From Aquila chrysaetos chrysaetos (taxonomy: Eukaryota; Chordata; Aves; Accipitriformes; Accipitridae): 64,000 nt of DNA. The stretch covers positions 85,392,623 to 85,456,622 of the forward strand of contig NC_044004.1 of the NCBI RefSeq assembly GCF_900496995.4. The letters are read 5' to 3'. The notes beneath the pieces are model-generated. The model was not told the DNA's origin. It did not search any database and saw nothing but the letters and a program-made list of their open reading frames with translations. Of this stretch, positions 1 through 64,000 are shown piece by piece. Within the stretch, counting starts at the first letter, position 1. Each line of letters starts with the position of its first letter. The position numbers and the translations under genes are program-made.

Positions 1-3000
1 CCATCCCAAAAAGATGGATAGTCCTTTCAATTCAGGGTAAGCTCTGGTTTTGCTTAGTATATTGCTGAAGTGCTGCATGGTAAGCCTGATATTTATTAGT
101 AGTAGAATTACGGAGTAATTTTAGCATGCACGAGGGAGCAGGATGGAATTACAAGCTTGGACTCTGCTTAATACTGATACGAGTGTTAAACCATCCTGCT
201 GGGTTTCATGGGCACAGGAATATTGCCCAGGGGAGTATCTCCTTCGCTGTGAAAACAGTCACTAAAGACCGGAACAGGGGCAGATTCTTCGGTGTCATCT
301 GCCCCGCGAGAGCAACGTGAAGGCGTGGAGGATTACCTGCAGGGAGGGGAGCTCTCTGCTGCAAAGCCGGGGGTAGCAGCTCCTCCCCTGTTTGGCAGGG
401 TACCTAAAGGAACTTCCCTGCTGTGTGCATTGTGCTGTGGGATGGCTGTGGGAAGCTGTAAAGCGTATAGCCCCCCTTTCCTCCTGCCAGAGCCCCAGCA
501 AGCTAACGCTGACTCGGGGCCTGTCCCGCTGCAAGTTAGGAGCGGTAGGTTGCTGAAGGATGGAAAGCAATGTCATGTGTATAAGTATCTCCACCCAACA
601 AAGTGCAGAGATAACAGGTCATTGAGCTGTCGCTCATTAATGGAGAATTTAGAGAAAGATTAAATGGAAGTCAGTGTCTCATTTTTAATGTTCTTGATCT
701 GTTTTCCCCGGTTCTGGGTCCTTTTCCTTCTCTTTGCTACTGAGATTGGGTAGGGCAACAGTGTAACGCACCCATGTTTGCCAATACTGGTGGCACACTC
801 CTTTTGCCTGGGGCGTTCAGTCTAACTGCGCTGGGTGAGCTAGGCAGGCCGAGCATTTATCACAGCGTGTCCTTTTCGTGTTACAACCCTGTCCCGGTCC
901 ACTTGTGAATTACTTTTTTCCACTTCCTGTCCTGTCCCATAAATGCTATATGGAAGGAAACACGTTATTATAGGGTTGTGGAAGCAGCTGGAATCTGGCC
1001 ATTATCTAAATAACCCATTGAATTTGATCTTTCAGATTCTTTTACCAAAGCCAAAAAGCAGAGCGTGCCTCCTGGTTGGAAATACTGCATCTGTAAGAGG
1101 AAGGGGTGGTTTCGGTAGCGCTCACTGATGCTTGCAATTAAAAAGGTTCGCTGTCGGAACCGTTGTTTTGAGGGTGAGCCTGTATGTGCCTCTACCGCCA
1201 TGGTATTTATAATGGAAAGAACCATGCCCTTCTGTCAAGGCTAGGAATGCAGCTTCGCCATTGCGCGTGGTACCAATACAGTTACGTATGTGGCTTCAGG
1301 GGTCCTCTTTCTTGTCTTGGAAATAAGCACAACTCTTCTGAAACCTGTGGGGTTAAACTGTAAGCTCTCTGGGACACGGTCAAAGTTTGGTTCTCTGAAC
1401 AATGCTAAACTTGCTACTGATATGCAGCGCTTCCATGGAAGAAATGGAGAACGAATCATAGAGAAGTGCAAAAGCGTTGTTATCTCAGAAGTCAGGTCTG
1501 AGAGTTTGCCAGCCGTTATTTACTAATGAGGAGTAACTCCTTACGTGTACTGGTTCGGTTTGGTTTGTGCAGTCACAGTGCTCTGCCATTTAAAAATCTC
1601 ATGTTCAGTTTGAGCTGGGAATATTTTTTAACTTTGGGAGCCACAGAACTGCATGTAATGAGCGTCCCACCGTGTCACAAGGACAATCCATAAAGCAAGG
1701 GGTATTTGAAACCCAACGTGTTCTTCTGCAGTGCTCTCGAAAAACTGCAACGGCTGTCTAAAAAGGGGGATTCGGAGAAGGCACCTAATGCCCTGAGAAG
1801 CCACTTCCTCCTTTCTGACTCACACCAAGTGTCCTCTTTCTCTCTTCTTACTGGCTGTAATAGCATTGTATAGGGCTAACTTTCTATTTTAGACACTTAA
1901 CTTAAACAACTGCAGTCAAGTGGTGGGGCAAGGCTCTGGGAGTCAAATTGTGAATTAATTTTGCATAAACAGGGCTTTCTGCTAACACTTAAAAGATTTT
2001 TAATAAAAGTTCAGCAAGAGAGTGCTTGAGCTTCCATGCTGAACTTAAGTTAGTTCTTGTCTAATGATCCTTTGCTTGAGTATGGTGGTAAGATACATGC
2101 TGTCTCTGAGTGGTTTTTGGGGGTTTTTTTTTGTTTTTTTTTTTTTTTTTAATGAAGTCGTTCTTGATCTACAGTGCTCCAATCTCAAGAGTCAGGCCGC
2201 AGTGTGGAAGATGTGTTGGATATGCAAAACATCGCATTTTTATGGCCAGTTATTTGGTGCTGTGGGTTTAAAAGAGGATTCAGTTATGCTTGTTTTATTT
2301 GAAGAGTTGTGGTGTGGTGGTGTTTTTTTTAAATCTCATCTCTCACCAGTAGAAAAATAACACGACTGAAGTTGAAATAGCAATTCCAGTATTTTGGTCG
2401 CCTAAAGATTCTTCTTGGGGATTGACAATTCCTCCGTGGATGTAAGCCGGAGATTGCTGCTTGTGCTGAATTTTTTAGCTCTTAGTTCGAGTCGTTTCAT
2501 TTTCTTCCTGCAGAGATCTGCATCGGTTTTATTATTTGTGTCCAAAAACTCAATCACGCCTTAATGTTTTAATTATGTACATTCACTTGTACAGTTTTTA
2601 TAGTGCGGTAATGTTTCTTCCATAGAGAAGTGAAAAGTATAGTTAATCTTACTGTAAGCATTAATATTGAAATTGTGGGTGTTTGTACATATATGGATAA
2701 TATTTTTAGATGCATATGGCAAATTCAATACCTCAAAACTTCTTGGAAATGAGGCACTGCCATGGGTTGTATTTGAGCACTCGAATACAGAAGCATATAA
2801 AAATCATTACTCCGCTTTTGAAAATCTTCTCTTTCTACCTGCCAACAGGCACTTGCCTCTTGTAGCTACAGATGGGCTTATTAAAACTGCATAACAGTAC
2901 TTGTTACTGATCACAAATTTGGTGGAATTTGAAAGGCAAGTTCACCCTGCAATACCTGATGCATTTTAATGTTACGTTTAGTGCTTGGTAATGATACATT

Positions 3001-3779
3001 TTCTGCAGCCTGTTGAAAATGTGAATGCCCCGTGCTGGAAATAAGGTGTGTTAAGCTCCATATACTAATCTGCGAGCCAGTTTTCTCATTTCCCTTCTTC
3101 AGGTTGGGAACAAAGTCATTCTTGTGAAACAATGTATTTCTAAGCCGTGAAAACACAGCAAGGCTTCTCTTCCACCTCCTGTGTTTTCCCCCACCAGATG
3201 TATGAGGTAAGGCACCCTTTGTGTCGCAAAGCCTATTTTGGAAGGGACGATGTTACATATCCGGTGGGGTGTTTTCTGATGCTGTGGCACTGGCAATGGG
3301 AATGAGGCGTTTGCGTCCTTTTGGTGGCGAAAAGCAGCAAAGGCAGGAGGCGTGTGAAATCCTCTCTGCCGAGCAAGAAACACCTTGCTTGCCCTGCTGT
3401 AGTGGAGGAGTCCTGACGGGCAGGATTTCTCTGTCTGATCCGCTGCAGCTCACAGGAGGGTTATGTGCCTGAGAGGGTTTGTCCTCCTTTCACCTGGGCA
3501 CGGTGCCTGTCTCTTCCCGTGGTCTCCAGGCTGCTGGGGACACCTCCGCCAGCCCTGGACGGGTTGGAGGGTGACAGAGCAGGTGGCAGAGTGCCACGGA
3601 GCGTGGCCGGCCCTCACGAGAGGTGGGCTGAATCCCCCCGCCCAGCCCGGTGAGCATCCCTGCCACCTGCCTGCCCTGGACTGTGCTCTGACTCCAGCCA
3701 AGCCTTGAGATTTTCAAGGGGAGGTGGCCGACTGCGTTCTGACTCGTGATTTTTGTTTTAGCGCAATCATGTTATTTGG
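1..3779. other. Upstream intergenic sequence, no gene recognised
   Basis: I see no conserved protein segment, RNA gene or complete mobile element here. Short open frames occur on both strands but have no family resemblance, and many lack an ATG. A T-rich tract lies near 2,123-2,150. GC content rises from about 3.3 kb toward the BMP3 promoter. Distal BMP3 control elements could lie here, but sequence alone does not show them. Confidence 0.6.
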
Positions 3780-4484
3780 CTGCCTTTGGAAAAGGCTGGG
3801 CAGAGGCGGGAAGGGGACCGTCCCGCCACCCTGTTCCCCGCCTGCCCTCGGGGACGCAGTCAGTGCCAGTGATCGCATTTCCAGAGTCGGGTCTCCCTCT
3901 GTCTCTGCGCGGGTCTGCGCGCTTCCCTCCGGGTGGCGGTTTCCCCTTCGCTTTGCCTCCTGCTTGCAGCCGGAGCCGAACGAGGAGGCGGTGCGATTGG
4001 CTGCCGATTACACAGAGCGGCCCCGAGCGCCGGCACTCACACTCACGCTCACTCGCACACGCACATACGCGCGCACACCCCACAAAAACTCACCCGGGCT
4101 GCGCCTGCACCAGTCGAAGCGGGGAGCGAGCATCCGGCTGCACGGCGAGCAACACCTCCACCTCTCGCCAAAAAACAACCTGCACAGCGAGGGGAATAAA
4201 CACCTTCACTGCCAGCACCGGGGAGGACGGGCGGTTTATACCGTGGCGCTTTCCTCCACCCCACCTTTTTTTTCTTCTTTTTTAATTTTTTTTTTTCTTC
4301 CCCCAAAAGAGGAAATCCCGTCTGCGCTTTTTAGCGCAGCCCCACCCGCAGCACCCGTCGCAGCCGGGGGTTGCACCTGGCCCAAGCGAACTTCGCTGGG
4401 GGTCTCGGTCTCGCCTGCCTGCTGGCCGGGGCAGCCACGAGGAGGGGGACTCCGGCGCCCGCCCAGCCGGGTCGGAGGGGCAGG
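3780..4484 (+). promoter_or_regulatory. BMP3: BMP3 CpG-rich promoter and 5' UTR
   Basis: A GC- and CpG-rich block runs from about 3,780 through exon 1 to about 5,060 and fits a CpG-island promoter. It contains an inverted CCAAT box (ATTGG at 3,996-4,000), a CA-rich stretch at about 4,036-4,083, a weak TATA-like GTTTATACC near 4,234, and a T-rich tract at 4,266-4,300. The transcription start cannot be fixed from sequence. The frame upstream of the start codon is open back to 4,371 but contains no ATG, so it is taken as 5' UTR. Confidence 0.6.
3996..4000 (-). promoter_or_regulatory. Inverted CCAAT box (NF-Y-type) in BMP3 promoter
   Basis: ATTGG within GCGATTGGCTG reads CCAAT on the minus strand, about 485 bp before the start codon and inside the CpG island. 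NF-Y commonly binds this core. Functional use is inferred only from position. Confidence 0.35.
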
Positions 4485-4857
4485 ATGGCGGCGTCGACCC
4501 GCTGGGTGCTGTGCCTGTGCCTGGGCTGGGGCTGCCTGTGCCTGGCGCTGGGGGACGTGCTGAAGGCGCGCCGGGTCGGGCTGCGGCGGCGAGCTGCCCC
4601 GGGAGGAGTGCGGGGCGGCCGGGCGAGAGCCGCGGCAGGTGACTACGGCTTGGGGCAGCGGCAGGAGGAGCGGCGGCGGCCGGAGCGGCTGCAGCCGGGG
4701 GACAAGGTCTCGGAGCACATGCTGCGGCTCTACGACCAGTACAGCGGCGGTCGCGGGGGGCGGGCGGCGGCGCCGCGGCCCCACGACCCGCCGGGGCTGC
4801 CCGCGCCGCACCCGCGGCAGGGCAACACGGTGCGCGGCTTCCGCCCGCTGGCAGCAG
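4485..4857 (+). CDS. BMP3: BMP3 coding exon 1: signal peptide and start of prodomain
   Basis: This exon encodes residues 1-124 and the first base of codon 125 of bone morphogenetic protein 3, a secreted TGF-beta-superfamily ligand that in vertebrates antagonises osteogenic BMP signalling. The ATG has a strong context (A at -3, G at +4) and is followed by a hydrophobic signal peptide at residues 7-22. The next segment is Arg/Gly/Ala/Pro-rich and leads into a prodomain helix around [12 protein letters not shown]. The exon ends at CAGCAG before GTGAGT at 4,858, leaving phase 1. Joining to 16,362 restores a Gly codon and keeps the frame. The three exons give 491 residues, slightly longer than I recall for the mammalian protein; the extra length may lie in this GC-rich exon. 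Confidence 0.9.
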
Positions 4858-7800
4858 GTGAGTGCCGGGGGGGGGGGGACGACGGGCGAGGAGGGGCTGG
4901 CGGCGGGACCCCGGCCCGTCGGGGAGCCCCGCAGAGCCGCCCCCGGCCGCAGAGCTCGGCCGGCGGCGGGGCGGCGGCTGCCCGCGGCGGAGGGCGGGCG
5001 CTCGGCGGGGAGACCTCGGCCGCTGTGCGGGCTAAGCGAGCTGCCGGAGCGGCCGGCTTTCGGGTGACGCTCTGCAGGCGAGTAGGCTTCGGTGGTTCCG
5101 CGGAAACGGAGGTAACGGTCCGTTCGTACCCCTGCGAAGATACACTGCTGGTTCTGCGCGGCAGCCGTCTCGCAGAGCGGGCTGGCTGGTTTAGCGCCCG
5201 GGGAGCTCGATGTAGGGAAGAGGGTGAGAAAAGGATGCTTCTGCGGCAACAGTCGCATATTTTAGCATATCGTGTTTACGTCGTCTCCCGTGTTTTAATT
5301 GCTGGTTTAGCTCTTCAACTCTGTATGCGACGTCTCCGCCGTACGATATCCGAGTACCATGTGAGGGAAGCGGAGCAATTAATGTATCCCCTCTGGAGTC
5401 TCCTTTTATCGGTGTTTCGCATGTGTTGCTTCTCTTGAAACCGAGGGCTGATTTGCATCCGATAGTGCAGTAACATGGTTTGGCGATCCTTTAGACTATC
5501 TACAGAGTATTCATTTTGAGACGTTGGTGACAGTACTGGCAATTAGGGGCAGTGGCAAATGAGTCTAGTTGAAGTGTAATTCGTGCACAGTAAATACTGC
5601 ATCTCGGCGTCTTTGGCAGTGACGCTTAGATCTCTCCATCATTGCAGAGTGGCATGCACAGGTAGATTTATGAAAATGTACACTGTTCTTTCACAAAGGG
5701 GGAGGGCGTGTATTTAACGTGGCAGCATCCCGAAAGAGCTCTGTCCTAGCAGAAGGGTGAGATGGCACTGTCTTGGCGCTGCATTCCCCCACGCCGCTGT
5801 TCTGCTTTTTCTCCATCTGACCTCTGCAAGGGCTAAATGGAAATGCCAGAACTCAAACGTGACCTTTGCTGGGATACGCTTCCCAGGTCCACTGCATCCC
5901 TAAAACTTGCTGTTTGTACGACAACTGTCGTGCCGTGCATAGCAGCCCGATTGCCAGTCTCTTATATTTCATAGCACTAGTGGATTGACACAGCGGCTTT
6001 TTCACAGACGAGCATCCGTCAGTAAAACCGAGTGTTGTCTGGGAGTTTCAGTGACCTGCGTAGATCCCTTCCTCTCCCAGAAAACTGAGAGCTGGGTGCC
6101 AGACTTCCCATAGGTTTCTTTGCGAGTCATTACTTCTGATTCTTCCAAGGCAACGATGTCTACTATAGGGTAGCGTTGCACAGAGATCAACTACCATGAA
6201 TAATTGAATGGCTTTGGTGTCTTAGGCTTCAGCCCTATAAACGTTCTCCATCGCATGCTACTGCAAGTAGTTCTGTCCACAAGAGAAGCTTTAGAGGCTA
6301 GTGGCGTAAATACCCTGGGTTTGGAGGATGGAGAGCTGCGACTGCCCACTTGCTGCTCCTACAGAGGAACTCTCTTGTCTTTCTAACGTGACGATTTTTT
6401 GCAGTAAATAGAAGGTCTAATGTACGTGCCTTCGTTCCGAAATAAGCAGTTACCTCACTGAAGGAGTGGGGGAGGGTATAATCCTAGCAGAGTGATATTT
6501 GCTCCTTCAAGCATACCTAATTAATGATATTTATTGTTCTAAACCTAGAAGGCCTTTGGTTGAAATCCCGTCTCTGTGGTCTTTCTGATTATATTTATAC
6601 TCTCACTCGACATTGGGTGGCAGCAGTCCTATAAACACACTGTTCGCTAAGCCCTTTCCTCCTTCTCCAATACTTTCACGGTTGGAGTGCCAACGCAATA
6701 AATTGTGAGCGGTTTTAAGTTTTTTGACACTTTTATAAGTATTTATGCAAAATATTTAACCGGTTAGTTAGCTGTTGCCTTTCTCTCACCGTAGGCGGCA
6801 GCAGCTCATTTTGTATGGTTGTTGATGGCAGGAAAGTGCATTTCCAGAAAACCCTTAGTTCAAATGTTCTTTGGAGTGGTGGGGGGGAGTGAAAAGGCCT
6901 TTTCTGGTTTCTGACTTCTTCCTTGCACCCGACTGCCTGGCCAGCCCTGTGATGGAAACGGCACATCGACAGTATTTCCCTCTCGAGGTAGTTGGTTTCC
7001 AGATCCTCTGCTCTGACTGTTGCGCTCCTCGGCTGCAAATTTCAGCTTCCCACAGGCTTCCACTTGTCCTTAATGTGGCTGCATCAGTTAAATTAATAAA
7101 TGATGTTGCCGTTACTCCTTCAGCACATTTTACAATCCCCGCTGCGAGCCCTTTCAGGAGACAGCTTGTTGTGTGCAATAAGCAGAACTTCCCTAAGAAT
7201 CTGCCCATTTCTCCTGCATCTACAGCAAGAGGCCTTGAAGGAAATCTTTAGTGATTTCATTTGCAGTTTAACCACACGTTTTGCAATTTAATCATATCTT
7301 TTCAGGAGAGAAACTGTTTCTCTTCTGAAACACAACTCTGGAATGTGGCTTTGAAACCTTTCTGTCCTCGCTTTTCCTGTGGAGGGCTTCTGGCTCTTCC
7401 GCAGCACACTGGAAAGGCCTTTCCCAGATCTCCCAGGTAACCCACCAGACAAATTTTTGAGACCCTGTAAGACAGAGTGTTGTGTGATGGGACTAAGAAC
7501 CGGTGGGACTTGTTGAAACTCATCCCGGTTTCTAGTCCAAGAAAAGCGGGGCTGCGTGTGGCAACTGCGGTCTTGCAATGGACAGCCAACAAGAAGGAAC
7601 TAAAAAGTGATTAATCAAAAGAAGCATCCTAAGAAGTGTTAAATGCAAGTTTTTCTTTCCGTGGCTCAGTCCTCCGAGGGGATAGGACGAGAACTTCAGC
7701 CCTGCGTGGGCACCTCTGAAGTTTCCGTCCCACGCTGCCCCGAAATCTCTCGCGCACCAGATTTCACGACTAGGCTGAACTATTAGTGGTTTCGTTGTTT

Positions 7801-8973
7801 GGGCTGGGGGTTTTGGCCTTTGATTTTGATGAATGTTCATGTGATCTTCTATTCGGGCAAATTTCCTTTCCATTAATCTTGCTAAATTATCCCAAACCAC
7901 AATTTTTCAGTGCGAGTCACTTAAAAAAGGAACCTTTGATGCCCGTGACAATGCTGAAGGAAACCCCGGGCCCCGAATCCGTTACAAGTGAAGTAAGGAT
8001 GTACAACATTCACGGCATATCTAGTTACATTCCAGTACTGTTCTCTCTCGTTGACTTAACTGCTCTAATTTACTTCTATGTATTTGAGTCAAAGGATGTT
8101 CAGCCAGTGATTTCCATGGCAGCTGTGTCATTGTTGTGGGGTGTTTCTGGGATGATACTAGTAGCTCTTGTCTTGCTTAGGCCAGGCCTCACAGCGAGCT
8201 CTGCTTCAGTAAAAATCCTAAGACAGAGCCTTTTCCGGTTCTTTCCCCGTGTGTACTACAACAGCGAGTGGCTTTCCAGTCCCTGTGACTCTAAAAAGAC
8301 AGATAGGAAGAAGGTCAGACGATATATGAGTTAGAGCCGAACACTTTGACAATTCTGGCAAGCGTACTCTTAAACTGCGCGGTCGAGTCTGTGCATCGGT
8401 TTCTGCACACGACCATTCTTTTCTCCTGCTGCTTAGTGAAACCGCTGAATGACCAGACCTCCAGCTGATATAAATCTGCTTACCTTCAGTGCTTCCCGTA
8501 GAGGTGTGCTGATCTGCGACTTCTGAGGCTCAGGATCTGGAGGAAAGATAGAGCGCAGAATAAATAAAAGAGAGCGGAAAGATTAAAGCCTTACGCGCAA
8601 GACTTTCAGTTTGCTTTTGAAAGCGCTTTTAATCGTAGCATCGCTAAAGCAGCATGTCTTGCAAATGAGTCATTTAAAAAACTCGACTTTAATTGGAGGG
8701 TCCCTCTAATGATGTTATAGTAAAGCTATACAGTCAGAAATTACTTTAAACTCTTTTTTATTGACTGAATTTCAAGTAATTTTAGGTATTACACCCGCCC
8801 CTAGGCCAATTTTTGTGGTTTAAGAACTATGTTCTCCTCCTTTTCAAAACGCCTTTCTTTCCTTTGTTGTGGTATGAAATGCCCACGCAAACAAGGGAAA
8901 CAGAGTACTGCACAGGGAAACCAGCTAGTCGCCGGCCACTGTCAGCCTGCAAAAACCAGTACGGGCCAAATTC

Positions 8974-9073
8974 TAACCTCTTTGAGCTCTAGTAACGTTA
9001 AAGGTCTTTTGTAACGAAAGCGTTAACCTCTTTGAGCTCTAGTAACGTTAAAGGTCTTTTGTAACGAAAGCGT
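8974..9073. repeat. Perfect tandem duplication of a 50-bp unit
   Basis: Two adjacent, identical 50-bp copies (8,974-9,023 and 9,024-9,073) begin TAACCTCTTTGAGCTCTAG and end GAAAGCGT. Perfect identity suggests a recent duplication or an assembly duplication. The unit lies just left of the low-complexity G/T tract. Confidence 0.95.
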
Positions 9074-9106
9074 TAAAACCATTCGGGCAGGAGATGGTGA
9101 GAGCGT

Positions 9107-9227
9107 GGGGTTTTTTGGTTTGGGGGTTTTGGGTTGGGGGTTTTTTGGTTTTTGTTTTGTTTTGGTTTTTGGGTTGTTTTTTGGGGTTGGTTTTTTTGGT
9201 TGTGGTTTTTTTTTTTTTTTTTTTTTT
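9107..9227. repeat. G/T-rich low-complexity tract ending in T22
   Basis: About 120 bp on the + strand contain only G and T, as alternating G2-5 and T2-8 runs, and end in a T22 run (9,206-9,227). Several runs of three or more Gs close together could form a G-quadruplex. The minus strand would be the matching C/A strand. A degenerated poly(A) tail on the minus strand is an alternative origin, but I see no SINE or LINE body attached. Confidence 0.85.
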
Positions 9228-12200
9228 GCTGTACCCCTATAAATAAAATGCAAGCAGCAGCATTCTGGTAGTTTTTCAAGCAGAATGAACTTGAAGACGA
9301 TTACGCTATGTTTTGGGCAGGCTGGGCTCTAATCTGCAAACCTTCTCTAATGCAAATAGGCAGGATCTCTGTAGGTTTGGCCTCTCGGGACCAGACTCAG
9401 AATGTGAATTTTCTGGCTTCTGTTACCACCTGTCTCGCTGTGCTGTCACGCACGTGGATGGCCTGTGCTCACGGTTGCCAGTCGGTCACAGTTTCTAGAG
9501 CCTGTCACTTCACTTGTGAAGAGTACTGGCCTCGAGGGGACAGACGAACTGTGCGCATCTTGGTTTTCATATAGCCGACCTGTTCCCACGAGCTGAAGTG
9601 GAATCCATCGTGACTGTGAGAAGGAGTAGAGTTGGCTTTTTGTGTTCCCCTTCCCAGATCTGTGTCCTTTACTGATGCAACCTTCTTATTTGCTTAGCTT
9701 ATGCTACCTTTGAGTTTGATGTTTAGTTTTCAGACCTGCTGTGGTCTTTCTGCTTAAAGTATATAGGAAGAGAGATCATTTGCCCATTGTGCAGCCTATT
9801 TTTTATGTGAAATGTGCATATCTGTGGTTTTCATATCATAAAATCCACATGTAAGTTAGATCCTGAGCACACACCATTGCTGTTTCTTGGAGTTCTTTAC
9901 TTAAGTAGCTGTTTCTTGAAGTTCTTTATTTAAGTAGCCGATAGCTTTAGTCAGAGTGGTGGACTTTTGACTTGTTTATATCAAGGTACGAGCTGTTATG
10001 ACCTTACCTGCTTTGATAGTAAGAATTAATAAATGTGAAAGAATTAACAAAACCAGTTTGACACCAAGTCCTATGCTCTTTACAAAGAGAAAATGGGATC
10101 CTATATTTTTCTTTTGCATAATAGTCAAACTGGTAAGGGGGAAGCAGCAATCGAGTAAGAGCAAAGGTGGGAGAAAAGAAGAAATCTGGCTTCCAAATTT
10201 GTGTTCCTGTTCTGGAACTTGTTCCCATTTCCAGCTTGGAGTGAACTTTTGTAGCTAGGCTATGAACCCATGAAAACCAAGTTTTACAATGGAAACACTG
10301 ATACGTTCTTAGCGGTGCAGTGGCACAAGGGCACCACTTTAATATCTCATTTAAATGATGGCTAATGATGACTATATAACTAAATAGTCCTCATTATTGC
10401 ATCCTTTTTCACCCGTGGGATAGATTTGGCAGTCCATAAAAACGTCAGTGCATCCTCTATAAAGGTAAACACACCACATGTTAGTGGTCTCGTTCCAGCC
10501 TATTGATGCCTGGAAATGCCCCTTGGAACATGAATATGTTCATGCTGGTGACGTCAGTCTCCACAGACCTACTGCTTTTTCCTAAAATACCTTTTTAATG
10601 CCAGTAACAGGCAATCCATACAGCTGTGGGTTATTGCAGGAAGGTGAGGAAGCATGGGTCATGCCTCTGAAGATTCAGCGAGTACAAGTACTTCAGCTGT
10701 AGTGCTATGAGCTGGGTTCATTTCTCGTCTGAGCTATCCGTCAATAAGCTGGCATCTCTGATACCCCAAACAGTGAGTGACGGCACACCCTGACGGTGTC
10801 TGGGTGACAACCACCTGTGTGACACAGTAAGGCTTTTCTGCTTTAGGCCTGGAGGGACTGTACCTCTGCTCTCCCCCCACCCCGGAGAGCTCTGTTGTCG
10901 CTCGTACGGGAGAGTGGGGGAGTGATGCTGGCCCAGTACAAGCTTTGCCATGGTGCTACTGGGGTCTGGGTTTCCCCCTTCGAGCAAGGGGAGAGCGCAC
11001 AGGTGGAATGATCACTTGCGTATGGGCTGAGGAGGCCGATGAATATGTAGCCTATCCATTTAACTGCATGCAACTTCCAATTGCATTCTACACGAATGCA
11101 AACAATGAGATGTTCTCCTCGTCGAGTACCTTTTTGCCCAGCTCGTGGCTGCCGCTCCAAAGCTCTACACTGTAGAAGCGAGCGATACTAACGAACAGCG
11201 CAGCGAGGCTATGTCTTACCTATTGCAATTCAAAAGAGCTCTGTTGTGCAGAGCTTGGTCTTGAAAATTCCTCATCGGGCTGGCAGCAACATACGGTGAT
11301 GCCTTGGTGGGGAGCAGAGATTGCCCTTAAAATCTGGCCTCAGAGTATCTGGAAGGTAGCATCGTATTCCTTGCGTATAGCTCTGTTGTACGTACTTTTC
11401 CTTTGCTTGTTTCCTCTTAAGTCATCTTCTCCTTACGTGCTTTGTGGCCGAGAAGTGTTCTGCGCTTCCTGTTTTGTACTACAAAAGAGCAAATCTGGGT
11501 TAGCAGAACTCACTTTAAGTAAGAAACTAACACGCTTAGCTCAAGTAGCGGTGCTCGGATAGAAATCGGCTGCTTGCAGAGTTGGGAAGGGTATTAGGTG
11601 AGCCAGGGAAGTTACTCCTGCTCAAATAATACTGAGTTGCCACTGAATTGGGTTGTATACTGCCACAAATGAGCGCAAGGTTTACCAAGTACAGCTGCTG
11701 AAAGGTACCAGACGGAATCTTGCCAGGCAGTAAGGTGACGGACCCGATTGTGAGTTTGCTCCGGCAGCTGCCTGCAGTGCGGGGATGCCCAAGGTTCGTA
11801 CGATCTTCCCACCGCCGCTGTATCCTAAGAGCCAGCCCAGGCAAAAGGGGACCTTCTGCCCAGCATCCCTCCGAAAGGTCATACTTTAGCATCAGATTCT
11901 TGTCTATGTCTGCAACAGACCATTTCTTGTCTGGGTGACTGGCACAAAGAAGGCTGCTGCAAAGCTGCTGTTTTCACCATTTTTGTTTGATATTGAAAAC
12001 ATAAATAAGAAAAAAGCTATTGTGATGCCATGATCTTCTAGGGCATAGGTTTCTGGGCCGGTGTTTTTGCTTGCTTTCACCTGCGAAACTGACTTGATCC
12101 TTCTAGACCAATAGAGGGCTTTGTTGCAAGGAGGTCTTGTTGCCTTTGAGGCTTTCAAGGTCGTGTTATAAGAGGGCAAACTGACCAGAGGCCTTAGCTG

Positions 12201-15200
12201 GGCTTAGTCAGCCTGCCTCTTTCCACTGGCAGCTGAGCAAGTGTTGATGGACTTCACCCTGCATTTTGGCCCACTCCTCCCCTCCATTTAACGTGGAGCT
12301 ATTGGTGGTGGCATCCTAGGAAATACCATTTACTGATCATTGGCAAGGTATTAGAGTTTAAGCCCTACTTAGATTTGGCTTGGGTTTTGGTTTGGGGTTC
12401 TCTGGGATTAGCGAGGGGGGAAATCAGTCAATCAGACTGTTTATATGAGAGGAGTTATCAGTGTAAGTCATTGTAAAGACTGAAGTCTCAGCTCACATCA
12501 CTCAGTAAAATTTCACCTGTGTCAGCAGAGCAAGCTGGATGAGGCTCATGGAAAGCTTCTCGCATCACAATGAAATGTGGTTAGATGCTACTCGATACCT
12601 CCTGATGTTGGTGAAAAGTTGAAACAGTGCTCCCGACCTTGGCTAATAGTTTAAACTACATTATTGTGGGGACAGATTTTCAGCAGTTTCTGTCCTCTGG
12701 GTTTAAGGACAAAGTTTCATTTAAGTGAAATGAAATTCTCCTGAGGAAAAGGTGCGTTTGTAGATATTGTAAAGCTGAATTTTCCTTGATGTGTCTGTCA
12801 TTTTTAAGGGTAATGACTAGCCTGGGGAATGCTTATTTCGGTGCGTTGCTCACATCTGAGAGTCGGGTATCGCTGTCACCCAACAGATGTATTTGACGCA
12901 GTGTTCCTAAGTTGTGACAGAGACCCAGGTCACGCAGTTGGGTTTCTCTGAGCCGAAAGCCAGCAAATCCGTAGACATCTGTGCTGGCTGCCGGTAACTG
13001 GTTTCAAGATACTTTGCAGAGTGAATGATCCGAAAACTCTTCGGAGCCGTTTGAGCTTGGAGGTCAGGCAGTAAGAAAATAGCACCATCTACTGCAAGTA
13101 TTTGGTCTTGGGTGTAGAGTTAAACACCAAGAGTGGCTTCTTGAGTTTTGCTTTAAATCAAAACTATATATTCCTCCTGTGTCTGTTTCATGCCATCTAG
13201 GGTTTCTTCACAAACAAAAGCAGCTTGTTCTGTGTTCCAATTTAGAACAGGCAGTATGTGTTAAGTGGAGTTCTTACTAAAAATCAAAATCAAAAGTTGT
13301 CATTCAACATACAACAGCAATTCCAATAATAACTTCTTTAATAGGAGCTTGTGAGACATCATAAATTCTGGTTCCTAAGACTGATGTACTTCGTGCTCTG
13401 CCAAATTACATATTAACCTTATTATACTAGTGATTACAAACCAAGCAGAGGTCAGGTCCTCGTTCGTGCTTAGTACAAATGTAATAAACAGCTGGTTTTG
13501 GCTTGAGGCATGAAAAGGAGGATCGAATTAAAAGAAGATCTCGTGCCCCAGGCATAAGTAATAGCTAGAAATTGGATGGCTTTGGTGTGTTAAGTTTTCA
13601 GCTGTTGGGAACTTACCTGTGTGATCCACCATCAGGTTGAGCTGAGTGTGTAAACAAGGGTGCCTCCCGTAAGTGACTTGGCCTTGTTTTCCCCTGTTTC
13701 ACTGGGAAAAGCGTATGTTGCTTTTTCCCTAATTTCATGAAGCAGTGCATGTGATATACTGGGGAGAAGGGTTCTGTCTTTCTAGTGAGACCGATTCCTG
13801 CTTTTTTAATGTGTGGGTTAGAATATTGGTGAGGAAAAAATGTTTAGAAGAGGAGGCCACTTAGATTGTTGGGGTAGGGATGAGGAGGCAGAGGCGGAAT
13901 ACAGTCGTTTGCTGGACTTACCTGAATGGCATTAGCAGTTGGGATATCGCAGGCTGGAAGCATGGACTGTCACCCAGAACTTAAAGCTGTCATAATCTTT
14001 GAAAGTTCAGTACTGGAAACGATGTTTTCCCTTGCTTGGGCAGGAGACTTACTAAAGTGTTTTGAGAGTGGAAGTGGGGAGGCTGTTCTCTAGTCCACGA
14101 TCATCTTTAGGCCTCTCGTTCCTTGGAATAAAAAAATAAATAAAAAGAGCAACACTCTTGCAAAATTCTGTAAACTATAACTTCTCTTTAGCCTTCAGAG
14201 AGGGTTTTGACGTGCCATGATGTCAGCGAAGCATTTAACTCCGTGTTCCCTTGTTTTCCTAATGTGTTGGGTTGTTTCCAGCCATTTGGGGGGCTGCAGA
14301 GCATACCTTTGCTTTACTACATTTGGCTTTTCCATACAGCCTGGTTTTATAGCTCTCAATAGGGCCTTAACGATTGGATCTATATTTCTCTTACTCTGAA
14401 GGACAGATGTAACTGCAGTCCAAGCAGGAAATTCGAAAACAAAAATTAAACCTTTCCCCTAAGCTTTTCTGTTGCACCCTATGAGGGATTAAAGTAGTTA
14501 GCCATCTGTTTCCACAGATCAGCCTGTGTTAGAAGCGCATCTTTGGGTTTGTGCAAGATGCTGGTGGTTAGGTTGGCTTCTCTAATTTCACAGCTGTGGA
14601 AACTCCAGTCCCCTGCATCCCTCCTAATCGATAAGGTAACATCCGGACCATTAAGAAGGATCGTCCTTGGCTTGTTTCCCTCTGCACAGAGGCGAGTGGG
14701 TATGTTTTGCCACCGCCACCACCACCCCCTAAAACCAAGACATTTTGGGTTGGCTTTCTTTTGGTTATTGGGGTTGCTCTAGTACTGTTCACCTACCTTC
14801 AGCTATGCTAGTAAATACTTTGTAACTCTGACTGGCATGAAAACTGATGAAATGTCCTAGGTGGAATGACTAAATTTACCCAGTGTAATTGAAGCAGTCC
14901 TAGGCCTGATCATTCTAGAGGGAAACTTCGGTTGTGATTAGTGTCTGACTTAGCCAAAAGGCTGTCAGACCAGCTTGCGTGTCTTTAGCTTGTTATAAAA
15001 GGTGAATCGTCTCGTTCTCCAGAGCTGATGTTCAAGCCTTAATCACTGATTAAACAGTGATTCTATCCTGGTGCTTCTTCTCCCCGTGTCTTTAGAGGTG
15101 AGCCACATTCCTTCTTTGTGTGCGAAGCTTGTTGTCAATAACTTTATACTTTCTTCTGTGCCCAACTCTGACCTTGCTGTTACGAAGGGCTCTGTGTCAT

Positions 15201-16361
15201 GAAGACCCAGTTGTGCGTGCAGAGCTCACTGACCACTTGAGGGGCCAATAAATTGGTCTCGTTGTAATGGAGGAATGGTTAATATCAAGAGGAAATGTCC
15301 TTTGTAACACAGGATTTCAATTTGTCTTTTTGTTTAGCTTTTGAAACGTGTAGTGCTGTCTATGTTTGCTTACCTGTTTTGCATCCTGATATACGTAGGT
15401 AGCTGTATCAAATGTTACATGGTTTTGGGTCCCTCTTTAGTAGTCTCTCTGACATCTTTAGAAGCTAAGAGTAAATGCCACCCAGCCCCCAAAGTCCCTG
15501 TCTTGTAGGTGAGGCCCGGATCACGGTGGAGCAGAGTGGAAGGTTTAAAGGAACCAGCTAGGCTTTTTTTTGGATTGAACGGCTTGGCAATCGGAGCTTA
15601 AGTGACTTACCTGGCAGTACACTTGAAAGCCTGTGGCAACGCTTGAGAATCGTGCCCTGTTGGAATCCAGGCTTTTTTTCTTCCTCGCTGCCACGTTGAG
15701 CCTCTACTAGTAGGGAAGCAAATCTTTTCTTTCCCACTGAGGGTGTGGCTCAAGAGGATAATGAAAGTTTACAGACAATCCAGTGCCTAGTGAAGGCAGC
15801 GGGAGCCTTTCTCCAGCTTCGGCTAGGTCTGGGCTAAGGCACGGTTCAGTGCCACTGATGTCCTGGTGATGTCCCAGTTGTCGTGGACAAAGAAAGACAA
15901 TTCTTTAGTCATGACGGGGCAGCCGTCGGCACCTGAGTGAATTTTGGGGGGGGGGGGAGGGGTGGAAATGTTACAGAAAGAGGAAGACAAAAGAGCGAAA
16001 CCTTCCTGTGGCATCGCTCAATTTTATGGATGATAGTTGAAGTCTTTAGTGCGTCTGTTAATCGAGCTGTGTTCCTGTGCCCTAGTTTGTTTCCTGACGT
16101 CAGAGGAGCAGTAGGAAATGTGTGAGTACTTCTGGATGGAGATAGGTATTACAAGGAAACCAGAATGAAAGCGTGTGTGATTTATGGTCACCATTTTACC
16201 AGTTTGGTTATTTTTCCGAATAGCGGCCTAAACCTGTTTCCACAGCGCCGCGTGAAAATTTCCTGTGAACTTAATGTATAACCTAGAAAGCCTTGCGCTC
16301 GGTCCTTTTTTTATAACGTTTTGAAATGCCCACATTCTTATCTAAGTATTTCTTCTTCTAG

Positions 16362-17272
16362 GGAGCCCTGAAAGCCAGGAGATGTACATTTTTAACTTGA
16401 CGTCACTCACAGAGTCTGAAAACGTCTTGTCAGCTTCGGTGCATTATTATATTGGTGATCTGCTGCATGCTAAGTGGAACTGTTCCCAATCTAGAGGCTG
16501 TTTTCGTCACGGGCAGGGGAAACCTGAAATTCAGATACATCTTTCAGTTTGGGCCTTTCCTTTTGTTGGGAACCAGACTCGGAGCCTGGGACATTTCCTA
16601 ATAAATGTCTCCACTGCTTACCAGGATGTCCTTTCCTGGCAGCGGAAGGATATCACTCAGCTCCTGCATGAGGCAAAACAAAACAACGAACTCCTGATCG
16701 GCGTCAAAATGGATCTGACCAGCCATCGCTCCTGGAAAAGGGCACCTTCTCGCTATGAACCCTACATTCTGATTTATGCCAATGATTCTGCTATTTCAGA
16801 GCCAGAGAGCGTTGTCTTTAGTTTGCAAGGGCACCGTCATCCTCTGGCAAGGGTCTTTCCCAGGCCAGAAAACCACGTGAGGAGCAGCCTCGGGAAGCGG
16901 CGGCGAAAACGCTCTGCAAATGTCCTGTTGCCGTTGCAGAATAATGAGCTTCCGGGAGCCGAGTACCAGTACGATGAGGATGAGAGATGGGAAGACAGAA
17001 AACCGTACAAAACCTTCCAGCCACGGTTAGCAGAGAGGGCAAAGAGTAAGAAAAAGCAGAGGAAGAATCATCACCAGAAGAGCCAGACTCTCCAGTTCGA
17101 TGAGCAAACACTGAAGAAGGCGAGGAGGAAGCAGTGGAACGAGCCAAGGTATTGCGCCCGGCGCTATCTCAAGGTGGATTTTGCAGACATTGGCTGGAGC
17201 GAGTGGATTATTTCTCCTAAATCCTTCGACGCCTATTACTGCTCAGGGGAATGCCAATTCCCAATTCCAAAG
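16362..17272 (+). CDS. BMP3: BMP3 coding exon 2: prodomain, processing sites, first half of mature domain
   Basis: This exon supplies the last two bases of codon 125 and residues 126-428. The prodomain carries candidate N-glycosylation sites in NLTS, NCSQ, NQTR, NVST and NDSA. A furin-type RRKR lies at residues 305-308, just before Ser309 (codon at 16,913). After a basic linker, a second basic site (KKARRK) directly precedes QWNEP at residue 382, the expected start of the 110-residue mature ligand. Mature cysteines 1-3 (PRYC, YYC, GEC) and the [22 protein letters not shown] block are diagnostic of the BMP3/GDF10 pair. The exon ends after AAG at 17,272, phase 0, before GTACGG. Read-through into the intron would add only 13 residues. 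Confidence 0.97.
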
Positions 17273-20200
17273 GTACGGTCTTTATTGATTCTTTTGCACT
17301 ATCTGTTTCCGTAAACTATGCATTTTCTTTCCTGTGTCAGCAGAAGGCAGCTGGTCACCTGTTACGTGTTTGGATCTAGTAAATAAGTGATATCTTTGTC
17401 TTGTGCTGCAAGGAGTGATGGTTAGAACAGCTAGTAAAAAGACAGGCTTGTAAAGGTAATTTAAAAAATATTACATGGTATTAGTTTTTTGAACTAATAC
17501 TCAAATTGCCAGAACCCAAATTGCCATAAAATGTTTCCTGAATAGTGCTTATGATGTGTGAACTTGTTATTAACGTGTTTAATAAACATAATACAAGCCA
17601 GGTCCAGAAAATTGCATATTAGACAGTAGTCGTTATGCCTCGAAGGAGTGTCTGCTCCCAGACCCACGCTGGGGTCAGTCAGCATAGCACGCTCTAGGAA
17701 GAATGCGTGCCTCATGAGGCATGACCGTCACAATGACAGAGAGGCTCTGTGGAGCTATAGGAGCAGTCAGGATGCTCTAAGTGTAAGCAAAAGAGTCAAA
17801 TGAATCACTTCTGTGGCGGGCCAAGTGGATGCAAAAACAGTAGATCCCGGCCAACTGACTTTTGGAATATCCTCTGGTTTTTATAAGATTGTTGCATGTG
17901 AGGAGCAAGAAAGGGCAGTGTGCTCCTAGCCCCGTGACTTAGGTGGATGAACTCAGCTCTTTAAAATCCAGTGCCCAGTGTCATTATTAGCAGCATGGAC
18001 CCCCCCTGGAGTCTACCGAAACCTGAAAGTAGGATGCGGTATTTGAGGCTAGCCTAAAACAGGGGGTACACGCAAATGATGCCTGCAGGAAATGTCAGTA
18101 AAGGTAGGGTTTCTGGTCTCGCTGTAACCTCACGTTCGAGAGTCTTTATTCCTGCCACGGTGAAGCCTTAGCAGTTAGTTCTGAAATTTACGTGGCATTT
18201 CAGTGGCTTAAGGACCCAAGGAAGTCACCCTTTGAAAATGGCATGTGGAGAAATGTACCAAAGGGGATGGAGCCCAGAGAAAGCAGAGAAGGCAGGAGTG
18301 TCTCTTTGAAGGAGGAGATGACTTACTTGACTACCCCCAACCGCAATGGCAGGCTTTCAGGTTTTGGATCGAAGGCAAAAATGAAAGGGAACAGGAAGCG
18401 GTGGAGTCATTACTTTTGAATACATTGCACTGGGCCTTTGGCTTTATCGTTGATGGGAGCAGTCCTCTGTCAAACCGGTAAGTCGGCATACAGGTTAGAA
18501 ATTTTAAAAGCGCCAGACCTGGACTTCTTTCGTTCAAACTTTAAGGACACGTAAATTACAAAAATGCCTGCCGTATCCCTCTGCTTAAGACTGGGTTAGC
18601 ATTTCCCGTTGCGGCTTTAGTTATAAAAACTTTATTCCAACCATAAGTGAGTGTCGCTCTGATTTTTGTTTAGGAGAAAATGGTACATGATACTTAAATT
18701 GGAAGAGTTCGAGTACTTCAGTTCAAAGGAGTACAAAAAAAAGCATCTAGCTCAGCTGATCCTGCCCCCTAAAATATTCTTCACTTTAAATGAGACATCT
18801 GCTATGGGCTGCCGTCAGTATTACAAAAGAAACAAAGCAAAGAGTCAAGTACGCATCGGACAATCGGTGATTCTACTGGAGGACAATTTCAATCAGGTTC
18901 CTCTGTATTTCTGATGATAGGAGAAAAAAAAAAGGCATAGCAGCTTCTTAGAAAGGCTTGAAGGTGTGTTGTTGTCAGTCCAACAGCGTTTAGGTTCCCA
19001 TTTCCTAAGGTTATTGGGTCTGGCTCTTTTGGCTCTCAAAGAAGTAAAAGGATAGTTGAGGTGCTGATGAACTCCCAGGATTTAGCGCTTGCTAGAGAAT
19101 AACCATTTCAACTCAGTCACTAGAAATTTTTTTTTTTTTTTTTTTTTTTTTACATTTGGCAGACATGCAAAATAGGTTTCTACCTTCTGAGGCAGAAAAG
19201 CTCTCTTTTAACAGTCAATACATAGCATCTATTTCAGGGTTAGTCGATGCCTGATGCAGAGACTGGGAAGAACCCCCCCTTTGCCTATTAGGAGAGTCTG
19301 GATCAAACCTCAGATTGCTCAATAATGTGCATTCTCAAGAGCAAAGGTGGCTTTGCTCAAAAACAGTTTTGGATGTAGTCATTTTAGAAGCCCTTGTTAC
19401 TGGTCTCTCCTTGCTCTGACCGAAACCTAATCCTGCCGAGAGCTGATGGGAAATTACATATTTAAGACAGAAAGCAAATCTCTCCTTTTAAGAGTCGAGG
19501 TGAGACTTTGAGAACACAGATTCTCGGGCAGCAAAAAGCGTTACGTATCTTCATGAAGGTAAAGAAACTCTCAGAAACCAAAAGTCAAGTAATGATAAAG
19601 AAGCACTGTAATCAAGAGCTTCCTAGTCCTTACACAGAGCCTTTGTTAGCACCTGCAACCAGAAAATCCTTAACGTGCTCCATAACCTCGGGGCTTAATT
19701 CCCAGAGTAACTTCAAACCTCTGGAAAGAAACACAGTGAGCCATACGAATGCTCCTGCAAGTAAAACGTCCCGAGATGAGTTTAGTACCGGTGGTTCTGA
19801 AGAGGCAAAACGAAGTTTAATTGAAGTTTAAACTTACACCTGACACTCTGAGGCATGAGAGGGAGGTATGAACAGTGCATACAGCTGAATGGCAGTTAAC
19901 AGGTATTGCTTGGGTGAAAAAGGAGTTCCAGCTTTGTCTGTGATTTGTCCATCTTTGGGTAATTCCCCTGAGGTATTACACTGGGCATCAAAAGATTTTC
20001 TGATACACAGAGCCAAGTTTTTCTCTGCCAAATTCGGGTTTAGCTTTCATGCAGATAGTAGCATCAGCCTCTTGAGATGTTGTAATTGAACTCCATTATC
20101 TCAAGTAAGTAAATTTGCAGTATTGGCTACTGATATCACGGTAGCTAAGTCTGGCAGTCCCAAAGGAGTGTTCTTCCTCCTCGTCTTCACCCCTCTGCTC

Positions 20201-23200
20201 TGCCTGGGATAGACATGTATGCACTACGAGAAGTGATCCCTGCCCTGGAAAAAGCTTACAGTAGAGACAAGGTGAGAAGTAAACAGGAGAGGTGGGTAGG
20301 CAAATAAAGCACAGAGTTTAAATGACTTTGCTGACATGAAGCGGAAGGTCTGATTGCCGTGAACTAAGCCTGTAGTGCAGGCCTGCAAGGCCATAACCAG
20401 GACACCGGTTTTCTTCTACAAATTCCTACTAAAAGGCCAAATCCGGCCTTTTTCTGTGAAACTCTATAGACTCGGCTGGGTGAAGAGTTACATCAGCAGA
20501 GCATTATAGTTATTTGGACACTGTGAAGCTGAATATTTGCTGTCGCGTACTGCAGAGAGCGCTAGTTCATTAAGAGGGCAGGTTACTGAAACCCATTGTG
20601 ACTTTGGTTCCCTGAAAGCAATTGGTAGATTTCTGTCCATGTTGGAATACTAATTGTTCCTTTTGTGCACTTTTTCAGTCGCAAAAACCAAAATGACCTT
20701 GTTTTCCAAAGAAAATGAAAAGCTAAATTATATAAAAAGGGAAAGCGAGCAACTTCTAGAGCCTTGTGTTATTCCTGAGCCATGCATAATATCTGGTGCT
20801 ACTAACAAGACTATGTTTGCAAAATGATACTATAACCATCGGGCAGTAACAAGCTAATCTGTGCCTCTGGGTATATAATGTTCCCTTGCTGAGGGCGAGC
20901 TCTTAAAGTTGACAACCTGTTGGGTAATTAGGAACAGATGTACCTCTTCCCCCACCCCCTGCCTTCCCACCTCCAAATTTTCTGGCCTTAACCTTTCCCT
21001 GATTTCAGTTAGCCGGTTTGACTGCTGTCAAGCCCGTGTGTGGGGCTTGCGTAATGCCGCAGAGCACACGGGCCAGGCAGACCCTCTCCCAGGTCAGGAA
21101 TGAAAGCTCCTAACTGACATCGTTTGCCCTGCTCATAATACATCTCCAATGATATTCAACAGGGCAGCAAGTCTCCCAAGGATGCGTGCAGCTTAGCAGG
21201 TGCAGCCTGAGCCACAGCTGGACTCATTCACAGATTTATTTGGCAGTTTGGAGTCGGCTCGGCATTTTTTCCTCCTGCTGCTCCTCTGGGCGTCCCCTGC
21301 TTCTTCCCTCCTAAAAGAAAATCTCTGCCTGCTTTTCATGACCGTGTGCTGGACAGGGCGTAGGCGGCCTGCGGGCAATGGCCCAACTCACCCCCCTTGT
21401 GCAGGGCATTATGCCAGTTCAGTACTCCGAGGGGGATTTCGGTTTTCTGAGAAGCACACGCCTTTGGATTTTACTCCAGTCACAGTTAAATTCCCACCGA
21501 CAGATGCAGAGTTATTCCAAAGCTGGTCATCCTCAAGAGTGCACCTTAAGGGCCAGGGGCAGGGTATTCAAGACGGACTTCAAGTCAGTACGGAGGATGT
21601 TCTGTATTGTACGATACCCATATCAAATAGAGATACTTCTTTTATCATACAATGACGGAATGTATCCGGGCTGTTCCCACCGATAGCTGAGGCAATACCT
21701 GAAATCAGTTGTGTACAATTTAGCATTTTAGTGGTACAGACTCCATATTGGAAGGGACGGGTTTCCGGTGACACCTTAACACGGCATATTCGGAGACCCG
21801 CTTTTAATTCCAGTAGTACTGGCAATGGGAAATAGGGCCTCAGTAGACGTTTTACCTTTTGGTGTCTGATCAGCAGGCTCAGGAGATATGTTTGGCTCCC
21901 CGTTATTTCTGTGGAGCACGCTGTGCTGCAGCTGAGTAGGGAAACAAGCCTGGATGCTACCAGAGCTTTTGCTTCCTTTTGCAGGCGGAAATGATACAGG
22001 AATTGGAATTGTATGCTGATCTAAGACATTTCTGAAATCTCTATCAACTACTGCTGAGGTGTATAGGTACTCCTGAATTCAAAACAAACAAACAGAAATG
22101 CCTTTCTTGAGATCGGCTACCTAGATGGAGAGTAATGTCTTTGTAACCACGCTGGGAAACCTACAGCCGTTCAGAGGATTCCGCAACAAGCTTTGCATTT
22201 GTATTTTAAACAGAATATCACCACGCCCCTGCATCTTGTTCATCTGATAAGCTATGACAGTAAACTTAAACAGCAACAGGGGAAAAAGATCAGGCTCTGT
22301 GTAACGTCTGCGCTTAAAAGGGACTCAAATCCTGCGTATACTTGAGCAAATTCCGAGTCTCTTGGAGGATAAATAGAAGCATGGGATGTGCAGGATTGGC
22401 GCCATTTGTTGCTCAGCCTTCCTGCAGGTGAACTAGGTTCCTTGTGAGAAGAAGAAACATTCGAATTATGTCTAACATGTACATAAAGAATAGCTGAATG
22501 CTCCCCAGTGAATCCTTTTCAGTTCTGTGTCAGATGGTTCCAGTTCTCTCTTGAGACTAGTTTCAACAGCATGATATGGAAAAAGTCCATTCTGATCCAT
22601 TTCTGTTGGAATTCAAGGAACAGCTGTCTCCATGAGAAAGAAGGAAAATACAGCTGGCATTAGTCGTAAGCTGTGTTGCCGTAAGTAGGGACAGGTTAGA
22701 CATCCGTGCGTTTTGCCAGCAGAATTGGAAGCAATTCCTCCTAAATGTACTAACGTGCTACAGAAACGATACGATGAGCCGGAATCTCACAGTTATTCCG
22801 GTGCTTTTTGTATGCAAGGTCATTAAGACTTGCACTTCAGGTAGGTAGATGTCTAACCCTTAACACTGATTTTTCCAAAAGCAAATCTCTTGTCAGAGCA
22901 AAATTGCCAGTTGAACATTTAGCCCAAATGATCTTGTTCCATATATTTCTCAGTGGCATCTGACTGAGCATATTTAACTGTGTGATTCCCAGATTCTACA
23001 TACAAGAAGAGCTCTAAAAAGCGTTGTTGAAGTCTCACTCTTAGAAAACCAGAAGTCTTTGGGTAAAAACTGCATCTTGTGCATTTTTCATGCTCACCTA
23101 TCTCTCGTACAGATACTTGGATTTGGAAGGGTTTGGAGATTCAGAGGTAAAACTTAGTATTTTTCATTTCTATGACTGTGTTCATTTTAATTTTTATGAG

Positions 23201-24079
23201 TGTATTAATGTATTCTGGTTTGGTGAACATATACAGTTATCTAACTGGTCACATTCGCTTTTCATTCATATCAAACCGAAGCGTGCTCCTGTTCACGTGA
23301 GTATACAAATCCAGGAAACTTTGTCCTTTGGAGAAAAATGTCACCTTAATATGAGGTACAACTGACGTGGGATATGGGGCCTCAGTTACTGGACAATGTC
23401 ACTGATTCTGTATACCACGGATGAGAAGTGATTTGGCATGGAAGAATGAGCAAAACAACCTAAACTTGAATGAGAGCAAACTGGAACAATTAGCATCCTG
23501 GTGTAAAGTACTTCCGTTCTCTCATCTGTACACATTTTACCTGCTTTTGTTTTTCCTGATGCACTCACATTCCACCAGTCAAACTTCCCAGCCTACAAGT
23601 TAGGTTTCTTTTGCTCCCCTAATGACTCAGCCTGCTAGCACGTTGACTGCCTCCCTCCAGGCCGAACAAGTTTTATGACTAAATTGCAGCCCACATGTAA
23701 CTTGATTCACTCAGAAGAGACTACATTGGCCTATAGGTACACCTTGCTGCCAGGTCTTCTGTCTGGGCGTTTTCCTGGGAAGGCAGGTCCGTAGAGAGCC
23801 TGAGGCCCTGTCCCCAGCAGGACGCTCGAGCTGAAAGCGGTGGAGCGACACTCAAATCCAGTGGCCGGAAGAACCGGACCAGACTCGTATTTCCTGCTGC
23901 AGACTCAGGGCAGCTACAAGTGACAACTGGAAACGGTCGAGTAGAAGACAGATGTTACAGCTAGTCAGCTGTGGGGTCTCCACCGCGCCCTTTTTCAAGA
24001 AACCAGTTTTGTTCTAGAGAACGTGGGTCCATTCTAACTTGGGTGCAGTTACATTTTGTGCTGTATCTTTCTCTTGCAG
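17273..24079 (+). other. BMP3: BMP3 intron 2 (6.8 kb)
   Basis: The intron begins GTACGG and ends CTTTCTCTTGCAG. It holds no gene I recognise; short open frames around 18.2-18.9 kb and 21.2-21.7 kb have no family resemblance. A T25 run lies at 19,127-19,151. Confidence 0.75.
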
Positions 24080-24271
24080 GCCTTGAAGCCAACCAACCAT
24101 GCCACCATCCAGAGCATAGTGAGAGCCGTCGGGGTGGTCCCGGGCATTCCTGAGCCTTGCTGCGTTCCTGACAAAATGTCTTCTCTTAGTATCTTATTCT
24201 TCGATGAAAACAAAAACGTGGTTCTTAAGGTGTACCCCAACATGACAGTGGAATCCTGTGCATGCAGATAA
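24080..24271 (+). CDS. BMP3: BMP3 coding exon 3: C-terminal half of the cystine-knot domain
   Basis: This exon encodes residues 429-491 and a TAA stop. It starts in phase 0 right after CTTGCAG with [14 protein letters not shown] and ends CACR, the canonical TGF-beta-family C-terminus. It carries the PCC pair and the terminal CAC, which complete the seven cysteines of the knot. One of the seven makes the intermolecular disulfide of the dimer. A candidate N-glycosylation site is NMT in YPNMTVES. The motifs PGIPEPCC and [20 protein letters not shown] fit BMP3 rather than its paralogue GDF10, which I recall ending in a different SVDTCACR-like tail. Confidence 0.97.
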
Positions 24272-25326
24272 CATCTAGGGAGACCCTTTTGAAATGCTGA
24301 GGTGATCACTTGCTATTTGGGGCTGGGGGGAGGGGGGGAGCGTCATGATAACTACTTTTTGTTTGCACTGCCAATGCATTTCCTTTGGACAAAAAAGAAA
24401 AAAATGTAAACAAATCCAAACCATGAGGATGGAAACGGAATGGATTCTGAATAGCAATTCCAAGGAAAAAGAATACAAACTTCATTTGTCTCTGAACTTG
24501 ACCAAGACACAAGTCTTGGCAATGGGACCGACTGTTTCTGTTGAAATCAAGAGATCAAAGAGGAGTTTGCAGAAGACTCTTCAAGATATTTGAGACTGCC
24601 AGAAGGACATACTGGTCTATTTTTGTACAAGATTTTGGAAGCAGCGGTAGCTGTTAACTTTTGTCTCCGTTCTTACAGTGAGTAATAGGGAGGGAGATTA
24701 GAAATACATTAGTCTTCATTTTAAAGCTAAGCTTTCTGCCTTAGGTTATCGAGTAGTGCAGCAAGGAAGAAAAACAAATACGACATCCTAAGAGCCTTAG
24801 ATAACACAGCTTAAGACATACGTCTCCTTGGTATGGCACGTCACCGAATGCATGTGTGTATTCATTTTCGTTGACGTATTCTTCGTAATTCAGCTTATTA
24901 GATGTCAGTGCCCTCAGTCGGAAGGACGCAAAACGCATTACTGCTGTGTGCATAACGGCGGTGTCTCAAAAGCAGAGACTTTTCTTTCATGCCACTATGG
25001 AGACTCAGCAGGCCAAGGGTATGAAAGTATCGCACTCGGTGAAGCGTCTGAGTGACTTGTTCACAACACATGTTATGCAACATAGTTGCAAGTAATCTAT
25101 GAGTAAATCATGGTAGTTGATTCCTGACGTGAAATTATTTGGTGCATAGTTCTTATCTGTAGGTGTTCACTATGATTATTTGGTCAAAACTGCCTCTGGG
25201 TGGTGAGTTTATTAATCAGATGGTAGAATTTTTTTTTTTTTTTTCCTTAGTTCACTTCTACTCTGAAAATCAAATTTGTTGTACCTATGCTGTCAATTTA
25301 AGATTTCTTACTAGCAGGTTTTGCAC

Positions 25327-25332
25327 AATAAA
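25327..25332 (+). terminator. Candidate proximal polyadenylation signal AATAAA
   Basis: AATAAA lies 1.06 kb after the BMP3 stop codon and is followed by TGTTCTTTC. It is a candidate for a shorter BMP3 transcript. No other evidence is visible. Confidence 0.3.
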
Positions 25333-28300
25333 AACGCAAAATGTTCTTTCAGTGACTTAATCCGCCAAAAAAATTCATTTGAGAAACTACAAGCGGGAGA
25401 GAAAACGTCTGATGAATCTCAGGCACGGTTGCGAAAAGCTTGTTGTGTTACGGAGTGTATGTTTGCAGAAGACAGAACCCCAGTTCCATTTCCAGCAGCG
25501 CGATCTATAGAGGATGATGCTTTGTAAAGCACTTATGGCTGGCGAGAGCGATGTTTTAGTTTGCGCTAAGAGTAAACATCAAACAGTCTTTCCCATAAGT
25601 TATCTACATAACTGACTCTCTGAAATAGTGTATTTAAAGGGCACATATTCATAGGGAATAAATTAATTCCCCATCATCATGACAGTTCAATTCTCTACTT
25701 TGGAGTCAGCGATTCCTCAGCGTATTGAAGGTGACAGCAGTTTTCCTATGTACGTGCCTTTTTGCAGCTTCATAGCTATTTGAGGCTAGTTTAAACACTC
25801 GGTCGTTGATTTTTGTATTTTGTCACTGGTGCCGTCGCGATTACCAACCTGAATAATGCGCATGTGGAAGGGTGCGAGAGGTGTGGAGGTGGAATAGGTA
25901 GCCTAGGGATCCTTTCAGCAGTCACTTTTTACCTGCACAAAGTCTCAGTGGAAGCTGACAGGAATTTAAGTTAAAAAAAAAATTAAAAAAAGAAAATAAA
26001 AGAAGAGAACCACCAGTTAGTCCCAGATGCAGGTTACGATTGCAGCTCTTCCCTTACCCTGTTTGAACAGCATACCCCTGCAGTCAGATTCCCCAAATGC
26101 CACCGGATACGTGTTTATTGGCTCCAATTAAGCAACACTGATTAGCACAGTTATCTGACCTGGTTGCTGTGTGTTAGGATTCCAAGAGCTCTGTAGCGAT
26201 GTATCGTCGTGAAGGATGCGTTCCCTGGAACTGGAAGAGAAAAGTCTCCGTTTCTAGAGAACAAGTGCCATCTTCAGCATACAGGAGCAGAAGTGCCATC
26301 AAAACCAAGCGCTAAGCCTGAGCGAAGCTGCGTACGTTTAGATCGAGGTTCATTTGATCCTCTTCTATACGCAGGAGAGAAGTTCGACGTTCTGTACGCT
26401 AATTGGGTGGACTTAGAAATGGAGGAAAAAAGCTGTAATTTTCTCCTGGCACAAAAGACAGACACTTGCAGACAACTGGGAGCTTTTCACAGCTGTGTCT
26501 TAGTAATGAAAAAGAGCCTGTCTCTCTGGTGCGGAGGTGTGTGAGTTCCCGTCTTGACTTTTACGGAGAGGCAGAAGCAGGGATGCGCACGGGCTGCCCG
26601 TACCGTAGGGTTCACCTTTTAATCCACTGGTCCGCTCCTGGGCCTGGTGTCATTAGGACACGTGGGGGATGCCGTTGGCTAAGCTGGAAGCAGGCTCGGA
26701 TTCTCAGTAGACATCGGGCCCTGCAAGCAGAAACAGATACGGTGGTTTCCAATAGTTGTCTTGTTAAGAGCTGCACGTTTCTTTGTTCAAGGTGAGCTGG
26801 CTGGTGATGAGTAACGCTCTCATTGCCAAAATCATTTCCTTCACGGTATTTTCGAGGCTCTTGAGGTGCGCGCTTCTTGTCCTGCGTAGAAAGGCAGGAG
26901 CTGCGCGGTAGCCCTCGAAGGCTGTATTTTTCCTCGCGTCGCCCTGTGCTGGGATTACAGCATGTTCCTTCCTTAGAACGCCACCGGACGACACCTTCCC
27001 AAACACGGCACAGAGGAGTAAGTACCTCGCAGCTTTCTAATGCCCCGTGGGAGGGCTGGGGGGCGTCATTCCACTGCAAATGAGACTGCTGCCTGGGAGA
27101 AGGGCAGTCAGTCCCCCAGGAAAACGCTGGGGGAACGGGCACCCCGCGAGTTGAGGTGTTGCTAAGCCTGGGGATGAACTGCTTGCTGGGGATGAACTGG
27201 AGCGTTTGGCTCTCAGGCAGAAGGTCAGGACTGAGCTGAGCCCAGCTCAGTCTGTGAACGGTGTCTGGTACAAGCAGTGCCAGGAACAGGGCTCCTCAGA
27301 GGAAAATGCAGACTCCCCCTGGCCCCCCCCTTGGATGGTAGTGGAGTTACCCGGATCAGAATAGCCTGTTGGCAGCCACGCTTCCCAACTTCTGTGCTCC
27401 AGAACAGAGGCGTTAATGAAATACAGGTGTTTCCCCAGCACAGCAGTCTGGGGCAGCCGTGCTCTGTGTCGCTCTTTGGGACTGAAGCCGAGTTCAAGGC
27501 TACAGGCAATGCTTTCCAGTGCTGTGATGGGACAGCCTGGAAGTGACCTTAAAAGCATCACCCGAAAACAAGCGCGAGTATGTTATGCTTGGTTTTCACC
27601 GGGATACAGCCAGACTTTGTTGTGAACCATGTCGTGTCGAATCAGTACAATCTTCCAAGGAAAATGTGATTTGCCTCTTCCAATCCTACACGGAGAGCAA
27701 TGTCTGCAGCTAACCATATAGAAGTGAGACATTTTATGCCCACGAGATGTTTTGCCTTTGTATCTGTACGTGAAACTTTCTACATAAAGCCGTGTCTAGC
27801 ATCAGTAATGTATTAATCGCACAGGCAATGATTTCTGTATATAACTTGGTTTTAGCAGTGACCTCCAAATAATTTCCAACTCATGTTACTAATCACGATT
27901 TTAATCTCAACTAGGCACGAGGGGCTTTTCCCACCTGTTCTGTTTTTTGAAACACTATTAATTGATATATGGCTCTGTTTTGTATCTAATTATGTAGTAT
28001 CTGATGCCCATGCATTATTTTTATGGCTGTCTCAAAAGATGGGCAGGAGAATGTCTCGAGCTACACAAGCTCTCTCTTCAGATAGGCTCTTCTGGGAGCA
28101 CGGTCCCCAGTGAGGAGCTGACCGTGAGGAGGCCGCTGCAGAAAGCTCTTGAAAATGCCACTCTTGGAGGCTGAATAGGGAAACTCACGGTAAGTGTGCA
28201 AAACACAGAGAGCAAAATAAAACTGCTTATCCTGCAATGCGGTACCTTGGCCCAGGAGAATTGCCTGCTAGAACCAATGATGCTGTTCCCCTGAACGGGG

Positions 28301-28897
28301 TCACGAGGCAGGCTCTGTTTCTTCCTTTGTCTGGGGGTGCTGAACTTGCAAGGAGCAGAGCGCCTTTCGTGAGGTGCCGACCGGCTGTGGGGTTGCAAGT
28401 CACTGTGCTCTGCCGCAGGGTTGGCCCAAAAGCTTCATGTGCTCACCTCTGAGGAGAGCGGCAGCGGTTTGCAGGAGACTGACGTTTTGTTCAGCCGCCC
28501 ATTTCTCCTTGTAAAAACAGCTTTTTGAAATGATTTCTTTTGAAAGGTTATTCTTTGTACAGACGATGTCAATTTAAAAAAATTAAAATTACCCCCCCAA
28601 AAGAAAGTTATCTTGTATATGGAAAGAAACTTTGACAGATGCTTTTAATTTATTTTATATCTGTGGCCATCTTGTCCTTTTAATGTTTCCTTCTTTATCT
28701 CGGTGCTCTTTAAACAATACAGTTTTCTCTGTCGTCGCAAAGATGAAATGCTAGGACCGTAGTCAAGTGTGCGAGGACAGGTCGTAGCCACACTGTGAAG
28801 GGCACGTTTCACTACTGATGTATAAGCTTGCCTGATTTGTATTTTTTTCTCTTTCAATAATGGGAAAGTGTCGCTAGGAACTCTGGAGAAAATATAA

Positions 28898-28903
28898 AAT
28901 AAA
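28898..28903 (+). terminator. Candidate distal polyadenylation signal AATAAA
   Basis: AATAAA lies in an A-rich context. About 25 bp downstream is a T- and GT-rich element, the usual layout of a cleavage and polyadenylation site. It would give BMP3 a 3' UTR of about 4.6 kb. Confidence 0.45.
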
Positions 28904-28925
28904 ATCAGTTTTTACATGAAAATCC

Positions 28926-30195
28926 ATTTTTTCTGTGTGGTATTCAGGTCTTTCCAAAGAACATGAAGGCTTTCACTGCTTTCGGTGTTCAGCACTCTGG
29001 AAATGCATCCATCTCAAGTGCTCATTTGCAAATGCTGTTTAAACAGAGATTGTCTTTATAGAGGAAAGTACAGAGTGGCTGGGGAGTGGGTGCTATGGCT
29101 TCAGTTAAAGGTTAGCTGATATGACAGTAAGAAGCTACTGAGGTAACCGGACCTGATCCGAGCAAGGCCCGAAGGTGTCGGTGGGTTTCTATCCACTGGC
29201 TTCACTGAGTTTTGATTCCAGCCCACAAAAACGGTACAGAAGTTGTGGTGACAACCCTGCAATTTATAAGAAGAATGAGGCAGTCCTAATTGCTTTCTTG
29301 GTGTGAACGGAACCCAAGGCGGTTGTGTTAAAAAAGAAGAGTAATTCCTGCAGCCTTACTGCAGATAGCATGCTGCTGCAAACCGAAGTAGGGAAAGGAA
29401 GCCTCTAGACTTGCTGTTCTAGGGAGGTCCCAGCAGGATGCTCTCCTGCTTTCCCCCAGGTCCAGCTAAGGGAGGGTGGTGGGCTGGGCGCAACGTTGTC
29501 CCCCCTTGTACGGGCCACGTAGGAGGCAGCGGGTCAGAAGCTCCCAGGCTCTGCCCGTCACCAAGATGCCTGTCTCTCTGTGATCCTCGTCTTCTCTGAC
29601 TGCAGCTACACAAACCTGGGGGACGCACAGTAATTGCGCAAAGGGAAATGAGAGCAGACACCCAACGGAGTGCATGCCCTGAAAGGGAGGACTCCAGTCT
29701 GCTCTGTCCCCTGGAAACAAGGAGAACTTGGGCTTGTTCTCCGAGCAGCTGGGAGATAGCCCCAGGTCACCGTAACAAGAGAACCCACATTGCCACGCTG
29801 GTAACAAGACTTGTTACATTTCTCTTCAGTTAACAGGATTGTTTTACTCAAAACAATAGAAAAGAAACTGTGGGGAGAAGACAAAAGCAAGGCATGTGCT
29901 GCCCTCCAGGTATGACATTACTTGCCACAGCAAGAGCATTCCGTCTTGAGACAATCTCTTGCCTCTGATTACATGAGGGTGACAAGAATGGGGACTCTGA
30001 CTCCCGACGGCTTTTTGGATGCTTCCGACTGCTCGATCGTGTTCCCTGCCGGCCCAACCCGACAAGTAACTTTGCTTTGGGTTTCAGAGCAACACCCTGA
30101 CCTCTTGCCTGGAGGTGACCCAGATTCCCAAGCCACAGGGACATAATGGTTCGAGGAAGGCAGGTTGTGACTGCGCACGATGACGGATGCGCCGG
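28926..30195. other. Intergenic sequence, nothing recognised
   Basis: No conserved coding segment, RNA gene or repeat is identifiable. Overlapping short open frames on both strands between 29.4 and 30.2 kb reflect GC content, not genes. The last five bases (GCCGG) are the left target duplication of the next LTR. Confidence 0.55.
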
Positions 30196-30759
30196 TGTCC
30201 TGGTTTCAGCTGGGATAGGGTTAATTGTCTTCCTAGTAGCCGGTAGGGTGCTATGTTTTGAGTTCAGTATGCGAAGAAGGTTGATAACGCTGATGTTTTC
30301 AGTTGTTGCTAAGTAGTGTTTAGTCTAATGTCAAGGATTTTTCAGCTTCTCATGCCCAGCCAGCGAGAAAGCTGGAGGGGCACAAGAAGTTGGCACAGGA
30401 CACAGCCAGGGCACCTGACCCAAACTGGCCAACGGGGTATTCCATACCATGTGACGTCCCATCTAGTATAGGAACTGGGGGGAGTGGGGGCGGGGAATCG
30501 CCGCTGGGTGTCAGTCGTCGGGTGGTGAGCGATTGCACTGCGCGTCATTTGTACATTCCAATCCTTTTATTATTACTGTTGTCATTTTATTAGTGTTATC
30601 ATTATCATTATTAGTTTCTTCTGTCCTATTAAACCGTTCTTATCTCAACCCGTGAGTTTTACTTCTTTTCCCAACTTTCTCCCCCATCCTGCTGGCTGGG
30701 GGGAGAGTGAGTGAGCGGCCGCGTGGTGCTTAGTTGCTGGCTGGGGTTAAACCACGACA
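30196..30759 (+). mobile_element. Solo LTR, ERVL-like avian family, TSD GCCGG
   Basis: A 564-bp LTR begins TGTCCTGGTTTCAGCTGGGA and ends TAAACCACGACA, with the TG...CA ends of a retroviral LTR. It is flanked by identical GCCGG at 30,191-30,195 and 30,760-30,764. A polyadenylation-like ATTAAA lies at 30,628-30,633. No internal sequence is attached, so it is a solo LTR left by recombination between two LTRs. It closely resembles the antisense LTR at 48,317-48,895, and its ends match the provirus LTRs at 44,901 and 51,390. The family assignment rests on the 5-bp duplication and that resemblance. Confidence 0.93.
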
Positions 30760-33700
30760 GCCGGCTCATGACATCGGCTGTAAGAGGAGCCTGTCTCGGG
30801 CACGGCGATCCCGCGCGTCCTTCCCCGATTTCTTGACCCCTGAGCTGCACGCACTTAGAGAGAGAGGTGCTCAGGGCCTTGACGATTAGTACTCATGCCT
30901 GAGCTTTACACATGTGCTTTTTTTCTTCTGCAGCTCAGGGAGCTGCTCCGGGCCTACGTTGTGTTTTGATCGCTGCCTCTTAGAGGGGATGTTAGTTAGT
31001 TATTAAGAAAGCGAGGCTTGCAGCCTGTGGTAAACCTGAACTCCCATCGCTGTGCAGAATAACAAGAAAGCACCGTTGCACGTGGGAGCACCCGAGCAAT
31101 GGTTGCTTACTGGTAATCCTGCACAAATCAAACTTTCCATACAAACCCACTAACTCCCTCCTCCTGAGCAAAGCTCAGGATTTCATACGCTCGTTTTGAA
31201 GAGGAACGATCTTTTCCCGGAAAGCTTGTATTCAGATCTTACCTCACGCGAGGAGGTCACACTTGTGTTTAAAGGGTACGGAGAAATAGGACTCTGCTGT
31301 ACAACGCTTGCACGCAAAAAACAATCCCACATCTTTTCTTGACACGTGGAATTTTATGAGGTCGTTATGAAAGGATGCTTCCCTCTTTTCAGCTTCCTAT
31401 TTCACTTTGAGGGTCCCTTCCTGCAACATAGACCAGAGAATCCCATTCTCATAAATGAGCCTTTTTAGTGAGCCCTGGGTTATCCTGATTTCCAGGCAAT
31501 TTTGAAACATCCTAGTGAGCAGAGCTGGATCTAATTTAGAATCTTTTCTTTTTTTAAGCTTTCCACAATGTCACATTTTTATCGTTAATTTCACATCTTC
31601 ACGTCTGCTCTCTGCACAACCTCATCCTTGCTTTCCACCTTTAGGAGGAATTACCTCGTTTTACTCACCCTGCGTTCTACCGCTTCAGTGCTGCCTCCCC
31701 TCTCTCCCTAAAAGTGCACCACGTGCAAAATGTCTGAATCATAATGTGGTGCAAATCCATTTCCTTGGTCTTTCATCTCAACAGATCTTGCACACTTAAG
31801 GATCACCACATCCCTGGGAACCATTTATCTGAGCACGGCTGTGCAGCCACCTTAGTGGTGAGAAACAAAACTGGGAAACGATGTTCGTTAACGGGCATAC
31901 CGAGTTGTGCACGTCCTCTCGATTTACTCCTGTCTGTTCAGCCCTAGATCAAGAAGTCAATCAGAAATGCTCAAACCCATGCCAGGAAGCAAAATAACTG
32001 TGCTACCACATTCACGCACAAGGAACTCGAGAGATACAGAGCGCCAGCCTTTTGCTGCCTTGCAAAAAAATGGGAAGGGAGGGTGAATTTAGGGCAGCGC
32101 GCTACACTACACCTGAGAAGGCTGCCTTTAATTGTTTCTTCTTTCCCACACTTTCTGTGTAATCTCAAGGAGGTCAAATTGTCAAACTGTCAGAGGTGTC
32201 TAAACCCAAAGCTACACACAGCTCTCCAGAGAGCCTTCAAAAATTACCCGGGGGCTTAAATGTCTCGGGACTTCAGCTCCCACTTAGTCATATAACGATA
32301 AAAATTCTTCTACCCACTCCACCACAAGGTCCTTGGAGACTGCAGCAGGGGAAAGCTATGTCTGTTTGGAGAGAGGTTGCTGCGTAGTGGCAGGAGAAAG
32401 GGGTCTCGGCTGCTTTTCATTGCAAATGAGACCAGTCAATTCCTGAGCTACCTCTGGATGATGTTGGCAGCTCATGGACAGAGAAGCCCATCCATTTCCT
32501 TTATGGGATGAAGACCTGACCTTAGTCTTGAAAGCCGGTGACCAATCTGGGAAGAAGGGAGGCAATGTTTCCTCATGTTACCCCAAAATCTGGGAAAAAT
32601 CGTGGAGGGGAGGTGTACCTGAAACCCAGTCCCATTTCAGCCGCTGCCTAGCACAGCTGCCCATCTGCTTGGTGTTGCTTCCCCCAGTCAAGAGTAAGTT
32701 GCCAGGACCACGCTGGCCTCTGACGGGAAAGCAGCTAGTAGCTTGGCGGGAGAGAGAGAGAGACCCTGTCGGACAGAGAAACAGCCCGCCTGCATTTGGC
32801 TGAATCTGACCTCTCTGCAATCACAGAGAGTGTCTGTGTGTGAAGACAACTCTTATCTCTCATTCAATAAAAAAAAAATTACAGGCTCACTCATTGTAAC
32901 ATCTGCACCCCTTTATATAGGTATTCAATGGGGCACTGAGGTTACTTCTTGCCCTTTTTATTGGCAGATGATTCTGATTAACAGGTGATTCAGGCAACTT
33001 TATACCATGCTGATTATCACTAGTTTGCAGGCAATTTTTTAAATAAATACTATTAGCCTCAACAATTCAGCCGCTTTCTTTCTGATTACTCAGTCCTCAG
33101 GGAGCCCCATAGAAGAGAAATTCGCTGTGCAAAGGTATCCTGATCTCTTTCACCCATCAAGGACAGTCCAGGTGTTTCCATAGTCGGTAATTCCTAAAGA
33201 ATGATGAGCTTCATATCAAACACTTTTCCAGCTTCTTTTACCAAAAGCATTATCTAGTTTTAAGAAAGAACAGAAGAAATGCAGCGGGGGCCTAGGAAGA
33301 GAAGCTTTTTCCTAAGTCATCTATTCATGTCAGGAGAGGAAAAAAAAATGGAAATAAGATGCTTCCAGAGGGCCTGTGCTAGGTTACTTCTGTGCCTCTT
33401 CCATGCGTACTTGAGGAGACGTTTAGCTCCTGTTGGGTGCTCACAGGGGGAGACAGGGTGAGCTGGAGTCAGGATCAGTGCTGGCACTGGTAAATGAAGG
33501 GCCAACGAGCTGAGGAAAGAGGGTGAGGGCTGAAAAAGGGTCACCAGTTCCGCAGGGAAGGCAGTTGCACTTTACTCGGCAACTGCTCTGACGAATGCAG
33601 TCAGGGTCTGTGGCAGGCAGGGAGAGGCACCAGAAATGCCAAACTTTTTGCAGGGATACCAGCTAGATCAGGGCAGCAACTGAACAGTACGACAATTCAG

Positions 33701-34055
33701 GGGCACAGAGTTGGGCTGCATTGGGTGGCCAAGCTCGCCCTTCTCCCTGAGTCCTGAAGGGGCAGCTGCAAGGATGTGGTGAACATTCATTGCTTGCACT
33801 AAAAACTAGACACCAGTAGCGTACACCTGGGAAAGTTTTCTCTCGCTTTGCTGCTGCTTCTGCTTGCTCATCTCTCCTCAGTGCTCACCTGCATCTCTGC
33901 TCTGTTGTGAGAGCTGAGGAAAGGCGCTGCCATCTACCCAGCCCAGGCGGACCGCTCCTCAGCTCTGTCCTCTGTCAGGACGCATCGTCGTCTCTCCTGC
34001 CTTCTGAGGTATGTTGTCTAGTGGCAGAAGTACGAGCTTTTCCCTGCACCCCGCT

Positions 34056-34082
34056 CCCCCCCCCCCCCCCCCCCCCCCCCCC
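34056..34082. repeat. Poly(C) run, C27
   Basis: Twenty-seven consecutive Cs on the + strand; the complementary G27 could form a quadruplex. The true length is uncertain because such runs are error-prone in sequencing. Confidence 0.9.
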
Positions 34083-35473
34083 AAACCCCAACAACCAAAA
34101 AAAAGGCACAGTTAGAGATGCGTTTGTTAGAGAGCAATGAGGGCGGCAGGGAGGGGAGCGCGGTTAGAACTGGATTTCTCAGAGAGCTACGAAACAAAAG
34201 CAAAGCTGACACAACACAAAGGTAAGATGGTGCATTGGAATGCTGAGGAGAGAACTCACACAGCACAAAAGAAATGAATGTCAGAATCTATTTTCTGCTG
34301 ACCTCCAAAATAATAGCATAATTTGCAACACTGAGCATAGTGTAATCCACTGTTTCTTTCCTCCATCTCCAGCCCACTGTTCAACGCCCTCAGCCTGAAT
34401 GCCTTGTTTCCCACCTTTTTTATGACAGTGTAACTTCTGGTTCTGAGGTTGTGTCTAAAGTACAGCTATCTATTCAAGAGAGTTTGGTTTATTTCAAAGA
34501 ATGTTTAGACTGAACTGAATCAGTTTCCGCTTCTGTTTCTGGAAAGCAGCAGTCCTGTGCATACAGCCCAGAAATAAAATGAACAAAAGTACGTGGGGCC
34601 TGCAGAAATAGGAAAATACTGAAGAAAAGATTCAGTGGGGAAATCATTTGTCTGCGGGACATCCAGGCAAGCAACTCAGCTCCAAGAAAGTGGCTCTGTC
34701 CCGTTGGAATCACGGGGACAACAAGTACAGTGCAGGGCAACACATCTGGACTACCGTATGAAACGTGATTGTACACAGTGCATGTGATGCGCTGGATGGT
34801 TATTTGTTTAAACTGTGAGTTAAATAAGGTGTACAGTTGTTTTGTAAACAACCAACACTGTAAAGATACACGCATCTAATTGTTAGCTGTATTAAATCTA
34901 TCATATGCTATTCCTGCATTTTAAAAAGTACTTACAAATTAAATGGAAAAACACTACCTAAATTGTGGAGTGTGAGGTTCTTCCAGGGGGGTGGGGTAGG
35001 GGGGGCATGACAAAAATCTGTGTGAGATACACACACATATAATGTTTAGTGCTCACCTGAACCCCCAAAAGAAAATCCACTCTTTAATGCTGCAAAATAG
35101 TATTAGCTTCCAGTGCACAGCCTGAAGCGCAAGCCTCTGCTTTCACAGTCTGCTTCCTCTTCAACTGTATATGGCTGTCATCAGTTTGCATAGGCTTTGC
35201 TAGCTCTAAGTTTCCACAAGAGCTTACAAGGCAGGCAAACAAAACCAGCAAAACACGTAGTCTTCCTTTATGGGCTCCATTCAGCCTTCATTAAAATCAG
35301 TGGAAAAATCTCCTACTGCCTTTACTCCGACTGACTGTTACACAGAGCATTTGAATTGCCTTGCAGGCAAAGCGATGCCTCCTACAGCGGTATGTATCGG
35401 CGTGTACTGCAGTTTCACCTGCCTGTTTTACTGCACTGTTCCTTTGCCACGGCTGATGTAGCAGATGTGGCAC

Positions 35474-35495
35474 CACACACACACACACACACACA
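35474..35495. repeat. (CA)11 microsatellite
   Basis: Eleven uninterrupted CA dinucleotides. Confidence 0.97.
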
Positions 35496-37389
35496 GAAAC
35501 CCGTTTACAAGGGTTCCCTGGGCTCTGCAAGTAAGTTGTGCGCTGTACATGTTGCTGACTCAGGCACGAGCAAAGTCACCTTCTTCACTGGCCTTGGGCC
35601 ACTGCAGCCACATACTTGAGGGAAGTATCTCTGGCAAGATCTCACCGGGAGGCTGGGACCTTGTTGGTAGGGGAGAAAGCCAAGCAACTGACACCGAGAC
35701 GGTGCTCTTTGCCACGCTATAGATCGTAAAGGTTACAAAAACCTAACTGCCTTTTTTAAATGCTCTTTGAGTCTGTCACATTTGATAGAGGTTTTAAAAC
35801 TTGCAGGAAATCTCCTCCAAGCTTCATGCAAAGGAAAGTGAATACTTCACACTCTTAGAACAACCGGTTCACTCAGGAGTCCACGTTCCCACATCAGCTG
35901 GTATCTGGCACAGCGCAGGGCGAGAGCCTTGAAAATAGTCTTCATGAGAACTGAAAAGAAAAATCAAGCAGTACTGCATGCTTCTCCTGTGAGCTGCTGA
36001 GTCTTGTGCACTATGCCTCACACGAATAAAGGGCCAGAAAAGTCAGCATTTCCACTACTTCCAGCCTTATCCACACCCTTGTTAGTGTAACTGTAAGAAA
36101 GCGTCCTGCACTGACTGGGAGTGTGGCGGCTGGGATTCCTGAGCTGCCGTATGTCACACCCTTGAGGAGACCCTTCTCTGAGCCCAGTGAGCCCGGGGGT
36201 CAGTGGGCTGAGGTGTCGTTTGACACTGCGTAGGACCGTAGGAGAAAATGTGTTTATATTGTGCCCGCAGCCAGCAACTTCTGTATTCATGTGTTCTGCA
36301 ACTTCTGCCGACACATTTTTAACTTGGCTGATATTGCAGCAAATTTCACTGAAGGGGCAGGGGACTGGCACACCGCAGGAGGAGTTTCTGGGTATCTCCC
36401 AAGGGACAGAGACATCCTCAGCTGGGTACAGACAGGGCGAGAGCTGAAACAACTCGGCCATCATGTAGGGGCCATCCCAGGGAAAGCCTCCTTGGTCGGG
36501 GAGCTGCATTGGGTGGTCGGGGTGGGAGTTGTGGAGCCAGTAGAAATGTTTTACAGCAGGTAGGAAGCTTGACAGAAGGCAAACCGAATGCTGTAGAGGC
36601 AAAAGCTGGCTATGGACTGCAAGAAAAGAGTCGGTCCATTGGAAAGAGAGTGTTCCTTCAGATGACCATAGGAGGCCTTTTGTAAGAAAATACACCACCT
36701 TTTCTTTTTGGTACAATGAGGCATCACAGCAGTAATCAATGAGAGCTGCTGAGTGCCTTTGGCAATATCAGTAACTCCTGGGGGCACAGCTAAATGGACA
36801 GTCTACATTCCACACAAGGAAAATAGCGTTTCCCTAGGATGACACGCAGATCCAGCACAAGTAAGGTGGAGGCCAAGCCCAGGCGCCTACATCTCCAAGG
36901 AATACATTGGCCTTGCAAGGTCTCACACTTCAGAATTTTTTAGCAGACTGTGGCTAACCTGGGGCCCTCTAATTGTTGCTGCCCCCTGGTCCACAGGCAC
37001 GGGTCAGCCCCCAGCTCTCAGACTGGTGTGGTGCAGGGCAGTGATCCACCAGGGCGGCCCCACAGGCCTGAGCTCCCCTGCGTGTGGCCGGAGGCCGGCA
37101 GCCACAGACCCCTTCCTCTTCTGCTCGCTCCCTTCCCCGATGGCTCAGTGTTTGTCACGAACGGCAGTCATATTCAGCAGCTCTTTGAAGGCACGCAGCA
37201 GATCTGCCTAGACGAACAGCACCTGCAATGTTTTCCCACTGGTTCGCCATCAAAGGAGCGGGCCTGGCTGGCGTGTCCCCTCGGACCTTGGCGTCCCTCA
37301 CTTGTGGAGAGCTGGCACAGGCTCTCCTTGGCCCTTTGTGGAGCGACCAGCTTTGAGACTCCCCAGCTGCCACGACATCCCGGTGCCCC

Positions 37390-38085
37390 CTCACAGCTGT
37401 GACACCAGCGGGGACGCGGCTGGGCCCCTGCCCGGCGGCAGCAGCCTGTGGGGCCGGGGTGCCGGGCTGAGGCGAGGGGCCGGGGCCGCTGGGGCAGCCG
37501 GGGCGGCCGTTGGGCCCGGCTGGAGGGGCGGGGCGAGTCGCTCTCGCGCTCGGCCGTTGGGCCCAGCTGGCGGCGGGGGCGGGGCGGACTGTCGCACGCA
37601 GGAGTTCGTCTCGGCCAGCAGGGGTCGCTCGTGCTCCGCGGCTAGGGTTAGCCAGCAGGGGGCCGCCCCGCGCGGCGGCGGACCCCGTGGGGGGCGGTCC
37701 TTCCCGCCGCCGTTTAACGGCCGCCCCGCGCGCGCGGGATTTCCGGCGCGGCAAGGTCGGAGTCGATGCCGCCGGAGCCCGAGCCGCCGCCGCCGCCGCG
37801 GCGGCGTGAGGGGGCCGCAGTGGTGAGGCGTCTGTTTGCCGTCCCGGCGCCCGTCTGCAGTCCCGTTGCGGGAATCCGGCCCTCGCTCCAGGCGCTGCGG
37901 CTGACGGAGCCCGCTCGGGGCTGGGCTGGCAGCGCCGAGGCGGCGGCGGCGGGGGGCTGCCACGGTCCGTCCGTCGCCAGCCATCCCCTCAGCGGCGACG
38001 GCAGCGGTGCCTGAGCCTCGCCTGCGGCAGCCGCCTCGGAGAGCGGCGCAGCTGTAACCACAGGCCGGAGAGCGCCTCTGGGTGA
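37390..38085. promoter_or_regulatory. CpG island, probable promoter of an unidentified gene
   Basis: About 700 bp are very rich in G, C and CpG, with GGGCGG-type Sp1 sites on both strands. A + strand ATG at 37,766 opens a proline/arginine-rich frame (MPPEPEPPPPPRRREGAA) that reaches a good splice donor, GTG|GTGAGG, at 37,822 after exactly 19 codons. Unspliced, the frame runs to 38,014. A second donor-like CTGG|GTGAGC follows at 38,081. I do not recognise the peptide. The island could serve either strand. It is unlikely to belong to BMP3, whose 3' end lies about 9 kb away. Confidence 0.5.
37766..37822 (+). other. Hypothetical first coding exon (19 codons) in CpG island
   Basis: An ATG opens a Pro/Glu/Arg-rich frame of 19 codons that ends on a codon boundary at a GTGAGG donor. 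I cannot match the peptide to any family. In such GC-rich sequence, chance open frames and donors are common. Confidence 0.15.
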
Positions 38086-41000
38086 GCCCGTGCTCTGCGG
38101 TGACGGGTCACAGCGCAGGGTGCAGTTTGTGCACCCGCTGTGTGGGCTTGTCCGTTACTTTGCTTAAAAAATAGGGAGCGGGAGGGCGTCGCTTTGTTCC
38201 TGGGCAGGGGTTGGGAGAACAGGCTGATTTCGGCCTGGGGAAGCTGAAGTTGACAGTGCGAGACGCTTCATCGGGGTCCTGCTGGAGACACAGCGTTTTG
38301 GCCAGCCAGCAGCTGTCCTGGACAGCTCTGTGGCAGAGCGGTGCGGCACACACAGTGACACAGGTAACCGTGGGGTGGCTGCCGGTGGCCTCTGGGCCCC
38401 CCAGAGAGGCCCCAGTCAGGAATCAGTCACTTTACCAAATACCTGTCAAATTCAGGTGTCTCCCTGATTGTTTTTAGTATATGGTGCTTCAGGCCACTTG
38501 AAACCCTTTTAGCCAGGTACGTTTTCTATGGAGAGATGGCAGATCTGTAACCTGAAGGATCTTGGGGGGGGGGGGGGCAGGGGCGGTGCTTCTTGTCTTA
38601 AAATTCTCAGCCCGCCTTACGTGTCATATCGTGTTATCGTGTGGTGCATCTTGTGACTGTGGCGAATGGCTCGGTCCAGCGTTTTCTGGTAGATGATTTC
38701 TGAAAGTGTGCACGTGTAGGCGTGGCAAAGTTTGGGCAGGGTTACAGAGCCCCTTGTGCTTTATTGTTGAGGTATATCTGTTCTAGGTCTTTTGTGTTGG
38801 AAAGTCCTTGTGTGTGGTTTTGTGTGTGTCAAAAAATGTTTTAGCTCCTCATGTGGTGCACCTGTACTGTGAACTTCTTCCTAAGTCGTATGACTCTGGC
38901 TATCCATATAAATCTAATCAGTTATTTTCTGCGCAGTAATGAAGCTTATCAGCTTGAGCAAAACAGGGCAGGAGAGCAATAAAGAAAGAGGTGATCCACT
39001 TGCTGCAGCATCTTGGAAACAAGCTCTCATTGTTACAGAGTGTGTGGCTGGGGTCAGTGTTGTGTAATTCTTGAAGGCTTACAGGAATAAATTTACTCTT
39101 TGGACAGTACATCTTAATGCTTTGTGTGCTGATTTTCTTAGGCTGCATTCGAAAACCATTTAGCCTGGTTTCTCTTGATCAGGGTGTGTTAGATGATCTC
39201 GCCCTTTTGTTTCCTACTAAAAGGCAGCTAATGTTTAACCTCAGGAAGAGCTGCAGTTCCTGAAGCCCCTTGTGTTGTTTCACAGGGGACTGGGAACAGG
39301 GTGCTGTCAGAAAGGCTGCTGGGAGGGGAGGCAGAGGAGGGGCCTGCTAGAAGAGCACTGGGGCTGAAGCAGGTAGCCAGGAAAGGGATGCTTTGCTTCT
39401 GGGAGTTACGGGGATGTGGAAAGAGGGGTACGTGCTCCCTGGCATGGGAGGAAGCCCCTTTCTGCAGTCCAGCAGCTGAGGTAGCCTGTCCCACAGGGTT
39501 ATGGGTGGTCTCTCAGCTCTAGGGATGTAGATGAAGACTCGGGAGCTGGCAGGGTTCCTCCGCTGCCAGTACAGCGGCAGAGCAGAGTGTGTCTCCCCAG
39601 GCCTGTGTCTCGGAGACAAGTTGGTGGGGCCTTTGTGCCTGTAAGGACCAGCCTGCTGGGTCCCCTGCCAGCTCCCTCTGGGAGCGGGTAGGGCGAGAAG
39701 CCTCCAGCCAGGGCAAGAGTTAGCCTAGCATGAAGTGAACACCTGGCTCGCACTGAAAGCGCACGGGCTCAAAGGCAGCTGGCTGCAGTGAGTGTTTCTG
39801 CTGGTAGCCATCTAAGTGACACAACCCTTCCTCAGTTTTTACAGATCCTGGCCCATGTTGAGACCCTGTAGTTAGCCGATCTTCTGAATGTTGAAGTCAT
39901 TTGTTTCCTGAACTGCTTGCCTGGCCCGCGCAGAACTGTGCCTGGTTGGTGTAAATGTTGGTGTGACTTTGTTGGCAAAGACTGTTTCTCTTTGGCAGAG
40001 AGCCGTTGACTGCCCCAGTGCTCATTAGCCACTTGTAATTTGTTATTGAGTGAATGACTCTGAGGAGAGGCTTGTGGCCGAGAGGATGAGGAAATCACGG
40101 CACCAGCCTGTGCACCCTCTTGTAGGCACCGTGTGGATGTGCAGGACTTCCCTGCAGAGCTCGAACTAGAGTAAGCGATGTGACAGCCCGCGCAACCCCA
40201 GAGAAAGGCTGTTTTTTTGACATCTGCTCTGTCTCGGGCAGCACACTAACTGTGTTATGACAATAATGATAATAACTTGGAATCCTGGAGCAGCTTTATG
40301 TGAAACTTTTGAAGCGCTGTAGGCTTTGCTGGCTCGGATGTCTCTGATCCAGGTCATTCCGTTCCAGGAGCTAAATGCCTTCATTCACTTCAGCAGCCAC
40401 TGCCAAAGAATTGGTGTTGGAAATAGTGTACACTGCGAACCACTGTGCGAGGGCTGTGGGAAGGAGCTGAAGGATGTTTTCAGATGGTAGCTGAGGTGAG
40501 AGAGTGGGCTAGTTGGACAGGTGCCTGGCTATAGAGATGAGGGATAATAAAAAGGAAGAGGCAAAAGGGAGCTCCTGTGAGAGGAAGAAATATGAGGAGG
40601 CTTCTGGCCGCGAATGAAGGCAACTGCCTGCAGCGCAGGCTGAAAGACCTGCCCGGCTCCACGACACAGTTGGCATTGTGTGATTTGCCAGCCCAGCTGC
40701 AGGGAAACTGCCCAACGCGAGAGGTTTGGCTGTTGACAGCCCTGTCTGGTACCAGACATAGGAGGTATTACAGGCTCAGGGAGCTGTAAATGTACGAGGG
40801 TATCATAACTGCAAGGATCAGACCGTAGTTCTGCTGTTTGCACTTACTGAGAGCTAGTAAGGAATAAGAAGGCGAGGCAGTGCTGAGTTCGTGGCACCTG
40901 CACTAGCAGTTGGTGAGGCAGGACCTGCACAGCCCTTGGGCTGAACATGTGCGCAGGCAGTCAGCTGTCAGAGACAGGGGAGAGGTAGAGGCCTCGTGGG

Positions 41001-44000
41001 AACAAGGGCAGGATGGCAGAAACCATACCTGGCAGGTGTGTGTAATGAAAATAGGTATTTATAATTGGAAATTGCTTTGCCGGAGACTTGGCAGTGTGAG
41101 GTGGCCCTTCTGCCCTTAGACTGGGGTTGTGCTTTGCGTGTAAGGCAGTCTCTCCTGCGTCTGTCTACACCGTGCGTTTTGTCCTGCCTGTTCTTGAAAA
41201 GGCTCTCCTTACTTCTTTCCTCCTCTCTCTTGTTGTTGGCCTAATATCTCACTGCCTCCACTGATGTTAGAGGGATAGAGGAAATGTTGTCAATAGGGTT
41301 CTTAAAAGCTTTTCCAACAGTGTGGATTTGAGCCTAGCTCTAAATGTTCTTGTCCAATCATTTTCTGAGGTGAAATAAGAACCTACTACTGCATGCTACT
41401 AGTAGTACTACAGGGGCAATAAAGACTTCTTTTACTTACTGAGTTGGGGAGGGAGGAGGAAGTCAGAGACAAAATGTTACAAGGAAAAAGAATTAAGTCT
41501 GTGATATTCTTGACATGTTCAGGAACATCAAGCGCTTGAAATGAGTTGAAGTATTTTAGGGGGAATCCCAATCCAACCTTGTGGACCTAAGCTGTCATGC
41601 TTTAGATAACACTGAGTCTGTGAACCTTTGCAGTTCACAAGTCAGGAGTCTGCTTTTTGGCTAGTATTGCTTACGGCAATCCTAGAGAGCCTAAAAGCAT
41701 GAGTGCTTCTTGTTTTGATTTGGGGTGGAGGTGGGTTTTTTTCCCCATCCTGCTGTATTGATGTGACGACTACATCATAGAGGAAAGGATGGTTGATTCC
41801 TTTTTCTGCCATCGGTGGAAATGAAACCTAAATCTGTGAGTATGTGGTCTTTGGCCAGTTTTCGTACTGTTATAGGTGTGACAGCACTCGGGGCCTTTTG
41901 TCAGGAGATTGCTTTATTTCTGACAAGTATGCGTTAGCAGAAGTGTGTGAGACTGCTTGTGGAGAGAAAGATTTGAGTGCTGCCCAGCTCCAGAATTTGC
42001 TCTATGTACCCGCAAAATGGCTGGCTTAATCTTGTGCAAATCTTCGATTAGTAATTGTTGGTCCTTGCCAGCGGCTGCTTTTATTCTTAGGAGAAAATTG
42101 CTGGGGACTTCGGTGAACGATGGCTTTCACAAGCATTTGGAGTAAGTGAAAGAGCCTGAAACTGCTGCTGCTTATAAATCCATGAGTATGTGAGGCTGTA
42201 TGAAGCTCACTGCTGTAACCAGCCAGAAACTTCCATTGGTATTTTAACTATTAACAAACATGTCTCCCCCCCCCACCCCCAGCACAGAACATGATGGTAG
42301 TTCTTGAGTGAATTGCTTGAGTAACACTTGTCTCTTTGCCTTTTCCTAGAGGGATGACCTGTCTCGCCTTGGAAGCAAGAGAATGTCTCAGTCTCTGATG
42401 CTTTTGCCAATTTTCCCTTTAACTTGTGGTAAGCCATTTCAACTTGTATGTGCGCCTCTTCAGCCTTACCTGGTACTGGGTGTAGTTATTGTCAGCACTG
42501 GGGGAAGGTGAAGGGTGAAACTTGGCAGACTAGTGACCTGTTTACTCCTCTATACAAAAGGATGTGTTTTTGCAAATTTGTGACAAATGAATTGTGAAGT
42601 TGACTGAGGTTTGGGGATTACACCCCAAAGGAGGCTCTAGCCAATGCACACATGGGCAAAGCGTTAGCCCTGGGCAACTTTATTCCTACCCCGCAAAAAA
42701 ACCCAACTGACCAACACCACCCACTAAGCTGCTTTTTTTTGTGCAGGACAATAATTTTGAGTACTTTACCCCGAGTTTGGTATGTGATAGTTAGAACCAC
42801 TTAGAGCAAAGTTTTGTCTCCAGCTCCTGAGAAAACCTCCTCCACTTGCCCCTGGCCTTTCTGCAACCGAGTTCTGCCAGCTCCTGGGTGGAGCACAGAG
42901 CTGACTGCACAGGGTGGCATCCTCCTGTGAAGACTGGAGGTGGAGGAAGGGCTCTTTCCCAACCTTTCTGCAGCTCAGTGCCCGGCTGTGGCTTTCCAGT
43001 TCATGGTTCAGGGTGGGCCTGGCAGTGATGGAGTGGTGGGGAAGAGGAGGCTGGCTGCACCGCTCTCTCTTTGGAGGGCTCACTGGTGAGCTAAACACAG
43101 CTGCTCCTGTACAACAGCTTGTGTATCAAGTGGTGTTCTTCTTTGTTTACCAGTCAGTGAAGACTTTGGTAGAGATTTTATTTGTGTGCCTTTTGGCTGA
43201 GGGCAAGGACTCCACTGATGAGAGGGGGCTGAGGGTTTTTGAAGGCAGGGGAGAGTCAACAGAGGCTATTCCATTGGTTTTCTTGAGCTGGGGTTAGTTT
43301 TGCCTTATTTTCTGTCACTATTCCTATTCCCCTGTCACTGCTATAATTTGTTCACAACTGTACTTGCTAGAGGTCCTGTGCTCTCCCCAAGGTGTTTATA
43401 CTGTTACTGCACATGAGAATTTGATGAGGAGTTGTTGGAGTGACCAGAAGTGCTAGTAGGTCAAAGCTGCAGTGATAAAAACAGTTGTTCAGAGACCTTG
43501 TGTCTCAGGCCAGCCTTAAGCAGTGTAATTGACTGCGTGGACTACTGACTGTGGGTAGCAGCTGTCTCAACTACTTCCCTGGCAGGGGGTCGGGGGAATA
43601 TATTAATGACGGATTTTACTTGGGTTAAAGCTTCTGCCTTTGTCAGACACATGCAGCATGTATCCGTGAGGTGCTTAGTGCCCTGTGCTGCTTTTCAAGC
43701 GCAGTAGCACTGAGAGCACTACTGAATTGGCCTGTGTTTGCTGAACAGCGTGGCTGAAAAATAAAGCAAAACCAAGAAAAGCAAGAAGTTCGTGCCAGCT
43801 CTGATGAAAATCTACATGTATATTTTTCTGCAGGTTGCTGTGTTGTACCAGGTCCTGGTCTGTCCTGCTCCCAACTTAAGGCACTTGTTTTGTGAAGTAT
43901 CATTTTGGAAGCTATATATTAGTGCTAACACTACGAAGTGAAAAGCATAGTTAGTCTTAGGTCTTATTAGATGCTGGGAACCTGAAGAGGTGTGGCATCC

Positions 44001-44895
44001 AATGGGCCTCTGATTGATGTGCAGCATGCCATGCAGACCCCAGCCATAGAAAAGGATCCCCCATTTTGGTTTTGTGAGCTATTATTGGATTTTTCTTACA
44101 AGGCAACAACTCTGTTCCTTCTCTCTGGTGTCAAACAGGAAGGTCATTTGTGTGAGAGCTGGTTCCTGCACTGTTTGATTAAGGCAAGGCTATGCAGGTG
44201 GTGTAATCCTTGGTACTGAGGTGGAGCTGCCTGCAGCATCTTGTGCTGCTATGAGCTGATTCAGTGTATCCTGTGGCCAAGGGATGTGCACAACTCAGCA
44301 CGGCCCTGAAAGCCTGGCCGTACGTGCAGTGCGGCGCAGCCCAGACCTGTGACTGCTCTGGGGAACTGTTCTGTGGACTGCTGACTCCTCGCTGTACAGC
44401 AGTTTTCTGGTCAGGGTCACTCCGATGACTTAAGCGGGTTGCATTGTTTCCATATGTGTCCTTAAGAGTGATGCAATTTGCTGCTGTTTGAGCCAATTTT
44501 TGCCCTTGTAAATTTACTGTTTGCCCGTTGCTTGTGGGTGTTGCTGCACAGCTGCGCTATGAGTACTGTGGTGATGTGGGGATGGTGGAGATGGACCAAT
44601 TGGCTTTTCTGACTTGCCCTCAGGCGTGGAGAGCATCTTGCCTCTGGTAGATCTGCATGGTGGTGGCACTGTTGTGCTGCTTCTGAGGGTAAGGAGAGGG
44701 TTTGACAGAAGGGGATATCTGTACTAAAAGCAATCAAGGTCACAGAGGAGACGTGGACAAAACAGGACCAACTGGTGTCGCTTCCCTGTGTTTTCCAGGT
44801 TTTCCCGAGAAGTGTTAGCAGCCTTTTAACTGGTGACAGTGAGTCCTGAGGTGTTTTTGGTGAGTTACTGTTTCGATAATGTCTTTTTTCCTTAA
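38086..44895. other. Possible intronic or intergenic sequence, no gene recognised
   Basis: I see no conserved domain. G14 lies at 38,564-38,577. One short segment with strong splice signals (42,350-42,428) is listed separately. If the CpG island at 37.4-38.1 kb starts a + strand gene, this region would be its first introns. Confidence 0.45.
42350..42428 (+). other. Candidate 79-nt internal exon of unknown gene
   Basis: A pyrimidine-rich TCTCTTTGCCTTTTCCTAG precedes the segment and GTAAGC follows it. One frame is open throughout (begins RDDLSRLGSKRMSQ and ends LTCG). The peptide resembles no family I know. Strong signals at both ends make it better than a random open frame, but it could equally be non-coding or a chance match. 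Confidence 0.2.
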
Positions 44896-44900
44896 CCTAG

Positions 44901-45344
44901 TGTCCTGGGTTCAGCTGGGATAGAGTTAATTTTTACAGGAACCTGGGAGGTGGGGGGGGCATAGCCGGGGCAGCTGACCTGAACTAGCCAAGGAGCTATT
45001 CCATACCATGTGACATCATACTCAGTATATACATGGGGAGTGGGCCGGGGGGAGGGGGCTCCTGCTCTCGACTTTCGGTGGGGGAAGTGGCGGAGCGTCG
45101 GGTCCCGGGTGGTGAGCAGTTGCACTGTGCATCACTCTTTTCTGTATACTCTTTCATTAGTACCGTCGTTGTTGTTGTAACTTTTTTTGCGTTGTCCCAG
45201 TAAACTGCCCTTATCCCAACCCTCGAGGTTCCAGTTTTTTTTCTTTTCTCTCCTCCGTCTCCCCCCTATCCCACCGGAGGGGGCGGGAGGAGTGAGCGAG
45301 CGGCTGCGTGGTCCTTTGTTACCGGCTGGGCTGAAACCACGACA
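44901..45344 (+). repeat. 5' LTR of the provirus
   Basis: The 444-bp LTR starts TGTCCTGGGTTCAGCTGGGA and ends AACCACGACA. A TATATA box lies at 45,026-45,031 and a polyadenylation-like AGTAAA at 45,199-45,204. It carries one extra GTT in a GTT run compared with the 3' LTR. Confidence 0.96.
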
Positions 45345-45352
45345 GTCCTTTT

Positions 45353-45370
45353 TGGCGCCCAACGTGGGGC
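45353..45370 (+). other. Primer binding site, tRNA-Lys(1,2) type
   Basis: TGGCGCCCAACGTGGGGC begins 8 bp after the LTR. This is the 18-nt complement of the 3' end of tRNA-Lys(1,2), the primer of foamy viruses and type-D retroviruses. Classical mammalian ERVL elements were named for a Leu primer, so the Lys type is notable. Confidence 0.9.
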
Positions 45371-45453
45371 ACGAAGGGTTGAGATAACGACAGATCTGGC
45401 CAGAGCGTGTTGAAACAAATTTGTCATACGCATTCCTTATATTAGATAAATAG

Positions 45454-46869
45454 ATGTTAGTCACAATGTTGATTAATTTGTTTACATGGTGGCGTTTTGT
45501 AGGTCCTTATATGCTCTATGTATTGCCTGTAGTTACGTTTCTCACCTCTGGGAGAGTGATTGGGATTACCATTTTGCTGTACTGGGCAATGTCGACTTGT
45601 GAAATGATTACATCACTGGTCATGAGGTTAAGCTGGTATCTGTATGAGGCAGTGATATCATTTCCATACTTTGGGCACCTTCTATCGGATTTTATTGGTA
45701 ATTACAGCCAATCCATGGGGGAGTTAGGGGGGGATACTTCCCCCCGTCCGTTCGCCTCCCTTTTCTCCTTCCGACTAATTACAACAGCTTTTGAGAACTT
45801 TGAATATCCTTGGGATGCACAAGCCACTGTGCTGTTAGTGCTATGCCTCCTGAATATGTTTCAGGTCTTGTTTAGGGCTACAAAAAGGCTCTTTAAGAGT
45901 ACCACCCAGAGATCTGCCCCAAAGCTGGATATTCATGGGTGGCACGGCATGTGGGAGGATATGGGCAGGTATCTAGAGAACTTCTCACCCCCAGTGGCTT
46001 GGAAGTTCACTCCCGAACAACTACAGAACCCTCATGAAGTGGTAGAATATTTGAAAGAAAAATGCTGTGACTATTCCAAAGACGTACAACTCGCTGCACT
46101 GTGCTGGGCCCTGGCCAGTATCTACCAAACACTGCTTGATATTAGGCAGCACCCTCAGGGAGAAAAGGGGGAAAAGATGGAAAACAGGGCAGCAGGCACC
46201 GTGGCTACCCCTACCCCGGCAACAGGCACCGTGGCTACCCCTACCCCGGCAACAGGCAGCGCGGCTACCCCAACCGCAGTGACGGATACTGCAGCTAAAC
46301 CAGAGAACCAACCTGTGCCAGTATCAGTCGCCCCTGTACAGAAAAAGAAACACACAAAGAAATCAGTTCGCTCAGTGAGAGATGAAGATGAACCAGGGTC
46401 ATCACGAGAACAGGAGGAAGAGGCAGAACCTGAAATAATCACCCGATCTCTATCCCTGAGTGAGTTGCGTGACATGCGAAAAGATTTTAGCCGCCACCCA
46501 GGTGAGCACATTGTTACCTGGCTGCTCCGATGCTGGGATAATGGGGCTAGTAGTGTGGAATTAGAGGGTAAGGAAGCCAAGCAGTTGGGATCTCTGTCTA
46601 GGGAAGGGGGCATCGACAAGGCGATCGGGAGAAAAACACAAGTCCTCAGCCTCTGGAGGCGACTTCTGTTAGGCGTAAAGGAAAGATACCCCTTCAAGGA
46701 TGAAGTTACATGTCACCAAGGCAAGTGGATATGTCTTCCTCCCCACCTGTACAGGCCCGCATCGCAGCTATTGGGAGTAAGCATTCCTCTGCCCAAGAGA
46801 GAGGAGAGAGAAAGTACACACGACGGGCTAACCTGTGGTTTTACCTGCGTGACCATGGAGAGGACATGA
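45454..46869 (+). CDS. gag-position ORF of the provirus, 471 codons
   Basis: The ORF opens at an ATG 84 bp after the primer binding site, which is the gag position. The first 145 residues are strikingly hydrophobic, with likely membrane segments at about 18-31, 35-57 and 124-140. A linker holds three 10-residue repeats of the GTVATPTPAT type (30-bp units at 46,195-46,284), followed by a Lys-rich and an acidic stretch. No zinc knuckle is seen. The frame overlaps a second frame, one base back, from 46,704 to 46,869; that frame looks more protein-like. Either an indel disrupts gag here, or the element shifts by -1. I see no clear slippery heptamer in the overlap, so an indel is the simpler reading. 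Confidence 0.75.
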   Translation: MLVTMLINLFTWWRFVGPYMLYVLPVVTFLTSGRVIGITILLYWAMSTCEMITSLVMRLSWYLYEAVISFPYFGHLLSDFIGNYSQSMGELGGDTSPRPFASLFSFRLITTAFENFEYPWDAQATVLLVLCLLNMFQVLFRATKRLFKSTTQRSAPKLDIHGWHGMWEDMGRYLENFSPPVAWKFTPEQLQNPHEVVEYLKEKCCDYSKDVQLAALCWALASIYQTLLDIRQHPQGEKGEKMENRAAGTVATPTPATGTVATPTPATGSAATPTAVTDTAAKPENQPVPVSVAPVQKKKHTKKSVRSVRDEDEPGSSREQEEEAEPEIITRSLSLSELRDMRKDFSRHPGEHIVTWLLRCWDNGASSVELEGKEAKQLGSLSREGGIDKAIGRKTQVLSLWRRLLLGVKERYPFKDEVTCHQGKWICLPPHLYRPASQLLGVSIPLPKREERESTHDGLTCGFTCVTMERT

Positions 46870-47093
46870 GGAAGTGGGATGGAAAACCTACCTCAGTCCT
46901 GGATGCACGGGTACGGGAGTTGCGAGAAAAAGCAACCAGGAAAGAGGATTCTTCTTGGAAAACTGCTGCTCCAGTTTCCTGTGAGGAGTCCCCCAGATGC
47001 AGTAGATGGGCTGATCACATTTCTGATCCTCTTGAAGGGACTTCTGATTCACGTGTGCGAAAAGTGAGTAACGAATATTCTAACCAGGATTAG
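46704..47093 (+). pseudogene. Continuation of gag in the -1 frame, ending at TAG
   Basis: This frame opens after a TGA at 46,701 and runs to a TAG at 47,091-47,093. It encodes a charged, helix-prone stretch (around LWFYLRDHGEDMRKWD) that looks like the gag C-terminal region. It is in the same frame as the downstream protease-pol, separated only by the TAG. That layout recalls stop-codon read-through in gammaretroviruses, but the TAG may be a simple mutation. No zinc-finger CCHC motif is visible. Confidence 0.55.
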
Positions 47094-48316
47094 AGGGGCC
47101 CTGCCTCCAGCCAGGTGGAGGAGAGGGACAACCGAGTCTACTGGACAGTGTGGATTCGATGGCCTGGCACATCAGACCCACAGGAATATAAGGCTCTAGT
47201 AGACACTGGTGCACAATGCACCCTAATGCCATCAAGTTATAAAGGGGCAGAACCCATCTGTATCTCTGGTGTGACAGGGGGATCCCAAGAGCTAACCGTA
47301 TTAGAAGCTGAAATGAGTCTAACCGGGAATGACTGGCATAAACACCCCATTGCAACTGGCCCAGAGGCCCCATGCATCCTTGGTATAGATTATCTCAGGA
47401 GGGGATATTTCAAGAACCCAAAAGGGTACCGTTGGGCTTTTGGTATAGCTGCATTGGAGACGGAGGAGACTGAACAGCTGTCTACCCTGCCTGGTCTCTC
47501 TCAAGACCCTTCGGTTGTGGGGTTGCTGAAGGTTGAAGAACAACAGGTGCCAATTGCTACCACGACGGTGCACCGGCGGCAATATCGCACCAACCGAGAT
47601 TCCCTGATCCCCATCCATAAGCTGATTTGCCAATTGGAGAGTCAAGGAGTGATCAGCAAGACTCGCTCACCCTTTAATAGTCCCATATGGCCCGTACGGA
47701 AATCTAATGGGGAATGGAGACTAACAGTAGATTATCGTGGGCTGAATGAAGTCACGCCCCCGCTGAGCGCTGCTGTGCCAGATATGTTAGAGCTTCAATA
47801 TGAACTGGAATCAAAGGCAGCTAAGTGGTATGCCACAATTGACATTGCTAATGCATTTTTTTCCATCCCTTTGGCAGCGGAGTGCAGGCCACAGTTTGCC
47901 TTTACTTGGAGGGGTGTCCAGTACACCTGGAATCGACTGCCCCAGGGGTGGAAACACAGCCCCACTATTTGCCATGGACTGATCCAGGCTGCACTGGAAA
48001 AAGGTGAAGCTCCAGAGCACCTGCAATACATTGATGACATCATCGTATGGGGCAACACGGCAGAAGAAGTTTTTGAGAAAGGGAAGAAAATAATCCAAAT
48101 CCTTTTGAAGGCTGGTTTTGCCATAAAAGAAAGTAAGGTCAAGGGACCTGCACAGGAGATCCAGTTCTTAGGAGTAAAATGGCAAGACGGGCGTCGTCAG
48201 ATCCCTATGGATGTGATCAACAAAATAGCAGCTATGTCCCCACCAACTAATAAAAAGGAAACACAAGCTTTCTTAGGTGTTGTGGGCTTTTGGAGAATGC
48301 ATATTCCAAATTACAG
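47094..48316 (+). pseudogene. pol 5' part: protease and reverse transcriptase, cut by an inserted LTR
   Basis: The frame is open from the gag stop. The aspartic protease motif is LVDTGAQ (DTG at 47,202-47,210). The reverse transcriptase follows with SPIWPVRKSNGEWR, LPQGWKHSP and the catalytic YIDD at 48,027-48,038, then an FLGVKWQ thumb region. In this pol it is cut at 48,316 by the antisense LTR. The inserted LTR plus duplicated target is 584 bp (two bases more than a multiple of three), and the downstream pol frame is displaced by exactly that amount. The reading frame was therefore open across this point before insertion. Confidence 0.9.
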
Positions 48317-48895
48317 TGTCGTGGTTTAACCCCAGCCAGCAACTAAGCCCCACGGAGCCGCTCACTCACTCCCCCCCCACCCAGTGGGATGGGGGAGAAA
48401 ATCGGGAAAAAGAAGCAAAACCCACGGGTTGAGATAAGAACAGTTTAATAGAACAGAAAAGAAGAAACGGATAATGATAATGATAACACTAATAAAATGA
48501 CAACAGCAATAATGAAAGGATTGGAATGTACAAATGATGCGCAGTGCAATCGCTCACCACCCGCCGACCGGCACCCAGCTAGTCCCCGAGCGGCGATTCC
48601 CCGCCCCCACTTCCCAGTTCCTATACTAGATGGGACGTCATATGGTATGGAATACCCCGTTGGCCAGTTTGGGTCAGGTGCCCTGGCTGTGTCCTGTGCC
48701 AACTTCTTGTGCCCCTCCAGCTTTCTCGCCGGCTGGGCATGAGAAGCTGAAAAATCCTTGACATTAGTCTAAACACTACTAGCAGCAACTGAAAACATCA
48801 GTGTTATCAACATTCTTCTCATACTGAACTCAAAACATAGCACTGTACCAGCTACTAGGAAGACAGTTAACTCTATCCCAGCTGAAACTAGGACA
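48317..48895 (-). mobile_element. Solo LTR nested in pol, antisense, TSD TACAG
   Basis: A 579-bp LTR lies on the minus strand. Its + strand ends read TGTCGTGGTTTAACCCCAGC and AGCTGAAACTAGGACA. It is flanked by TACAG at 48,312-48,316 and 48,896-48,900. It is the same longer LTR type as the solo copy at 30,196 and clearly distinct from the host provirus LTR, though the ends match. It must be younger than the provirus it interrupts. Confidence 0.95.
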
Positions 48896-48900
48896 TACAG

Positions 48901-50863
48901 TCAAATTGTAAGTCCTCTCTACCAAGTTACCCGGAAGAAGAATGATTTTAAATGGGGGCCTGAGCAACGACAAGCTTTTGAACAAATTAAGCGGGAGATT
49001 GTTCATGCAGTAGCTCTTGGGCCAGTCCGGGCAGGACAAGATGTTATAAATGTGCTCTACACTGCAGCTGGGGAGAATGGCCCTACCTGGAGCCTCTGGC
49101 AGAAAGCACCTGGGGAGACCCGAGGTCGACCCCTGGGGTTTTGGAGTCGGGGATACAGAGGATCCGAGGCTCATTATACTCCAACTGAAAAAGAGATATT
49201 GGCAGCATATGAAGGAGTTCGAGCCGCCTCAGAAGTGGTTGGTACTGAAACACAGCTCCTTTTAGCACCCCTACTGCCAGTGCTGGGCTGGATGTTCAAA
49301 GGGAAGGTCTCCTCTACACATCACGCGACTGATGCCACGTGGAGTAAGTGGGCCGCACTGATCACACAACGGGCTCGCATAGGAAACCCCAGTCGCCCAG
49401 GAATTGTGGAAGTGATCATGGACTGGCCAGAAGGCAAAAATTTTGGAATGTCGCCAGAGGAGGAGGTGACACGGGCTGAAGAGGCCCCGCTGTATAATAA
49501 ACTGCCAGAAAATGAGAGGCAATATGCTCTGTTCACTGATGGGTCCTGTCGCATTGTGGGAAAACATCGGAGGTGGAAGGCTGCTGTATGGAGTCCTACA
49601 CGACTAGTCGCAGAAACTGCTGAAGGAGAAGGTGAATCGAGTCAGTTTGCAGAGGTGAAAGCCATCCAGCTAGCGTTAGACATTGCTGAAAGAGAGAAAT
49701 GGCCAGTGCTCTATCTCTATACCGACTCATGGATGGTGGCAAATGCCCTATGGGGGTGGCTACAGCAATGGAAGAAGAGCAATTGGCAGCGCAGAGGTAA
49801 ACTCATCTGGGCTGCCGCACTGTGGCAAGATATTGCTGTTCGGATAGAGAAGCTAGTGGTAAAAGTACGCCACGTAGATGCTCATGTACCCAAGAGTCGG
49901 GCCACTGAAGAACATCAAAACAACCAGCAGGCAGATCAGGCCGCCAAGATTGAAGTGTCTCAGGTGGACCTGGATTGGCAACGTAGGGGTGAGTTATTTA
50001 TGGCTCAGTGGGCCCATGATACCTCGGGCCATCAGGGAAGAGATGCAACATATAGGTGGGCTCGCGATCGAGGGGTGGACTTAACCATGGACACTATCGC
50101 ACAGGTTATCCATGAATGTGAAACATGTGCTGCAATTAAGCAAGCCAAGCGACTGAAACCCCTGTCGTATGGAGGGCGATGGCTGAAATATAAACAGTGG
50201 GAGGCCTGGCAGATTGACTATATCACACTCCCACGAACCCGCCAAGGCAAGTGCCATGTGCTTACAATGGTGGAAGCAACCACTGGATGGCTGGAAACAT
50301 ATCCTGTGTCCCACGCCACTGCCCAGAACACTATCCTGGGCCTTGAAGAGAAAGTCTTATGGCAACACGGTACCCCAGAAAGAATCGAGTCAGACAACGG
50401 GACTCACTTCCGAAACAACCTCGTAGACACCTGGGCCAAAGAACATGGCATTGAGTGGGTATATCACATTCCTTATCACGCACCAGCCTCCGGAAAAATC
50501 GAACGGTACAATGGACTGCTGAAAACTACATTGAGAGCAATGGGGGGTGGAACTTTCAAACATTGGGATACACATTTAACAAAAGCCACCTGGTTAGTTA
50601 ATACTAGAGGATCCACCAATCGGGCGGGCCCCGCCCAACCAAGACTTCCACATACTGTAGAAGGGGATAAAGTTCCTGTAGTGCGCATGAGGAGTATGTT
50701 AGGAGAGACAGTCTGGGTTAGTCCTCCCTCACGCAGAGACAAACCCATCCAAGGGGTGGTTTTTGCTCAGGGACCTGGGTACACCTGGTGGGTGATGCAG
50801 AAGGATGGGGAAGTTCGATGTGTACCTCAGGGAGATTTGATTTTGGGAGAGAATAGCCAGTGA
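48901..50863 (+). pseudogene. pol 3' part: RT connection, RNase H, integrase
   Basis: The frame is open from 48,902 to a TGA ending at 50,863. RNase H shows FTDGS (Asp at 49,538) and YTDSW (Asp at 49,724). Integrase has an HHCC finger (first His at 50,015, CETC at 50,117-50,128) and a D,D-35-E core: Asp at 50,216, Asp in SDNGTH at 50,393, Glu in KIERYNG at 50,501. All catalytic residues are present. Cut off from its start by the LTR at 48,317-48,895, it no longer forms one protein with RT. No dUTPase and no env follow. Confidence 0.92.
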
Positions 50864-51389
50864 ACTAGGCTGTAGGATATTTAACTGCTAAATAACCTGC
50901 CAATGTATGTCATTGTATCTATAGTGTCTATATGCCATATCAAGGGTATTACTGTAAGAATTACCCAAATGACTGAAGAATGGACTTTGAAACTGAGCCA
51001 AGAACAACAGTGATAGAACTTGAACTGGCGCCCAGCAATTTCCTCAAGATCAACCTCTTCGACCTGCAGACCAAGGGTGTGGGTTGCATCAAATGTACCA
51101 GCCAGAAGTTCCAGAGACAGCATACAACAACCCAACACCTCACACCATCTCTCTTATCCTGAAGAAGTGTTACAACAGATGGAGCCTCAAAGTCATGGAC
51201 TAAATAAAATTGATGGACACATTGGAGGGATAACCCATTGACTAAGGGAATACTATTTGTATGTGTGTGTGTGTGGGGGGGGTCCATATACATATATATC
51301 TATATATAAGACAAGGAAAGTGGTAGCGGTTGATTGGAAAATGTAAGATCTGGGCATGATGTAAATAGTATAGAATAAGGGGTGGATAA
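50864..51389 (+). other. Provirus 3' non-coding region with candidate polypurine tract
   Basis: About 526 bp lie between the pol stop and the 3' LTR. There is no env-like frame. A short TG repeat and G run lie near 51,259-51,282. A modest purine tract (AATAAGGGGTGGATAA) abuts the LTR and is the likely plus-strand primer. Confidence 0.7.
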
Positions 51390-51830
51390 TGTCCTGGGTT
51401 CAGCTGGGATAGAGTTAATTTTTACAGGAACCTGGGAGGTGGGGGGGGCATAGCCCGGGCAGCTGACCTGAACTAGCCAAGGAGCTATTCCATACCATGT
51501 GACATAATGCTCAGTATATACATGGGGAGTGGGCCGGGGGGAGGGGGCTCCTGCTCTCGACTTTCGGTGGGGGAAGTGGCGGAGCGTCGGGTCCCGGGTG
51601 GTGAGCAGTTGCACTGTGCATCACTCTTTTCTGTATACTCTTTCATTAGTACCGTCGTTGTTGTAACTTTTTTTGCGTTGTCCCAGTAAACTGCCCTTAT
51701 CCCAACCCTCGAGGTTCCAGTTTTTTTTCTTTTCTCTCCTCCGTCTCCCCCCTATCCCACCGGAGGGGGCGGGAGGAGTGAGCGAGCGGCTGCGTGGTCC
51801 TTTGTTACCGGCTGGGCTGAAACCACCACA
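51390..51830 (+). repeat. 3' LTR of the provirus
   Basis: 441 bp matching the 5' LTR except for four substitutions (including CCACCACA for CCACGACA at the very end) and a 3-bp deletion in a GTT run. It is followed by the CCTAG target duplication. Confidence 0.96.
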
Positions 51831-51835
51831 CCTAG

Positions 51836-53149
51836 AGTGTGGAATTTTGACTTCAGTTGGAAAGAGATTTTCCAAAATGGAAGTCTTTCTCACTCAAAGA
51901 AAGTTTGTTGTATGAACTTCCCATCAGAGTGGATCTTCAGGGGTGATTGCCTTGACAGTAGAAGTCATAGGCAACAAGACTTCTCACTCTCTTTTAAAAA
52001 AAAAAAACCAAACCGAAGTCAGTTTCCTTCCAAAGACCCAAGCCCAGAGCACATCTTCCTAAAGTTGATGGCATCGCAGGTCTTTGGGTTCTCAGTTGTA
52101 ACAGTTGAGATATCATAAAAATATGTTACTCTGCATGCTTTACTACAGCCAAAAGCATTAGGAAATCCGCCTGTCCTTTTTGGTAGTCTGAGGTATTGCA
52201 GCACTGGGGATTTTTTTGTTTTCTAAAAGTAAAACTATATGAAGGATCTCTTATCTCACTGATTTTTCTATCATAAATGAAACTTTAAAAAAAAAAGTTA
52301 AAATTGTATTATTTACAAACTGACTTGCATTGTTTAAACTGTAACTGCCAAATAGCTGTAGCATATAATTTATTAGGTTTAACTAAGCAGTTAGGTATTT
52401 TTCTAAATGTTTAAGAAGAGAGGCAACTGAATGTTATGGGGTTGTTTTCGTGATGTTGTGACAGAGTGCTCTGAAGTATTTTATTGCTGTCTGGCTTTCC
52501 ATGGTGCTTTTCCCTGGCAGTTCAGTAGCATCTCTGTTGGGCAGTGCAGCTGGCCAGGTGTCTGTCCTCATGGAGTAACACTCACAACCCCTGCCCCACC
52601 CCCCCCATGTCACATTGTAACTGTGGATTTTGTAGATAAACAATTTAATGGTATCAATTCACAGCTATGCAAGTTAAGTTAATGCAAAGGAAAATCAATT
52701 TCTTTGATAGTATAAATAGTTTTATTGCATGTATATAACCATTTGCAGACTTCTTAGTATAAAGTGAATTATTGAGATATATTCTTTTTTTTTGATTTTG
52801 CTGTTTGAAGTTTTCCAGTTCACTTTCAGCTGTATTGACCAAGCAAGCAAGATGCAAAGCAGCAGCAGCAACGCAAGGGCTGTAGCTGTTGCGGTGGATC
52901 CGTAAGCGTAGATTATGATTGTGTACGACCTCGTCCCGCAGCCTCCCGGGGTTCTCTCCCTGCAGCAGTGCTGTAAGGAAGGGAGGAGACGTTTTTCAAC
53001 CCCGGCAAGAGTGTTTACTTGTGTGCTAAGAAGGTGTTCAAAATGGTATCAGTTAGCCTAAATGCTGATTTTAAGAGTTCAAATCACTCATTTAAAGGAG
53101 GTGGTGTATTTCGAGCTGACCTGTTTACCTGGAATCCTCCTTTAGCTCA
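51836..53149. other. AT-rich flank of the provirus, no gene recognised
   Basis: Mostly AT-rich sequence without recognisable coding content. One short segment with good splice signals (52,819-52,901) is listed separately. The sequence immediately left of the provirus is the other half of the same pre-insertion locus. Confidence 0.5.
52819..52901 (+). other. Candidate 83-nt exon with internal ATG
   Basis: The segment is preceded by a GTTTGAAGTTTTCCAG acceptor and followed by a GTAAGC donor. One frame is open throughout and contains an ATG starting MQSSSSNARAVAVAVDP. I cannot assign it to a protein family. If real, it and 42,350-42,428 could be exons of one + strand gene with the provirus in its intron. 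This is weak evidence. Confidence 0.2.
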
Positions 53150-53347
53150 GTGACTCTTCTTGTGCAACCCCAGCCTCCGCTGGCAGGGCGGTATGAGAAG
53201 CTGGAAGGTCCTTGACTTAGTATAAACCCTGCTTGGCAACAACTAAAGCGTCGGTGTGTTGTCAACGTTATTCTCGTCCTAAAACCAAAATGGCCCTGTA
53301 CCAGCTACTCGGAAGAAAATTAACTTTATTCCAGCCAAAACCAGGAC
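53150..53347 (-). mobile_element. LTR fragment, antisense, ERVL-like family
   Basis: The right part resembles the 5' half of the nested LTR read on the minus strand: TATGAGAAGCTGGAAGGTCC through TGTACCAGCTACTCGGAAG to a CCAGGACA end. It is clearly more diverged, and the other LTR half is missing. No target duplication was found, so it is an older truncated copy. Confidence 0.8.
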
Positions 53348-54019
53348 AACCCCAACCCCCCTGATTCTGGGTCTGCAACAGGGGAAAAAAAAACAAACGA
53401 ATTTGGGACTCCTGGGAAAGCCAAATCCGCCTGGATCTGTGCAGCTGGAAAGGAAAAATCCCACCCCGTTTTCACGCGCAAAACCACAACCAAAAGATCA
53501 CCCCTTTTTATGTTGTGGAAAAGCACTGAAACACACCCCAAACTGAGTATTTTGAAAAAGCAAAAAACTCGCCAGTTTGGGGAAGATTGGGGGCGAAGCA
53601 CAGGCAGTTTGAGGGGCATTGCTGGGGGTCCTCCCAGTGTGGATGATCTGGTGTGGATTCTCTGTTGCGGGTTATCCCAGGTGAGTTACCTGCTGTGGAT
53701 CATCCCGGGTGGACTCCCTGGGGTAGGTCATCCCCGCCCGTGTCCCCCCATGCACCTTTGTACCCTCACCTACCCTCCCCCCGTGTGTGTTTCTCCCCCA
53801 TGTGCCCCCCGTTGCTCCGGCCCGCCCCCTTCACCCACGCGAGTTTTTAACCTGCGCGAGTTGTTCCCCCCCCCGCATGCCCTGCTCTCCTCTCTCCTGC
53901 GCTGCCCCCCCCCCGGCCCTTTCCCTCCTCCATATTCCACACCACCCCCCCTGCCCCATGATCCATCAGGCTTCAGACCCCTGGCATGCTGCCTGCACCC
54001 CATTCTCTGTCATTTTTTT
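53348..54019. other. C-rich sequence between two LTR fragments
   Basis: No coding match. Several C runs and a loose repeat of the TGTGGATNATCCNGGTG type lie around 53,640-53,730. It may be internal or LTR sequence of an unrecognised retroelement, since LTR fragments lie on both sides. Confidence 0.4.
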
Positions 54020-54199
54020 CTTCTTTTCCTTACAAGTTGTTATTGTTCTTGTTTCTTTTTAATGATTAAACTGGTTTTGTGTCCAGCCACGAGTTTTCTC
54101 ACTTTCGCCCTTCCAATTGTCTCCCCGTCCCACTGGCGGGGGGGGAGCGACTGAGCGGTCGCGTGGGGCTTCGTTGCCGGCTGGCGTTAGACCACGACA
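54020..54199 (+). mobile_element. LTR fragment, 3' end, ERVL-like family
   Basis: The final 180 bp match the 3' part of this LTR type: an ATTAAAC polyadenylation region, CACGAGTTTTCTCACTTTCG, a GGGGGGGAGCGACTGAGCGG stretch, and an AGACCACGACA end. The 5' part was not found. It has the opposite orientation to the fragment at 53,150. Confidence 0.8.
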
Positions 54200-55289
54200 C
54201 GAGGTGAGTCGCAAGCCCTGCCTGGCTAATGCTGGAGGCTCTCTGCATTCCTCCTGCCGTCTTGACGGGCCGTCCTTGTTCTTCATTGCCGCTTTATAGC
54301 GAGCGCCTCTTGCTCCGTAAGCAGCAGTACTCGGGCCGTGCAGGTGCTGCACGTTGCAGACAGCAAAGGGCAATTGTGACGCTTGCTGGGGGGAGCGGCA
54401 AGGGGTGCGGAGCCACGCTCCTGTAGGGAGCAAAGATGGAACCTCGAGGGCTCTGCGGTCATCGGCCGAGAACGTCTACTATCCCGACGCGCCGCTTTGC
54501 TTTCCCTGCTTCACGTCTAATTACTTTGCACGCCGGAGGGCGGGGCGGTAAGTAACACCGTGCAGCGTCTCTTCGATAAGAGACAAGCCCTGCACAAGAA
54601 GCCTTGCGTGCGTGCAGGATTAGGAGAGCAGAGTTGTGATAGCACAGAGGTGAGGAAAGGTGCGCCCCACCCCAACAGAGCCCCAGGATCGCCAGGGTAT
54701 CATCGCTCGCTTGCAGGTGGGCCGCTCGCATCCGGTCCGCTGGGATGCGCCGTTTCCTGCTGAACAGAGCTGCCCCCCTGGCACGAGGCAGCTTTGGGTC
54801 TCTTGTGGCCTGCCTTCAGGCTGTCACCTGAACCAGGCGTTTGTTTTTTTTTTTTTTTTTTTTTTTTTTTAATCTCTCGCCAGCATCTGCTGACTGGCTG
54901 CTGTCACTCCCAGAACCCTGATGCTGCATGCAGATGGATACAGCAGTCCCTGGGGCTTGGTCCAGGGGAACCCCCCGTCCCCCCTGCCCTTGCAGGTTCC
55001 CTGTGCTGCTTCTCCTGTCTAGATAATGGGGTGGGGGGGCAGGGACAGAAGCAACCGCCCGAATTGTCTGTTCTTTGTGCTTGACTGCTGTAACCGCTCC
55101 AGCCCCTCGGGTGCTTTTTGGAAGGGAGGCAATGAAGGTGACTGCCCGGGCTGCGAGTGGGGAAAGGGCAGGGCAATGTAAGCCCCGTGCCCCCAGTAAG
55201 TAGTTACCGCCTGTGGCTGGTCTCTACTGGGTTGAGCTGTCAGTCATCTCTCCTGCAGCTGATGCTCAGAAGAGGATCGTTGCGGGGAT
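54200..55289. other. GC-rising flank, nothing recognised
   Basis: No coding match. A T27 run lies at 54,844-54,870. The sequence becomes GC-rich toward the tandem array. Confidence 0.5.
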
Positions 55290-56130
55290 GCGGATGCTGC
55301 TGCGTGGCGACCGAAGGAGGGAACTGCGTTCTGGAGGCGCACATGCGCGGAGGCGTGCGTGGCTGGGCCCCCGCTGTTGCCTGGCAAGCGGGGCGCAGTA
55401 CGGCAGCTGGGGAGGAGCGCATGCGCGGTAGCGCCTTAAACGGCTCTCGCCGCTGTCGCCTGGCAACCACGACGCCGCACAGCTGCTCGGGAGCCGCGCA
55501 TGCGCGGTGGCGCTTTTTGCCGCCCTCCTGCTGTTGCCTGGCAACCGCGACGCCGTGCAAGCTGCTCGGGAGCCGCGCAAGCGTGGTGGCGGCGCGTTTC
55601 GCCAGCGCTCTCTTCCGCCACCTATTGACCAAAGTTCGGTACTGCAGCTGGGAGCCGCGCATGCGCGCTGGCGCGCCGCGCCAAGCCCTCGCAGCTGCCA
55701 CCCTGCGACCAATGCTCGGTACTGCAGGACGGAGGCTGCGAGTGCGCGGGGCTGCCCCTGTCCTGCACGTGCCGTCCGACGGTAACGGCAATGCGGCACC
55801 GGCGGGAGGTGCCGCCGCGCTCGTTGCTTCCTCCCGGTAAGGAAACGCCGCTGCCGCCCCAGGCGCGCGGTGTCGGCGGGCGCTCGGCGCGCAAAGCGCG
55901 GAACCGCAGCGCCGGGGCCGCCCCTGGGCACGCGCGTCCCGCCGTCCTCTCGCTGCTGCTGCCGCCTCGTGGCCGAAGCGCGGAACTGCAGCGCCGGCAC
56001 GGCCCGGGTGCGCAGCAGCAGCGCCGCCGCCGCCTCCGCTGCTGCCGCCTTGTGGCCAAAGCGCGGTACTGCAGCCCGGCGGTCGCGCGCCGGCTCCCGC
56101 CCCTCCGGCGCATGCGCGGTCCCCGGGAGC
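55290..56130. repeat. Imperfect tandem array of ~80-bp units with NRF1-, RFX- and CTCF-like motifs
   Basis: About ten diverged units share a fixed order: an X-box-like or GCCNCC block, then CGGTACTGCAGC, then GCGCATGCGC. GCGCATGCGC or a close variant recurs near 55,337, then at 55,417, 55,496, 55,575, 55,657 and 55,737, a 79-82 bp spacing. CGGTACTGCAG-like cores recur at 55,634, 55,714, 55,896, 55,978 and 56,061. X-box-like palindromes start at 55,376, 55,455 and 55,533; the last is a perfect GTTGCCTGGCAAC. Later units replace it with GCCGCCTTGTGGCC, which resembles half of a CTCF site. A minisatellite origin with promoter function is inferred. Confidence 0.85.
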
Positions 56131-57300
56131 AGCGTGGCGGCGCGCAGGGCGCGGGTCTCGGCGGCAGCGGGCGAGCGCCGGGACCGCGGGTGAGGCGAGC
56201 GATCCCCTCCGGCGGGGGCGAGGGCGAGGGCGGGGGCGGGGGGTGCCTCCTGCCCGCTGGCCGCCCGGGGCTGCCGGGCCGGGAAGCTGCGAAGCGGCCG
56301 CCGCGGCAGGCTCCCGGTCCGCCGGAGGCGAGCCGGGCCAGGGCAGCGCCGGGGAGTTCCCCGAGAGCCGCCGGTAGAAGGGAAGAGGGGACGGAGGCGC
56401 GCACCCCCCAGGCGCGGCCAGCGGGCGCCTCCCCGAGTCGCCAGAGCTCCCCCGGCGCCTCCCCCGGCTCCGCTCGGGCCGTGCGGCTGCCCCCAGCTCC
56501 AGCCCCTCCCCTGAAGCCTGTGCTGTGGCCGCAGGCAGCCCCCGAGCCCTGTCGTGAGGGCAGCGAGCTGGCCCTCAGTGCATCTCCAGAAGCCTCTGCA
56601 GAAGGAGGGGCTCTGGCCAGGGGCGATCTGCGGTAATGAGTCGATGCTTCTCTTTCGCAGAGGCTGCACTGAGGGCATGGTTGTCTTTTCCTCCCTTGGG
56701 GATGCCGTTGACTGCAGCAGCCTCAGGCTTGCGTGGGCTGTCTCTGCCTGGCCTCCCTCTCCGCGCGGCGCGGGCGCGGGAGCACAAAGGGACAGGCGGG
56801 GCACTTACCGGCTGTGGGCAGGAGCTGCTGCGGCTGAAGCTGGCGAGGCCAGAGAAAGGTAGAGAAGAAGGAACGGAAGGCCGGCCGGCCGGCAGCTGCC
56901 TCCCGCTGCAGGCAAGAGAGAGCCTGCCTCTCCGCGTGTGGAAGGATCCCTCCTCGTAGTCCGCAGCAGGTCAGACTGCCGAGGTGCGCTGCAGGGTCCG
57001 TATGCAGCACCGACGGTGCCGTACGGCCACGTAGCGTGCGAGCGAGCGAGGCTCTGTGCCTAGGAAGCCTCGTCTTGCAAGACCTGTGAGACGCGTGTTC
57101 TCCTAGGGGGAGGAGGACAGCCGTGCAGCCGGAGTTACAGCAGAGGAGGGGAGCGGGAGAGGAGCAGAAAGAAGCGTCTGAACTGGCAAATTCTCCTGGC
57201 AGCGCCAAGAACAAGAGCTGTGGTGAGCCTCGGGGCCCTGTCTCTCTCCCCTCTTCTGCGTTCCGGTCCCTCCCTGGCCCTGCCCGGCCCCCTCTCTTTC
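56131..57300. promoter_or_regulatory. CpG island, probable promoter region of an unidentified gene
   Basis: Continuous CpG-rich sequence follows the tandem array. Long open frames on both strands reflect low stop-codon frequency in GC-rich DNA. A candidate spliced segment lies at 57,107-57,222. Neither strand shows a recognisable protein. Confidence 0.45.
57107..57222 (+). other. Candidate 116-nt exon downstream of CpG island
   Basis: The acceptor GTGTTCTCCTAG precedes it and the donor GTGAGC follows. One frame is open across it, hydrophilic and Glu/Ser-rich (around EEQKEASELANSPGSAKNKS), which looks more protein-like than its GC-rich surroundings. I cannot assign a family. Confidence 0.25.
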
Positions 57301-57315
57301 CCACACCGCTGCCTC

Positions 57316-57336
57316 TTTTTTTTTTTTTTTTTTTTT
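57316..57336. repeat. Poly(T) run, T21
   Basis: Twenty-one consecutive Ts within a pyrimidine-rich stretch. Confidence 0.95.
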
Positions 57337-59399
57337 CCCCTCCTTTCCTCCCTTGTACCTCTGATACTGAAAAGCCGGTCGAAGAAACTCTCTAAGGCTC
57401 GTTTTGGAGTTTTAGAAAGCAGGCATTCTTCACTGCAGCGCTGGATGCACGGGGGATAGTTCCACCTAGCGCGCGTGCCACAGGTTTAGCACACACAGGT
57501 TCTATAGAAGAACTAATTGCATATTAATCAGATTAGTATACGTATACATAAAAACGATGGCAACCGATTATCACAGTACTGCCTACATCCAATCATGCGC
57601 AATGAAGGATCCGTTTGAGACGAAGGGCTGCTTTTGCGACCGCCGACCCATTTGAAGTTCCTGCTGGCTGTCCTCAAAGTCTTTATTCTTGTCCTTGTTC
57701 TTTGATCTTGAAGCTTAACGCAGTTTCAATCGCACGTGGTCAGTTTCAGCATTGTTCTCATCTAGTGCACAGGAACATCTAGTCCTAAGAGCAAAGAACT
57801 GCAAAACTTGTGAGTACCTACCTCTGCTAGTTAACTGCTTGGCTATACTTTTGTCTACTGTTTCAATCATCGTGTTAGTGTAAGATTTCTAATAATTATT
57901 TACCAAATCTCACTTTTACAGTCACCTAGCAGCAAACCAGTTTCCACGGCTGGTACAAAACATTAAAACCATCCAAATATTTAGACGTGCCATACAGAAT
58001 GTATGGACATATGCTATCAGAGGTGTCCCAGGGGCAGGGGGAGCGTCGGGGGGGGGGGGGGGGGCCCCGAGCCCCGGAGCGGACTCGCTGGCAGGACTCG
58101 TTAGGCGCGCGACTGGCTGAACGAACGCTGGCTGTCCGTCCCCGTTGCGCTCCGGGCTGCGTTTGCGCTCCCTTTGCACGGGGCGAGGGGCCGTGAGGGA
58201 GCCCAGGGGAGGAGGAGGTGAGGCGCTGGGGGGGTCGGGCCATGCCCCCCCTGTTCCTGCTGGGCTCCAGCTGTTGCAAATATTCTGGTAAAGAAATCAA
58301 AATTTAATCACGTAGAAGAGTTAGGTTTGATTAAGAAGTAAAATTGTGAAGCATAACGTATAGGATTGTTAAGTGTGAAATATAGTAACCTGATTCGTGT
58401 CAATATAAAACAACGATAGGGCCGCATGGTGAATGTGACCCTTTCTGCATATGTAATCTTTAACCGTTTTGCTTGATCTTGTATAACCGTAGGCCTAAGG
58501 GAAGTAGGAGAGTATGTATATAGTTCTTGCTTCCTGCAAAAGCCATATAACAGTAGGGAATTACAAAAGTTGGAAACGAAATAAAATCAGACATCAAGTA
58601 GAAATCGAAAAATACTTCACACGGTCTCTCGGAAGTAGCGGAATCCTATAGTTGCAAAGGTTTAAAGAAAAAGGGGGGGGGGATTGATATAGAGAACAAA
58701 CTGCTTATTGCTTAATGATTGTCTCTCTGTAACTTTACATACCCAGGACTGGTGTTTGTCAAGGATTAAGCCTGTCAGAGACTGGTACTTAGGAATGATG
58801 AGCAAGAAGGAACCAAGAGCGATCACAAGACTTAATTAAGTGTTCGATGAATTTACGATCTTGTTAAGAAAACGCAAGTAGAGGCCTTGCTTGAATAGAT
58901 AAGGCCGGAAAAGATAAGAACTCCTGCCTTTTGTTCCCATCCTTGTAGATAATTTAGCTTAAACTAACCTACGGTGCTATACCACTAATGAGAACTTAGA
59001 TAATAAGAACACTAACAAGCACTAAGGTATCAAAACATGTAAAGGACCATACTGCGCAGAATCACCTGAGGAGGGTCAAATAGCGGACAAGTGAGGAACA
59101 CTATGGAAGACCACCAGAGGACTCCTGAAGACCACCAGAGACCTTCCATGTGCCTGCGTAAAGGACATTTACATATGTTAATAGTTTCCCGGGAAAACTA
59201 ATGAATATGTATAACATTTCTCAGGAATCTAGTGAATATGTATGTAGAACCTGTACTTAACCTGCACAATTAGACCTGACGGGGTGTGCCTTGGTAGAGC
59301 AGAGGCTCCCAGTGCACCCAGCGCTGTTTGCTTGCCTCTATGCATATAATAAATTGTAAACTTTAATTAGAATCCTGTTTTGGACGTGATCATTTTTCA
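57337..59399. other. Mixed sequence, possible old LTR material
   Basis: No gene recognised. G17 lies at 58,048-58,064 in a GC-rich patch. The stretch from about 59,030 to 59,400 resembles a retroviral U3-R-U5 region: CCCAGCGCTG followed by AATAAA at 59,348-59,353. It may be an older LTR, but I cannot define its ends. Confidence 0.4.
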
Positions 59400-59938
59400 C
59401 GTTAAGTCTGAAACGTAGCCGTAGAAACTTTAGGAACTGCGTTATGTGTGACTATCGGAACCTTAATATTGTTAAAGTTGGAAATAGCGAACCCTAGAAC
59501 CCTCCCCAGGAAGTTACTGGTTTTCCTATGTTCTGTTTCAAGAAACTAAGGAAACCGTCATGGACACCAGTTTGCTGCTTGGAGACCCCCTTACCCTTCC
59601 CATCTCGATTTGAGTATCGAAGATTCCAGTCAGTAGAGCTAAGTGTAACTGACCAATGATTGTTTTTGAATAAGAAGATTGATAAGGTTACGTAATCGAA
59701 GGACCAGTCCTTATAAAGGTTAAATTTAAGAACGAGCACAGTATGCATTTTTATGGAAAGAGCTTATGTAACAATGAGCTGACAGGAAAAGTCTGTAAAA
59801 ACTGATGGATTTTGATACTAGGCGGGACACGCCTCTGGAGGAGCGATCCCCCGTGTCCCCAGCGCTGCGATAAACGAAGTGCCCGCTTCTTAACTTCACG
59901 TTGGCGTTAAGGAGTTTTATTCCGGATTTCGGTAACGG
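59400..59938 (+). repeat. Candidate 5' LTR of the class-I element (start uncertain)
   Basis: Sequence before the primer binding site includes CCCAGCGCTGCGATAAACGA, a typical R/U5-like stretch with a polyadenylation-like ATAAA, and ends near GGTAACG where a CA end is expected. The left end is not marked by a clear TG with duplication, so the boundary is approximate. Confidence 0.5.
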
Positions 59939-59941
59939 TTT

Positions 59942-59959
59942 TGGCGACCCGGATGGGAC
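59942..59959 (+). other. Candidate primer binding site of the class-I element
   Basis: TGGCGACCCGGATGGGAC begins with the TGG expected opposite a tRNA CCA end, a few bases after the putative LTR end. I cannot assign the tRNA confidently. Confidence 0.55.
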
Positions 59960-60308
59960 CTTGCGAGTGAGACTGGACGAGATCGAGTGTTGATCGAACT
60001 CCGGCCGGCACCGAGGTATTCTCGGGGAGAACCGTCACCCTCGACTCGCAAAGCTCCTCGCAGCGTTCCCTGGAAAAAAGGTGAGGCGCTGCTTCTTTGC
60101 AGTTTGTTTGGAAAGCCTGCCCCTGAGGCGCGGCGAAAGCTTCGCAGGGTTGGGGGCTCGGAGGGTACCCGTTTGCACTGGAAGCCTAGGCGTCCGCCCG
60201 TAAGTCATAAGCGAAAGTTATTGCTGGGTTGGACTTTGTGTATTGTTTGGGACAACTGTCATTTGCATTTGTTTGGTATTATTTGGTATTTGAACGTATA
60301 TAAGTATC

Positions 60309-60518
60309 ATGGCATTAGCAAAGTTGTTTAAGAATGAGAGCGCAGGAAATATAACTGCTGATGAAAAGGTACCAAAAACGTCACCGTTGGGATGTTTATT
60401 GGCACGCTGGGGTGAATTGCGGGAAAAATGGGAAACAGACAGACCTTTGAGTTATAATGCTATATCGCAATTACTGTTGTTTTGTAGGAGAGAGAGTAAA
60501 TGGAATGAAGTGCCATAG
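60309..60518 (+). pseudogene. gag N-terminal remnant, 69 codons
   Basis: An ATG opens a frame of a matrix-like N-terminus (TSPLGCLLARWGELRE). It stops at 60,518, and protease-like sequence starts only about 60 bp later. Most of gag (the rest of matrix, capsid and nucleocapsid) is therefore deleted. Confidence 0.7.
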
Positions 60519-60578
60519 GTCGATTTGTTCTTTTTAAGTGAACGTATCTGACGGGGACCGGAGGGGAGCCTCCCAGCA

Positions 60579-60850
60579 GAACCTCTGGTTACAGCTAAAC
60601 TGGGAGAACAGAAAATTGAATTTGAATTGACACTAGAGTCACCTTTTCGGTTTTAGATACCTTAGAGGGAGAGTTGAGTTTTGAAGAAATGGGTGGTGTT
60701 GGTGCAACAAGTGAACGGGAAACTAGACCCTTCTTTAAATCTTGAACAATGAAATTAGGAAAGCAACGGGTCACTCGGCAGTTTTTGTACGTGCCAAATT
60801 CTCCTAAGCTCCTGTTAAGGAGAGATCTATTGGAGAACTTAAGAGGCAGA
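60579..60850 (+). pseudogene. Protease remnant with lost active site
   Basis: Recognisable as retroviral protease by the EPLVTAKLGEQKIEFEL start and by FLYVPNSPKLLLRRDLL in another frame. Where the catalytic Asp-Thr-Gly is expected after FEL, the frame reads TLES and soon meets a stop. Frameshifts split the rest. Confidence 0.7.
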
Positions 60851-60969
60851 AATTAAATTAAAAAATGGAGAGGTTAAAATTTTAATTCCAGAAACTAAGC
60901 GTATCGAAGCAGTGGCTTTGTTGTTACAGGATGGTTACCGAAAGCCGAAGATTATACCGGTCAAAGTAT

Positions 60970-61784
60970 AACGCTGTAATTCCAATCGTCTGGCCTGGGA
61001 AGTTCCCGGTAAGTCCAAAAAGCAGAACCTGTGAGAATTGATTTAAAGCCAGGATCGAATCCGGTAAGAATTCAACAATACCCCCTAAAACCGGAAAGTC
61101 GGAAAGGGTTAGTATTGATAAGACAAAAATTTTTTAAGATGTAAATTGTTAATAGAACGTGAATCCAAATATAACACCCCGACCTTGCCTGTTAAAAGGC
61201 TAACGAAAAAGATTATAGATTAGTTCCTCAGAGCAATAAATCAAATAGTACAAGGTATTCATCCGGTAGTAGCAAATCCTTATACTTTGTTAACAACCCT
61301 GACAGAGAAACGAGAACGGTTCACAGCGTTAGGCTGAAAAGATGCCTTTTTCTGTATTCCCTTGGATCCCAATAGTCAAGAGCTTTTTGCTTTTGAATGG
61401 GAAAAGCCTGAGACTGGGAGAAAAACACACTATACGTGGACAGTCTTGCCTCAAGGCTTTAAGAATAGTCTTACCATTTTTGGAAATCCATTGGCACGAG
61501 AATGAGAGATTTGGAAGAAAGAAAATAATCAAGAAATCTTGTTGAAATATAGGGGTGGTCTGTTAATTGTAGCTGAGGTGGAAGAACAATGCACCAAGGT
61601 AACTATTAACTTTTTGAACTTGTTGGGAATCGGTGGATATCGAGTGTCAAAAGAAAAAAGCCGAAGAACCCAGAAAGAAGACACTTATTTGAGTTTTAAA
61701 GTCCTAAAAGGACAGAGACAATTAGGAGCTGAGAGAAAAGAGGCAATTTGTCGTCTCCCCGAACCTAAGACCAAAAAAAATTAA
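60970..61784 (+). pseudogene. Reverse transcriptase remnant, catalytic Asp pair lost
   Basis: Fragments of RT finger and palm are scattered over three frames with stops. In the last fragment (from 61,539) the position of the catalytic Y-x-D-D box reads YRGG, just before LLIVAEVEEQC. The enzyme could not polymerise DNA. Confidence 0.8.
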
Positions 61785-61884
61785 TGACGAGCCTTTCCGG
61801 GAACGGTTGAGTGGTGTCACCTGTAGATTATCAATTGCGGCTTGCTGGTCCGACCTTTATACGAGCAGCTGAAAACCTCAGGCA

Positions 61885-62998
61885 ATGGATTGGACTGATG
61901 CCGAGAAAGCCACTTTCAAAGAATCGAAACGGGCTGTAACGGGGGTGCCAGCCCTAGGCCTGCCAGATCTCACAAAGACATTTGAACTTTTTACTCGTGA
62001 AAGAAGAGGTATAGCTCTGGGTATCCCGGCCCAATATTTGGGGCCAAGTGGGCGAGCTGTGGCCTACTTCTCGAAGCGATGAGATCACGTGAGTCTGGGA
62101 TGCTCTGGTCGTCTGAGAGCCGTCGCTGCAACTGTGCGACTGATCCAGGAAGCTCGTAAGTTCACCTGAGGACAAAGGATTACTGTGTGTTTCCCATATG
62201 ATAGCTGTTGTGCTAAAACAGAAAGGGGGGCCTTGGTTATCCCCTAGCAGAATGCTGAAATACCAAGTGGTGTTGCCGGAACAAGATGACGTTTACTTAA
62301 AAACTCGTACCACCGTTAACCCTGTTGCGTTTTCAACAACCGATCGAGTTAAAGGAGAACTGGAACGCGACCGCTTGCAGACAATCGAAAGAGTTTACTC
62401 CTGCCGACCGGATCTCTGAGATGCGCCGCTAGAAGTAACAGATTGGGAACTATATACCGACGGAAGCGGTTTCATCTGTGAAGGAAAACGTTTATCGAGA
62501 TAGACAATAACTACCGAGGAGGTAATTGCGTTCCGAACTTTGCCTTCGATGATATCTGCCCAAAAGGCTGAATTGATAGCTCTCACTCGAGCTCTGGAAC
62601 TAAGTCAAGGAAAGCGAGTCAACGTTTGGACAGACTCAAAGGATGCTTTCGGAGTAGTACGTGCACACGGAGCGATACGGAGAGAAAGAGGACTGTTACC
62701 TGCACAAGGAGCCGCCATTCAGCATGCAGAGCAGATACTGAAATTGTTAGAAACCGTTCAAAAACCAGCAGCAGTCACGATAATGCGCTGTAAAGCACAT
62801 CAGTTGGGTAAGACTGTTCCTAACGCAGGTAACCGACTGGCCGATAAAGCTGCTCAAGAGGCTGCAGAAGAAGGCACCCTAGCACTAGTTCCAGAGAAAA
62901 GTATAAAATTGCCTAAAGAAACTCGAAATTATAACGAAAAAGATGAGGAATTAATTGTTAGATTGCAGGCTAACAAAATGAAACAGGACAGGCTGTAA
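61885..62998 (+). pseudogene. RT connection and RNase H remnant
   Basis: The connection domain (TFELFTRERRGIALGI, VAYFSKR) is followed by a diverged, stop-interrupted stretch. RNase H then shows YTDGSG at about 62,453, QKAELIAL, and VWTDSKDAFGVV in an open frame at 62,540-62,998, the longest intact piece of this element. The family's catalytic Asp, Glu and Asp positions are still recognisable, but stop codons separate them. Confidence 0.8.
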
Positions 62999-63960
62999 CA
63001 CCGACAGGTCAAATAATAGTCCCGCCCACAATAATAAGAGAAATTGCCCGAGCTGAACATAACAAAGTATATTGGGGAACAGAAGGTAAAACATGACAAA
63101 GATTGTTTAAACGATTATAAGCGGATGTGAAATTTACGTATAAAACGATCCCCAAATCAGTAATAAGATTATCTTTGGCATTATTAAATAAGGAAATTTT
63201 TTAGGGGAATATTAGCAAATCGATTTTATAGAATTGCCTCGAAAAGAAGGATATAGCCTAGTTTTAGTTGATATCTTCACTGGGTGGCCCGAGGCTTTCC
63301 CTTGTCGCACCAACAAAGCGAGAGAAGTAGTCAAAGTCTTGCTCAAAGAGGTAACACCAAAATATGGGGTGCCCGTAAGAATGTCATCTGACAATGGCCC
63401 TCATTTTATAGCAAAGATTATGAGACAAGTTGAGCAAAGTATTATCTAGAGATTGAGACTATCACACCCCATATAGACCACAAGCAAGCGGGGGGGGGGG
63501 GGGGGGGGGGGAGAATGAATGAACTATACCCTTAAGCGACAGGTGAGTTAAATTTGTCAGGAAACCTCACTCACATGGGTTAAAGCCTTACCGATGGCTC
63601 TATTAAGAATCAGAGTATAGCCAGAAGAGAAAGAAAATTTAAAGTCATTATGCAATGTTATATGAAAGACCGTATCAAGAGTCCTATGTTCTGAGTACCT
63701 TGAGTGCCTTTGGAGATATGTTTTTTAAAAGGTGTTATGATTTCTTTAAGCAATTCTTTCAAGAACTTTGTCGGTATGTCTCCGCAGCTGGACCCTTAGA
63801 ATTGGACGTAGCAGCGCATCCCTTCCGACCCGGAGATTGAATATATATAAAATCGCTGAGAAGCGGCAAGGACCGTATCGAGTCGTTTTAACAACACTTA
63901 TAGCAGGAAAGGTCTGGGAGAAGAACCTTGGCTTCATTATTCAAGAATAAAGAAAGCACC
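62999..63960 (+). pseudogene. Integrase remnant with G22 run at the catalytic Glu region
   Basis: The His-His part of the zinc finger survives near 63,057 (RAEHNKVYWGTEGK). The core (VDIFTGWPEAFPCRTNKARE and SSDNGPHF) lies in one frame at 63,234-63,449. Around the third catalytic residue the sequence is replaced by a G22 run at 63,490-63,511. A C-terminal GPYRVVLTT segment survives near 63,870. Several stops and shifts break the frame. Confidence 0.8.
63490..63511. repeat. Poly(G) run, G22
   Basis: Twenty-two consecutive Gs inside the integrase remnant. The exact length may be a sequencing estimate. Confidence 0.9.
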
Positions 63961-64000
63961 AACAGGAAAATTGGAAGTCTACAAGACCTGGGCCTGGGCC

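What the first reader, a model, noticed from the sequence alone, without database searches (positions are those of the whole stretch)
55290..56130. Tandem ~80-bp array carrying regularly spaced NRF1-, RFX- and CTCF-like sites
About ten diverged units repeat with an 79-82 bp step. GCGCATGCGC matches the NRF1 consensus, and GTTGCCTGGCAAC at 55,533 is a perfect RFX X-box palindrome. Later units show GCCGCC(T/C)(T/C)GTGGCC, close to part of a CTCF site. A promoter-like CpG island built from a minisatellite of factor-binding sites is unusual. It might act as a ciliary or NRF1-driven promoter, an insulator, or a germline-methylated satellite. The spacing and motifs are seen; the binding is inferred.
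Basis: partly seen in the sequence, partly recalled or inferred. Interest (0 to 1): 0.75.

Follow-up and report, generated by a model that had tools for sequence, protein, structure and literature searches.

The report
Bird chromosome-end NRF1-CTCF repeat island
A short tandem repeat that packs docking sites for three regulatory proteins sits near many chromosome ends of a bird and points outward, laid out much like the switch that starts telomere RNA in humans.

Summary
The array is real: about nine diverged units at 55,297-56,130, with 4 exact NRF1 palindromes and 3 X-boxes. The "partial CTCF" motif is a full two-part CTCF site (upstream TGCAGTNCC, 6 bp, core), present four times on one strand (one core decayed); 0 of 5,000 shuffles make one.

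The window is the last 64 kb of an 85.5-Mb contig. Of 35 places listed on 31 large contigs of the same genome (a lower bound), 31 lie within 60 kb of a contig end, on 26 of 62 ends; 23 of the 26 nearest copies point outward. In 16 of 16 copies holding both, the X-box/NRF1 minisatellite comes first and CTCF follows towards the array's 3' side; 32 composite CTCF sites lie on one strand, 0 on the other.

Human TERRA promoters have this plan (PMC6600276). Best reading: a bird subtelomeric promoter/insulator, probably for TERRA-like RNA. Position and anatomy are shown; binding, transcription and telomere adjacency are inferred, because no telomere repeats are assembled at contig ends.

The parts
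55297..56130 (+). tandem array, nine recognisable diverged units; + strand points to the contig end at 64,000
   Evidence: contig end
55373..55610 (+). three X-box + NRF1 units (u1-u3), starting 55,373, 55,452, 55,529
55376..55388 (.). X-box, 1 mismatch
55455..55467 (.). X-box, 1 mismatch
55533..55545 (.). X-box GTTGCCTGGCAAC, exact palindrome
55417..55426 (.). NRF1 palindrome, exact
55496..55505 (.). NRF1 palindrome, exact
55657..55666 (.). NRF1 palindrome, exact
56108..56117 (.). NRF1 palindrome, exact
55613..55646 (-). CTCF composite u4: core 55,613-55,631 (14.5 bits), 6 bp, upstream motif 55,638-55,646
55693..55726 (-). CTCF composite u5: core decayed (6.7 bits), upstream motif intact
55957..55990 (-). 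CTCF composite u7: core 15.6 bits, upstream motif TGCAGTTCC
56040..56073 (-). CTCF composite u8: core 17.4 bits, upstream motif TGCAGTACC
55161..57220. CpG island around the array (two adjoining)
56131..56300 (+). GC skew turns positive just after the last NRF1 site; possible start region of a transcript towards the end (inferred)
44717..64000 (+). block shared with other contig ends; joins unique BMP3-side DNA near 44,717 and runs to the contig end; interrupted by the provirus below
44901..51830 (+). young endogenous retrovirus inserted in the block (LTR-like repeats 98.2% alike; 5-bp duplication CCTAG at 44,896-44,900 and 51,831-51,835); not part of the array
58381..59400 (+). about 1 kb that looks like a solo LTR (absent from the C25 and C26 copies; at C6 followed by a primer-binding-site-like sequence); not part of the array
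   Evidence: limits approximate

Best explanation
This is one copy of a subtelomeric repeat family of this bird. Each typical copy is a CpG island in which a minisatellite of X-box plus NRF1 units is followed, on the outer side, by one to three two-part CTCF sites that all face the same way. Proposed working: NRF1 (and RFX) bound to the unmethylated repeat open a CpG-island promoter that fires towards the telomere and makes TERRA-like RNA; the CTCF sites, held by zinc fingers 9-11 on the upstream motif and with the N-terminal side facing the chromosome interior, stop cohesin, help keep the island open and insulate the end. Shown: sites, order, orientation, multiplicity, position near contig ends. 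Inferred: binding, transcription, telomere adjacency, TERRA.
For: Window = C1:85392623-85456622 and C1 is 85,456,622 long. 31 of 35 listed places on 31 large contigs lie within 60 kb of an end, a zone that is 0.3% of their length; 26 of 62 ends have at least one; 23 of the 26 nearest copies point outward (two-sided binomial P 9e-5); median distance 6.4 kb. 17 of 19 fetched copies carry at least one CTCF composite, 14 at least two; 32 on one strand, 0 on the other in 187,776 bases; X-boxes precede CTCF in 16 of 16 copies holding both, by 422-433 bp in 12 of them. In 188 distinct unit rows the NRF1 plus X-box columns are better conserved than the rest (0.923 against 0.803; only the true placement of 74 rotations reaches it). 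Composite 4 against 0 in 5,000 shuffles. A 5- or 6-bp gap is the known spacing of the CTCF ZF9-11 motif (PMC9004084 passages); that motif is needed for enhancer blocking at IL3 (PMC12885311 passages). Human TERRA promoters: 61-29-37 repeats in a CpG island, two putative NRF1 sites in each 29-bp repeat, CTCF about 300 bp downstream, transcription towards telomeres (PMC6600276 passages). GC skew goes from a mean of -0.10 (55,901-56,130; positive in 0 of 18 copies) to +0.20 (56,131-56,300; positive in 18 of 18). No ORF of 80 aa or more between about 56.1 and 58.4 kb is open in more than 10 of 16 other copies.
Against: No telomere repeats are assembled: six exact TTAGGG units occur at one internal site only and no two-unit run is in the 27 fetched loci, so the telomere is inferred. 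Three of 26 nearest copies point inward and 4 of 35 places lie far from ends. 36 of 62 large-contig ends had no listed copy, though only 40 of 78 candidates were scored. Two of 19 copies have no composite by my rule. Between 18 copies, composites u4, u7, u8 have fewer substitutions than the rest of the array (32 of 1,779 against 195 of 6,449) but not fewer gaps, and 34-bp windows rank them unremarkably (29-79%). X-box columns alone are not notable: 22 of 74 rotations reach them. GC skew is negative at 56,461-56,600 in 18 of 18 copies. No ChIP, RNA or methylation data.
Confidence: 0.55

Rival explanations
1. Neutral by-product: NRF1 and CTCF sites open in the male germ line break and are repaired as tandem duplications, so the array grows without being selected, and subtelomeric exchange copies it from end to end.
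For: In human spermatogonia short insertions at NRF1, CTCF and PRDM9 sites are often tandem duplications of the motif, and the authors say clusters may be neutral (PMC8559717, abstract and passages). Number of X-box units within 1 mismatch differs between copies, 0 to 12.
Against: Motif columns are better conserved than the rest of the unit. In a star-tree simulation from the consensus, three of four cores staying at 14.5 bits or more together with four exact upstream motifs has P about 0.005 at 10% and 0.0003 or less at 15% divergence per unit; that motif was picked after seeing it, so this overstates. The paper's mechanism concerns 5-20 bp insertions, not 79-bp units.
Confidence: 0.2
2. Promoter of a subtelomeric non-coding or coding RNA that has nothing to do with telomere repeats.
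For: Promoter-like CpG island with NRF1, X-box and G-rich sequence; telomere adjacency unproven.
Against: Downstream ORFs not kept between copies; Pfam found only retroviral domains in 52-64 kb.
Confidence: 0.13
3. Assembly-end artefact: a long dispersed repeat breaks contigs, so its copies collect at contig ends without being subtelomeric.
For: No assembled telomeres; a few internal copies exist (C24 at 7.73 and 7.77 Mb, C9 at 27.48 Mb); proviruses lie beside many copies.
Against: The 31 large contigs hold about 1.22 of 1.234 Gb, so they look like chromosomes; contigs such as C2, C6, C10, C16 and C19 have outward copies at both ends; the left limit of the block differs here from the other ends, unlike a transposon with fixed ends.
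Confidence: 0.09
4. Locus-specific insulator or promoter for BMP3, as a single-copy reading would have it.
For: Two plus-strand CTCF cores at 37,612 and 37,649 face the minus-strand array, a convergent pair.
Against: The array belongs to a multi-copy end block whose junction with BMP3-side DNA is at about 44,717.
Confidence: 0.03

Closest known systems
Human TERRA promoters of the 61-29-37 class (PMC6600276; passages seen)
   Same: Subtelomeric CpG island shared by many but not all ends (about twenty in human); tandem minisatellite with NRF1 sites in the unit; CTCF site a few hundred bp further towards the telomere; outward direction.
   Different: Unit of about 79 bp instead of 61, 29 and 37 bp; X-box in the unit; tandem two-part CTCF sites; TERRA transcription not shown here; no sequence comparison with the human repeats was made.
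Tandem CTCF insulators, e.g. protocadherin and beta-globin (PMC7087399; passages seen)
   Same: Several CTCF sites in one orientation, of the kind shown to insulate.
   Different: Here the sites lie within one minisatellite of units of about 80 bp at contig ends; occupancy unknown.
IL3 insulator CTCF site with upstream motif (PMC12885311; abstract and passages seen)
   Same: Core plus upstream CTGCAGTTCC-like motif.
   Different: One or two sites near a gene, not a repeat family.
DXZ4 macrosatellite (PMC3491370, PMC3218863; search listing only)
   Same: Tandem repeat whose units bind CTCF.
   Different: 3-kb units at one X-linked place; not spread over chromosome ends.

Membership tests
TERRA promoter (human 61-29-37 type) | position near chromosome ends, on several chromosomes | tested here: met
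   31 of 35 listed places within 60 kb of a large-contig end, 26 of 62 ends; contig ends stand for chromosome ends by inference
TERRA promoter (human 61-29-37 type) | TTAGGG tract on the outer side | tested here: inconclusive
   no telomere repeats assembled at contig ends
TERRA promoter (human 61-29-37 type) | CpG island with a tandem minisatellite holding NRF1 sites | tested here: met
   exact NRF1 palindrome in 123 of 183 distinct unit rows that cover it
TERRA promoter (human 61-29-37 type) | CTCF site on the telomere side of the repeat | tested here: met
   CTCF after the last X-box in 16 of 16 copies holding both; 3 of 26 ends have the nearest copy reversed
TERRA promoter (human 61-29-37 type) | transcription towards the telomere into UUAGGG repeats | not testable with these tools
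   no RNA data
TERRA promoter (human 61-29-37 type) | sequence kinship with the human repeats | not tested
   human subtelomeres not held
CTCF insulator with upstream motif | core plus upstream motif at 5 or 6 bp | tested here: met
   spacing from PMC9004084
CTCF insulator with upstream motif | CTCF occupancy and enhancer blocking | not testable with these tools
   no ChIP or reporter data
RFX X-box promoter | X-box palindrome | tested here: met
   within 1 mismatch of GTTGCCTRGCAAC in 147 of 166 unit rows that cover it; position 8 is A in 90 and G in 88 of 188 rows
RFX X-box promoter | RFX binding and ciliary or germ-line target gene | not testable with these tools
   no ChIP data; no target gene seen
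ordinary dispersed transposon | copies with fixed ends scattered through chromosomes | tested here: not met
   4 of 35 listed places far from ends; in 8 of 8 copies viewed the block continues past the point where it stops here

The most novel reading that the evidence does not exclude
Birds and humans have independently built telomere-RNA promoters to one plan: an NRF1 minisatellite in an unmethylated CpG island, CTCF on the telomere side, facing out. In this bird an RFX X-box ties the chromosome end to the germ-line or ciliary programme, and the array marks the edge of a domain that stays unmethylated in the germ line. The CpG ratio steps from 0.34-0.45 (52-54 kb) to 0.68-0.99 (54-64 kb) just inside the array, a step that provirus base composition may explain in part.
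Probability: 0.3. Interest if true: 0.9.

Novelty: new variant of a known kind. Interest (0 to 1): 0.78.

Why it matters
If it drives TERRA, it gives a bird telomere-transcription promoter with a different unit but the same parts as in humans, which would argue that NRF1 plus CTCF is a general solution at vertebrate chromosome ends. It also offers some twenty naturally varied copies (0 to 12 X-box units in the 19 seen) on which to ask what repeat number does. As far as I recall birds lack PRDM9, so the array also offers a case for testing whether NRF1/CTCF site duplication needs it. For assemblers, it marks which contig ends probably lie close to telomeres.

Tried and rejected
Rejected: a PRKG2 promoter (PRKG2 not in the window, best E 0.55; its kinase exons are at C1:64.30 Mb). 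A protein-coding gene on the island. Rfam families and tRNAs in the window: 0 and 0. A germline-methylated satellite. Selection between copies seen at single composites: inconclusive. A search for the other side of the supposed rearrangement breakpoint with DNA of L016 was asked and never answered. (RFX, CTCF and repeat terms together) listed 0 papers.

Full report
What is there. The region 55,297-56,130 is a tandem array of about nine diverged units. Units u1-u3 (55,373, 55,452, 55,529) hold an X-box; u4, u5, u7 and u8 hold, at the matching place, a CTCF site instead. No unit holds both: the three X-box units score at most 1.2 bits for CTCF and the four CTCF units are 5-6 mismatches from the X-box. 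NRF1 palindromes are exact in u1, u2, u4 and u8.

The CTCF sites are complete. Scanning with the MA0139.1 matrix (recalled) gives 17.4, 15.6 and 14.5 bits on the minus strand at 56,040, 55,957 and 55,613, and a decayed 6.7 at 55,693. Each is preceded by TGCAGTNCC with exactly 6 bp between. The literature gives 5 or 6 bp between the upstream motif read by zinc fingers 9-11 and the core (PMC9004084 passages), and ties the upstream motif to enhancer blocking (PMC12885311 passages). In 5,000 dinucleotide shuffles no composite arose; three cores at 14 bits or more arose in 1. Tandem copies are not independent, so this shows that the motif is real, not that it arose four times.

It is a chromosome-end family. 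The genome search was unanswered eight times and then placed the window at the very end of C1. One search listed 93 matches and one search listed 50 rows, with 40 of 78-79 candidates scored in each, so counts are lower bounds. I merged neighbouring rows (11 rows dropped, among them one separate place on small contig C92), added one place, and got 40 places: 35 on 31 contigs of 4.2 Mb or more, 5 on small contigs that I left out. Of the 35, 31 are within 60 kb of an end, 27 of these pointing outward; by end, 26 of 62 ends have a copy and 23 of 26 nearest copies point outward. Exceptions: C26 left, C4 right and C22 right point inward; C24 (7.73 and 7.77 Mb), C9 (27.48 Mb) and C26 (169 kb from its right end) are not near ends.

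Anatomy of the copies. In 19 copies (18 fetched loci plus the window) I found 0-12 X-boxes within one mismatch, 1-13 exact NRF1 palindromes, and at least one CTCF core of 12 bits or more in each. By the stricter rule (core at 12 bits or more, upstream motif within one mismatch at 5 or 6 bp) 17 of 19 have one and 14 have two or more; 32 lie on the array's minus strand and 0 on its plus strand; C21 left and C18 left have none. X-boxes come first and CTCF follows in 16 of 16 copies holding both, at 422-433 bp in 12 and 79-157 bp in 4. Over 188 distinct unit rows, found by similarity to u1-u3, NRF1 and X-box columns together are the best conserved of 74 rotations (0.923 against 0.803); NRF1 alone is matched by 3 rotations, X-box alone by 22. 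One X-box position is A in 90 and G in 88 rows; either purine leaves the X-box intact as I recall its consensus.

Surroundings. The block shared with other ends starts here near 44,717, where BMP3-side DNA stops; in 8 of 8 other copies viewed it goes on further inward. It is cut by a young endogenous retrovirus (about 44,901-51,830, LTR-like repeats 98.2% alike), holds what looks like a solo LTR at about 58,381-59,400, and crosses a broken pol near 61.2-63.4 kb. BMP3 exons lie at about 4.7, 16.4-17.3 and 24.1 kb. PRKG2, its neighbour in humans (recalled), has its kinase exons on the same contig 21 Mb away, on the + strand. The simplest account is an inversion with one break between BMP3 and PRKG2 and one in the end block; I could not test the other junction.

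How it may work. CpG observed/expected of 1.11 suggests an island unmethylated in the germ line. GC skew turns positive just past the last NRF1 site in 18 of 18 copies, though it is negative again at 56,461-56,600 in 18 of 18; a G-quadruplex-like motif is on the + strand in 8 of 18 and on the - strand in 0 of 18. ORFs downstream are not kept. This fits an outward, non-coding transcript. CTCF with its core on the minus strand has its N-terminal side towards the chromosome interior, the side reported to face the enhancer in stronger insulation (PMC12885311), so it would stop cohesin that comes from inside.

Comparison with the known. Human TERRA promoters on about twenty subtelomeres are CpG islands with 61-29-37 repeats, putative NRF1 sites in each 29-bp unit and CTCF about 300 bp downstream; NRF1 and CTCF are described as positive regulators (PMC6600276 passages). 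The bird array has these parts in the same order, with another unit length and an added X-box. It works like one by layout; membership is not shown, because transcription and telomere adjacency are not. How such an array could grow is suggested by tandem duplications at NRF1 and CTCF sites in human spermatogonia (PMC8559717, abstract and passages), which also supports the neutral rival. CTCF clusters at domain borders are known to gain new sites next to old ones (PMC6945661, abstract).

Confidence. That it is a multi-copy end-associated family with this site order: about 0.93. That it acts as a TERRA-like promoter with an insulator: about 0.55.

Noticed in passing
window 37,341-38,300: A second CpG island in unique DNA carries two strong plus-strand CTCF cores (37,612, 20.2 bits; 37,649, 16.8 bits) without the upstream motif at 5 or 6 bp; they face the array.
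   Followed up: partly
window 39,000-64,000: CpG observed/expected is 0.17-0.41 at 39-45 kb and 0.68-0.99 at 54-64 kb, the latter at only 41-49% GC from 57 kb on and although a broken pol lies there: perhaps a germline-unmethylated chromosome end.
   Followed up: partly
window about 44,717; C1:64.30 Mb: BMP3 and PRKG2 are 21 Mb apart on one contig, which suggests an inversion whose outer break lies in the subtelomeric block.
   Followed up: partly
window 44,901-51,830: Young endogenous retrovirus (LTR-like repeats 98.2% alike, 5-bp target duplication) with an inverted LTR-like copy at 48,317-48,895 inside it; related LTR-like stretches at 30,196-30,759 and 53,156-53,348.
   Followed up: partly
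window 58,381-59,400: What looks like a solo LTR here is an empty site at C25 and C26, and at C6 left is followed by a primer-binding-site-like sequence; end blocks of this genome catch proviruses often.
   Followed up: partly
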